From Patiria pectinifera (Eukaryota > Echinodermata > Asteroidea > Valvatida > Asterinidae), in assembly GCA_029964075.1 (NCBI GenBank), contig CM057149.1:38460900-38524899 (forward strand): a stretch of 64,000 nucleotides of DNA. Reading direction: 5' to 3'. Position 1 is the stretch's first letter, and each line of letters starts with the position of its first letter. The translations under genes were made by a program, and so were the position numbers. This document shows, piece after piece, positions 1 to 64,000 of this stretch. The notes under the pieces were generated by a model. It did no database searches and had not been told where the DNA came from. It saw nothing but the letters and a program-made list of their open reading frames with translations.

Positions 1-834
1 CAAAGCCCTGTGTTCTGTTGTCAAACAGACACCTCTAGTTTTCTTTTTCTGATTCATCGCTCTGGATGATTTTTTTTAAGGGAAATATGGTCCGAATTCA
101 CATCGGCTATAATAAGGGCCTAGTGCGGAACCAGACGAAGATTCGTCACAATAAAAAATTCTGTCCAAAAAAAACCCAGTCACTGTGCATGTTCAGTGCC
201 GTGCCGGGGACCGGTTGACATGGTCTAATATCCACTGCCAAACTAAAAAGTTGTCGGAGCCAGTTACTGAGTTAGGCCATCATTGCCATATGGCATCGCC
301 AATCAATGTATGGAGGAAGTATAGACCTTATGCGTAGCGGCCATTTTAGAGGGCAATGCCTTTGTCTGGCTGCAAATATATGCGTGAGTGAACATCTTGT
401 GCATTCATTGTTACTGAAGTAAAATTACAAAAGATGCCCTTTTAGATGGCTGCCACAGATAAGGTCTATTCCAAGTTCTTCCACAGTTATTCCGAGTTCT
501 TCCATGGTTAGGCCAAGTTCATGATCAAAATGTGTCTGGCAAAGTGAACATCTTATCTTAATCATTTAATCTAATCGGGTCATTCTGGCCAATGATGCAG
601 GGCCAAAGTTCAAAGTCTCATTCGTCGTGGGACTGGTAACTGTATGGTGAGCCATGCATGGTCTGCTCGATCAATTCCTGCACCCTAATTTAACAAGGCC
701 CATATTACCAGACTGCCTCTGAATGCTTGTCCATACTGCTGCCTGATTGAAAATGTACATGTATTTAACTTAAGGCATTGAAAAATAGACTGTAACTCGA
801 TGATTTTACAGTAACATATGTTTTTGGTTTGGCA
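1..834. other. Upstream region of FMO gene, no gene seen
   Basis: I see no convincing coding exon here. A pyrimidine-rich tract ending in TTTGGCAG at 827-834 looks like a 3' splice acceptor. The first FMO coding exon may therefore begin at 835, with 73 nt of 5' UTR before the ATG at 908 and a non-coding exon farther upstream or outside the window. Around 430-520 a short phrase like 'ccaagttcttcca' recurs. No promoter can be pinned down. Confidence 0.4.
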
Positions 835-907
835 GACTATTCAATCTGAAGCGATTCCAGCCAAAGAAAGTAGCCAACTCCAGTATATTATTGCTCACTT
901 CATCACG

Positions 908-3900
908 ATGCCGATCCGAGTTGCAGTCATCGGTGGAGGGGCAGCTGGCCTGTGTGCTGCAAGATACCTCCGCGCTAAGCCAGACGTGTTTCAGGCAGTG
1001 GTGTATGAGCAGGCTGATCAGATCGGTGGAACGTGGGTGTACACGGAAAACGTGGGGAAGGACAAGTATGGCCTGCCTGTACATTCCAGCATGTACCAAC
1101 GACTAAGGTGGGTTTTCATTAGTGCATTTTTAAATAATTATAGTATTCAGTTATTCTAAAGAGTTTGAATATTTTAAATGCGTTTATCAAGTTTTACTTG
1201 TTCAAGCCTGATCGGGCCGCTGATTGGGAATTGAGTGCACCTGTTGAAAATTGACATAAGAACTTGTAAAAATAATGCAAAAGAATTAATATATTTAAGC
1301 TAATTTTCCTCACAGAAACTCTCAAAAGTAAAAGACAAAATTTGGGAATTGACAAAAACATCCAACTTAGATGCCTTGAAGATACATCAAAAAACAAAAC
1401 TACTAAATTATTATGAAATACCTTACTTGACTGTAAGTGAATAATAGTCTCAAGCATCCCATGAAATCATGGCGCCGGCCCAATTTCATTGTCTGCTAAC
1501 CACAGAATTCCACGCTTGTCATTACCATGTTGTGCTAACAAGAAAATTTCTGCGCTAACCCTGTAAGCACAGAATCCTAAGTTACAGGATGTACGCAAGC
1601 GCAGGAGCCAAAATTCTTCGCTGACCCGTGAAATATGTTTACAGTAAGCACAGAATTTCTTGCTTCTGTAAGCAGGGATTTTCGCTAACGCTAAGCAGAG
1701 CCAGGAAATTGGGAAAGTGGAATTTTTGTATTAAATTGCCAACAATGGTCGGCCGCCCATCATTGGGGAAAGAAACAAACATTTTTCAAATTCTGCTCCC
1801 AATTTACCTAATTTATTTAGTCCACATCTGTGAATGGTTGCAAGCTACATGCAGCTAGTCTAGTTCCCTGACCAGACAATTCCCTGACATCTATAAATTG
1901 CTCCATTTCGTCTGAAATATGGTCAGGGAACCAGAAAAAAAAAATTCTTGGTTTTTCCAGCATCTATGAACACAAACCTTACAAAAGTTCAGTGTAACAA
2001 TATTTGCTATAAAATACTAACCCCCAAATCCATCTATTAATAAAAATTACAGCAAAAACAAATGTTGCATATTACCTTAAAATACAAGCAAGGACTGTTT
2101 CATCATTAATATTTGTATTACAAACAAATGCTAATTGGGTGTTGTGTATGATGGAATAATGGGCATCTTTGGAACAGCCTGTCCAAGTGTTTCCCCAAGA
2201 TTTTCATTCAGTGTTGGGGACATTTCTGCATGGGTGGGAAAGTTCATATGGTTATTTCTTCTCCATGTGGCAAATAGCTTAAAAAGTAGTGTACTTTTTT
2301 CCCAGCTTGGGGATGGGGGGGGGGGGGGGGGGGGTGCAGCCCTTAAAGGGAATGTACATCATTACTTTTGCTGTAATTTTTAGAAATGAACTATTTGAGG
2401 GGTTAGTATAATAGATTAAATATTGTTACACTGACACGTTTGAAGATTTGTGATCGAAAATGCTGGAATAACCAAGAAAAACAAAAATGTTCAAGTAGTC
2501 TGGTTCCTTGACTCCACTAACGATGAAATGGATCAATTTATAGATGCCGGAAATTTGTAAGGTAATAGAACCAGTCTAGCTGGCCTGCACCCGTTCATGA
2601 ACATATCACCAATAGCAAACAAAAATTTGGACTGAAAAAAATGGTGAATTTGGAGCAGTAGTTAAAAAATAGTTAGGTTTTTCCAACGTTGGAAATTTAT
2701 ACAAAATACCTTTTTTCTTGAAAACTAGCGGGATGCCGCGCTTCGCGCGGCACCCGCTAGATGGGTGGAGTTGACTGTTTCGTAATAATTACTGTATACA
2801 ATGAAATCTCGATAATTTAAACTCTAATAACTCCAAACAACTGTTAAGTCAAATAAAGAATCAGACCCTCTGCTGCACGCGAGCCTATTTGGATTCGCCA
2901 TCAGTCTCGCCTAAGTTGTATTTGCGTGCACATTACGTTTCCTGCGGAGATTGTGCGAGGGTCCAGGACATATTGTCAATATAGGGGAAGGGGCTAGCTA
3001 GGGTGAAGGGTGCTAGTTGGAACGCCCAATTTCCGTAAAACCCGTCAACCATGTCACCAATATTTCCGGGGATGGGGAGAAATATTTCCAGGGATGGGGA
3101 GAAATGGTTTTTGTTATAGAGGGGAGATGGTGATATTGAAATCGCTGATATTGTGGAGGTTTATGTTTGTGCTGGGATTCATACCGTTTAAATGTTGTTT
3201 GAAATTTCGCGCCGATTAGGAAGGTCTTGCTGTCAACAGGTGAATGAAATTAAGTATTTATTGCCGACCGATTGTCTCATGCGATGTCTCATTATATAAA
3301 GCTCATAAATAATGTTGTGCTAGAATATTGTCCAGTCAATTTGAACATTGATTTTTCAAGGTGCCAAACCATTAAGGACGTATACACCAACTGTACAAAT
3401 AGGTAATTTAGACGAAACGCGGTTTGATCTTGGCCTATACAAAATCGTATCCATCGTTCTCACTACAGAGGAGAGGAGGGGGCAGCCAGTGGGGGTGGGG
3501 GTTGGATATTGTGTGGGCGTCGCCAGGATTTTTCTAGAGGGGGCAAAACATATTTTGGCCCAAAAAATTCCTGGTTTTCTCAACACATTCTCGATTTATC
3601 AGTTTTAGAGGGGGGCAGGGACATTTTGCACCCCAACCCAAACCCATTAAATTCACACCACTATGACTTTGCGCCTCTTTTTATTATTGTTTTTTTTCTT
3701 TTTCGGAGTGCCCCCTCGCGACGCCCATGCCTATTTATGTTACACCTGTGAATGGTCACATATTATATTTCCGGGGAAGTGGGCAACAATTTATATTTGT
3801 TATGGTGAAGGGGGTGTTTCTTATTAAAGTAGAAGTTAATGTCATTATAGCAGTTGGTGTTTTTATGGTGGTGGGGTTGTACAGCAAAGTACTGTAACAC

Positions 3901-6900
3901 GTTCATTTGCAGAAGAGAGTAAAACTAAAAGAAAGGACATATTGGAGCACTTCATAATTATGTCAAGCACCACATGTTAAATGTATTTATTACAAAACTG
4001 TGAAAATGAAATCAGGTATACAATCAGATTTTTTTTAGTAATAATGTATTTGCAGCACTCATTACTGTACAGGGTATAGTACTTCGACAAAACTCAGGGG
4101 ATATAATTGTTGTCAGTTTTCGGAGCAATTTTCGCAAGGGACGTCGGTCCAGGCTTGTTTACCATAGGCACAAACATTCCATGAAAGACTTTCAAGCAAG
4201 ACGGCCAAAGGTTATTGTGCAATTGCATTTTTTTTTGTTAAAAGCTGTAATCATAAATAATGACAGTGGCATTGTAAGTTACAGGACAACATTTTTTTAA
4301 TGAGTGTTGGTGAAAACTCATGAGAAATGGAGGGGTATGCGAGTATGAATATTTTGTTGTGAAATTTTAAGAGTGATTATGTAACTCGGTAATCAAAGAC
4401 ATTGTTTTGTTATCAAATAAGTCTGCTTGGCCAGTAATTATCGGGTAATCATTCCATCATTATTCTTGGGTACAACTAAGCCAAGGATATAATTTAAAAA
4501 AAGGATGGACATAAAACAGCAGAAAAGAGTGATTTTTTTTTGCACTATTTCATGACTTCTAAAAATAAAATTATGGCTAGAAGGAAAATGTGTTTTGAAT
4601 TGGTAAAGAGAAAAACCAGGAATCTTGCAGTTGAACTGGAAAGAATAGGTGTGTCACGTCTTCGTCTTGAGTTGAGATTCTTGCTTTGGGAACTGGTTGA
4701 AGCATGCACTGGAGCATGCTTGGAGCATGGTTGGAGCTGGTCATGTGATGTAAGTGTCATCGAGAGTCCTGTGTAAAGGAGTTAGAAAGAAAAGAATAAC
4801 GACTAAGGTGAAGAAAACTTGTAAACAAAAATACATCGGCTAACAATAGCTCTTTATCCTGCTTGGGTTCATGTCTGTTGTGGAGTCATTTGATTTTCTG
4901 CCAGATTGTATTCTCTAATATCCACTATTCTAACTGTGTTGGTTTCAGGTTTTAGTCTTTGCCTGTATTTTTTGGTTTTTGGCCTGAGGTTTGAACTTGA
5001 TCACGTCTTTAATTTTGATTTGAGGGTTTCTTTATTAAGTTGGTTATTGGTCTTTGATTTGCAGTAAATTAATTTTGTTTTGCCTATGACTTATGAGTAT
5101 GAAAGTCATTTCTTTAAAGGAAGTTTTACGTATGATTTGCCGTGTTCTAAGATTACCACAAAGATTTAGTGTGCATAATTTGTATGGAATGAATGTACAT
5201 TTCATGGCCTATATACAAATGCAGCAGTTTTTTTTCTAGCTAGTAGTAGGCCTATAGGCCTAGGCCTAAAACAAACTAAAGCAAAATCCAAAAATAAACT
5301 ACAAACAAAGCCCAATTGTGAAATCAAGAGTTGGCAAAGTTCTACAAACATGTTCGGGTACATGTTCCAAGTGAGGCCTGTATTTACGGAGGTCATGCAG
5401 TAAATTGGCAACATTAAGCCTAGTAAGTTAACCCACGCCACGGCCAAACTCTCGATGTCCGAGGCCTCCCCCCGTACGTACAACCCTCCCCGTACAACCC
5501 TCCCCGTACTCACAAACTGAAACTCACAGTCACACTTTTCACAAACAACAATGCTTCTCATTGCCAGTGGCGTTCGAAAGAATACCACTTTTCACAAACA
5601 ACAATACATATCATAAGTGAGACTTACCGTTCAAAGAGAAAACTGGAGCAAGGAACAGATATACATCAACCATGTCAACAACGCTGTGCTGAAGAAATGT
5701 GGGGCATGCAAGTTGCATGCGCTGCATGCTCAGCGCTCATAACGAACGTATACGTGGCACGTAAATTATCCGGCCCGTACGCAAGATGGCCGGCGAGGCC
5801 CAATGGGGAAGGGAATTATGGGAAATAGGGTGGAAAATAGCCGGGCCCCGTTCCGCTTCCCCCACGGCCAACGCGCGCGATGAGGACGGGAGACCGGTCG
5901 GGAAAATGGCAGCGCCCCCATAATTTTCGTAATTGTAGTATAGATGACTTTACACCAGGTGCCATAATTTTACAGGATGCTTTAGACTGACATTTACCAA
6001 CATCCTAGTAAGGTATTTTGTAAACAATTGTAGTTTTGTTTTTACAGTGTTTGCGAATATTGTATATTCCCTTTAAGTATAATAGAACAGACATAGTAGT
6101 CCAAAGTGAAGGAATTTAGGAAAACTGTGTCGGTTTTTTTTTGGAGGAGGGCAGGAAAAAGTCTTTTTTTCATACGACCCAGAGTTGAGCATTACAAAAA
6201 TAGTTGTGTGAAATGCATTTCCTGGACCCTCCAAGTACAACAACTAAATGTTTTGAAGGGACTCTTTGATTGCAGAACAAACCTCCCTAAGGAGCTCATG
6301 ATGTACCCGGGTCTACCCATCACAGAGGGCGGAAGGACCTCATTCATCAAGCACAATGAAGTCCTGCAGTACATGAATCGATACGCACGGACGTACGACT
6401 TGCATAAATGTATTCAGGTAAGGCTTTGGAACATTTTAAGGCATTTTGAGCTGTTGCAATAATCGTTATGCATTACCATTATTACGACACTCACTAGAAA
6501 ACATGTAGATATTAATTGCAGACCCACCTCTGTCTGAGATTTGAATGGGCCGGCTGACCTTAGAAACTTTGGTGGTTGAGTGGTTCAGACATCAGCCACA
6601 GTAAACAGGAGGTAATGGGTTCGAGTCCCGCCCAAGAAAGTCATGAAGTTCTTTCAATAGTTTTGAGACAGCATTAAAGTATACAGTGCTAACAAAGTTG
6701 ACCCAACTTTCCTGCCAAAACAGGTGGATGAGTGGTTCAGACATCAGCGTTAGGATGTAGGCGGTGGTGGGTTCGAGTCACACCTTAGCATATCATTTGT
6801 TGATATAAGTTATGGGCTCCATGCACAAGTACACTCTCAATGGTAAGAAAGGGAGAGTTGGGGAGACCGTTAGAAAATTGATATACCAGTACCAGACAGA

Positions 6901-9900
6901 ACAGGAGTTATAAAACTAAGGGCAGAAGCCAATATTAACAGTTTGTTCTGTCATCAGTAAGCCTTTTCACTGTTTTTGCACTCAGCTTCTGACGAGGGTT
7001 CAGACTGTGAAGCCGATCGTGAACTGCAACAAAACAACCTGGGAAGTGACCGTGAAGAATGTGAAGGACCCAGACGCCACACCGCAGGTCAATGAGTTTG
7101 ATGCTGTGATGGTCTGCAATGGGTAAGTGCTTAGAGTTCAGGATTCCGTACATGAACAGTGGATGGCGCTCTGTGATCATTCGGTGACTGCTCTATGTTC
7201 CGACACCCATATGTTCCGACAACCTAGATTGTGTTACTCCCGGTTAGGGTTAGGGTTAGGGTTAGGAATAGGAATATGTGCAGTCGGAACATAGGGGTGT
7301 CGGAACATAGAGGTGTAACCGATCATTCTCAAGAGGTCCTTGAGTGGGACGCAAAGTCTGCATGCAAGTATGGGGGAAGCACGTGTAACCTGGAAAAATG
7401 ATACACCTGGGGAACTCGCAAAAACTACTACAACTAAAGTAAACTTGGGATCTTTGAAGGGAAAAGTCTGGAGGAGATTGAATTAATAGGGACAAGGGAC
7501 ACAAATTCTAGATTTCGAACAAACAAAAAAGACAAAAAGAATTTATTTACAAGAACATTCAAAATGACCAGATAATTATAAAACCAAGACCACGAAAATC
7601 AAGACTAAGAGCAAAGACTAAACCCTAAAACCAAAACTAAAAGAAACTTAAACCAAGTTAAAAAACCAACACAGTGTGTATAGTGAGTAGACCTTCCAAG
7701 ACACTTTGGAGGAAAATCAATGACTCTAGCAGAAATGAAACACACAGCGCAGGGCACACCCAAGAAAAAGGGGAAAAAGAGGAACTCAAAAATATATTGC
7801 TCTCTTCTCTGCTGCTGGTCTGCTACTGAGGGGTCTGTGGTCTTACAGGGTGGCAGGGCACATGGTCTTGGGGGAAGGGGACCAATGGCATGAGTCTAAT
7901 TTACATACAATGTGGACTGTTACTGGGGAAAGCTAATCAGGGGGAAACACTACTATGAAAGGGTTGGGGGAAGCTAATAAAAAGGCTGGATTTACTAAGG
8001 GGGGCTACTCCTATACTAAAGCAATACAAAAAGTACTTTGGAAAAATACAAGTTAAATTTGGCCCTGCCACACACGCACATGAAAACCTGCATCACCATC
8101 ACATAAGCACCAGCAGCCGCTTTCACTGAACTTTACGCAATGGCGTAGCCCCTCTTGCACCACAATTTATTGCGTAAGTTGCGCAACATTTCAGTTATGA
8201 CACATTTTGTGAAAGTTTCATAGTGCGTAAGTCAGCGTCTTGTGCAACAAATTATGGCATAACTCATCAGTTACGTCTGTAAGTTGTGGTGTAGCGACTG
8301 AAAATGACCTATCAGCAAATCTTTATCATTGTGAGCCTGCTATTTCTGATCAAGGTTGATACAGGACACTCACAGCTTTGTGTTTGAAGTAAATGAATTG
8401 CTGTTTTACTCATGATGTAATTTTTTAGAGATGCTGCACAATTCTGAAGAAAGTCAGACAAAACTACTCTCCAGTAAGATTCCTGAATCCTTCAAAATTC
8501 TCTAGTGTGCTGTAAAATGTTATTCGATATTAAATGGGCGTGAAGCCCCACAGCCATGTTGAGTATTTGTGACGGGGCTTACCTTTTTTGGGATCCTTCA
8601 AATTCCTCCTGGCGGTCTGAAACTTCTGGGAGTGGTGGTTCTTTCAACACTTGTATGTGACTCCACTGTGTCTAATGTTTTATAAAGTGACAGAACTGTT
8701 TGTGGCAGGTCTGCCTATCAACATTTATGGGTAGACACCGTCCGATCCATTGATTAAGTGAATCAATCAAAAAGGGACAATAGATTTGCGGAGAATCAAA
8801 GACGTTAGAATTCAACAACTGTTTGTCTTCTAAACACACGGTGATAATAAATGAGATGATACTCTGTTTCAAGTCGTTGATTTAAGTATAGACGGGGTTT
8901 AGGAAATCAATCAATACATCAGTTACCATTCACTAGAATTATACAATACCCATAAACTAAAAGATCACTATGAAAATCACTGTGAGATCCATCTGATCGG
9001 GTGCCCGTCAACGTCCGGCGGTAGCTACGGTCGGTCTGTGATTCTGCTGAGTCCTATGATCCAACGTGACGATGACTCGGTTGGTTCCCTGTCCAGTGAC
9101 GATGGACAATGTGGACATGGACAGTAAGTGTGGCAAAACGAATTTATTGGCATAATTTTGATCAAACTTTCTGTTTCTGTTTCTGTGGGAACGTGCTTCT
9201 CTCTACAGTCAGTATGCCGTGCCCAGTTACCCGGACATCCCTGGCTTGGAAACGTTTTCAGGAAAAGTCATCCACAGTCACGAATACCGCCACCCGGAGG
9301 ATTTCAAGGGCCAGACAGTGGTCTTGTTAGGTGCCGGACCGTCTGGCCGTGACATCTGCATCGATCTTCATACCTTCGTTAACAAAATCTACCTCAGTCA
9401 TCACATCCCTAGCCTCTCCGCGGTGCTTCCTGATAACTTACAAGAAGTCCCAGATATACGGTCTATAGACAAGGGCCGCGTGGTGTTCGCAGATGGGCAA
9501 ACCGTGGAGGCCGATGCACTGATTTTCTGCACGGGATACCTCTACAACTTCCCATTCTTGACGCCGGAGTGCGAAGTTATTGTAGACAGGAAGAGGATAT
9601 CGCCGCTGTATAAACACGTCCTGCATACCAAGCACACCTCGCTGTCTTTCATTGGAGTTGTCTGGACTATCAGCCCCTTCCAGTTACTAGCATGCCAGGT
9701 ACGGTTTGCCATGGCTGCCTTAGATGGCACCATGATCCTACCCAGCAGGGCAGACATGGACGCCGACACGCAACGTGATTACGAGTATCGTCGCGATGAG
9801 TTAAAGTACCCACATCACTACGCTCACAAGATGGACCACTTGCAGTGGGAGTACAACAAGGAGCTTCTACGGCTGGCCAACATTGTGGATGATGAAGGGG

Positions 9901-10025
9901 CTACTTTACCTCTCTTCAAGGAGCTTTATGCCCTGACTCGACGCTTGCGAGCGAAGGATCTTGTCAATTATAAGAAGCGCATCGTTGAGACATCTGACGA
10001 CTTGACTAGCTGGCAGGTTTTGTAA
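908..10025 (+). CDS. Flavin-containing monooxygenase (FMO / senecionine N-oxygenase-like), exons 1-3 plus terminal exon 4A
   Basis: Exons 908-1107, 6276-6417, 6986-7122 and 9209-10025 join in phase (2, 0, 2) into a predicted 431-aa protein. FMOs use FAD, NADPH and O2 to oxygenate nucleophilic N or S atoms, usually at the ER. Exon 1 has the FAD Rossmann motif GGGAAG (aa 9-14) and exon 2 has RTNLPKE. Exon 4A has the FMO signature FSGKVIHSHEY (176-186, FxGxxxHxxxY), the NADPH motif GAGPSG (201-206) and CTGYLYNFPF near 267-276. The length fits the short invertebrate FMO class, and I see no C-terminal membrane anchor. The start is the first ATG followed directly by the Rossmann strand. An ATTAAA lies at 10048. 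Introns 1 and 3 are long (5.2 and 2.1 kb). Three further copies of exon 4 follow downstream and could replace 4A by alternative splicing. The family call is firm; the exact orthologue and substrate are unknown. Confidence 0.92.
1480..1700. repeat. Degenerate short repeats around CACAGAATT
   Basis: Variants of 'taagcacagaatt' and 'gctaac' recur at least five times in about 220 bp of FMO intron 1. A similar texture occurs near 47240-47370. It could be decayed tandem repeat or an unrecognised element. Confidence 0.4.
1715..2085 (-). mobile_element. TTAA-family MITE, inverted partial copy
   Basis: Read on the minus strand, this stretch follows the order of the intact element at 13033-13549: the TGCTGTAATTTT start region, the GGTTAGTAT block, GTTACACTGA, CTGGTTCCCTGACC and ATTTATAGATG. 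Termini are degraded, so limits are approximate. It lies in FMO intron 1. Confidence 0.6.
2316..2334 (+). repeat. Poly-G run
   Basis: An almost uninterrupted run of about 19 G on the + strand. Similar runs occur near 28600, 34365, 37180, 37230, 40087, 56058 and 56170. Exact lengths may be unreliable in sequencing. Confidence 0.7.
3059..3102 (+). repeat. 22-bp direct repeat, two copies
   Basis: Two adjacent units, each AATATTTCC followed by GGGATGGGGAGA, differ at one base. They lie inside the Helitron insert. Confidence 0.6.
3513..3729. repeat. Short inverted-repeat element with GGGCGTCGC ends
   Basis: Left end GGGCGTCGCCAGG and right end CTCGCGACGCCC are near-complementary, and the interior is G/C-run rich. 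It resembles the better-preserved 56017-56419 element in style. Probably a degraded hAT-like MITE nested inside the Helitron. Confidence 0.4.
6571..6645 (+). repeat. tRNA-derived SINE head, copy 1
   Basis: An A-box-like GGTTGAGTGG and a B-box GGTTCGAGTCCC are spaced as in tRNA-derived pol III promoters. The arms do not form a clear cloverleaf, so this is read as a SINE fragment and not a working tRNA gene. Confidence 0.45.
6722..6786 (+). repeat. tRNA-derived SINE head, copy 2
   Basis: It repeats the phrases GATGAGTGGTTCAGACATCAG (broken by one base relative to copy 1) and GGGTTCGAGTC about 150 bp after copy 1. The two heads are a tandem or independently inserted pair in FMO intron 2. Confidence 0.42.
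7191..7312. mobile_element. Inverted-repeat element carrying telomere-like TTAGGG repeats
   Basis: Left arm 7191-7220 and right arm 7283-7312 are inverted copies built on ATGTTCCGACACC. Between them, at 7244-7266, are three TTAGGG units plus TTAGG. It lies in FMO intron 3. It may be a small MITE that captured telomeric sequence, or an expanded internal repeat. Confidence 0.55.
7313..9208 (+). other. Rest of FMO intron 3, no gene seen
   Basis: No coding exon is recognised here. The last 90 bases before 9209 (from AGTGTGGCAAAACGAATT) are shared with the sequence ahead of exons 4B-4D. A short phrase near 8673-8700 (TCTAATGTTTTATAAAGTG) also recurs at 15008 and 20092. The duplication unit therefore began within this intron. 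Confidence 0.55.
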
Positions 10026-10047
10026 CCTTCCATTTCAACCTGAATCC

Positions 10048-10053
10048 ATTAAA
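10048..10053 (+). terminator. ATTAAA poly(A) signal candidate, exon 4A
   Basis: ATTAAA lies 23 nt after the stop of exon 4A. Exon 4B has ATTAAA at 12375-12380. At the same place, exons 4C and 4D read ATTTAAA. A stronger AATAAA occurs later in the units, for example at 10799. Confidence 0.4.
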
Positions 10054-11524
10054 ATATGCAATAGCCCAATTGCCAAGACTTTTACAAAGTATAAACCAAT
10101 CGGAAAGCCCATTTCAAAGGCAATAGCATATAGTACAATGTACCAGCCATCGTTCAGATCTGTCACAAGGCAGTTGCTTTATACAATGCTTTCTTCATTA
10201 AAGTGGACCCCCCTGGCTGTACAGCGATATTGATGTCATCTATAGACAAATTAGGCGGCAGCCATTTTCTGAAGTGGCACCAGGCTTGTGCGAGTCGCGC
10301 TCAGGTACTATGCACTCCGGGCTCCTTCGCCCTATAGGAATACCAAAATGCACGATTGCCTCATCTTTGAGAACCACTACATATAGCATGGCCAGATTCC
10401 GCTACATATAGCACTATGTGTCCCAATTTGTGTTAAAACAAAGAAAGTTGGTTTGACAGTAGATTCATTGGGTTTTGGAGGGTACAGGAACTTTAAAAAA
10501 AGATTAGAGTACAGTTATGCAAGGACAGAATAATTTTGAATGAAGATATAGATATTTGATTTCAGATTTAACTTTTACTTTTTGTATTCATGATATTAAT
10601 TACTTGTTCCCTTGTTCTCAAGTAACAAGAAAAACGAGTGGTTAAAACAACGAAAACAAATGTTGAAAATGAGTGTGCTGGGTGATGATAATGAGTGTAA
10701 TACAAATGTATCTATTAAATGTATGTTTTATGATCAAACAAATGTAAAAAACTTAAGCTATGATAAAACAAATGTAAAGAATTAAGCTAAATAATATCAA
10801 TAAAAAATATATATATTTATACACATATATTTCCTCCAAAGTTGTTGTTTACAATGTACTTTCACTATTTAGTCTGGCAAAATCTTTGAAAGATAGAATT
10901 AAAAAAAAAAATGTCAGAGGAGTCAATTTCTTGTCCTAGTAAATTTTCAAGTTTTGGGGATTCAGGAACATTAATATTTTTAAAACAATATATTCTTGTA
11001 CATTTGAGTCACTGAGTCACGTCACTTGTACATAATGACGTTTTATGTTTATTTGAACTACATGTATTTGCCTATGCTTAGATTTTCATTTATATTGTGG
11101 CTGACAGGCTGGGCAGTTTTTTTTTTTTTGAGAAAATATGTGATCCAACGGCATGTCAACATTTGCTATGTGAGTGAACTGTTTTTTTAAAACAAATCAG
11201 ATTGTGTTTTTTTAAAAAACAGAGAGAGATTTGAGGGTCTTGAAACAGAGATTGGTTAACTTGACATTTCAAATAAAAAAACACAACTAATGATGGTGGC
11301 CACCCCCCCCCCTCAAAAAAAAAAAAATCCCAAACAAAACAGCAGACCTCAAAACTTGTGTACATTTCTACAACCAGTGAGATGCATGTATCACAAATTT
11401 GGAATGGAATTTTCGGAGAGTTCATGTGACGTGTGCTACATTGGCATTATAAGTGTGGCAAAACGAATTTGTTACATATTTGATAAAACTGTCTGTTTCT
11501 TTGGGAACGTGCTTCTCTCAACAG

Positions 11525-12341
11525 TCAGTATGCTGTGCCAAGTTACCCGGACATCCCTGGCTTGGAAACATTTTCAGGGAAGGTCTTCCACAGTCACGAA
11601 TACCGCCACCCGGAGGATTTCAAGGGCCAGACGGTGGTCTTGTTCGGTGCTGGACCCTCTGGCCGTGACATCTGCGTGGATCTCCACACCTTCGTGGACA
11701 AAATCTACCTCAGTCATCACATCCCGAACCTCGACGCCTTGCTTCCTGATAACCTGCGACAAGTCCCAGATATAAAGTCTATAGACAAGGGCCGCGTGGT
11801 GTTCACAGATGGGCAAAGCGTCGAGGCCGATGTGCTGATGTTGTGCACAGGATACCTCTACGACTTCCCGTTCTTGACGCCGGAGTGCGAAGTTGTCGTA
11901 GACCGGAAGAGGATATCGCCGCTGTATAAACACGTCCTGCATACCAAGCACACCTCGCTGTCTTTCATTGGAGTTGTCTGGACTATCAGCCCCTTCCAGT
12001 TACTAGCATGCCAGGTACGGTTTGCCATGGCTGCCTTAGACGGCACTATGGTCCTACCCAGCATGGCGGACATGGACGCCGACACGCAACGTGATTACGA
12101 GTATCGTCGCGATGAGTTAAAGTACCCACATCACTACGCTCACAAGATGGACCACTTGCAGTGGGAGTACAACAAGGAACTGCTACGGCTTGCTAATGTT
12201 GTGGATGATGATGGGGCTACTTTACCTCTCTTCAAGGAGCTTTATGACGCGACGAAACGCTTGCGAACTGAGGACCTTGTCAATTATAAGAAGCGCATCA
12301 TTGAGATGTCTGACGACTTGACTAGCTGGCAGGTTTTGTAA
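11525..12341 (+). CDS. FMO alternative terminal exon 4B
   Basis: This 817-nt exon is preceded by a good acceptor (CTTCTCTCAACAG) in the same phase as 4A, so exon 3 ending in ...NG can splice to it directly and give another 431-aa FMO. It keeps the FMO signature FSGKVFHSHEY, the NADPH motif GAGPSG, the CTGYLYDFPF segment and the C-terminus SWQVL. It differs from 4A at roughly 30 residues, spread over the exon, with the frame fully open. No copy of exons 1-3 lies between 4A and 4B. It could be a mutually exclusive last exon, used by read-through past 4A, or an unexpressed partial duplicate. The open frame and conserved acceptor favour use, but transcripts are needed. Confidence 0.82.
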
Positions 12342-13032
12342 CTTTCCATTTAAATTTTGTTGGAAACCTGATCCATTAAAATGTACAAGAGACCAGCCAC
12401 GAAGACTTTTACAAAGCACAAACCAATCTGAGATTTTAAAAGGCCCATTTCAAAGATGGAGGCATAGTGGCAGTTACTTGTTCAGATCTGTCATGAGACA
12501 GTTGCTTTGGCCTCCATGATGATAATGTGCTTTAAATAGGTCAATAATGTACTAGGTACCTGAATTTGTGTAAAAACAAATTTGTGTTTGAGTGTACAAC
12601 AGTGGAATTTTGGCGAAAACAGGAACTTTTTGAAATTGAAAAAAAATTAAAGAGTAATTTTATGTTCCACTTATGCAAGGAAATAATAATATTGAATGAA
12701 GTAAGTAATACATATTTGACTTCAGATTTCAATTTCGATTTTTGTATTCATAATACAAATTGCTTATTCCCTCTGTTCTCAAGTGACTACAGAAACGGAG
12801 GTTAAAACAACACAATTGTAAAAATATGTCATTTCACGACTTTTGTAAATATTTATAATGAGTATGCTGCTTGATTATAGTGACTTACCCTTCTTAACTT
12901 CAACTTAAAACTCACAAACTGTCACAAACTCTAACCCCTCACCGCTCTTGACAGTTTCTGCACAAGCTGCTCTCCAACTACCACAAATCCTATTATATGG
13001 ATTCAACTGTACAACTGTCTGAGCCTATTTAA

Positions 13033-13549
13033 AGGGAATGTACATCATTGGCTTTTGCTGTAATTTTCAGAAATGAACTATTTGAGGGGTTAGTATAATA
13101 GATCAATTATTGTTACACTGACATGTTTGAAGTTTTGTGTTCAAAAATGCTATAAAACCAAGAAAAACAAAAGTATTCTGGTTCCCTGACCCCACTAAAG
13201 CTGAAATGGATCAATTTATAGATGCCAAAAATTGTAAGGTAATGGAACCAGTCTAGCTGGCGGTTACCCATTCATAAACATGTAACCAATAGCAAACAAA
13301 ATTTGGACTGAACAAAAATTGGTAAATTTGGAGCAGTAATTGAAAAATAGTTAGGTTTTTCCAACGGTGGTCGGCTGACCACCGTTGAAAATTTATACAA
13401 AAATACCACTTTTCTTGAAAATGAGTTCACGCCAGTGCCATAATTTTACTGGATATAATGTTTTAGACTGTCATAAACATCCTAGTAAGGAATTTTGTAA
13501 AAAATTGGTAGTTTTGTTTTTCGATGTCTACAAATGTTGTATATTCCCT
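13033..13549 (+). mobile_element. Intact TTAA-flanked MITE (517 bp)
   Basis: Flanked by TTAA at 13029-13032 and 13550-13553. Ends are AGGGAATGTACATC and GTATATTCCCT. An internal GGTGGTCGGCTGACCACC palindrome lies near 13367. The paralogous position after exon 4C reads GAGCCTATTGAAGTGG with no insert (about 16884), an empty site that fixes both ends. Insertion therefore came after the 4B/4C duplication, or the element was lost from C. Confidence 0.88.
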
Positions 13550-15368
13550 TTAAGTGGTTTGGCAGGTAGAATGATCACTATGCAGGTACAGCTTGTGTAG
13601 CAGCCATTTTAAAATGGTCAATTGTACCATTATGAGGGCAGTTGGCAGATTTGGTGAAATCTGTCACCTAATGTTTTGTTTTCGATATGTAGGGCAATGC
13701 TCTGCAAATTGTCACTGAGCACAGGAGGGTTAGCTAATGAGTGTAACACAAATGTATCTATTGCATATATATTTTATATCTATGTGTATAATGATGTGAC
13801 CCAAAATGTACAGGTACATGTATTAAAAGAATTGACTCATTTGGATAGAACATCAGGTTACTTCTTTTGTTTATACCCCATTGGTTTTTAATATCAATAC
13901 GAACGATGCTTACTTTTCTTTTACATTGTAATCCAAATGCGAGGCAAGAATGCACGAAAGGCTCGCGAAGATCACGCCGAGTGCGCATGCTCGTGATATC
14001 GTCATCTACTACCCGCCTATTTCACGGCCTGCCCTGCACAGGAAGACATTAAAATTACTCAACCTTTTACTAACAAAACATATATATTTCTGCGGGTTCC
14101 AATGTGTCAAACGAGTCCACTGAAGGCTGAAGGGATTAAAAAAAAACAGTATGAAATCTTCCAATTCTGGTTGCCAGATTCCACTAAACATATAGCACTA
14201 TGTGTCCCAATTTGTGTTAGAACAAAGAAAGTTGGTTTGACAGTAGATTCATTGGATTTTGGAGGGTACAAGAACTTAAAAAAAAAAGATTAGAGTACAT
14301 TTATGCAAGGACAGAATAATTTTGAATGAAGTAATAGATATTTGATTTCAGATTTCAATTTTAATTTATGTATTCATGACATTACTTACTTATTCCCTCT
14401 GTTCTCAAGTAACAAGAAAAACGAGTGGTTAAAACAACGAAAACAAATGTTGAAAATGAGTGTGCTGGGTGATGATAATGAGTGTAATACAAATGTATCT
14501 ATTAAACGTATGTTTTATGATCAAACAAATGTAAAAAAAACTTAAGCTATGATAAAACAAATGTAAAGAATTAAGCTAAATTATATCAATAAAAAACATA
14601 TATTTATTCACATATATTTCCTCCAAAGTTGTTGTTTTCAATGTACTTTCACTATTTAGTCTGGCAAAATCTTTGAAAGATAGAATAAAAAAAAATGTCA
14701 GAGGTGTCCATTTCTTGTCCTAGTAAATTTTCAGGTTTGGGGGATTCAGGAACAAATGAGCACATAACGCATGTCAATTAATTGATTAATATTTTAAAAC
14801 AATATATCCTTCAGTTATTTGCGAGAGTCACTTGTACGACGTGGCACACTATTTTAGGCTGCCATGTTTATTTGAACTATTTGCCTCGCTTTGATTTTCA
14901 AGATTGCCCACCCTAAGAAAGGTATATTGTGGCTGACAGGCTTGGCAGTTTGAGAAAATCTGGGAGTTGTAATTTTTTTCAACATTTGTTATGTGATCCA
15001 ACGGCATCTAATGTTTTATAAAGTGACAGAATTGTGTTTTGGAAAATCAGATTCTGCATTGAGGTCTTATGAAACAGAGATGGGTAACTTGACATTTCAA
15101 ATGAAAACATACAACTAATGATGGTGGATCCCAACTTGTGACTCTAGGTGGCCACCCCCCCCCAAAAAAAAACCCAAACAAAACAGAAGACCTCAAAACT
15201 TGTGTACATTTCTACAACCAGTGAGATGCATGTATTACAAATTTGGAATGGAATTTTCGGAGAGTTCATGTGACGTGTGCTACATCGGCATTATAAGTGT
15301 GGCAAAACGAATTTGTTACATATTTGATAAAAGTGTCTGTTTCTTTGGGAACGTGCTTCTCTCAACAG

Positions 15369-16185
15369 TCACTATGCCGTGCCCAGTTACCCGAACATCC
15401 CTGGCTTGGAAACGTTTTCAGGGAAGGTCATCCACAGTCACGAATACCGCCACCCGGAGGATTTCAAGGGCCAGACGGTGGTCTTGTTCGGTGCTGGATC
15501 CTCTGGCCGTGACATCTGCGTGGATCTCCACACCTTCGTGGACAAAATCTATTTCAGTCATCACATCCCGAACATCGACGCCTTGCTTCCTGATAACCTG
15601 CGACAAGTCCCAGATATAAAGTCTATAGACAAGGGCCGCGTGGTGTTCACAGATGGGCAAAGCGTCGAGGCCGATGTGCTGATGTTGTGCACAGGATACC
15701 TCTACGACTTCCCGTTCTTGACGCCGGAGTGCGAAGTTGTCGTAGACCGGAAGAAAATATCGCCGCTGTATAAACACATCCTGCACACCAAGCACACCTC
15801 ACTGTCTTTCATTGGAGTTGTCTGGACTATCAGCCCCTTCCAGTTACTAGCATGCCAGGTACGGTTTGCCATGGCTGCCTTAGACGGCACTATGGTCCTA
15901 CCCAGCATGGCGGACATGGACGCCGACACACAACGTGATTACGAGTATCGTCGCGATGAGTTAAAGTACCCACATCACTACGCTCACAAGATGGACCACT
16001 TGCAGTGGGAGTACAACAAGGAACTGCTACGGCTTGCTAATGTTGTGGATGATGACGGGGCCACTTTACCTCTCTTCAAGGAGCTTTATGCCCTGACTTG
16101 GCGCTTGCGAGCGAAGGATCTTGTCAATTATAAGAAGCGCATCATTGAGATGTCTGACGACTTGACTAGCTGGCAGGTTTTGTAA
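15369..16185 (+). CDS. FMO alternative terminal exon 4C
   Basis: This 817-nt exon has the same acceptor and phase as 4A, and the frame is open. It keeps FSGKVIHSHEY and the CTGYLYDFPF segment. The NADPH motif reads GAGSSG, which retains the three glycines of GxGxxG. It differs from 4B at 12 of 268 residues compared. Four of these sit together near the C-terminus, where 4C has the 4A-like LYALTxRLRAKDL instead of LYDATKRLRTEDL, a sign of gene conversion with 4A. The poly(A) hexamer position is ATTTAAA. Likely an alternative last exon of the same FMO gene; use is unproven. Confidence 0.82.
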
Positions 16186-19100
16186 CCTTCCATTTAAATG
16201 TTGTTGGAAACCTGAACCATTTAAATGTACAAGAGACCAGTCACGAAGACTTTTACGAAGCACAAACTAATCTTATATTTTAAAGGCCCATTTCAAAGGT
16301 GGAGGCATAGTGCCAGCTAGGTCTGTCTTGAGGCAGTTGCTTTGTACAATGCTTTCGCCATTGAAGGGGGCCTACATGATAATAGTGTGCTTCAATAGGT
16401 CTATAATGTACTAGGTACCTGAATTTGTGTAAAAACAAATTTAGATTTGAGTGTACAACAGTGGAATTTTGGAGAAAAAAGGAACTTTTTGAAATTGAAA
16501 AAAAAAATTAAAAAGTAACTTAATGTTCCTCTTATGCGAGGAAACAATAATATTGAATGAAGTAAGTAATACATATTTGACTTCAGATTTCAATTTCGAT
16601 TTTTGTATTCATAATATAAATTACTTATTCCCTCTGTTCTCAAGTGACTACAGAAACAGAGGTTAAAACAACACAATTGTAAAAATATGTCATTTCACGA
16701 CTTTTAAGTTTTATAAATATTTATAATGAGTGTGCTGCTTGATTATACATGTAGTGACTAACCCTCCTTAACTTCAACTTAAAACTCACAAACTGTCACA
16801 AACTCTAACCCCCACTGCTCTTGACGGTTTTTGTACAAGCTGCTCTCCAACTGCCACAAATCCTTATGGATCCAACTGTCAGAGCCTATTGAAGTGGTTT
16901 TGCAGATAGTATGACAACTGATGCAGGTAGCAGCCATTTTAAAATTGTCAATTGTACCATTATGAGGGCAATTGGCAGATTTGGTGAAATCTGTCACCTA
17001 ATGTTTTGTTTTTGATATGTAGGGCAATGCTCTGCAAATTGTCACTGAGCACAGGAGGGTTAGCTAATGAGTGTAATACAAATGTATCTATTGCATATAT
17101 ATTTTAATGGAATTTTATGATGAAACAAATGTAAAAAATAAAGCTTAATATTTCCCCCAAAACTTATTTTTCGCCAAAGTTGTCTTAGCCTTCACTGTTT
17201 AGTCTGACAAAATCTTAGAAATATTGTATTAAAATACATGTATCTTTTAAAGGAGTCTATTTGTTTTTATAGCAAGAGTAAACTACCCGTAAATGAAAAC
17301 ATTAATTGAAGTGGGGCTGAGCATCGGAACCGGTTATCCGAGCACCCGACCATTGATGAGGAACGGGTTCCAGATTTACGGATCGGATACCCGTAACCAA
17401 CTTTACAAATTACTTATAGTAACTTCTCAGACAATGAAAAAGAAAGGTTTTGAATGTCATTTGTGGGGAATTTTCAAAATGAAAACCAGGCTACATGGGA
17501 AAACACAACAGAAGTTGCAATTTCTATAGATAAAGCTAAGACCTTTGTTATGCTGCCACCATTTCAGTCTTGTTCCATGTATCCAATAACAGTACTGAAT
17601 GATAATTCTGTATGCAAAAAGAAACCAGACTATTTTTCCTTCCAGCCTCGCTTTGGTAAAATCCAAATGGCCGCAACGTGATTAATGGTCTGTAAAGCTC
17701 ATTATACACACATGAATTACTGCATTGACGCAACAGTGTGGTAAAGTGGTAGTATCACACCCCTAAATTGAAGTTAGTGGAATGTTTTAAAATAATATGT
17801 CCTGCAGCTGAGGTTTTTTTTAATATTAGCAGCTGTCTTAACTTCCATTTCGGCCTTCGGAGATATACATGTAGTAAACACAATAGGAGTGCGCCATTTG
17901 GTTCTACGTAGACTCGTTTGTAGTTACTCAAATTGACCCAATTCAAATGGTGTTCTCCTGTTGTGTCTGCTATTGTGTTATGCATTAGATAACACAAGAA
18001 TAGTGTTTATAATATACATGGACATTTTAAACTTTCAGTTTAGTTGAATTTTAAGAGCACTCTTGCCACTAAGAGTCCAGAAAATGTCTATTTCATTAAA
18101 AAGTATGTTTTTAATAATTTCATTAAATTGTATGCTTTCTAAAGACATTATTTTTTAAATTTCAACATATTAATTAAAGAAATTGAAAGAATGAAGTTTT
18201 CAGCTATGACATTAAAGTTTAAAACTTGGATCGTTATGCAGATCAATTATTATTTTCGATAACATTTATTAAAAATACCCATGCAGTCCGAATGTGACAA
18301 ATTTATTTTGCAACATTGATGTTGACTTTGATTTCTTTCAGTTGAAGTGATTTGTTTGTACATTTGTACATTTATGCGTTGACGTTGTCATCTCCAGCTC
18401 ATCAACCTGTCCAATCAGCTGTTTCTTAACTTTCACATTCGCCGTTCATGTCTTGAGTTAGAGTGCATTTGCATATTTACACAGGTGCCAGTATATTCTA
18501 CAGGTGTTTTTCTGCACAGTGTATGGGAAGATGGGATGACACTACATTGTTAAACACAAAATGCCTGAGATAGTTTACCAATTCATATTGGTCAAGAGAG
18601 CCTGTCACGTGGGTTGTTTTCAACCACTGATAATTGTAACACCAGCTGGACACATCGCAGGAGATTTTCAGCACTACGCGCGTTCTTCGAAACTTCTTCG
18701 TACTTCGAATTACGCCCATAACGAATGTATGTGTACGGAAAAAAATATCGCTGCCGGCCAAGGGTGTTTTAAAAAACATGAAGATCGTTGAACAAAATCG
18801 TTGGAAATGTGTGAATTAGTGACTTGGGATAGTCGCCGATATTACATGGCAGGAACCGAAGCTCTAAATTTGCAGCAATTTGAATGATGTGACCCAAAAT
18901 ATACTTTCAATAATGCATGTGAAAACAGGTACATGTATTAAAAGAATTGACTCATTTGGATAGAACATCAGGCTACTTCTTTTGTTTATACCCCATTGGT
19001 TTTTAATATCAATACGAATGATGCTTACTTTTCTTTTACATTGTAATCCAAATGCGAGGCAAGAGTGCACGAAAGGCTCGCGAAGATCACGCCGAGTGCG

Positions 19101-20453
19101 CATGCCCGTGATATCGTCATCTGCTATCTGCGTATTTCACGGCCTGCCCTGCACAGGAAGACATTAAAATTACTCAACCTTTTACTAACAAAACATATAT
19201 TTCTGCGGGTTCCCATGTGTCAAACGATTCCACTGAAGGCTGAAGGGATTAAAAAAAAACAGTATAAAATCTTCCAATTCTGGTTGCCAGATTCCACTAA
19301 ACATATAGCACTATGTGTCCCAATTTGTGTTAGAACAAAGAAAGTTGGTTTGACAGTAGACTCATTGGATTTTGGAGGGTACAAGAACTTTAAAAAAAAG
19401 ATTAGAGTACATTTATGCAAGGACAGAATAATTTTGAATGAAGTAATAGATATTTAATTTCAGATTTCAATTTTTAATTTTTTCCCTCTGTTCTCAAGTA
19501 ACGAGAAAAAAGAGTGGTTAAACAACGAAAACAAATGTTGAAAATGAGTGTGCTGGGTAATGATAATGAGTGTAATACAAATGTATCTATTAAACGTATG
19601 TTTTATGATCAAACAAATGTAAAAAAAAACTTAAGCTATGATAAAACAAATTAAGCTAAATAATATCAATAAAAAACGTATATATTTATTCACATATATT
19701 TCCTCCAAAGTTGTTGTTTTCAATGTACTTTCACTATTTAGTCTGGCAAAATCTTTGAAAGATAGAATTAAAAAAAAATGTCAGAGGAGTCAATTTCTTG
19801 TCCTAGTAAATTCTCAGGTTTTGGGGATTCAGGAACAAATGAGCACATAATGCATGTCAATTAATTGATTAATATTTTAAAACAATATATCCTTCAGGTT
19901 ATTGCGAGAGTCACTTGTACACCGTGGCGCACAATTTTAGGCCGCCATGTTTATTTGAACTATTTGCCTCGCTTTGATTTTCAAGATGGCGTACCATGAG
20001 AAAGGTATATTGTGGCCGACAGGCTTGGCAGTTTGAGAAAATCTGGGAGTTGTAATTTTTGTCAACATGTGTTATGTGATCCAACGGCATCTAATGTTTT
20101 ATAAAGTGACAGAACTGTGTTTTGGAAAATCAGATTCTGCATTGAGGTCTTATGAAACAGAGATTGGTTAACTTGACATTTCAAATAAAAACATACAACT
20201 AATGATGGTGGATCTCAACTTGTGACTCTAGGTGGCCACCCCCCCCAAAAAAAAAACACACAAAAAAAAACCACAGAAGACCTCAAAACTTGTGTACATT
20301 TCTACAACCAGTGAGATGCATGTATTACAAATTTGGAATTTTCGGAGAGTTCATGTGACGTGTGCTACATCGGCATTATAAGTGTGGCAAAACGAATTTG
20401 TTACATATTTGATAAAAGTGTCTGTTTCTTTGGGAACGTGCTTTTCTCAACAG

Positions 20454-21270
20454 TCAGTATGCCGTGCCCAGTTACCCGAACATCCCTGGCTTGGAAACGT
20501 TTTCAGGGAAGGTCTTCCACAGTCACGAATACCGCCACCCGGAGGATTTCAAGGGCCAGACAGTGGTCTTGTTCGGTGCTGGATTCTCTGGCCGTGACAT
20601 CTGCGTGGATCTCCACACCTTCGTGGACAAAATCTACCTCAGTCATCACATCCCGAACCTCGACGCCTTGCTTCCTGATAACCTGCTACAAGTCCCAGAT
20701 ATAAAGTCTATAGACAAGGGCCGCGTGGTGTTCACAGATGGGCAAAGCGTCGAGGCCGATGTGCTGATGTTGTGCACAGGATACCTCTACGACTTCCCGT
20801 TCTTGACGCCGGAGTGCGAAGTTGTCGTAGACCGGAAGAAAATATCGCCGCTGTATAAACACATCCTGCACACCAAGCACACCTCACTGTCTTTCATTGG
20901 AGTTGTCTGGACTATCAGCCCCTTCCAGTTACTAGCATGCCAGGTACGGTTTGCCATGGCTGCCTTAGACGGCACTATGGTCCTACCCAGCATGGCGGAC
21001 ATGGACGCCGACACACAACGTGATTACGAGTATCGTCGCGACGAGTTGAAGTACCCACACCACCACGCTCACAAGATGGACCACTTGCAGTGGGAATACA
21101 ACAAGGAGCTTCTACGGCTGGCCAACGTTGTGGATGACGACGGGGCCACTTTACCTCTCTTCAAGGAGCTTTATGACGCGACGAAACGCTTGCGAACTGA
21201 GGACCTTGTCAACTATAAGAAGCGCAACATTGAGATATCTGACGACTTGACTAGCTGGCAGGTTTTGTAA
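20454..21270 (+). CDS. FMO alternative terminal exon 4D
   Basis: This is the fourth 817-nt copy, with the acceptor at 20451-20453 in the same phase and an open frame. The signature is FSGKVFHSHEY and the NADPH motif is GAGFSG (glycines kept, a bulky Phe in a variable position). It differs from 4B at 8 of 268 residues, including Tyr to His in the PHHY stretch and Ile to Asn near the end. At 21106-21126 the DNA matches 4A and not 4B or 4C, a short conversion tract. It is the last complete unit. Use with exons 1-3 would need a roughly 13-kb intron from 7123 to 20453. Confidence 0.8.
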
Positions 21271-22435
21271 CCTCCCATTTAAATTTTGTTGGAAACCTGA
21301 ACCATTTAAATGTACAAGAGACCAGTCACGAAGATTTTTACGAAGCACAAACTAATCTGACATTTGAAAGGCCCATTTCAAAGGTGGAGGCATAGTGCCA
21401 GCTAGATCTGTCATGAGGCACTTGCTTTGTACAATGCTTTCGCCATTGAAGGGGGCCTACATGATAATAGTGTGCTTCAATCGGTCTATAATGTACTTGG
21501 TACCTGAATTTGCGTAAAAACAAATTAAGGTTTGAATGTACAACAGTGGAATTTTGGAGAAAACAGGAACTTTTTAAATTGAAAAAAAAAATAAAGAGTA
21601 ACTCTATGTTCCACTTATGCAAGGAAACAATAATATTGAATGAAGTAAGTAATACATATTTGACTCCAGATTTCAATTTCGATTTTTGTATTCATAATAT
21701 AAATTACTTATTCACTCTGTTCTAAAGTGACTACAGAAACGGAGGTTAAAACAACACAATTGTAAAAATATGTCATTTCACGACTTTAAGTTTTATAAAT
21801 ATTTATAATGAGTGTGCTGCTTGATTATACATGTAGTGACTAATAATAATATACGTGGACATTTTAAACTACTAGTTTAGTTGAATTTTAAGAGCACTCT
21901 GGCCACTCAGAGTCCAGAACATGTCTATTTTATTAACAAGTATGTATTTTAACAATTTCATTAATTGTAAGCTTTCTAAAGACATTATTTTTTAATTTCA
22001 ACATATTAAAATTAAGATCTTTATGCAGATCAATTATTATTTGATAATAAAAATACCCATGCAGTCCGAATGTGACAAATTTATTTTGAAACATTGATGT
22101 TGATTTTGATTTCTTTCAGTTGAAGTGATTTGTATGTACATTCAGCCCATCAACCTGTTTCGATTAGCTGTTTCTTAACTTTCACATTCGCCTTTTATGT
22201 CTCGAGTTATATGGTGCATTTGCATATTTACACAGGTGCCAGTATATTCTACAGGTGTTTTTCTGCACACTGTATGGGAAGATGGGATGACACTACATTG
22301 TTAAACACAAAATGCCTGAGATAGTTTACCATTTCCTATTGGTCAAGAGAGCCTGTCACGTGGGTGGTTTTCAACCACTGATAATTGTAACACCAGCTGG
22401 ACACATCGCAGGAGATTTTTAGCCCTACGCGCGCA

Positions 22436-23358
22436 AGGCACGGGTCTCGGCACATACCGTAGACATGCCGACTAGTGATTTATTTTTCCATACCACATGG
22501 AGGTACCGCATGCTGGCTACTATACCGGGTGGATAAAAAAAAACCCGAAACCGAGATATTATTGCTAATTGGAACAGAAGTAGGGCACATTGTGAATCAA
22601 AAGGAGATATTCTCTGTTAGGGTTGAATCTCCTCTTTAAAATGACACCCTGATTATGTCATTACATTCACGGTTGACCGAGCAGTGACCAATTTTAGGAA
22701 AGGGTCTATTTAGAAAATTGCGCCACTTTTCAATTGTGTGTGTGTGTCTGTGTGCTCTTGTATTGTATAACGCTCGAGGACAGACAACAAAAGGAGCACA
22801 AAGGAGCCTTTGACCCTCGGACGACGGTGCCTATTGTTAAAACCGGTCCTCGATCGTACGGTTATGTACTTAGTCTATGGGAAAGTGTTATATTAGAGGG
22901 CCAAAGGAAAACACAATACAGTCGAGTCTCGTTAATACAAACTCGTTCGGACCTAGCCAAATTGTTTGTTATATCAGAATTTTATATTAAGAGGAACATC
23001 AGTCCCATTCTTTGTGCACATAAATGCACAGTCGGGACTAAGGCTTTATGTTTGTTATAGCCAGAATTTTGTATTAACAGAGTTTGTACTAACGAGATTC
23101 GACTGTAGTTGTCCTCAGGCGTATAGTAAAAAAAGACGATGGGTGTGTGTGTGTGGTTTTTTTTTGTGTGGCGTCATTTGTCACAGAGTAAAGGCTATGG
23201 TTGCCAATCAATGCAGGTGGGGAAAAAAGGGATTTCACCATGAAAAGTGGCGCATTTCTCTTGTCAGACATTCGAAACATTTTTCTTTTACTAATATGTG
23301 GTTTGGAGGATTTTTTTCAAGGGAAAATAAAGTCCGAGAACCTGACTTGCAACTCAAC
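22436..23358. mobile_element. About 0.9-kb insertion in the unit after exon 4D
   Basis: The 4C-4D spacer (near 18690) continues straight from the ACGCGCG phrase into TACTTCGAA with about 18 bases between. After 4D the same two phrases are separated by about 0.92 kb. The insert contains a TG microsatellite (22736-22752) and the TA-flanked MITE at 22919-23105. No clean target duplication is visible, so the type is unknown. Confidence 0.5.
22919..23105. mobile_element. Tc1/mariner-pogo-like MITE (187 bp)
   Basis: Ends CAGTCGAGTCTCGTTAATAC and its inverted counterpart GTACTAACGAGATTCGACTG are flanked by TA on both sides. The end sequence and TA target site are typical of pogo/Tigger-type MITEs. 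No coding capacity. Confidence 0.75.
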
Positions 23359-23910
23359 GTACTTCGAAATACGCCCATAACGAATGTATATGTACGGAAA
23401 AAATATCGCGGCCGGCCAAAGGTGTTTTACAAAACATGAAGACTTTTTGAACAAAATCGTTGGAAATGTGTGAATTAGTGACTTGGGATAGTCGCCGATA
23501 TTACATGGCAGGAACCGAAGCTCTAAATTTGCAGCAATTTGAATGATGTGACCCAAAATAAACTTTCAATAATGCATGTGAAAACAGGTACATGTATTAA
23601 AAGAATTGACTCATTTGGATAGAACATCAGGTTACTTCTTTTGTTTATACCCCATTGGTTTTTAATATCTATACGAATGATGCTTACTTTTCTTCTACAC
23701 TGCAATCCAAATGCGAGGCAAGAATGCACGAAAGGCTAGCGAAGATCACGCCGAGTGCGCATGCCCGTGAAACCGTCATCTACTACCCGCCTATTTCACG
23801 GCCTGCCCTGCACAGGAAGACATTAAAATTACTCAACCTTTTACGAACTAAAAATATATATTTCTGCGGGTTCCAATGTGTCAAACGATTCCACTGAAGG
23901 CTGAAGGAAT
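23340..23910 (+). repeat. Truncated fifth FMO-array unit (spacer only)
   Basis: It matches the spacer sequence at about 18690-19255 ahead of exon 4D, up to the CACTGAAGGCTGAAGG phrase. It then changes to unrelated sequence at about 23911. The terminal exon and splice acceptor that should follow are absent, marking the array edge. Confidence 0.75.
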
Positions 23911-25421
23911 TTAAAAAAAAAAGCCGAGTTGCCAAGAAAGAAGATAGCTGTTTCTTTCGGAGCTGCTGAGCTGCATCCTTTCTGCTAACATTGACCCCAC
24001 TTTTGTCTATATGCCGAGCCTAAAATCACCTTGTGGAATATGGCTTGAAAATATCCAGCCGATCTTTACTGCTCTTTAGTGAGTGTTGTTGAAACAGGGG
24101 AAGAATGCAGTATCCAGACGCAATTTCAGCAGTTGTGTACAAACGGAGAGTCAAGAACATTTTCAAAGTATTTCTTAACAAAATTGGAAATGTTCCTCAG
24201 TCACAGATTCATGTCTTTTCAACATTTTTGCATTGACTGACCTTCATTGCTATGATGAAAAAGTGGCTTCAGGATGCAATATTCTTTCCCGAAAAACACT
24301 TGATAACAAATTAATCATTTCTTAATAATTATGTCGTTTATACCGTGAAAACAAAAATGGTTAAATAAACACTCGTTGGCAACGTTATGTAGGCCTATTG
24401 CCCAAAATCAGTATGACATTTAGAGTTGTTTATCATGCATGAGCAGCTTGAATTTGGGGGAAAATTTTGCTCAGGATTGTAGGCAGTAGCCTATATGTTG
24501 CAATGACCAACATTGGCTAATTACTTATTTGTCATATTTTTAGTGTACACCTTTTGATATTCTATAACCAGTTAGGCTATGATTCCGTTGCTGTATCATG
24601 CTGAAGGTTTGGCCTACCAGTTCATTTTAACTCCCAGAATAAATGTAAACATTATGGGCCATCATCCATGTCATGTTCTGTCCGGAAGCTTGTGATGAAA
24701 TACAAATCTTATTTTTTTCTTTGACTTTAACCTATATAGGACTTAATAGGCCTATTGCAAGTTCTCATTTGGCACTGAGTTACAATTTTTTCGGTATGCT
24801 GGGTATAAACGACAATGCGTTATTCAAAAAAGAAAAAAATCTGAAACAATGTTGCAGCAATCTTCCTGATATAAAAGTACCCATATTACTCAGTACCGTC
24901 TGACGATTTTTTGGTCGACACCAATCCGACTTCATGTTTAAACAATCCAAGGCATGCCTAAAGCTGGTCCCGGTCTTCACGCATCCGGCCGGATTTCAAA
25001 TGGCGTTATGGTATAATCCTATACTTTTTGGCAAACTTAAGGTTACAGGCTTGAGCAAGTCTATAATGATTGATTGAGTCAGTCAGTCAGTTGCAAGGAG
25101 GTGGGGTATTCCCTCTGTGACCAGCAAAACTCCACAGATCACGAATGGCCCGCGTGATATTCCAAATTTGGGTTTGCGCGGGCGCATCCATATTTGGGCA
25201 TTTACAAAATATCACATACCCGCAAAATGTAACGTCATTCGATGCGCGATGTAACCTATATGCCCGTATCATATCTTTTGCTTTCTAAAAAAAAGAACGA
25301 TGTTTCAAGTCTTTGATTGACCACTTCCACGAGATAAAAACGGACACTTGGAAATCGCGACTGCTCAAAACGTTCATAAAGTTTAAGAGCTGCACTTGTG
25401 AGTCTTGGTGTAATCGCAACC
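23911..25421. other. Intergenic region between FMO array and EBP-A
   Basis: No gene recognised. Contains TAGGCCTATT phrases and, near 24950-25100, a degraded copy of the dispersed repeat seen at 58455 (GCCTAAAGCTGGTCCC, then ATAATCCTATAC and CAGTCAGTCAG). The EBP-A promoter should lie in the last few hundred bases. Confidence 0.4.
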
Positions 25422-27599
25422 ATGACTTTAAATAGTACATCTCACCCGTATTATCCGTTGGGGCTGGAGCTACCGCACTACGTACCAAACAGTCTCCCTG
25501 ATGTCGCCGTAACGGGCCTGACTCTCGGCTCCTTCGCTATCATCTTCCTGCTTGTCTGGAGGTACACCGAGCAGGACAAGTTTGGCCGGTTCTTGGGCTC
25601 ATGGGAGAAGGCTGCCCTATGCTGGTGGGCGCTATGTGGCTGTATTCACATGGTCGTGGAGGGATATGTCAGCCTCAACAGTGGCACTTTCCCCGGGAGC
25701 AACAATTTCTTGGCGCAACTCTGTAAGTTCACATTATTCTCTGTACCTATTTAGATTACAGACCGGAATTATCCAAAATTTGGAAAAATCAATCAAAGTA
25801 CAGTTTTAAAAAGTAAGTGATTCGTTTTTAATGAGGCTCATCAACTGCTTCTTTAAATTAAACTAAGCAATAACAGACAAAACTAGGCTAGGCAAGCCTA
25901 GTAAGTTGCCGCCAGACCAACTAGACTCACACTAGAGCCTCACAACCCGGGTTGATCTCAACCCTGGGCGAACCTAGCGGCCATCCCGGTTGATTTTCTT
26001 GTCAACCGCGCGTTCAACCCCGCATCGTTTCACACTTGTTTCGTGGAGACCGAGCTTATTTCGCTCGGTTACTGTTTTAAGCCCTGGCGTTAGTTTCAAC
26101 CCGGATTGAAAATTTCAACCCTAGTCGATCTGGAGCAGGGTTTAGTTCAACCCGGGACGAAATCAATCTCAGGGTTGACACAGGGTTGACCATTTTCAAA
26201 TTCGTGTGAAACGCCGCCCCCTTTCAACCCTGCATCAACTCCGAGATTTTGTCTAGTGTGAAAAAGCCTAAAAAAAAAGATTTAAATGTATGTAGTAATT
26301 TGTTTGAGTCAAATTTTGGGTCAAAGTGAGAGTTAAGCAGGTCAAATTGTATACGTGAATACGACCGTCAGTCAGTCAGTCAGTCAGCCATTGAGATATG
26401 TGCTAAGAGGACTGGTACCATCAGCTAAAACGTGTTTTGCTGAAACCATGTTTTTCTTTTAAGATAAGTTTGCTACAGGAAACGGAGTGGTACATGTCCT
26501 CTTATAGATATTTCGTTTTTCGGTTTTAGGTTTTTGAAATACATTCACTGATTTTTTGTGTGTGTGTGTTGTTTTTTTTACAGGGAAGGAATATGCAAAG
26601 GGCGACAGCAGATACATGCAGTAAGTATGCAAAGCATTTATTATTGAAAAGACCAAAAAAAATTAAAAACGAAGGTTTAAAGAAGGGACAGTAATTTTTG
26701 GAATTTTGAAAGACAATTTTTGCGCCGACTGTGAGTCAACTTTTATTGGTTTTAATTAATTTGTAATTGCTTATGGTTATCGATGTGGATGTGTTTTTTT
26801 AATTTCAAGTGGTAAGCACAAATAGGCGAAATGCCAGAAATTAATCGAAGATGCTATTGTTTGATTTTCTTTCAGAGCTGATGCTTGCATCATCATCATG
26901 GAGGGCCTGACTGCCTGGCTAGAAGGTCCCGGATGCTTCCTGATCGTGTGGGGCTTTCTCAACCGACACCCGATGCGTCACGTGCTCCAGTTCGGCGTTG
27001 CCATTGGTCAATTTTACGGTAAGATACCATGCAGTTCACTCCTACAACTTACACACAATCATATAGACCAATAGACCCTTTGCATGTGACTGACGTCACA
27101 TTGAGGGCAGGTCTTTGTTTTTCTGTGATACACATGGGTAAACACATTGTACTTTCATTGTCACAGAGTTTAAATAACAAAAACTGCCCTCGTTGGGCGC
27201 ACCGTGCGTGGTGACCGTATAAAGTTCGGAAAATGTTGTAAACTAAAGTACATGCAGGGTTGCTTCGCACTGAAGAAAGCTTACTATAATGATCAGTGAT
27301 AAAACTTGAATATATTGCACACACTATATTATTGTGATGAAAGGAACTACTCAAAACTTCCCTTTGTACCTGCAGGTACCCTGCTTTACTTCTTCACCGA
27401 GATTTTCGATGATTTCGCCCACGGCCCCCGCTTCCACCCGTACTACTGGTGGTTCTATGTCTTCGGTCTGAACTCTCCCTGGCTCGTGGTACCCCCGATC
27501 CTGATCTACCAGTCCTGGAAGGAGCTAAACAAAGCGCAGAAAGGACTAGACAAGTCTACTGGATTCAACATTGGAAACGGAAAAGAGAAAGTCAGATAA
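25422..27599 (+). CDS. EBP: EBP-A: emopamil-binding-protein-like sterol delta8-delta7 isomerase
   Basis: Exons 25422-25722, 26584-26620, 26876-27018 and 27376-27599 join into a predicted 234-aa protein (human EBP 230 aa). The family are ER multi-pass membrane enzymes moving the C8=C9 sterol double bond to C7=C8. The family hallmark LWKEYAKGDSRY (100-111) is split by the exon 1/2 junction. Residues equivalent to human catalytic and binding positions fall at the same numbers: His76 and Glu80 (GCIHMVVEG), Glu122 (IIMEGLT), Asn193 and Trp196 (GLNSPW). Four to five hydrophobic segments are visible. Start: first ATG of the exon, giving MTLNSTSHPYYP. Exon 2 is only 37 nt. AATAAA at 27900 may end the transcript. 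Exon 4 is nearly identical in DNA to that of EBP-B, while exon 1 is much more diverged. Whether this paralogue is a sterol isomerase or has another ligand is not known. Confidence 0.92.
25927..26268. mobile_element. MITE-like element in EBP-A intron 1
   Basis: Ends TCACACTAGAGCC and GTCTAGTGTGAAAAAGCC are roughly inverted. The interior is full of 'caaccc'/'gggttga' words in both orientations, which can fold extensively. Boundaries are approximate. A CAGT tetranucleotide run follows at about 26366-26388. Confidence 0.5.
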
Positions 27600-30408
27600 A
27601 GAAAGCCGGTAAAACCTGACTGTATGGGACCTGTTTTTCAGAGAGACACTTAAAATGTTTCTGTAAACTCATAACGGCTTAAAGAATAACTTTGAAGTAC
27701 GTATACAGTAACTTGTTTCCACATTCATAAACGCACTGATAGTCGTTTGTGATACACGTTTCTTCTTAATGTATGCATCATTCCGTTGAAATATATATAT
27801 CGACAAATGAAGCTCACCTCTCTATACCTATTCAAAGTTGGTGTCTCTGTTCGATTACTGACACTTTTACATCGCCTTTACACGAACAAAAGTCAAAAGA
27901 ATAAATTTTCAAAATTGTTTTCAAATGATGAACGTTAAGTATTGCAGAGTGCGGATGTAGGTGCAACTATGAAGCTAACAATGTGTATATACAAGTTTCG
28001 GATCTTTTCATCGTCACATTACAAATATGGAATTGTCATGGAATCACTAAGTCTTGTAACTGAAAGTATATTTACATGTACATTTACCCATGTATTTCGA
28101 TTTTTGTTTTCAATAATTTTGATATTTCTTAATCACCTAAATCCATATATCTGGATCTGTAAGATTTTATTCGTATGTTGATCAAGTTGTCCGTGTTATG
28201 CATTCTTCTGTATACCTGGAAATACAGAAACGATTTTCGTCTTGTAGATCTTGTGGGCCCATTTGACACAAAATGTCTCTGAATATTATACAAAAAGCAG
28301 TGTTAGGCGTGTTTGGTATAGTACATTTTGTACATAACCATTCTGTTTCGCATTTCCTTTTAGTTATCTCGGCATGTAACTGTATTTCTTGGTTGTAAGA
28401 TACCGTAAATTGTATGGGTTTGCCCATACACTTCGATATACTTCGAGGCAGACAAAGTGGAATTTTGATAGTATATCATTAAAACAAAAGAGTAGAAAAT
28501 GGAAAACAAAGCTGCTGGAATTATTTCATTCTTGTTCAATTTGGATGTAAACCTGTGTTGTCAAATGTTCCGAATTATGTTGCCAGTCTGCGCACATAGC
28601 GGGGGGGGGGGGGATATTTTGTAAAGACTGCCCTTTTCCATTCAAGTGCCCTTTTGTCACCAGCGCTTACACCCCATACTTTTAACGAGTGGCTTTTTAT
28701 TTTCGAACAAGTGCCATTTTTGGCAAAAAGAAATTCGTGCCGTTTTTGTGGCATACAGCGTCCGTTACGAGTGCCTTTTTTTACAATTTGCGAATGTGTC
28801 GCCCTGAAAAGCGCCATAACAATGGTTTGTTAGTTTGCATAATCGTCTGTTGTGAACAGCGCACCCGTCCCCCATACCAACCCCTCCCCTCCCCACTCCC
28901 ACTCTTTGATTTTACGAAGGCCAAGTGTCCGGAGAAGAAAAAAATTCAGCACGGATGTGCGAGTGCCCTTTTCAAGAAAAATGTTTAACCCCCTTTTTGC
29001 TTACGGAAGCCATGCCCCCCCTCCCGCATGAGGCCTTTGTGCCCCCAATGCCCAGAATTTGGGGAAGGCACAAACCAATTTTTATGAGGGCCCCCGTAAG
29101 CCGCAAGCACCTCCCCCTGCAAAAAGACCCAGCTTTTTTAACATTGGGACCAAATCTTAGGGCTTAAAACGCGTAAGTTACCACCTATAGAATGTGAAAA
29201 TTCATTGGAGGATTTATTGCAAAGTGCAAAAATGATCGTTTTGGTTCCTTCTGGCCAACGATGAACAAAAACAATTGGCCTACACTACTCCTCTAAAAGG
29301 AGCAAAGCATTCGAATTCCTTACAACGGAAACCCGTGCAACGGGGTGTAAAATTAAGTTGATGCTTTTAAAAAAATAATTCGAAAATTGCAGTGAACATT
29401 GAGACTGGAAGGCACAGAACAGAAAAACTTGTACCACTTGGTATGATTTATTATGTTTCGTATATTTTAATTTCAACACCAGATCAGAGGGGAAATAATA
29501 GAAAGATACATTTGTTTAATTACAAGTTTGGCGTTGATTCACACATTATCCTCTTGCATAAGTTTAGTCTATTTATAGAGAGAAATAAACCAAATTGAGA
29601 GATCAACCAAATAGTGAAACGCGTATCTTACTCATAACAAACTCGGTAATAACATTAAACAATGCTTGTAATAAAAGTCTTTTAAATAAAAAAATTAAAA
29701 AAACTCTAAGCCTAGAGACAAATAGATTAAACCGATGCCTACAAGGAATGGAAAATATTCTGTAATTATCTCAGCTCAGGGTGAAATATGATAACATAAA
29801 TATTTCTAGTGCTTGGCTTTTAATAATATGTTTAGTAAAACTGTTTTAACTTAATAACTATTAGGTCTGGTTGAGCGACAATTTAACCAATTTACATGTA
29901 CACGGGGTCCGTAAAAAATCATCGTTATATTGGTTAGTTCGTTTTAGTGATTAATATAATTTAATATTTTGGGAGCCATAGGGGATGTTCGTAATAGCCA
30001 AATGTTCGTTATAACGGTGTTCGTTATAGCGGTGTTTTACCAGTGCGCCTAAGCTTTTGCCTCTACGACTGGTTCCCGACCCCTTCTTTCAAAGTCTGTA
30101 ACGGAGAACCGAAATCCACGGACGGCTATCAGAATCCAGACTCACTTTGCTCAACTGATCTCGTTCGGCTTATTACAATTATAAATCCCACTGTCCCTGG
30201 TATAAAGCTAAAAGTTTAGCTTAAAGTTTAGCTTAAAGCTAAACTGATGAACAGCGCACGTGGACCAGCGATAATGTTGTCATTGTGGTCAAACTATAAC
30301 TCCATGTACTTTGGTACTCAACCAACCTTCCTATCCGACTATTCAAGGTCTGAATCCTTTAACAACATTTTATGAAGCAAAAACAAACTTCGCAAAGCGG
30401 AGGTGTCT
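27600..30408. other. Intergenic region between EBP-A and EBP-B, first part
   Basis: Starts with the EBP-A 3' UTR. Beyond that there is no recognisable gene. A poly-G run is at about 28600, and 28620-29165 is rich in 'gtgccctttt' and 'cccc' phrases resembling degraded low-complexity repeat. Confidence 0.4.
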
Positions 30409-30861
30409 TTTCGTTCGTACCCCCCGCCCTGCAAACAGGACGCTGGGATACTCTGATGTGCGTAAATGCTATCCGAAAACTCGCCATAGAATTGCGCACA
30501 TTTCAATGTTTCATTCGGGGGATTTGGATTGGATTTTCAGCCATTCATTTAATGCAAAATTGCGTTCGCAAATCCGAAACGAGTCGATTCGAAACGGCGG
30601 GTGAGCCTGAAGCGACAACAGGGATTACATTTACAACACAGATAAGTTTTACAGAATTTCCTACATTATTACGCTTTTCAACGAGAAAAAATAAACTCTA
30701 ATAAAAAATAAGTAAGAACGGCCGTTTCAAACCCCGTTTCAAGCAGAGTCCCTTGATTTGATGACCCGCAGGTCACTGTCCACGCAAAATCCAACCAATC
30801 AGAGCGTGAATGCATCAGAGTATCCCAGCGTCCTGTTTGCAGGGCGGGGGTACGAGCGAAA
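30409..30861. mobile_element. Inverted-repeat element with about 50-bp arms
   Basis: The arm at 30409-30458 (CCGCCCTGCAAACAGGACGC core) is repeated inverted at 30813-30861 with only a few mismatches. No target duplication was identified. The interior has no coding sequence. Likely a MITE. Confidence 0.65.
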
Positions 30862-30922
30862 GGTGTCTTAATCTGTGCGAACATAATATGCGCATGCGCA
30901 AGTAGTGACTGTGGGTCATCAA

Positions 30923-31060
30923 AATTCGGCCGTGTCCGAATTACTTGGCTACGGCTTGATGTTACACACGGTCCTATGGAAGCGGCTGCAGCCACTTGCC
31001 ATAGACACGTGTGTTATAACCAGCCACGGCCAATTATGTAATTCCGACATGGCCGAATTC
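30923..31060. mobile_element. Palindromic MITE (138 bp)
   Basis: The sequence from AATTCGGCCGTGTCCG folds back on the segment ending ACATGGCCGAATT. The centre lies near GCGGCTGCAGCC at about 30980. Arms are about 60 bp with scattered mismatches. Confidence 0.65.
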
Positions 31061-31145
31061 CTCTCACAAACTCTAAAATGAAAGGTCAAAGAAGAAAGAG
31101 GGTACCAGTGTCTTTGGATAGGAATGTGGGTATATACGACTGAAA

Positions 31146-31269
31146 ATAAGTTTGTTGACCGCCAGCTGGCGCCATTCAATTTATAATAATATTATAAATT
31201 GAATGGTGCCAACTGGGGTCGACAAACTTATAAGTTTGTTGACCGCCAGCTGGCGACAACAAACTTATT
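31146..31269. mobile_element. Palindromic MITE with a partial second copy
   Basis: 31146-31231 is a near-perfect palindrome: ATAAGTTTGTTGACC at left, CAATTTATAAT|AAT|ATTATAAATTG at centre, and GTCGACAAACTTAT at right. Immediately after, 31232-31269 repeats AAGTTTGTTGACCGCCAGC and closes with CAACAAACTTATT, a shortened second hairpin. Confidence 0.75.
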
Positions 31270-31277
31270 TTTTACTT

Positions 31278-31514
31278 GATCAAGCTAAATGAGTCGTTTG
31301 TCGACCCTCGTCAAAAATGTTTTTATTACAGATTTGAAAAGAGCACAATCTCAGCATTACTGATGTGAAAACCGCATGCTGATACCATCTTTAGTTCAAA
31401 AATTATGGAAGTTGGAACACCAAGAGATGCAATGAATTGATGTGATGAAGTGGCTGTATTTTGGCCCGTATCTCCAAATAAAAATTCCCGACAAACGACT
31501 CATTTAGCTTGATC
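31278..31514. mobile_element. MITE with perfect 26-bp terminal inverted repeats
   Basis: GATCAAGCTAAATGAG followed by TCGTTTGTCG at 31278-31303 is exactly inverted at 31489-31514. The interior (185 bp) is non-coding. The perfect arms suggest a recent insertion. It lies just downstream of the EBP-B stop and may fall in its 3' UTR. Confidence 0.75.
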
Positions 31515-31591
31515 GCATGTTGCGTGTGCTAATGACGTCCCGATCACGCATGCGATATACCCTCATCTGTTCCCGATCATTATTTTGAACC

Positions 31592-34500
31592 TTAACCGCT
31601 TTTGTTTTTGATCCTCTCCTTTCCGCTGCCAATGTTGAATCCAGTAGACTTGTCTAGTCCTTTCTGCGCCTTGTTCAGCTCCTTCCAGGACTGGTAGATC
31701 AGGATCGGGGGTACCACGAGCCAGGGAGAGTTCAGACCGAAGACCAGGAACCACCAGTAGTACGGGTGGAAGCGGGGGCCGTGGGCGAAGTCATCAAAAA
31801 TCTCGGTGAAAAAGTAAAGCAGGGTACCTGCAGAAAAAAACAAACCTCACAATGTTATACTAAATAGAAAGGAGAGAGATTTATAGAGATATTTATTACC
31901 AGTAAAAAGGAACTTGGACTTTTGGAGGCCGGTTAATATTAAACGAGACCTGGTGTTTGCCTGATTAAGCGCCTTGATAGGATACAGTAGAGTGCGCACA
32001 TGGATGCGCTGTAGGATTACATTGCTTTGCAACCACAGACATAATGTCTGTGTTTGCAACAAGTTTAGGTATTTTGAATTCAAGTCGTTTTCTTGCACCC
32101 ATCGTTGTTATATATCACTGGAAACTTTTAAATTGCAAGGACCCTAAATCCTGTTTCGTCAAAAACAAAGCAGTTTAGTGTGTATTCTGACTGCTTGGAA
32201 CAATAAAGACAATGACACAGAATACTTGTTTCAACAACTAACAACAAATATTAACAACCCTGGTTGGGCAACCAATATGATTTATAAAATCCACTTCTTT
32301 GAAAAAAAAGAAGAAAAAAACGGGCCTTCAAAAGGACTTTGTTCCATATTTTCAACTTTTAAACTGAGGTTTTATCGCTGACGATGTTTGAAGACAATAA
32401 TTGTGACGACGATTTGTGAAATCGCATTTTGGACGAAAGAGGTTTTAGGGTCATTGTGTTTAAATGGTGATATTCTTTGAACGGATTGAGCAATTTCAGT
32501 AATTGTTGTGAAAGTAGCTTATGAAATTGGCTTTCCAGTCATTATTATGTTTGGTGCTACATATTTTTTTTTTGAATATGAAATATGAATTTTGGGGTTT
32601 GGGTTCCGCTTTTTTGTTGACTCACCCTGTATATGCGTAGTCATGGCTGCATTATTACCCAAAAAGCTCTGCGTTTCCTTCATTTTTTTGGCGAGTATTA
32701 TATAGCCGTTGCCACTTGCGCACATAAACCGAAAGGAACGGTATTAAAGAAAAACTATGAATCGAAGGATTGCTACTATCAAAGGAATGCTATTGATCCT
32801 CATTACCGTAAAACTGGCCAATAGAAACGCCGAACTGGAGCACGTGACGCATCGGGTGTCGGTTCAGGAACGCCCACACGATGAGGAAACATCCGGGTCC
32901 TTCTAGCCAGGCTGTGAGACCCTCCATGATAGTGATACAGGCGTCGCCACTGTTTAATTGAAGAAAAGGAAAAAACAAACATATAAATGAACAGAAAAAA
33001 CATAAAATACATGGGAAAATAAAAGATTAAAAATAATGTGCGGCATGTTTTTGGGCAAGAATAATGCAGTAATGTTGCAAGGCTATACATTTTCCAGATT
33101 TGAGACAAGTTTTTCAATTTGGTTTTATAAAGTGAACGAATTTCGGAAACATATACTTTTGGTTTTTATTATTAATTTGTTATCACATCATGTTGTCGTC
33201 AATGAAAGTTTCTTTCGAAAATATCGGGTAAAGTGTCCCCCGTTTAATTATTTCGGCCACGGAAATCGCCTTTCCACCGCTCACTCAGACATAATAATTG
33301 GGGATTACTTCAGATTATGAGATGAATTGTGAGTAGGCCAGATTATGAAATATAAGAAGGAAGAATATAACGTCAATATTGAGAAAAGAAATTAATAGTG
33401 AGACAAACCTTCAAAACTATCACGATTTACAAGTTCTGTTCCAGTGTGCTTGCAAAAACTATGAGGCTTAATTCCTTTGGTCTAATAATTCGAGATTCAA
33501 ATGGTGATTGGAAAGAAAAGTTTGTGGAGAAGTAAACAATATCTTACTGTGCATATCGGCTGTCACCCATCGCATACTCTTTCCCTGTAAAAGTAATAAA
33601 AAAAGGTCAAGTTTCATCTTATTCGTTCTATAAAATCAAAGTCACATTTTTTAAAGCAAGGCACTAACACATTGGCATAATTAATTGGCCGAGTCTGGAA
33701 AGTGAAAGTCGTTTCTTTCCCGCGAGTTGGGCCTCGAGTGCTTTATTTCGGCTGATGACTTGCACATATTTTTTCATATCAATTTCATTAATTGTGGATG
33801 TATCCACTTGTACAATTTTCGCGAAATGTCGCAAATGCAAAAAATCCAAAAGCATCCTGGTGCAGGGTGGCACAAAACGTAAATTCGTTAATTCCATCGA
33901 CCTTGTACAGGGTGTGTCAAAAAAGCGGAACCAAAACCCCCAAAACTTATATTTCGTATTTAAAAAAATATAAAGCACCATCAATAATAATGACTGGAAC
34001 ACAAATTTCATAAGCTACTTTTAAATGAGAAAAAAAACTGGAATTGCTCAATCCTTTCAAAGAATATTACCATTTAAACACGATGACCCAAAAACCTCTG
34101 TCGTCCAAAAAAGCGATTGCAAAAATCGTCTTCACAATTGTCTTCAAACATCACCAGCGATAAAACGTCAGTTTAAAAAATATTAACAAAGTCATTTTGA
34201 AGTCCCGTCTTTTAAAAAAGTGGATTTTTATAAATCATATTGTTTGCCTAACCAGGGTCACCGTTGTTAATAAAGATAGTGTGTACTCTACTACTACAGT
34301 TGTTAGAATAAGTATTCTGTGGCATTTTCTTTGTTGCTCCAAACAGTCACAATAAATTGCTTGGGGGGGGGGGACGAAACAGGTTTTAGGGTCATTGCGC
34401 TTAAAACTGGTGATATTCTTTGAACGGATTGAGCAATTTCAGTATTTTTTTTCATCTACAAGTAGCTTATGGTATGAAATTGGCATTCAAGTCATTATTA

Positions 34501-35414
34501 TTTTTGGTGCTACATATTTTTTTTAATATGAAAAATCGAATTTTTGGGGTTTGGGTTCCGCTTTTTTTTGGACTCACCATGTATAGAGCAAAGTGCTCAT
34601 TCACGCCGGGCGAGTGGTGTGATTATAGCGACCAAAAAATATCCCTTTTCCGATATATGAGTAAAACTTTGCAGATAACACACGGATGTTTGCAAAATGT
34701 CAAAAACTTTCCAATAAAGATTAGACAGCGCCAATCTTTTTAGCACTAATTACCCTATGGACCACACAATTAAGAGTGAAACTTACTCAAATTTTAGGTT
34801 GAAATATTTTGACAATTTCTACAGAGGGATCACGATCTATTCGATCGATGATAATGATTCTTGTTCCTCGTTTTAGTTGGAAGCAGTGCATTTTCACTCG
34901 ACCTTTTTACTCCATAAATTAGCATAAACCTGCCAAACTCACACTTCTATATAAATCATTGCGTAACACGATGAAAACTCGATCTTTTCGATTGTACGTA
35001 TGAATATCACTATAACTCTTCTTGTCCCTATTAAGTTTAAGTCATATGGAATAAATTTTTACTCGAAATTTTCGCTCGATGAGAGAGAATTTTATTGAAA
35101 CTGTTAAACTTACACATCTGAGAAAACAGATCATTTCGTCCAGCGAAGGTGCGACTGTTGAGACTGATCCATCCTTCCAGGATCATGTGAATGCACCCGC
35201 ACAGCCCCCACCAGCTCAGCGCCGCCTTTTCCCATCCCCCCAACGCCCGGCCAAACTTGTCGGTGTGTGTGTACCGCCACACGGCCCAGAAGATGAGCCC
35301 GAATGTGCACAGGGCAGGGGGGATCAGCTGGTAGGTGGAGTAGATGTTGGGCACGTAGTGGGGAACGGGGACGTCCCGTGGGTAGAAGGGATGGGAGATG
35401 TTCGAAGATGCCAT
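31592..35414 (-). CDS. EBP: EBP-B: emopamil-binding-protein-like sterol isomerase
   Basis: On the minus strand, exons 35414-35114, 33584-33548, 32949-32807 and 31827-31592 (301, 37, 143 and 236 nt) make a predicted 238-aa protein. Exon sizes and phases match EBP-A except for a slightly longer last exon. His76 and Glu80 (GCIHMILEG) and Glu122 (TIMEGLT) are conserved, as are Asn and Trp in GLNSPW. The hallmark reads WKEYAMGDSRY, with Met for the usual Lys. The start ATG gives MASSNISHPFYP; the open frame continues upstream but without another ATG. The last exon is almost the same at DNA level as that of EBP-A, whereas exon 1 shares only key motifs. Orientation is tail-to-tail with EBP-A and head-to-head with EBP-C. 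Confidence 0.92.
32138..32629. mobile_element. Tc1/mariner-like foldback MITE, partial copy
   Basis: Its right part (about 32395-32629) matches the right arm of the element at 33908-34581 and ends ACTCACCCTG followed by TA. The inner part is in opposite orientation to that element, and the left arm is cut short at a CCTAAATCCTGTTTCGTC phrase. It lies in EBP-B intron 3. Confidence 0.65.
33908..34581. mobile_element. Tc1/mariner-like foldback MITE (674 bp, about 210-bp arms)
   Basis: Flanked by TA at 33906 and 34582. It starts CAGGGTGTGTCAAAAAAGCG and ends CTTTTTTTTGGACTCACCATG. The arms pair over roughly 210 bp with scattered mismatches around a centre of about 250 bp. Sits in EBP-B intron 1. 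Confidence 0.8.
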
Positions 35415-36848
35415 TTTGTCAAACTTCAAGGCGTCCACAGGGACAGTCTTGAATCGGGATGCGGTTTGAGACAAACCCGGTTGGGGACACAGCAAGCGCA
35501 AAATGTCGACTCTTAAAACGATCCCCGATATTTATTCCAAAATCAGTTTTACATTTGCATTTAGAACATATCTTACAAGTTATATCGTCAGTGAACCTTA
35601 CATAACAGGGAAAGAAACGATATGCGGAGTGAAAGTTTGTTAGCCCCGTTTACTCATTCATTATGCTGTCCTCAAGTGTCATATTAATAGGCTATTGTTG
35701 TTAAAATCTGTCATCCATGACATCCTTATTTTATATGCATACCCTGTTTCGTGCTCAGTGATGACCCTGACTAAATAACAGGGTGGACAATCTAGTACTA
35801 GAATTCTACTTTATCTTATTGAGAGCTGAACTCCACCCCCCCCCTAAAAAAAACACCAAAAAACATAATAACGAGGAGAAGTTAAGTGCTTACGACTTCC
35901 GTCATGGAGGAATAAGTTTTTCCTCCACGCGTCAGCAAATAAAAACACGCTGCATTGTGCGGGCGCCTGTATGTTGGAGCATGGTTGGAGGGTTCCAAGG
36001 TTTGGGACTTGAACATTTTTTTTTTTTTGTAGAATGTCGATACCCTCTTTTATATGGATTCCTTTGAGGAACTAACCCAACGGGCAGGTTTTCATGTGCA
36101 ACCTCTATGAGAGAACACGGCGAAAACAGGCCCCTTTTTCGCATCTATCGCCGCCACTACATTATTCGACAGAGTACACCTTAGTTCTTACTACAGTATG
36201 ACCCTAACAATATATTCTTTCAGACAATGAAACAAAAACTAGACAAAACACTGATTTTCCCTCGCCAAAATTATGTTGAACACTGCATTTTTAGTCAAAA
36301 ATCTCCCAGTTGTGTGTGTAAACCGCGCGGTTAGACCAGGATCAGCTCGCTTAAATCATTTAAATGAGTAAAAATTATTTAATTATATACATGAGCACAA
36401 TGTTATGTCCATTAAAACACATCAATAAAAAGTTTTATTCATAATTATTGACCGAAGCCTCCATATTGTATTTTCAAGACAACCATTGGTGTAAGTTTGT
36501 ATAAAAAATATCCATTTTCCGCCGGGCGCTGCAGGGTTTTTACGCCAATTCATGCCCTATTTAACGTGACGGGCGGTATACAAGCTGGGTTTTTAATTCA
36601 CCGCAATTATTATGACATGTGACGACAGTGCTATTTACTTTGGGCCGGGAGGATGTTTACAAGGGACTGAAACAAGTCTATGGTTTATGGTTCGATATTT
36701 GCGCAATAAGATTACAACGATCGTGTGCACGTACGTTGAATACGCTGTTTTGTATGTTAAAAAGAATACAGTGCTATTTGCCGAAAGCAAATCCCTTTGC
36801 AACGTCCAGGCATATAGGTTATACAGAGAGGAAAAGACTGTTTTCAAA
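35415..36848. promoter_or_regulatory. Divergent promoter region between EBP-B and EBP-C
   Basis: This 1.4-kb stretch separates the start codons of two head-to-head EBP paralogues and must hold both promoters, or a shared bidirectional one, plus 5' UTRs. No TATA box or sterol-response element is convincing by eye. Contains a poly-T run near 36020 and AT-rich sequence at 36360-36450. Confidence 0.45.
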
Positions 36849-37161
36849 ATGGCGTCCAGGCCTGCTGATGAGAATTTTGCCCATCCGTATTTCCCACTGG
36901 ACCTCTATCTTCCACACTACAGGGAAAACACGCTGCCATTCCATGTGGTGGTGGCTGTAGTCGTAGTCTCATTCGCAGTCGCCTTTCTGGCCACATGGAT
37001 GCTGGTCAGGCGGGATCGCTTCGGTCGTCTGCTGAGGTTTGAGGAGAAGGCTATACTCTGTTGGTTTGGGATGTCTGGATGCATCCATGTGATATTGGAA
37101 GGATACTTGACTCTGACCAGTGGCACTATTGCTGGCAGTAACACCATACTGGCTCAAATAT
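36849..37161 (+). CDS. EBP: EBP-C alternative first exon 1a
   Basis: This 313-nt exon starts at ATG (MASRPADENFAHPYFP) and ends at AAATAT|GTAAGT in phase 1, the same as every other EBP first exon here. It has the N-terminal hydrophobic segment, the family FGRLL...EEKAILCW stretch and GCIHVILEG with the catalytic His and Glu (aa 80 and 84 here). No exons 2-4 follow before the second first exon at 37996. It can only make a full protein (243 aa) by skipping exon 1b and splicing to 38505. It may instead be the remnant of a gene that lost exons 2-4. Its close likeness to 1b (LCWFGMSGCIHV, LAQ) shows local tandem duplication. Confidence 0.8.
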
Positions 37162-37995
37162 GTAAGTATGATGAATATGAGGGGGGGGGGGGAGATAATG
37201 ATGAAAAAAAGTATCTAGTATGCTAGAAATTCGGGTAGCGAAGGGGGGGGGGTATAGCCACCATCTGACACTATAGATGGCGCTGTTCATGACATGAACT
37301 TCTGTCGGAGCTTAAGTATGCAGAACATGATCTTTAACTAAACTCGAGGGTGATCCTTGAAGTTCTTTACTCCTCATTTTCACCCAGCTTCTCTGATTTT
37401 CAGAGGAAACACATGTATATACAAATCTGGCCATCTGTTCTATTTCCAATTCCATGCACCTGTGCAAAAAAACTAGTAGGCCCCTAATTTACCAATTTTT
37501 ATACTTTAATTTTTTAGCTAAATTTGTTAGCGCGGCATTCTGACTTGCAAAAGTTTTAAACTCCGCACCAGCACCGGAGGACCTTTTATAGCTCCATGAG
37601 TACACAAAGGATTCCGATCATCAATGTTATCACTAATAGGGGCCTAAAAACAGACCCCAAAAGGCTAAAATTGGTCACAGCATTATTTACAAAAGCCACT
37701 ACTTATCGTTCACAATGATATCGCCAATTTCAACTTCTATATTTGGGCAAATAGGCACGGTTCTTCAGAGCACGTGGTATAACAAGTGCACGACTTGACC
37801 TTTGAACTTTGTATCGTCATGTACCGCGCTCAGTGACTAGACTGAATGCACCGAACAAGTTCAATGCCAAGTGCATTGTACTCACAATTCTGGTAGGAGG
37901 CATAGGCATAGCGTGTGCAGTCTGAATTTGTCAGGTCTCACAAGATTCGTCATTCCAAATTTTAGCCTGAAATATTGAGACCAGTTTCGTCAGCA

Positions 37996-39909
37996 ATGGC
38001 ATCCAATGTGTCCCACCCGTACTACCCCAGGGGGATGCATCTTCCCCACTACAAGGAGAACACCCATTCCCTGGAGTACATCCTAGGGGTCGCACTGGGT
38101 ACCTTTGCCGTGATCTACGCGCTGGCCTGGGTACTGTTCAAGCGGGACCGGTACGGTCGCGCACTGGGCTTGCAGGAGAAGGCCATCCTGTGCTGGTTTG
38201 GGATGAGCGGCTGCATCCACGTGGTCTTGGAGGGGTATTTGACCGTGACGAGCGCCACCATTGCAGGAAGTGATCACATCCTTGCGCAGACGTGTAAGTC
38301 GACAAGAGCTGACAGCCAACATTTCGACAGGGCATTAGTTTTTGAGGGTTCACGTGGCACCATCAGTATATCCAATTCCACACTTTTTCACTCATGATCG
38401 GGCCGATTTCATTTGATGGGTTCTGCTTCTTTTTAGCAACGCTCAAAAGGTTTTTTTTCACTTATTAATAAGTTGATGTGCAAGTGATTTTTTTTCAATT
38501 TCAGGGAAAGAATATGCAAAGGGAGACAGTCGATATGTTTCGTAAGTTTTACTACAAAATTTTGATTCTTCAATTAACGTCATTTCGGTCTGTTATGTCG
38601 TGTCATAATGTTTTACATTGTTAACTCATGATCGACGATCGTAAAACTCTGATTCTTATGCATTGTGGTTTAAAATCGGTTTCTTTCCATATATTGTTGC
38701 TATAGCAATGACACTTGCACCATCGTCATGGAAACCATAACTGCTTGGCTGGAAGGACCCGGATGTTTCCTTATCGTATGGGCGTTCATAACGAGGCACC
38801 CAATGCGTCACGTGATGCAGCTTGCCGTCTCGATTGGCCAGACCTACGGTAAGCCGAAAGAAAACAATGATCGTTACCATTGGTGTGATGTAAATGATTT
38901 TTTTTTTAATTTGTTTAATCGCAAGTGGCACTGTTTATCCACATTTTACTGACAAGATTTAATTTAATTTAAGTGGTACAACGAACAAGTCAGAGCAGTC
39001 AAGAACTAAGTTGGCAACATATTTAATGATTAATCATGTCGCAACTCATTCCGGCGTGCTAGCAAACTGCTTCAATAATTCCTGGTCGGCCAGTATAACT
39101 AGCGATGCGGCTCGAAGCAGTTCCCACATTGTCGACCAGCGTAAGTTCGGCAAAGGTTATCGACAGTCCGATCGATCCGTTCGATCATTACGTCGGGTGC
39201 ACCACGAAGTGCTAGTGACGTCGTCTATGGACTTTGTGCACGCGATACGTCACTTCGTGGTGCGACCGAAATTTGGTATGAGTGATGGTTATGACGACCT
39301 GCCTAGTGACGGGCTACCTGCTGAATGCTGAGTGCCAGTTTGTGCAACGACGGTCAGACCTCGTCATGAAAGTTGTCGATCCTCGGCCTTTTGCGGCTGT
39401 GAATGACGAAATGCACTGTCCCGGATGGTCGATTTATAGTTGAGTCGTCAGGCATGGGTGGAGTTACAAGGGGGGTGGGGTTACAAGGGGAGTGGAGTTA
39501 AACTTGAGCCAAACTATGTTTAACTTCAGTTCGCGCTTGAACTCACTCATGCCAAACTTGCTCCGAGCCGGCGCAACTTAATGACTCCTAATTATTTTTT
39601 TTACTGGGCCTATATCATCCTCAGATCTTGTTAGCAATAAAAAAAAATTCCGTACTGTTGTTGCTCGCAGGTGTTCTGATCTACTTCATCACCGAGTATA
39701 AAGAGGATTTCTCCCACGGCCCATTGTTCCACCCCATCTACTTCTGGCTCTACGTCATCGGCTTCAACGCACCGTGGGCCATCATTCCGCCATTGCTCAT
39801 ACGTCAGTCGTGGCGGGAACTCTGTCAGGCACAGAGGGCGCTAGACAAGGTTAACGGCTACATGCCGCCGTCTGATGGCCGCGGGGCTTCGTCTAAAAAG
39901 AAGAAATAG
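37996..39909 (+). CDS. EBP: EBP-C: emopamil-binding-protein-like sterol isomerase (exon 1b form)
   Basis: Exons 37996-38293, 38505-38541, 38706-38848 and 39671-39909 (298, 37, 143 and 239 nt) give a predicted 238-aa protein. It has GCIHVVLEG (catalytic His75/Glu79), the WKEYAKGDSRY hallmark, VMETITAWLEGP (closer to human METITA than the other two paralogues) and GFNAPW with the conserved Asn and Trp. The C-terminus ends in KKKK, which fits the dilysine ER-retrieval rule that membrane enzymes of the ER use; EBP-A and EBP-B lack it. The METITA match suggests this is the most conserved copy. AATAAA lies at 39961. Exon 1a upstream offers an alternative N-terminal half. Confidence 0.92.
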
Positions 39910-40990
39910 ATTGTGGCGGTAGATTGTCTGGATGGGAGTTTGATAATTTTGCAGATTAATAATAAACATGGGACGAGGAAAACTAGATGTAATTATTAGA
40001 AGAAAATAAATTAAGGCACGTGAAACCAAGTGGCGTAGCGGACGGGGGGTTCAGGTTTGGATCAGTTAGCTGGGGGTGTGGGGAAGGGGGGGGGGGGAGA
40101 AGGTATCAGTGCATTTTCCTTCACATTTTCCCAATTTGATTGCGGTCCAATAGGGGATATGACCCCCTCCCACGCTTTTCAATTTAGTCGAACGACTTTG
40201 CAATGATACCCTAAATTTTACATATTTTTCTCAATAACAACACTTGAAGTACATCAAAAATAGAATGATCCTAGTAAGCTTAATGGTTTAGAAATATTAG
40301 TTTTTAGACATTAAAATTATCATTTAAAAGTACCTTTCTTTGAAATTAGCATATTCGGAAGTGATGTGTCTTATTGTCCGGAATGGTTAAAAGCTTTAGT
40401 CTCAAGAAACATTTTTCATATACATAATCTGCTATTTACCATCCAATATTTAAGGAATCATACTAGATATTTATGCATTCTTTGCACTTTTAAAATATTC
40501 CAAAACGAATTCGCCAGTCATAGTTATTGGAAGGCTCCAAAAACTGTACTTAAATGTATCTTTTATTATGATGTGTGTGTGCCTTGCTAGAGAAAAAAAG
40601 AGTAGCGTTTGATATCAAATTGTTCCCGTGTGACTCGAAATAAACTGGCCCCTTTCTGAACTAAATCACTAAGCACTTTGAGTATTTTCTACTTGGCTCC
40701 AGAAAAGTATGCAGACGAAGCGTGTCTGTCTTTCTTTTAACATAGAAAATTACTAGGCTTTGAAACTGGCTTCAAAATTTGGATGTCTTCTGCGCAGTGA
40801 AGGACTTGCTGCAAGTTTACCTTCTCATCGCTGCGAACGAGCTCGAGAGGGCGCGCTGTATCAAAAACAGCGCGTGAGACATGTGAGATGATGACTGAAT
40901 GAGGTCTTCGATCAAACTTCTGACAAAATTGTGTTGAATTTCGTAATTTTACATTACTTACATGTATTCGGTTTAAGAAATAGTGACGTC
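39910..40990. other. Intergenic region between EBP-C and BAP1
   Basis: Contains the EBP-C 3' UTR, a 'ggcgtagcggacgggg' phrase plus poly-G at 40030-40100 (degraded G-rich repeat), AT-rich sequence, and the BAP1 promoter/5' UTR. Near 40845-40875 GGGCGCGCTGTATC and AACAGCGCG form a small GC-rich hairpin. No other gene seen. Confidence 0.45.
39961..39966 (+). terminator. AATAAA poly(A) signal, EBP-C
   Basis: AATAAA 52 nt after the EBP-C stop; a second AATAAA lies near 40004. Confidence 0.5.
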
Positions 40991-43900
40991 ATGAATGAAG
41001 GGTGGCTTGAGCTCGAGAGTGATCCAGGTGAGCCATTTTTGTTCAATTAAACAGGAAAGCCGACTTTAAAGTTGATAGAAGATTCATTCTGTTTATTGTT
41101 GTTGCAGTAGTTTCGTGAAAATATAGATAGTGTGTCCCCGCTCCCCGGCCGGTCTAACAATTTTTTTTACCATTTATAGGGCCTATATATTATATTTTCT
41201 CGTACTTAGTCGTAGTCGTAATTGTATATTTTTTTCATAAGACTGGACTTGGGTGGCCTAACCAGTTAAACAGACATGACAGAACTTGAACTTTCAGAAG
41301 GCATAAGCCATAACCGCTTATGAGTGATATTTCACATTTTTTGATTTTTTTCTGTCATGTCTGTGTCGCTCAGTGTCGGTGACAGTGTTAAGTCATGTAA
41401 ATGTTACTACACATGTAATACTTTACTGGGGGAGGGGGACAGAATAAAACGGGCTACGCTGTGTCTGTGATAGAACCGTGAACGTGGCGTTGTATACAAC
41501 GCCACGCTGTTGTGTATTTTCGAGCATAGCGAAATCGATCCACCATACATAATTTCGTATGGATGTTGAGTACTCACCTAGAAATCTAAATTTGCCTGTC
41601 TGCGTGTTCAGGATGTGTCATTTTGACGAAATTTGCCATCAATGAAGACCCCTCCGTAAGCATAGGCCACACACCTATGTACAAAAGTTCGTGTCGCCAA
41701 ACAAATTTGGATTTTCACATTTACTACTTTGTAGGTTTTTGCTTTAGAAGCATTCTCACCCTCTATATAGGCTAGAAATTTCATGTTGAAATTTTGATAA
41801 AATGGACATCTGAAAAAGCTTTCTGATTAGCCTATATAGAGGGTGAGAAATGCTTAAAAAAAAACACACAAAGTAAGCCCAAGAAGACCCATACGAACGT
41901 GTAGAAATTAGATTTTAACCTGACAAGTGACCCTGACAAATGACCCTGGACGAGTACCCAGGGTCATTTGCGTGCAAAATTATAGGAGCCCTCCGAGCTA
42001 CCCGTCTGCTTCATGTGGCGCATATGATGGGCGGCGTCTGATTAGCCAATAACGAGACCACGTGATAAACGCAGCTAATAATTTGGAATCGTACTTATGA
42101 TCCGGACATCAGGAGTGCCCGGAGCGTCAGTGCGATACCAAATTATCTGCAGCATTTATCACGTGGTAAATCACATGCATCAGGAGGAGGTTGCAGGACG
42201 TCGAGATCTTGCCAGGTTTTACCTCGAATATCGTTTAAATGCCAGATTTGACGTAAAAGCAGATTTCAACGTGTTTAAGAAAGCTTGATGTGTGAATACT
42301 TATCACACGGTAAGGCAATGTTCAGTCTTTGTCACGGAAGGACGATTTCGCTTGGTTCAAACATGTACAAGAGCGTGGCGTAGTTTACAAGCCACGTTCA
42401 CGGGTCTATGTCTGTGAGTGTGACTGGAACTTGATTAGTTTGCCTAAATAGACACATGCCAAAGCTGTGGATCAGTTGTTTGTAATTCACTAATTGGCTT
42501 TGTTGTTCTCTTTGCTTTTCCTACAGGACTGTTCACATTATTAGTTGAAGAATTTGGTAAGTAAACCTAGGCCAAGCGCCAAGATATTTTCACACAAAGG
42601 ATGTTAATTATACATCATTATTTTTTTAATCCAAACATGGCATTTATATTCTTAAACTATGAATGACAGATGATTAACTAGTCTAGAATGCATTGTTGGC
42701 ATATATTGTGAATCAGATCTGTTTCTAACAATCAGGTGTGACAGGCGTTCAAGTGGAGGAGATCTACGATCTACAGAAGCCAATAGAGGGCCCCGTCTAT
42801 GGCTTCATATTCCTTTTCAAATGGATCGAGGAGCGACGAGCGCGGCGGAAGGTGCAGCCCAACGGAGACGAGGCGTACCTGACCGATGCAGAGATTGCCA
42901 AGGAGATGTTCTTTGCTCATCAGGTGGGTCAAGTCTTCCTTTGGCGTATAAGAAATTTAGACTTCAAAGTGAAAATGTGCCCATTCTCTCACCAGGGATG
43001 GATCCGGGTTTTGGGAGAAATGGGTTGCATCATGCACAATGCTGGGACCGTGAGTGCAGAAAACATACAAAATAAATTCAGGCCAACTTTACTCACTCTT
43101 TAGCTGACAAAATTCTCCACAATTATCATGAGGCAAAGACAAGGTCCTAAGTATTTCACCAGCCAAGTTTGAGGTCTCCTTTCATTTTTTAAGGAGACTT
43201 TTCTTCCGCGTTTTGCACCTGAGAGTGAAGCCAAGTGATTTCAATTTGAAACCTAAGACTACACTGGTACATGTCCAACTTTTGAAAAGATTGACTTTTC
43301 ACTAGTCTGGTGGCCATCTGTAGAAATAGAGACCGGTATCAGATGTTTCTTTTGATACAGTTGATTGATGCAGTACTAAAGGGGTGTTGGACTGGTTGTT
43401 TTATGTGCCAGTCTATTTTCTTGTGTTGCATGCTTTTACTCAGACTGGGACCGTGAGTGCATAAAAACGTGCAAAATTACTACTGACGTTTTTTTTACTC
43501 ACCATTAGGCTAATTAATGCCCACACAACACATACATCAAAATGATATAGTTGCAAGCATGTCACCTGCGAAATTTGAGACTTTAAATCCAATTTTAAGG
43601 CAAGTTTTTGGCAGTTCAAAAACCATCCACGTCAATCTCCATGCTCTGGAAATGTGTGTGTGATTCCCAATGTATTCTGGGTAGGTGTAGGTAGAGCCTT
43701 GCAGGTTACTTGTTTTTTAATCGATGGCCAAATGAACATAGCGCCCTCTGTTAAAAATGAAACATTTTGCATTCACTCAGATCAACAAGAGGGCGCTGTT
43801 TTATCTACACGATGAAAATGTTATAGCTGAGGAGTCTTTTTGCACAATGCATTGCAGTACACATCAACCTGATGTCTCACGTATGGATTTCGATAACTCT

Positions 43901-46900
43901 CTGCAAAATTAGAATTAAAAGCTGGATTTTTGGTGATGCAATGCTCACAACAGCAACTTTGCAAGGCAAAAGTTTCGGGGATTATTGAAGAAACTGTAGT
44001 GAGTAAGAAGCTTGCAAATTTGATTCACACTGGTTTTATTATGCAGCACAAACATTTGCACGATATGGATACCTTAAGTTTTGGGACTCTCATACACAGT
44101 ATTGAGAGTCCCAAATTTTCGGACTAGCTTTTACTGTCTCAAGTTTCGGGACTTCTCATACACTGTACTGAGAGTCCCAAATTTTCTGACCAGTGCAATG
44201 CCATCTCATGTGTTTGTAAGGTCATGTCCAAAACCCAGTCTCTATAGGTGGGCGTAGACCTCCAGGAACTTCTGAAATTTCATCACCCTGTTCCTAGACC
44301 CATCGTCTTGAAATTGAATAGTTCTTGATTCCAGATAACACATAGCGACCGATGAAAGGACATGTTTTCATTGGCTAACGTCACACTGCCTGCACGTATT
44401 CCTTCCACCATGATATATGTGATCAACAGCTCTTGCGACAACATTTACTGTTACACTAAAATCAAGGGTAGTTTTTGTTTTGTTTCCCCCTCTCTCTAAT
44501 TACACAGAAAGTGCCTAATTCCTGTGCCACACACGCCCTGCTCAGTGTGCTCCTGAACTGTGGCAACATCCAGCTAGGGAACACCCTGAGTGATCTGAAA
44601 CACTACACCAAAGACTTCAGTGCTGAGGTAGGGAACACTCCATTCCTTAAAATTGTTTCTCAAGATACTTGAACACTCACATTGCCACAGCAGCAATTCT
44701 TGTGTAATTAATAATACTGAGCCTTTTTAATTCACGTAATCTTATCCGCATCTAAATGATCTTTGCTCCAATCCCTGCTAGTCAACTATAGCTGGTCACA
44801 TTGCTCCTTACAATGTCCGTCCACATCAGAATGCATAGCAGGGAGCCAGGACCTAGCAGTTTCCTGATGATCCTTTAGCTAGGGGCGTTTGCATATTGCT
44901 ATTAACCCTCCTGTGCAAACAAACATTCTGTGCCAAGTTGTCCTTTCAGTCAAAATCAATCAAGTGACTGTTTTCAACTGTTACGAGCTCCCAGCCTACA
45001 TAAAACAGGATTGACTGGCTGTGACTGTTTATGTAACTTGACACAGCTACGCTTAGACTGTAGGTGATTGATAAGCCAGCTGTGCCTACCATTTACCTGC
45101 TTTTGTCTGTTGACAGAATTTGACTAGTCAGAGTGCTTGCTTGAATATGATCTGACTTTTGGTGACTAGCCTGTGTAAAAGGCATGGCAGGGGAAGAGGA
45201 TTGATTTTTTGACTGTTTGTGACGGTTGATTACTGGTTTCCCAACTGAACTTGTTTAAAAATGAAACCTAATTCTGTTCCCATTTCAGAACAAGGGTTAC
45301 GCCATCGGCAATGTGCCTGAGCTGGCCCAGATTCACAACTCCCACGCCCATCCAGAACCCCGACAGATACCGGAGAAACAAACTGGAATCTCCACGACCA
45401 GAGCCAGGGAGACCTTCCACTTTGTCAGCTATGTGCCCATCAGTGACAGGCTGATTGAACTGGATGGACTCAAGCCACATCCCATAGACCACGGTGAGCT
45501 CTGACCACACAATCCTGACCCTCTGCATGATAAACCCTATAGGCGACTTTTGATGGAACCTTTCAATGAATGTGATGTACATTTTATTGAGGACTTGAGT
45601 TTCAGAAATTGTTTTGAACACTTAAAGGGTCCATGAGATTAATTTTTTGAGGAACACCTATTGTGCAACATTCTGCTCCTCTTAAATGTATGAAAACTAT
45701 TGGACATCCCTTTTTGGTTAATTTTATTGAAAAGTGCTCTTGTTTAAATATTTAAAAATTGTCCAGGCTTTTCCTGACAACTGAATGCGTTGTTGCTAAT
45801 GTCATTTAGGAAGACACTGTTCAGTTTAGGTTTTTTTTGTGAACCCAAAAATTTGCTCATTGAAAACATTTGTGAGAAAAAATGTGCTCATAGGCCTACT
45901 GCCATGTACAGATGCACTTACAAATCACCAAAGAAAAGAACATTTCGACAGCAAAACATCCAAAATTGTGACAACTTTTGAGGCTGGAATAGCTGTAACA
46001 TTGAGGTTTCTGCCTGAAATGACATCACACTTTTGCTCATGAATATGGAATTTTGCATAGTATAAAAACAAGAAGGCCCCGAAACACCCTTGAAAATGGC
46101 AAAACGACAATTGAAAATAAGGTTGAATGGGACACAAAGGTGCAGTTTCAAGGATTAATTGCATGGGCCCTCTAAGAAAGGAGTTTCTCATTTTTTTCAT
46201 CTTTTCCAGGACCTTGGGGAGAGAATGAGGATTGGACAGAGAAGTTTCGGCGGGTGATAAGCGAGAGGCTTGATAACGAAGGGTAGGGAGTAGCCAGGGG
46301 TTTAATTGCCCTTGACTGTAATTGCTATTTTCATTGGTTGTTGTAATGCTTGTTACTTTAATACAGCCAAGGCCAGCGCCCAATAGACCAATCAAACAAA
46401 GGTTGCTTTTGCTGTAATTTTCAGAAATGGACGGATTTGAGGGTTAGTATTTTATAGCAAATATTGTTACACTGACCTGTTGAAAGTTTTGTGTTCATAG
46501 CCGTGGAAAAACCAAGAAAAAATGCTGTTGTTGTAGTCTGGTTCCCTGACCCTACTTCAGACGAAATGGCAGCCTCGACTCCATGGGCGCGTGCACGTTC
46601 CTTCACTAACCCCTGGCCGTGATATTCACGTAAACGATGCTGACAGGCAATTCAGAGCGTACTCTGCGCGCATTTTGAAGATTGCACACCGGGCGCGCCC
46701 ATAATGCGCTGGCGTGCTTTGCATGTCACGTTATTCAAAACTCGCGATGCCTGTATGAAATGGATTATGGCAGCCTCGTTTTTCGCTAAAAAAACCCACC
46801 TGTATCTTCAGTTGTATGAAAGGGGTACGTACCTTTAATACAATTCTTTGATAAATAACGCAATGTCCAAACCTTATAATTGAAAGCATTGATTCTTCAA

Positions 46901-49900
46901 AAACACAACTTTCAACATTTTAAAGATGGCGTTGGCACGTAAAATGGATAAACTGCAGCCATATTATAATGTGCCATATTTTGACACATTTAAATTACGT
47001 AATTTTAGGGGTTGAGATCGCGCAAGGCATGATGGGAAACAACATGGTGCAGCAAGATCTCGTACCCATGGGAACGAGGTTGACGAAACGGAGAAGTTTA
47101 TAGATGGCAGGGAATTGTCAGGTCAGGGAACCAGACTAGCTGGCTTGCACCCGTTCACAGATGTGTAACCGATTGCAAATAAAATGTGGACTAAAGTTGG
47201 TAAATCGGGAGCAGTAATTGGAAAAAAAGTCTCTTTTTTTTGGCTTGTTAAGCAAATTCATTTGCTCAGCATAAAATCTTGCAGTGAACCAGTCAATTGC
47301 ACTGTACATCACTATAACATTTTGGCTGGTAACCCAGTTTTTACTAAGCAAATATTGCTTGTTCTTGCCGCAATCTCAGCTTAAAGTGACCCCATCTTAC
47401 CAACTGGTTCTCTGTTTACTTTGAAGATTCAAAATTCACCTTTCAACCTCCAAATAAAGAAAAAACAATGTTATGTTAAATTTGTTTCACAGTGGTTCGT
47501 CAGATATCCGCTTCAATCTGATGGCTGTGGTGGGAGACAGGTGTCAATCCTACGAGCAGAAACTGGACACTCTCAAGAATAACAAGCAGATCATTCTAGA
47601 CGCCCTGGACCAAGTAAGAAACAAGATTTTTTTCTGGATTTCAACTTCCCATCATAAAATTCCACCAAAAGAACAGTCGAACCCTGAAAAGAAGAGCACT
47701 GTTTTAAACAGGGTCCTGCTTATAACAAGCAAAATTCTAGGCCCCAAGTCTTTGTTTTTCTTTGTTTTCCATTACTGTTAATACAAGGTACCTGTTATAA
47801 CAAGGTAGTTTGTAAAGTCCCAAGGACCTTGTTATAAAGGTGTTCGACTGTACTTGAAATTTCCCAAATAAAAAAACTTGAATCAGATTTACAACATTGC
47901 GACATCTTGTGTCCGAGACTTATTCATCAAGCCGCATTGCAAGCATAGAGAATAATTCCTTTTGTTGTCTCTCTCTTCAGCTGATTCGTGCAACCCACCC
48001 GCATCTATTCCTGGACGGAAAGCCCAACCTGATCCACGCTCCAGCAACATCAACCTCAGCATCCAAACCCGAATCGAAGGACCGTCATGCGCCCGTCCAG
48101 CAGCCCAGTCCTGCCCCTCACCACACACACCCCCCTCCCCAGGACCATTCCACCAGCAGGCATTCCATCGACAGAGATCTATCGGATCCAGACTGGGAGC
48201 CCAACTATGCCCAGCGTGGTGGTAACTCAGCTGTCGCCTCCGTCAAGAGAGAGAAAAAGAAGAAGAAAAAGAAGAAGAAGCACAAGAAACACAAGAAACA
48301 TTCCAAGAAAGTCAAGGTGTTTGAGAGCATTCCACAATACAGGTAACAATAAAGCACTGTTCTTAAACTTCTAAAAGTTCTTAGAAGTCCACATTTAGTT
48401 TAGAAACAATGATGAAGAGGTTATAATGTTACGATGATTTTCTAATATTTTGTCTTTCAGTAATTTATCAACAATCAGGAAAGAAAAAATCTTTTCTTGT
48501 GCCCCCTACCCCCCCCCCAAATCCCCTTGTGTCTTTGATGCCGTCAGCACAATAATAACATAGCTTACCTACCTTGATGCCTAAGGCTGTGGTCAAAACT
48601 CATGGTGTTTGTTTCTATTTTTTATGACTTCCATCATGTATATTTGCCAGGCTTCCGCCAGCTCTTGACAACCACAATTATGCCAAATCCCCTCTCATGT
48701 CGGATGAAGATGCGTCAGCCGCCTCCTCTACATCCTCAACCAGTGAATCAGAGAGCAACTACCTGACAGATGATGAGAGCGAGGAGGAGACAAGAGGTGC
48801 GCAGTCTGAGGGGTACAGGACTGAGGGCATCCTCAAGAAGCAGGGTCTTGAGGAAAGGGGAGAGGTAGCAGGCCCAAGGGTGACCTTCAGAGATCCTAGG
48901 AGGCGTCCCGAGGACTCGAGCAGTGATGTGTCAAGACAGCTGAGCATCCAAACTGTCTTTGATAGTAAGGAGAGTCCTCCATCCTCCTCAAGTAGTGCCA
49001 GCACGGACACGGCCTCTGAACTTGGCAGTGCCTTTAACTCCCCAGTCTGCTCGGCCATGGGTTCCCGCTCCGGAAGCCCCAACGCCGTCAAGATGCTCAA
49101 GTTCCAGCGTTGGAAGGCAAGCACCATCATGGATGCCAGGGAGAAACTGGAGGCGTCAATGGCTTACGCTGATTATCAACCAGAAGGGAAAGCTGCTGCC
49201 AGACTGCCGCACGAAAGATCTGTGCAGACCAGACGGTCAGCTCAGAGAGTGTTTGAAGGAGAGGACATCTCAAAACCATTTAGCCAAGCGGAGTCCAAGG
49301 CATACTCCACCTCAGCTCAGTCCAGCCCTTCCTCCCTTCTGTCACAACATGGCAAACCACCGTTTGAACAAAGTGTAAGTCTCATCTTTATCCCCCTGGC
49401 TTTCAAGCCAGACAGGGGAATATTGCGATTGCGTATTCCTTCTGTGTGTCCGTCTGTCCGTGTGTGTGTGTTCCAGTTCACTGTAAGTTCAGTCATCAAT
49501 CTCAACCAAACCTGAAAGGTGGTCTGTGGAGAGAAGGCCGACATCAAAAGAATCCTTTCCAATATGGATATTTACGAGGTCTCTGTAGAGCTCAGCTAGG
49601 TATTACTAATGACTCTAACATATGTTAGTCTGGTGTCTCACCCAAACTCTCCATTCAACCCAAACTCCCCATTCAACTGAGAACTGGTACCTGTCGGGTG
49701 GACAATCAAGGCCGTCACTGAAAATTGTCCTTAAACTGCCTGTACATGTACATGTATACAAACGGGCAGGATGCCAGGGGGATCGTGCAAGCTTTACTTG
49801 CAGAATTTTTGAAGTATGTCGCACACAGGCGGGTTTTTCTGAGAAATCTTTGCGAAAACATGTTTTGCAAAATTATAATAAAAGTATTTACAATGTCAAT

Positions 49901-51757
49901 GTCAGCGGGTTGTGTACATACCTTTGTGCATGTGCTTTTCTAAATTAAATGCTTTGGAAAATATTTCGCATTTAAAAAAAAAATCCAAGGTACAGGTGAT
50001 CACTTTTGATTGACAATGTTTGTGTGTTGCAGGATCTGTTGGAGCTACTGAAGAGTGTGGAAGCAGAAATCGACGGGTACGAACAAAAACTCCTGGATGA
50101 GAAAGAGAAGAGGAACAAGTACAAGGTACGTGAGAAGGGCCAAATGTTGTAGATCTACAGGGTGTTTCAATAAAAAGGAAACCCAACTTTGAAGAACCAG
50201 TATGGACAGACTAAATGTTTACTGGCTATAAAACTGGTATCATCTGAAAGCGTAATCTCTATGCTTTTCAATGATACCTTGTTTACATTTCCAGGGTCAT
50301 GCATCACTGAGCGCCACTGTCATGAGATTTTGATGCAAAATTGCAGTTGGTTCACTTTCATGTCAAACACAATAGGCATGGTGTGCATGAGAATAAGTAT
50401 TCAAGAAGAAGACACGAGTGCATAAAAAGAAACCAAAAAACAAGTCGGGTTGGTTTCAAAACTGGATTTTATTGTTTGTCATGAATTTCTCGTTTTGACC
50501 AAGCCACGTTCAAAACAATGTGCCATTTTCCCGAGGATTAACATTCAAGCCATTTCACAGACATTTCCGTAACAATAGGCACACCGTGCCCAGTGTTTTT
50601 TTTTAAAGAAAGTGAACCAACTGCATTTTTGCATCCAGTTTTCAAGACAATGATGCTCAGTGATGCATGACTCAGAAAACCTAAACACGGTATCATTGAA
50701 AAGCATAGAGATTACGCTTTCAGATGATACCAGTTTTATAGCCAGTAAACATATTGTCTGTCCATACTCATTCTTTGAAGTTGGGTTTCCTTTTTTTTTA
50801 AGCACCCTGTACTTACAAAGGAGTTATATGCTGATGATCATAATTGTGTGAATACTGGTAACTCAGTTTTGGTAACAAAAGCGGGCCACTTAGCTATTCA
50901 AGCAATCACAAGTCCATCACAAGTACTTTCATAAGTCTGGTTCCAAGTAACAAATAAAAAATTACAAAGGCTGTTGATTTGAGTAGCTTGTGGGTTGGCT
51001 TGGAACGTGACTTGTGATTGACTGTGTAGACTTGTGATTGACTTGTGTGATGGACTTGTGATTGACTTGTATAGACTTGTGATTGACTTGTGTAGACTTG
51101 TGATGAACTCGTGATTGACTTGAGATGGACTTGTGATTGACTTGTGATTGACTTGTGATTGACTTGTGATTGACTTGTGATTGACTTATGATTGACTTGT
51201 GATTGACTTGTGATTGACTTGTGATTGACTTGTGATTGCCTTGTGTAGACTTTCGATTTACTTGTGATTGACTGTGTAGACTTGTGATTGACTTGTGAGT
51301 GACTTGTGATTGACTGTGTAGACTTGTGATGAACTTGTGATGGACTTGTGATGGACTTGTGATGGACTTGTGATGGACTTGTGATTGACTTGTGATGGAC
51401 TTGTGATTAACCTGTGATTAATTTGTGATGGACTTATGATGACTTGTTAACCATAACAATTACCGCACATAATTATATATGCAATGTACTGTACATGTAT
51501 TCTCTGTCCACAATTTCGTCCTTCAGATTGACGACTGTCGTCGCTCCCACAACTACGACCCTTTCATCTGCACGTTCCTAGCCATGCTTGCCGAGCAGGG
51601 CAAACTAGCCAGCCTCGTGGAGAAACACACCCTGATCAAACGTAGGCAAGGGGTCAGCCTGGGACGACTCAACAAGAAGAACAATCGCAAGAGAGATAGG
51701 CGACGGAGAAAATCACGGCCTGGATCTGTGCCAGCCAAGAACAGGAAAATACGCTGA
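40991..51757 (+). CDS. BAP1: BAP1: BRCA1-associated protein 1, UCH-family deubiquitinase
   Basis: Eleven exons: 40991-41027, 42527-42556, 42736-42923, 44508-44627, 45289-45493, 46210-46282, 47493-47613, 47981-48342, 48651-49374, 50033-50125 and 51527-51757. They join in phase to a predicted 727-aa protein (human BAP1 729). BAP1 removes ubiquitin from histone H2A with ASXL cofactors in the nucleus. The UCH domain begins [13 protein letters not shown] and carries the oxyanion Gln85 (FFAHQ), catalytic Cys91 (PNSCATH), His169 (FHFVSYVP) and Asp184 (ELDGLK), each at the human number. The HCF-1-binding motif NHNY is at 386-389. A Lys-rich stretch at about 346-367 is probably a nuclear signal; Ser-rich sequence with [12 protein letters not shown] follows. 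The C-terminal ULD segment ([10 protein letters not shown]) and [10 protein letters not shown] tail are conserved. Introns carry a hAT-like element, hairpins, MITEs and a minisatellite. Confidence 0.96.
41471..42408. mobile_element. hAT/MULE-like non-autonomous DNA transposon (938 bp)
   Basis: TGTCTGTGA flanks both ends (41462-41470 and 42409-42417), an 8-9 bp target duplication. Ends TAGAACCGTGAACGTGG and its counterpart CCACGTTCACGGGTCTA begin about 80-bp inverted repeats. Inside are three further inverted pairs: CACCCTCTATATAGGCT (about 41758/41830), CAAATGACCCTGG (41937/41958) and CCACGTGATAAA (42058/42155). No coding frame. Located in BAP1 intron 1. Confidence 0.8.
44081..44178. repeat. 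Two tandem hairpins in BAP1 intron 3
   Basis: TTGGGACTCTCA...TTGAGAGTCCCAA at 44081-44113 and GGGACTTCTCA...CTGAGAGTCCC at 44147-44178 are two hairpins of the same design, separated by a shared CAAATTTTC phrase. Probably a duplicated short palindromic repeat. Confidence 0.5.
46402..47240 (+). mobile_element. TTAA-family MITE copy with about 0.5-kb insertion
   Basis: Starts within the family sequence (TTGCTTTTGCTGTAATTTTC) without its AGGGAATGTACA end. It follows the family to GACGAAATGG near 46569, then resumes at GACGAAACGG near 47092 with GTTTATAGATGGC. The repeated GACGAAAYG flanks look like a 9-bp target duplication around the inner insert, which has CCTCGACTCCATGGG / CCCATGGGAACGAGG near its ends. 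BAP1 intron 6. Confidence 0.6.
47674..47850. mobile_element. Degraded Tc1/mariner-pogo-like MITE
   Basis: Begins CAGTCGAACCCTG and ends GGTGTTCGACTG followed by TA. The interior repeats CTTATAACAAG-type words. Same style of ends as 22919-23105. BAP1 intron 7. Confidence 0.55.
50158..50809. mobile_element. Tc1/mariner-like foldback MITE (652 bp, about 250-bp arms)
   Basis: Flanked by TA (50156, 50810). Starts CAGGGTGTTTCAATAAAAAGG (one base beyond arm pairing) and ends with AAGCACCCTG. Phrases such as ATACTGG, CTGGCTATAAAACTGG and AAAGCGTAATCTCTATGC recur inverted in the right arm, with about 100 bp between arms. It starts 32 bases after exon 10 of BAP1. Confidence 0.82.
51005..51446 (+). repeat. 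Minisatellite, 11-bp unit ACTTGTGATTG
   Basis: About 440 bp of tandem ACTTGTGATTG with variants ACTTGTGATGG and ACTTGTGTAG. It includes homogeneous blocks (about 51129-51236) and block-wise variant runs (GATGG at 51327-51380). Lies in the last BAP1 intron, about 80 bp before exon 11. Confidence 0.9.
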
Positions 51758-51777
51758 GGACAAATTCCCTTTTTGAA

Positions 51778-51783
51778 AATAAA
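51778..51783 (+). terminator. AATAAA poly(A) signal, BAP1
   Basis: A canonical AATAAA 20 nt after the BAP1 stop codon, implying a very short 3' UTR if used. Confidence 0.6.
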
Positions 51784-53567
51784 GTATTAAAAGAAGGGAG
51801 TGTGAAATAAGACTGCTGTTTACATTCTCTGTTTTCATATCTATATTTTTAATTTTATATATTCACTTATGTCCTCCTTAAATTCAGTTCAACGGAGAAT
51901 TTTGATTACATCAAGATGTAAATTTTAATACATGTAGTTCGTTTTGCCCTTCGTTAACGAAATTGCTGTCTGGTACTGATTGCCATCTGAAAGATTGTGG
52001 GTAAAACTTCACAAGGCTTACAGCAAACCTTCACTACACAAGGCTGATAAATTTTGTCCGTGAAGGGCAAAACACAAATATTTCAACTGACAAGTTCAGC
52101 AAGATTTACTGTATCTCCAGAGAATTTGTAGAAACTTGTTTTATATCAGCATGAAAAAACCTTTGATCTCTCCTCGAGGAGATACAGGAATTCACAAGAG
52201 GGCGCTGTTCACAATTTGTAGTTCCACTGTGATTGCCAAAACTTTGATTTTTCCATTGAGCAGGTTGGATTACCGAGGAGATTAAATACAACGTACATGT
52301 AGTGTAGAAAACATTAAAAAAGGGGAAATCAAATGAAAAGAGAAACGTTGAATAAAAAGGAGGAACAGAATTTTGTAAATTGCATCATGATAATAAATCT
52401 CATCATCATAAATCCGATACCTGCTCATATTCTTTTTCATAAATGAGATTTGTCATGTTTCTCTCAATGATGTCATCGTTCTGCCAAAAAAAGAAATTGT
52501 TTAAATATCACTAGCTAAACAAAAATATCATCGCACCGTATTTATGTGCTTTTTCAAAAATGCAATAAGCGAAATACATGTAATGTGGAAATATAAAAAA
52601 TAATTTCAAAACCAAACCCCCTATTCAGATTCGACAAATATTTTTTTCGTGACACAATAAAAGATCATGCAATTAAAGCTATTTCGGTCGTTTACTTCGT
52701 AAGTGTACCTATACACAATGCTCATAATTCGATTAGGAATAAACTACATGTATGTTTGATTTTACTCGCTCCATATAATACAATTTTTAGGATTTTGTAT
52801 TTGAAAAATCTACATTCTCGAAAAACAGCGCACATTTGTAATTTGATGTAGCGAATATAAAAAGTAAGCTCATCTTTTTCCCCCCGCTAATGCAATGACA
52901 TGATAACCAAATCAAAGTACGTGTACTTGTTAAGATTGAACGACAAAAAGACTGAATATTTTGTTACGATTTGCTTACACGCTGTCGTCGTCATAACTAG
53001 AACGGGGTAGGTGATTCCACCGCTGAATTGGCCTTGAAAAAAACTGAATCGAACACGCGCGTTGCTTGTTAAGCTCGGGCATTGATAGGGAAGGCACGTT
53101 AAACTTCATCTAAACTGCGTGTGGTGGGTGCTGACGATCGTGACAACCGAAATGGGACGCGAATTTCGAGATGTGTTTCGACCGAGATGCACAAATCATC
53201 ATTTTGCGCTCCTAAAATAAAGCAAATTGTGAAATGATACTCGAAATAATTATGTAGGAGCTCAGCCATGCCATGAAAGTCTAAACAGTGTTGGTCTGAG
53301 TTTATAACATGGAAAAAATATGTCACCGTGACGATAAATGGATATCTTATCACAATAAAAATATTTCCATTAACTCACGGTCTGACATTGGGATAATTTT
53401 GAAACAAAATTCATTGCTATGCACGTTTTTATTTTGCAAAAGTGAAATCATTGAGCTTGCGCACGAACAATTCGGATCAGCTTTTATGACTTAGAAAATG
53501 CCTCGGACCATTGAGCACCCGAAAAGCCATCGCAGGTTTACACTTGGCACTGTTCAACAGAACAAAA

Positions 53568-53776
53568 CACGATAAGCCTATGTAGTAAAGCTGTCTCAGA
53601 GTGCACAATATTATGTTCATTGACTCAGAATAGCTGTCTATTGAAGTCTTGTCGTGCATCGGGTCTACACACGATGGACAGGATTTAAACGATTCATTGA
53701 CGTAACGGGGTAATCCTATACGATTGCACTACCCAGTTTAGAACTGACAGTCAGTCAGTCAGTCAGTCAAGGTACA
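53568..53776 (+). repeat. Dispersed repeat ending in (CAGT)n, copy 1
   Basis: Shares AAGCTG, CAGAGTGCACAA, GACTCAGAATAGCT, GTCTTG...GTGCAT, CACACGATGGACAGGATT, GGGGTAATCCTATAC and a (CAGT) run with copies at 58455-58645 and 63487-63606. Family unknown; perhaps a SINE or MITE. Confidence 0.6.
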
Positions 53777-55475
53777 AAGAGGGCGCCAGGCTGGCCCTGG
53801 ACCAGCACAAACCACAGTTTACCAGATTCAGTTCGAAGCGACTGCGACTTCAAAGTCAACTCTTTCTCCAAGGAGTTCAAAGTCCCATCGGAAGAATGAT
53901 ACCGAATCTCTAGATCCTACACTGACCGGGGCATATCGCGCGATGTACCGGGGTGCTGAGTGGTTACCACCCGCTCACCTGTTTCCCGGAGTAGACGGAT
54001 TCCATCACTCATCTCCGACGATAAGGACCAAGACGGGATAACACTAGCCCGAGACAAGCAAAATAGCCCGGGGTAGATCCGTGATCCAACAACGATCCCA
54101 AAAGATCCCCAAAAAGCTGTTGAGTCTATCAGCTTGAAAAGTCGCAAAAACCGGACTTTTAGGTGTGGTAATGGTATTTACTGAAAATCCCAAGGGCTAG
54201 TACTGTACAAAGGGCTGGTAATAAAAAGAAAAAATCTAGTACGGTAAAATACTCACGCACACTGTGAAACTCCTTGCTTTCCTTCACATATATTATAGGG
54301 CCTGGGCTATCACAGTTCATCAAGCGAAAATATCAACAAATTCGTGGCTTCTTCGTTTTTAGTTGGTAGCAACCTCTTTAGTGGCCCTTGACTTTGTGGT
54401 TGTACCAAAAACACAAGCCGGTCTTCAGAAATCTCGCTTTCTATTAGGGAAACGAATTATGGAGTTTGAGATTTCATTAGAAACACAGATAGGAAAGTTC
54501 AAGGTCTATAATAATGGTACCCATAACTATACACAGTGACGTGCATGCACCTTGCCTTAATTAGGCATAGGCCCTGTATGGAAGGCGCTTCCCACCCGGA
54601 ACGATCCTACAACATCACGCACTCAAAAGGTGTCCCGTCACCGGACCAAGATGGGGAAAAGTTCTTACAGTACTGTTTCGAACAGTAGGCCTAGGCTTAC
54701 TCTGAAATATTATATACATGTATCACGAGACCGAGCAGTAACAGCGTGGGACGATGTCCGGACTTGTGCGCCGAAACACCTTCCATAGGTTGCGTGTACC
54801 CTGGGCGAACGGGAAGTAAGGATTGAAATATCATTCGCAGCCTGGGTTCATGGGCTTGGTATAATGGGCCTAAGGAGCAACATGATCGTTGGGAACCATC
54901 ACAAAGTGGGCTGAAACGTAGAAAACAAGTCTCTCATTTCGCATCAAGTTAGGGAATCATAGTTGAGAAAAGTGAGAAAATTAGACCATGACATTCTCTG
55001 ATTGGCAATTAGGTATCGGTGTTACAGCTCTTGAACTGGACCTAGGACGTGTCTCTCGCCCCCGATTAATATAAGTGCCTATAATAGTATCAAATAGGAT
55101 GATTTTGAGTGGTTATTTTGATTATGAGGATATCGACTCTTTGCAAAGAGCGCCCTCCCGAGGAACAGGTTTTTTTTAAATTTAAATTCGGTGACAATCG
55201 AAAGCATAATGTTGTTTAAAGAGCGCCCTCATGGGAAAATACGGAGCTCACATGGGTGTAAAATAATGTTTGAGGGGATTGAGCCATAAAATCATGTTTT
55301 GTTCAGTCCTTAACCCCCCCCCCCCAAAAAAAAAAATACCGGTGTCCTGTCAAAATGACCAAGCAAAGATTCTCTTTTTTCGACAGAATGCCTACGGAAT
55401 ATTGCACTCAAATTGACGTCATATCACATCGAACAGTCCATTCACTGCTTCACCGTCACCCTCAATTATTTACCC

Positions 55476-55478
<3 letters not shown>

Positions 55479-55512
<34 letters not shown>
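55479..55512 (+). repeat. (ATC)n microsatellite
   Basis: About eleven uninterrupted TCA/ATC triplets. Confidence 0.9.
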
Positions 55513-56016
55513 TGCCTCACCAGAAATCTATGCCAAATTATGACGGCTGCGATGACGTCTATAAGCACACACGTCATTATAGACGAACGCGCGCCAATTA
55601 AAGTCTGCACCCCTGCGCCGTAATTGGCATCAGCTGTCCCCATCCGAATCAATCTCTGATCCAATCAACACGCAAAAAGTTTACTTCAATTTACATCTAA
55701 TGATGCGAGAGAAGCGTGAATTGAATCACCGGCGGAATAAATGTGGACACATTTTGCCACGATGCGCTTGATTAGGTGCCGATATTGGGGAGCACAGTGG
55801 GAAAGACTGGCTGTATAATAGGAGCCTGGTATTATTCAGATGAGAAAATACGTTATCGTTCTCCAACTGTACTTTATTATGTGTTCTTGACGAAGCCTGA
55901 GGACACCCCCTCCCCCACTCCCCGCCGCCTCCTGCTTTAATTTCAAGGGAGGCGGAGGGGGAAGCAAGTGCCCCTCCCCCACCCTCACGACGCCAATGAT
56001 AGCTAGCACGCAAGCA

Positions 56017-56419
56017 TGCAGCGGCGTAGCCAGGGTTCTCATCCTAGAGGGGGCGTGTGGGGGGGGGGGGGCTTGAGGTTACAATGGAGGGGCGCCCAAA
56101 CATTTCATCTGTGCTGAAAGGTAGACAGGTTTTTTTCACCGGACACGCCCTCCGTAAAATCAAATAGGGGGGCGGGGGGGGGGGGGGGGGGTGAACCCCA
56201 ACTTTCCATGGCGGGGCGCTGTTCAAAATGTATATCATGGCTACATTAGACAATAACTACCACTATTCACTTTCCGTTGCAAGGGATACAATATACAGCC
56301 ACTTGCGAAAAAAAAGAAGAGTTTTGGTTAAAAATACGCACAAAATTGCGACTGGGGACGAGTACTTTTTCGGGGAGCGGCACCCCCACACGCCCCCCCC
56401 CCTTAGCTACGCCGCTGCA
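56017..56419. mobile_element. hAT-like MITE (403 bp) with TGCAGCGGCGTAGC ends
   Basis: Left end TGCAGCGGCGTAGCC and right end AGCTACGCCGCTGCA are inverted. Flanks CGCAAGCA (56009-56016) and CGCAAGTA (56420-56427) form an 8-bp target duplication with one mismatch. The interior has long G runs (56058, 56166-56191) and C runs, giving strong G-quadruplex potential. No coding frame. Confidence 0.75.
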
Positions 56420-58057
56420 CGCAAGTAAGCAAGCAAAGTACAAGCAAACACGCAATAGTTATCCAGTAAGCAAAAACAAGTACATGTACATGTAGTTACA
56501 AGCCGGCAACAAGCTTGAAAGTTACAATGTATTGGGATTTGGCGAGCAAGCAAGCAAACTTGTCTAAGCGCCTCTGTACTGACTGACGGGACGAGTTTTG
56601 TATTCAAATTCTACCAATATAAATCGCATTTGACAACAGAAATACTGAATAGTCGCCGAATGGGAAACTTTGAAACGAACTTAAAAGTGTTTCTGCTTGA
56701 AATGCAAAGACTTGTGATTGTCAGTTTTGTCACGATGGCATGAAGTTCACCCATTCAATTGTCCACCACATTCAAGGCAAATTCATCAGAGGAATAATTG
56801 TGAGGTTTTTTTTTACACAAGCACTTTTGGAGTCGATGAAAGACCTTGAAAGGTTGCGCAAACGGGAACCGTTATCTAATGAAAACAAACGCGTTTCTAT
56901 GGGGAAAACTCTTCAGTCCTTAGAGGCCTACAACTAACAATGTAACGGGTCTAAGCTGCACCGTACCAGGCCCAAAGTTACCCGTGGCCAGCCCCTTTCA
57001 AAAACCAACGACAAAGTCGTCACAAGCTCAAAAAGGCTCGCATGTTTGCACAATTTATTTTCAAAGAAAGGTCATTCGTGCACAGATCTGGGTTCATTGC
57101 CTTGCAAATTCACTAAAGGAGTGAAAATGATTCTTTCCCTCTTCCACTCCCCCCCCAAAAAAAATCCGGGAAAATTTTTCCACTAATTCCCTTCTCAGGT
57201 GATTATGCCCGTTCATGTCAAGGCGCCCAGCCATGCGTGGTTCATTGGTACGGTGTGCGGGACCCCTGAATCGAAAGCTCCAGGTCTGGCCGGCCGACCA
57301 TAATAACATCTGTAACAGTTTCCCGGAGTTTTAGCGAAATGTATTGGCTGGGTGTGCATTCGATTCGTTCAGTAGCTGTGGACGTGTGTGATGAGTGGTA
57401 TCCATACTAGCATCGCGCCTATACCTCTGGTCCAATCAGTGAGCTGTAGTCAGGTGCGCGCGCGTGATCGAGTCGTCTGGTAACTGATTGTACAAGTGGT
57501 GAAACCACACCATTTTCAGTTAGCAACACTCGGCTCATCAGCGTTTTACCGAGTGGTGCGGTCGGTGTACGAGTTGACAGTGAGCGGTGAGCGTGCATTT
57601 CAGCTGGGATGTCCTGTAGCTGTCGAAACTGTTAGTAAACGCCGAGGGGTTTGCATCCTTTTTGGTAGACCACCCGGAGAATCTAGCATCAGCTGTTTAC
57701 AGCCCTGCAGACTGGGCGTGTCCAGGCTACAAGGTTGAGGGGAAGCATTATTAAGCAGTCGGTTAGTTTAGTGGTGGTTATCTTTGGGTTCAAGCCCGGG
57801 AGCTGATGAGCAGCACCTCACGAGAGGTTTCTAGCACTTTTCATCCATCCACCACTTGCCGGGTTCTCGTAAATACACCTGTGTTGTTTATATACAGACA
57901 GCCCACTCTGCATTGCACATCTGTCATATCGCAAAAGCCTGCCGTACCATTAGCGTGTCCGTGTACAGCGACCACTCTGTGACCAAACGTCTTCAAACAC
58001 TGTTGTTCTATCTTCAAACTTTTAAGAAGCTGAGCTGGTAACTGCTCGACAAGCAAC

Positions 58058-58361
58058 ATGTCTCTCGTGGCAGATCCGCACCAAAACTCCCTGAACAAAA
58101 GTGGCGAGGACCACGTTGAGAGCATGCCCCTCAAAGACAAAGACGGCAACTGCAACGCGGTGGACCACATCTTCAAGGAGCCGAGTACTCGTCTTGAGGA
58201 TGGAGTAGATGAGATGCAAGAGTCGGGAGACGCTGACCCACCGGGAGGCAAACGGGAAACGTGGACTCGCAATTTGGACTTTATTTTCGCGTGCATTGGC
58301 TACGCTATCGGGTTGGGTAATGTCTGGCGGTTTCCCTACCTCTGCTACAAGAACGGTGGAG
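58058..58361 (+). CDS. SLC6-family Na+/Cl--dependent transporter, first coding exon
   Basis: The exon encodes 101 residues plus one base and ends GGTGGAG|GTAAGT. Residues 1-65 are a hydrophilic cytosolic N-terminus. From 66 come RETW, then TM1 with [22 protein letters not shown] split over positions 81-102. NVWRFPY is the invariant SLC6 segment that lines the Na+ and substrate site. Gly at the fifth TM1 position and the RETWTR start resemble the creatine/GABA/taurine branch more than the monoamine branch, where an Asp is usual. The start CAACATG is a fair initiation context. The rest of the protein (normally about 600 aa, 12 TM) lies beyond the window after an intron longer than 5.6 kb. Exact substrate cannot be told from this exon. 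Confidence 0.88.
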
Positions 58362-58454
58362 GTAAGTAAAAAATATAAAATACAAAAGTAAAAAGAGAAT
58401 TGATTTATATTTTTGATGCAACAAATGCACATTACACTAAATTAGAAAACAAGA

Positions 58455-58645
58455 CAAGGCAAGCCTAGAAATGCTGGTCCCAGAGTACACAAAACTATCT
58501 TCTATATCAGTTGATATTGGAAGTCTTTTCATGCATCTATTGTACACAATAGGACGGATTTAGTGCATTCATTTGCAAACAGGGTAATCCTATACAATAG
58601 CACTGCCTTGTTCACAAGTTACAGTCAGTCAGTCAGTGAGGTCCA
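58455..58645 (+). repeat. Dispersed repeat ending in (CAGT)n, copy 2
   Basis: Starts GACAAGGCAAGCCTAG and runs through GGTCCCAGAGTACACAAAA, TTTTCATGCATC, ACACAATAGGACGGATT, GGGTAATCCTATACAAT and CAGTCAGTCAGT. Same order as copies at 53568 and 63487. Confidence 0.65.
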
Positions 58646-58938
58646 AAAAGTACATCAATAGGTTGGCTCAAAAAAGTACACTGCATGCTCACGTTAACAG
58701 TGCAGAAATCTGAATTTTGTGTTTGTTATTGTTTCCAATGGTAAACGTGCTGATGCATATGATCTGATGATTGAGCCTTAGTTATACCTCCATACCTAAC
58801 GTACAATGAAGTGTGAGCTAAGAACCTGACCCATACTATAGATGACTATCAACCAGGCCTGCTATCAACCAAAGCGGCAAGTGTCTTCGGATGGGGTTTA
58901 TATTTTAATGCACGTGTATTAGTTCTTTTTTGTTTTAT

Positions 58939-58969
58939 TCATTTATTTATTTATTTATTTATTTATTTT
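58939..58969 (+). repeat. (ATTT)n microsatellite
   Basis: About seven ATTT/TTTA units. Confidence 0.85.
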
Positions 58970-59716
58970 GAGTTCTCTGTTTCAATGCCCATCTGCTTAT
59001 GATAATCAACCTCACAAAACCCCTGCCCTCAACAGCTCAAGAGCAACCAAGTTGCAACCATTAACTCAATGATGTAGAAACGCACTTCCGGTAAAATGCC
59101 ATGCCTAGGGACACTAAGGCTATAATCCCCTTTCCCAGCATGTCCCTCCGTGCTCAAACCTGTACGTGGAACCCCCTACCCGTTGAACAACAAGCGTACC
59201 AGCAGGACTACGTGACAAGAGTGCCGTAACTGACACGGCTGAAGCATAAATCAAAAATAGAATGCTAAACCCATAAGCTCAATGTGTATTGATTCGGGTG
59301 CAGTGAGTTTAGTTTCAATCATTTGACAATTTTAACCCTAATTTTTCAAACGAACAAAAAAACATGGAGTTACCACGTATTGATGATTATTCTCACAAAA
59401 TATTGGTGCTGTTTTTCTCTCACAAATTCATGGGGAAACGTGTTCTTCCCCATCCCTTGTTATTTGTGTTGCTCGCGAAATACAAGTGAAAGAATTCAAT
59501 TTGTTCCGAAATGAAATAACAACACAGTACAATGACTATTTACCAAAACACAAAGGTAGCCAAACTATATGAGGTACAAACAATAGGTGAAAGGTCAAGG
59601 CTAATCAATAGGTATTGTCGTGAGCTGTTCACCAATAAAGACAGCAGGTGGTCAATGGAATGATAATAATTGCGTGCAATTACACAATATGGCACAATGC
59701 AGTCTGTGATGTTCAT

Positions 59717-59764
59717 GTATACTTTGTATACTTTGTATACTTTGTAATTGTATTTGTATACTTT
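59717..59764 (+). repeat. 10-bp tandem repeat GTATACTTTG
   Basis: Three adjacent GTATACTTTG units, then two diverged ones. Confidence 0.7.
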
Positions 59765-62700
59765 AGCCGAAACAGGCATGCAGTTATCTCAGCCTGACCG
59801 TATCGATCATTTAGGTATTTCGTCGCTGCTGTACCTGCAGATATACCGATACGAAATACCAGAAAAAGTGTAATGTTCAACAAGTGGTTTGTTCAAGTAT
59901 GCGATGTGTGTATTATATTTTTTCCTTTCTTGTTCTTGAAATATCCTCAGTCGCCAAAGATCATTGGTCACTCGGTGCTGTAAACAAAACCGCTGCAGAC
60001 GCCGGTGTTGCGGAGTGAAATATGTGCCTCGGCGTCATTTCTCACCTTAGTTTCAATAAAATATACACACAAAAACCTGACACCAAAAGGCCATACGGCA
60101 CACAGGTATAGAACTATTATGGTGATTTAATATGTACCAAGGTGCATGCTGTTGCACTGCTGTTGCAGAAATCACCTATGAGCTTAGACCACATACAGTC
60201 CGAGAGAGCTTAAGGCACAGACATACACAACCCATCGCCCCATGTGATCGGATCAATATTTCGCCCCGGGTCGGATAAGAAATTTGGCGCGCCGGCACTT
60301 TTCACATTCGCGCCGCGGCTCTCAAGACCCGGAAAAACAGGTTGATAGGCCCGGGCCTACATTACCTGCGAGCTCGCTTTTTATATAACATGATATAAGT
60401 CACGCCTGAGTGGCAAATTGAACCGATTGCGCAAAACATTAAAGTCTAGATTTTATTTTGATCGTTTGGAAAGTCTCCACCGCGAAGTCGATCGTCTGAT
60501 ATAGCCATTTCTGCAGATAATCGCAGACCTGTGTAATTGTGCGCACGCACGTACAGAGATAGAAATACGAGTCACGAAAATGTGAGCAAATTTCATTCAC
60601 TCCTCTTCCTCGGGTTTGTGTTTTTACCCGAAAAGGGTTGGTTAATATTTTCACAGGCTGGTGGCTGCTGAAAGTGGCCGGATCACTCGGGGATTTAAGT
60701 TGTGTCGAACGGAAGTAAAAACTGAAATCCCGGCTTTTGTCGAGATTTGTTGTAAGTGGATGAAGTCTGCATGTGCCACGCTGAGGCAACAGTGGTAAAC
60801 CTTGACCACTTAAGGCTGGCTGAAGATTTTCCAATTTTTACTTCGCATTTGTTTTTATCGTCAAGTTCCGGCGTATGTATTACCCTTGAATGAAATCCGT
60901 CGGCGTGAAAGTGAAAACCCAATGGGACACTGCTGGTAAACTCATTTGTGCAAAAGTGCCTCTCAAATAGGAACACGTGTTTTAAAGTCAAGTCATTCAG
61001 TCCCAAGTCATATCACAAGCTCTTCATATACTGTGACAACAAAGACGTCCATCTCTTGTTACTTATGACCGAAGTTGTCATTTGACATTTTGGCTTGAGG
61101 TCAACTTGACTACAAATCTGCGATGTTTTGCAGTGATGCTGTGTGTTTGCGGCTCTGTTTGGTAACCTGAAGATTTATTGGCGATTTTGGATCATCCAAA
61201 CAGTCAAGAACTCCAGATAAAATAAAATGTTAAAGGTGCTGACATACCATCTCACATTTTATGGAATATAAATACAACCGTGTAATGCGAATTTTGATAT
61301 CCGTTGATAATGTTCCATTTTGAATTTGGCTTTGCAAAGTTCGTACTTGTTGCCCGAGCCTCTTCCCCTCAGTGTTCGATAATAAACCCTGTTCTAAAGG
61401 GGAATGATTTGAAATGTTTTTGTTCAGCCAAAAAGTTGGTTGAAGGTAGCCACCTCCGACTTATTGCATTGGTTCATTACACCACGACAATTCCACGACC
61501 TCAGACGCATTGTGGCTGCCAAAGGCCCGTGATTAACTCGCCAATTGTATGTTTACTTGTCCAAACCTTGGGAACATAGAACCTTTCGCACAATTCGGAA
61601 AACTTGGCTCAATAACAGCAACATAATCATATTCCGAATGCTTTCAAGCGTGTGTCTGCATTTTGGTAAATGATATCGTACAATTTAGGTATTGGATATT
61701 GCATTAAGGGGCTGGTATACATGTAGGCATTTTGCCCGCGATATTTTCTAAGTTTGTTATTAAAAGAGGTAACAAAAAGAACAGTGCTTGAAAAGTTTCA
61801 CTACCATAACAAAAATTATTTGTATAGACAACATGTAAAGGCTTAACAAAGTCACCTTAAACGTTCCATTTTCTGCTTCCTCAAAAACCGGCATATGCAA
61901 TTTATTTTTGGCACAAAATCTACGGTGATATCTGTGTCCTGTTGACTAATGTATACCTTTCCGTACAATGTGTAGCCAGTGCTTTCTCATGTATTGTTGT
62001 CTAACTTCTAGCACATTGGTTCAAACATCATCTTGGCTTTACTTTTTACTGAAAAACCTGAGTTAAACAAACCATCGCGATGGGAGTACAAAATAAACTT
62101 TGCCCAACTTTTTATTACCAACTTTTATTGCAGAGTGTATCCTCAACATACAAGTTTTGTCCCATTATCCACTTATGAGACACCCGCGACCGTCGTAAAT
62201 TGATTGATTTGAAGACGGGAGGAGGCGAGGGTCGGGATGGGCGTTGGGAGGCTGTGCCCTCCACGTAACCCTGCTGCTCCGCAATATCGTCATCTTCCCA
62301 AAATGACAGGCCCAAATAAGAATGAAGACTTGCTTCTTCGAGGGAGGGTGGGGGAGGCGTCGGCTGGCCTGAATTCACTTTCCTACAGTTTTTAATCCTT
62401 CGAAAAGAACCCAACTTGTGTCCCGTACCTAAAAACCCGGAGCCAATAAATAACTCGGCGAACATACACTTGGAGACTTTTTGGAATAAATATTTACCTC
62501 CCAAGTTGTATGATTTCCTTAGTGATGACCCTTGGATGAAATAACCCCTTTTTCTTTTTTGATTTTTGTTCCTGTGTGGGGTCTTATCTATCTAGGTGCT
62601 GATTGATTCACAGAGGGTATATTCGGGTTGTGGTATATGGGTCTTGTATTAGATAATGATTGAAGTTGTGCAGAACCTCCCATACACATACAGTTTTGGT

Positions 62701-63486
62701 ACTCCAGAAGTTTGGCTTTTTTCCAACTCTCAACATACCTCAAGACATTTGAACAATTTCAGCGTGATTCGTAAAAAACACCTCAATTGTTAATCAATAT
62801 GCTGCAATCTATTAGTAATGTTACCAAAACCGTTGGATACTTTAACAGCAAAGTTGAAAGCATAATATTTACACTTGATGATTCTGTATTTAACAATCTT
62901 GGGGTCTACTCAAATCTTCTACAGAGAACAGCAATCCTGTTCCCATGCGGAAAGAAATTATTGCAAGGGCCCACAGTGCGATACACAGCGTGTTTCCCGC
63001 CGCACCACAGAGTGTAAGTCACACCAAATGCGTTGGGTTATGAATTAAAAGGTCGGTGGTTTCATCGGACAACCACTGCGAATTCAACTCGCACCACTAA
63101 TCGCGCCACATCGCTTCACATTTCAATTTGTTCCCGTTTGAAATGAATAGAGCCTAGAGGGAAAATGTTTTCCAAAGGCCTGGTTTTCTATGAAAACACC
63201 CAGGGGTTCTGGTGGGACTCATTAAAATTCAATATTTCGCAAACATGAGGGGAAATTAAGGGTTTAAGCCTTTGCTACAAACATGTTGCTAATGGCCTAG
63301 ATATGCAATGTGGTTTAGGAGTTATTGTATACGAGTTAGCTGGCCCCTGGACAATCAGTAAAATAACATTCGTTGTTCGTATAGGCCTATACAGGGATAA
63401 TTATTGTTCATAATGCTGTTGAGCGATTTCAAGTGTATTTCTGGTATTTTCGCAATGAAATAATTCTCAATAATAACAAATTGTGA

Positions 63487-63606
63487 ACAAGACAAGGCAA
63501 ACCTAAAGCTGGTCCCAGAGTGCACAAAATGTCCATCCAATCGATTCAGAATGGCTATATTCACTGGAATTCTTTTCATGCACCTGGTCTGTCTACACAA
63601 TGGATC
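63487..63606 (+). repeat. Dispersed repeat, copy 3 (3'-truncated)
   Basis: GACAAGGCAAACCTAAAGC, GGTCCCAGAGTGCACAAAA, TTTTCATGCACC and ACACAATGGATCGGATT match the copy at 58455. The GGGTAATCC and (CAGT) tail is missing; a SINE follows directly. Confidence 0.65.
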
Positions 63607-63629
63607 GGATTAAGGTCAATCTGAAGGGT

Positions 63630-63790
63630 TGGAGAGTCAGGTTGGCGTAGCGGTACTGTCCTCGCCTTCGACCGCTGTGACCCAGGTTCGATTCCTGCCT
63701 TGGCCAATGTGATTGGGTTTTCCGTGGGTTTTCCTCTGATTAGTCTTCTGCAGTTTCCTCCCACATCTAAGACTGTAATATGTTCCCATT
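63630..63790 (+). mobile_element. tRNA-derived SINE
   Basis: A box TGGCGTAGCGG (63642-63652) and B box GGTTCGATTCC (63685-63695) are correctly spaced for pol III. The head is followed by a conserved-looking central part, GGGTTTTCC...GTTTCCTCCCACATC, as seen in widespread animal SINE families. No cloverleaf-quality acceptor stem was seen. Confidence 0.7.
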
Positions 63791-63838
63791 ATCTACTCTT
63801 TACTGGGCCCCATGGGATAGTGGATTCCACTGAAATGG

Positions 63839-63960
63839 TTAAAATTACGGTTGGTAAAACATTTTCATGTAACCCAACGTTGAACAAATTTATCAACGTT
63901 GGGTAAGTTTAACTATTTTAACCAACCGTTGGTTATGAACAGCCCAACAGTTGGTTCAAA
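63839..63960. repeat. Inverted repeats built on CCCAACGTTG
   Basis: CCCAACGTTG (63873-63882) and CAACGTTGGG (63894-63903) form a hairpin. Wider, TTACGGTTGGT at 63845 pairs with ACCAACCGTTGG near 63922. A further ACTCAACGTTGG lies at the window end, so the element may continue. Confidence 0.55.
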
Positions 63961-64000
63961 AGTTGATTAAATTCTAACAAAATTACTCAACGTTGGATAA

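Follow-up and report, generated by a model that had tools for sequence, protein, structure and literature searches.

Does the flavin-containing monooxygenase (FMO) gene at this locus make several enzymes by choosing among tandem copies of its last exon? We read the window, that is, the whole 64-kb stretch of Patiria pectinifera DNA that was analysed, as holding one FMO gene in which tandem duplication of the last exon, but not of exons 1–3, has produced four alternatives, and put the probability of this reading at roughly 0.7. Judged from the DNA, several enzyme versions are probably made from this one gene.

By Pfam match and motifs the predicted product is an FMO. Isoform 1 scores 183 bits against PF00743 (FMO-like), for which the cut-off is 22. 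Taking the FAD motif as GxGxxG, the FMO signature as FxGxxxHxxx(Y/F) and the NADPH motif as GxGxxG, we find GGGAAG in exon 1 and both FSGKV(I/F)HSHEY and GAG(P/P/S/F)SG in all four last exons; a CTGY motif is present in 4/4 products. The best sequence matches in the PDB are 5nmw (281 bits), the PNO of Zonocerus variegatus, and 6wpu (245 bits), presumably the garlic FMO; FMOs of bacterial type, 2vq7 (167 bits) among them, come next. The part of the FMO phylogeny given in PMC10682829 that bears on these proteins has ZvPNO (5nmw), mFMO (2vq7) and garlic FMO in clade II. Going by best matches alone, we would place the array protein in the same clade. The gene is laid out as follows.

908–1107, plus strand: FMO exon 1, 200 nt, with the start codon and the FAD GxGxxG motif as GGGAAG
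6276–6417, plus strand: FMO exon 2, 142 nt
6986–7122, plus strand: FMO exon 3, 137 nt, donor GTAAGT, ending two bases into a codon
9125–9208, plus strand: stretch before the first last-exon copy, 84 nt, acceptor ...CTCTACAG
9209–10025, plus strand: terminal exon copy 1 (a), FMO signature FSGKVIHSHEY, NADPH motif GAGPSG
11525–12341, plus strand: terminal exon copy 2 (b), GAGPSG
15369–16185, plus strand: terminal exon copy 3 (c), GAGSSG
20454–21270, plus strand: terminal exon copy 4 (d), GAGFSG

Exons 1–3 have GT donors and AG acceptors. Each copy of exon 4 is 817 nt long and, joined to exons 1–3, gives a product of 431 amino acids with no internal stop (4/4). The first-pass annotation had described four open last exons of 817 nt, in phase and behind intact acceptors, and exon joining bore out its coordinates and counts. 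In blastn, copies b, c and d are 91–92% alike to copy a over the 817 nt, and the 84-nt stretch at 9125–9208 aligns with those preceding the other copies, with 90–91% identity over stretch plus exon. The likeness among the copies is far beyond chance, and all four (4/4) are tandem homologous last exons of like length, in the same phase and with a conserved acceptor.

The last exon accounts for 817 of the 1296 coding nucleotides, so that the first-pass figure of 63% of the enzyme being swapped is right as a fraction of length. As a measure of change it overstates the matter: 37 of 271 last-exon residues vary, any two copies differ at 8–34 of the 271, and the last-exon parts are 87–97% alike in protein. 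The swap between isoforms is therefore a subtle one.

We propose that one promoter would drive one pre-mRNA across the array, that exon 3 would be spliced onto one of the four acceptors, and that the stop codon and a poly(A) site behind the chosen exon would terminate the message. The yield would be up to four FMOs of 431 amino acids that have the FAD-binding front in common, vary slightly in the NADPH-binding and C-terminal regions, and may handle cofactor or substrate differently. Downstream of copy a, the first AATAAA lies at 10799–10804 on the plus strand, 774 nt past the stop, and those after copies b, c and d at 14588 (2247 nt), 17137 (952 nt) and 21590 (320 nt); these raw positions are candidate poly(A) signals, and the 2.2 kb separating copy b from the nearest one counts against the reading. 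Since each exon brings its own stop and a candidate poly(A) signal, exclusivity would be automatic, the acceptor that is joined ending the message. Choice of terminal exon is probably coupled to choice of poly(A) site, and untranslated exons downstream of the stop codons are possible.

The first-pass annotation had called these mutually exclusive exons. Several selectable last exons remain the best reading, but the strict definition does not cover them, as there is a stop in all four copies: PMC3228551, where it treats the term, restricts it to internal clusters and classes similar terminal exons under multiple poly(A) sites. According to the relevant part of PMC9013439, Drosophila pip has tandem terminal exon clusters, competing RNA structures occur in PGRP-LC, CG42235 and pip, and pip is treated there among UTR exons. 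The FMO array resembles pip and PGRP-LC, as described in that part, in having a shared 5′ portion followed by tandem terminal exons or clusters of which one is chosen; it differs in protein family, pip encoding a sulfotransferase. The same part of the paper reports that choice in pip and PGRP-LC operates through competing RNA structures, whereas a crude docking test at the FMO array, of one 500-nt stretch after exon 3 against the 300 nt before each last exon, gave no consistent signal (z of −1.2, 0.8, −1.0 and −2.4 for copies a to d, 60 shuffles each).

One may also compare the array with other enzyme genes. In genes of the UGT1A type one half is shared and the other is a tandem array, the variable first exons having their own promoters; the FMO array is the mirror image of this, the last exon varying and not the first. 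The GSTD1 variants of Anopheles have a common 5′ exon and different 3′ exons. Anopheles GSTD1-6 is one of four GSTD1 splice variants, as stated in the portion of PMC2588609 concerned with it, and PMC4195677, in its passage on the subject, names GSTD11, GSTZ2, GSTT3 and GSTO2 as alternatively spliced Drosophila GST genes. As far as these passages go, insect GSTs are like the FMO array in being detoxification enzyme genes from which several enzymes arise by splicing (predicted for the FMO), and unlike it in belonging to another enzyme family and, in some Drosophila cases, in having variable first exons. For the FMOs themselves, alternative last exons are no theme in the main text of the clade II paper (PMC10682829), which contains no word beginning with "splic-", and within the terms used no description of an FMO with alternative last exons was found in the open-access literature searched. 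Tandem alternative terminal exons are thus already known, from pip and PGRP-LC; for an FMO enzyme they appear unusual.

Within the window, blastn finds exons 1–3 a single time. When the 159-residue product of exons 1–3 was run against the window with tblastn there were 8 matches, 5 of them outside exons 1–3 and with E values of 0.8 to 8. The earlier claim that exons 1–3 are single was thus sustained within the window by both programs. Extra copies of exons 1–3 hidden among the last exons were considered, the same blastn and tblastn comparisons of the window revealing none, and no protein resembling the front exons was found in the 9.9 kb upstream.

These searches bear on another way of reading the array, namely that copies b to d are trans-spliced to exons 1–3 or have short, unrelated first exons of their own. 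The Drosophila precedents with several 3′-terminal exons, to which PMC3228551 refers in the part concerned, lend it something, as does the fact that the units of copies c and d have some 1.5 kb of common DNA before the exon. Yet front exons coding for FAD binding are absent between the copies (tblastn, window), a protein made from exon 4 only would have no FAD site, and no observation in the array calls for trans-splicing. Nor does any copy's translation have a methionine preceding the FMO signature and NADPH motif, and for this reason, together with the missing FAD site, exons 1–3 are the only evident route to a working enzyme. We regard trans-splicing or separate first exons as very unlikely.

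Against the 613-Mb assembly, exon 1 DNA gave two matches, itself and a paralogue on C18 (75%), and exon 4 DNA gave five, the four copies and the same paralogue (70%). The C18 paralogue has a four-exon structure like that of the FMO array gene and a single last exon; no second one was found in the approximately 4.9 kb examined beyond the first. A scan of the genome for the FMO family, whose exon counts are lower bounds, gave front to back exon numbers of at least 2:2 on each of C13, C6 and C16, 4:4 on C20 at 18.4 Mb, 6:6 on C20 at 28.2–28.4 Mb, and 1:1 on C18 at 23.56 Mb. The scan is insensitive to exons 1–3 of the array gene's subfamily, of which it listed none, and for this reason a search of the assembly with the 159-residue front-half protein was added. 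It returned 20 matches, three in the FMO array gene and three in the C18 paralogue, the other 14 having 32–34% identity and lying at FMO loci on C13, C20 and C6. Among the FMO loci compared, only that of the array has unequal numbers of front and back exons; the other FMO loci of this genome seem to have grown through whole-gene duplication.

On C20, whole FMO genes, each with two main exon matches, are clustered at about 18.38–18.42 Mb and 28.23–28.42 Mb. Several back exons in these clusters have one stop within the family match, perhaps a genuine break, perhaps the effect of an alignment that spans a gap.

The DNA around the last exons is itself repeated.

13810–16761, plus strand: repeat unit with copy c, 94.7% alike to 18925–21843
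18925–21843, plus strand: repeat unit with copy d, 94.7% alike to 13810–16761
23358–23921, plus strand: first portion of one more unit, ending before any exon is reached; 94.7% alike to 18699–19259

The flanking blocks of the array units recur with their order kept (blastn, window), and the array has grown through tandem duplication of a segment that reaches from the last part of intron 3 through the terminal exon into its 3′ flank, probably, we infer, by unequal crossing over. A transposon-borne array was considered and rejected: genome-wide, two blocks of the unit, 561 and 1171 bp long, each occur at three places, all within the FMO array, the remaining matches listed being dispersed and about 43–118 bp long (40 candidates scored in each search, out of 243 and 247).

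A repeated element is found at 13026–13555, 2343–2692, 1714–2084 and 5944–6078, positions that fall within introns of the FMO gene and in the interval separating copies b and c. Its members stand in both orientations and are 73–88% alike; it is perhaps a small transposon.

The array might also be an assembly error in which haplotype copies were laid out in tandem, the true number of last exons being two or three. Over 2.96 kb the units of copies c and d have 94.7% identity and the same order of flanking blocks, and an allelic difference of about 5% is within reach of a very heterozygous marine animal; copies c and d could therefore be alleles rather than two places. Against this, the window holds no N, and in the exon copy a lies 8.1–9.1% from copies b to d, which are 3.5–4.0% apart from one another, while its flanks hardly align with theirs. 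This divergence, with the flanks, means that at least two last-exon copies are real. We consider the assembly error unlikely, and as it is compatible with the alternative-last-exon reading the odds of the two overlap.

Even if all four copies are real, one copy, be it a or another, might be the only one used, the rest being recent partial duplicates which have not decayed and have been tidied by gene conversion. Short conversion tracts linking copy a with copies c and d are real. With numbering that starts at the exon's second base, copy d resembles copy a around positions 653–671 and copy c resembles it at 721–749. The 26 sites at which the copies divide two against two form 8 runs, where shuffling gives 18.2 on average (P 2e-5), and in trees (iqtree2) the first 642 nt pair c with d while the full exon pairs b with d. 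Conversion with copy a can keep an unused copy tidy, copies b to d are recent by their small distances in the exon, and copy c looks neutral, all of which speaks for the use of a single copy.

Two observations tell against single-copy use. The exons are free of gaps, with no indels in 6/6 pairs, whereas the flanks are rich in them (4–9 gaps in 300 nt upstream, 2–11 in 500 nt downstream). In a simulation of neutral decay at flank rates copy b would be broken with a probability of 0.996 and copy c or d with one of 0.95; at one quarter of the indel rate these values are 0.89 and 0.70. The second observation lies in the substitutions. A dN/dS comparison of the four exons had been proposed in the first-pass annotation; carried out here, it gives a pairwise omega of 0.11–0.29 in all six pairs. 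Substitutions assigned to the lineages of copies b to d number 12 nonsynonymous (N) and 23 synonymous (S), where neutrality expects 71–77% N (P 8e-8 to 8e-6 for kappa 1–4). These counts take in 35 of 89 variable sites and their polarisation carries errors, as the outgroup is only 70% alike; left out of them were 20 changes on the branch of copy a (12 N, 8 S), 14 for which no polarity could be assigned (8 N, 6 S), 17 two-against-two sites of conversion type (8 N, 9 S) and 3 with three states. Changes private to b, c and d number 6 N and 11 S (P 3e-4 to 2e-3), and as such changes are not importable from copy a, conversion does not explain their synonymous excess.

Copy by copy the private N:S counts are 0:3 for b, 3:2 for c and 3:6 for d; for c another reckoning gives 4 N and 1 S, the two differing because the codon context used for judging differs. 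Branch omegas were obtained by a purpose-written codon likelihood. For copies b, c and d together omega is 0.24 (P 7e-4) when codons 1–214, upstream of the conversion tracts, are used, and 0.22 (P 1e-6) with codons 1–262. Taken singly, the branch of copy d has 0.12–0.18 (P 0.02 and 8e-5), and that of copy b 0.001 (P 0.04–0.05, resting on just 3 private changes). Three branches are indistinguishable from 1: those of copy c (0.68–1.37), copy a (0.36–0.46, P 0.19–0.55) and the stem, whose estimate is at its bound (P 0.47–0.63). That copy a and the stem are among them shows the single-branch tests to be weak. As a group the downstream copies are under purifying selection, neutrality being rejected, clearly for d, weakly for b and undecided for c. 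Selection on the group supports their being used, and we think the use of one copy only unlikely.

How might the isoforms differ, should the alternative-last-exon reading be correct? Residue 204, the x of GAGxSG, is P, P, S and F in copies a to d and Y in the C18 paralogue. Its counterpart in the alignments is Tyr207 for FMO chain 8b2d and a serine for 2xvi, and it directly precedes a serine common to the four copies, the C18 paralogue, 8b2d and 2xvi. Tyr207 of 8b2d corresponds to Tyr212 of 2vq7, since the matched ranges put the numbering of 2vq7 five residues ahead. The alignment suggests that residue 204 is the "back door" residue of FMOs, beside the nicotinamide, and a functional difference among the isoforms through this position is plausible. 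If the exons are used, the isoforms would amount to a set of natural mutants of a residue which, judged by alignment, faces the nicotinamide.

We might go further and tentatively picture a cassette gene for detoxification, in which an FMO front is combined with a growing array of back halves that exchange sequence by conversion, carry Pro, Pro, Ser or Phe at the back door and are served by one promoter, giving FMOs specific to tissue or exposure that differ in cofactor retention or substrate range. This is possible but rather doubtful. Were the exons used, FMOs would join those enzymes in which variety comes from exchange of a catalytic last exon and not from gene duplication, and the other FMO loci of the genome allow a side-by-side comparison of whole-gene duplication with a last-exon array.

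Elsewhere in the window lies a cluster of the EBP family (PF05241), with four first-exon matches against three second-exon matches.

25422–25727, plus strand: EBP first-exon match
35414–35109, minus strand: EBP first-exon match
36879–37166, plus strand: EBP first-exon match
38002–38298, plus strand: EBP first-exon match
26877–27029, plus strand: EBP second-exon match
32951–32802, minus strand: EBP second-exon match
38680–38850, plus strand: EBP second-exon match

Two of the first exons, those at 36.9 and 38.0 kb, stand in tandem ahead of one downstream set and mirror the FMO array. Further along, at 50906–51417 on the minus strand, overlapping long reading frames arise from a short repeated unit, by its look a tandem repeat and not a gene.
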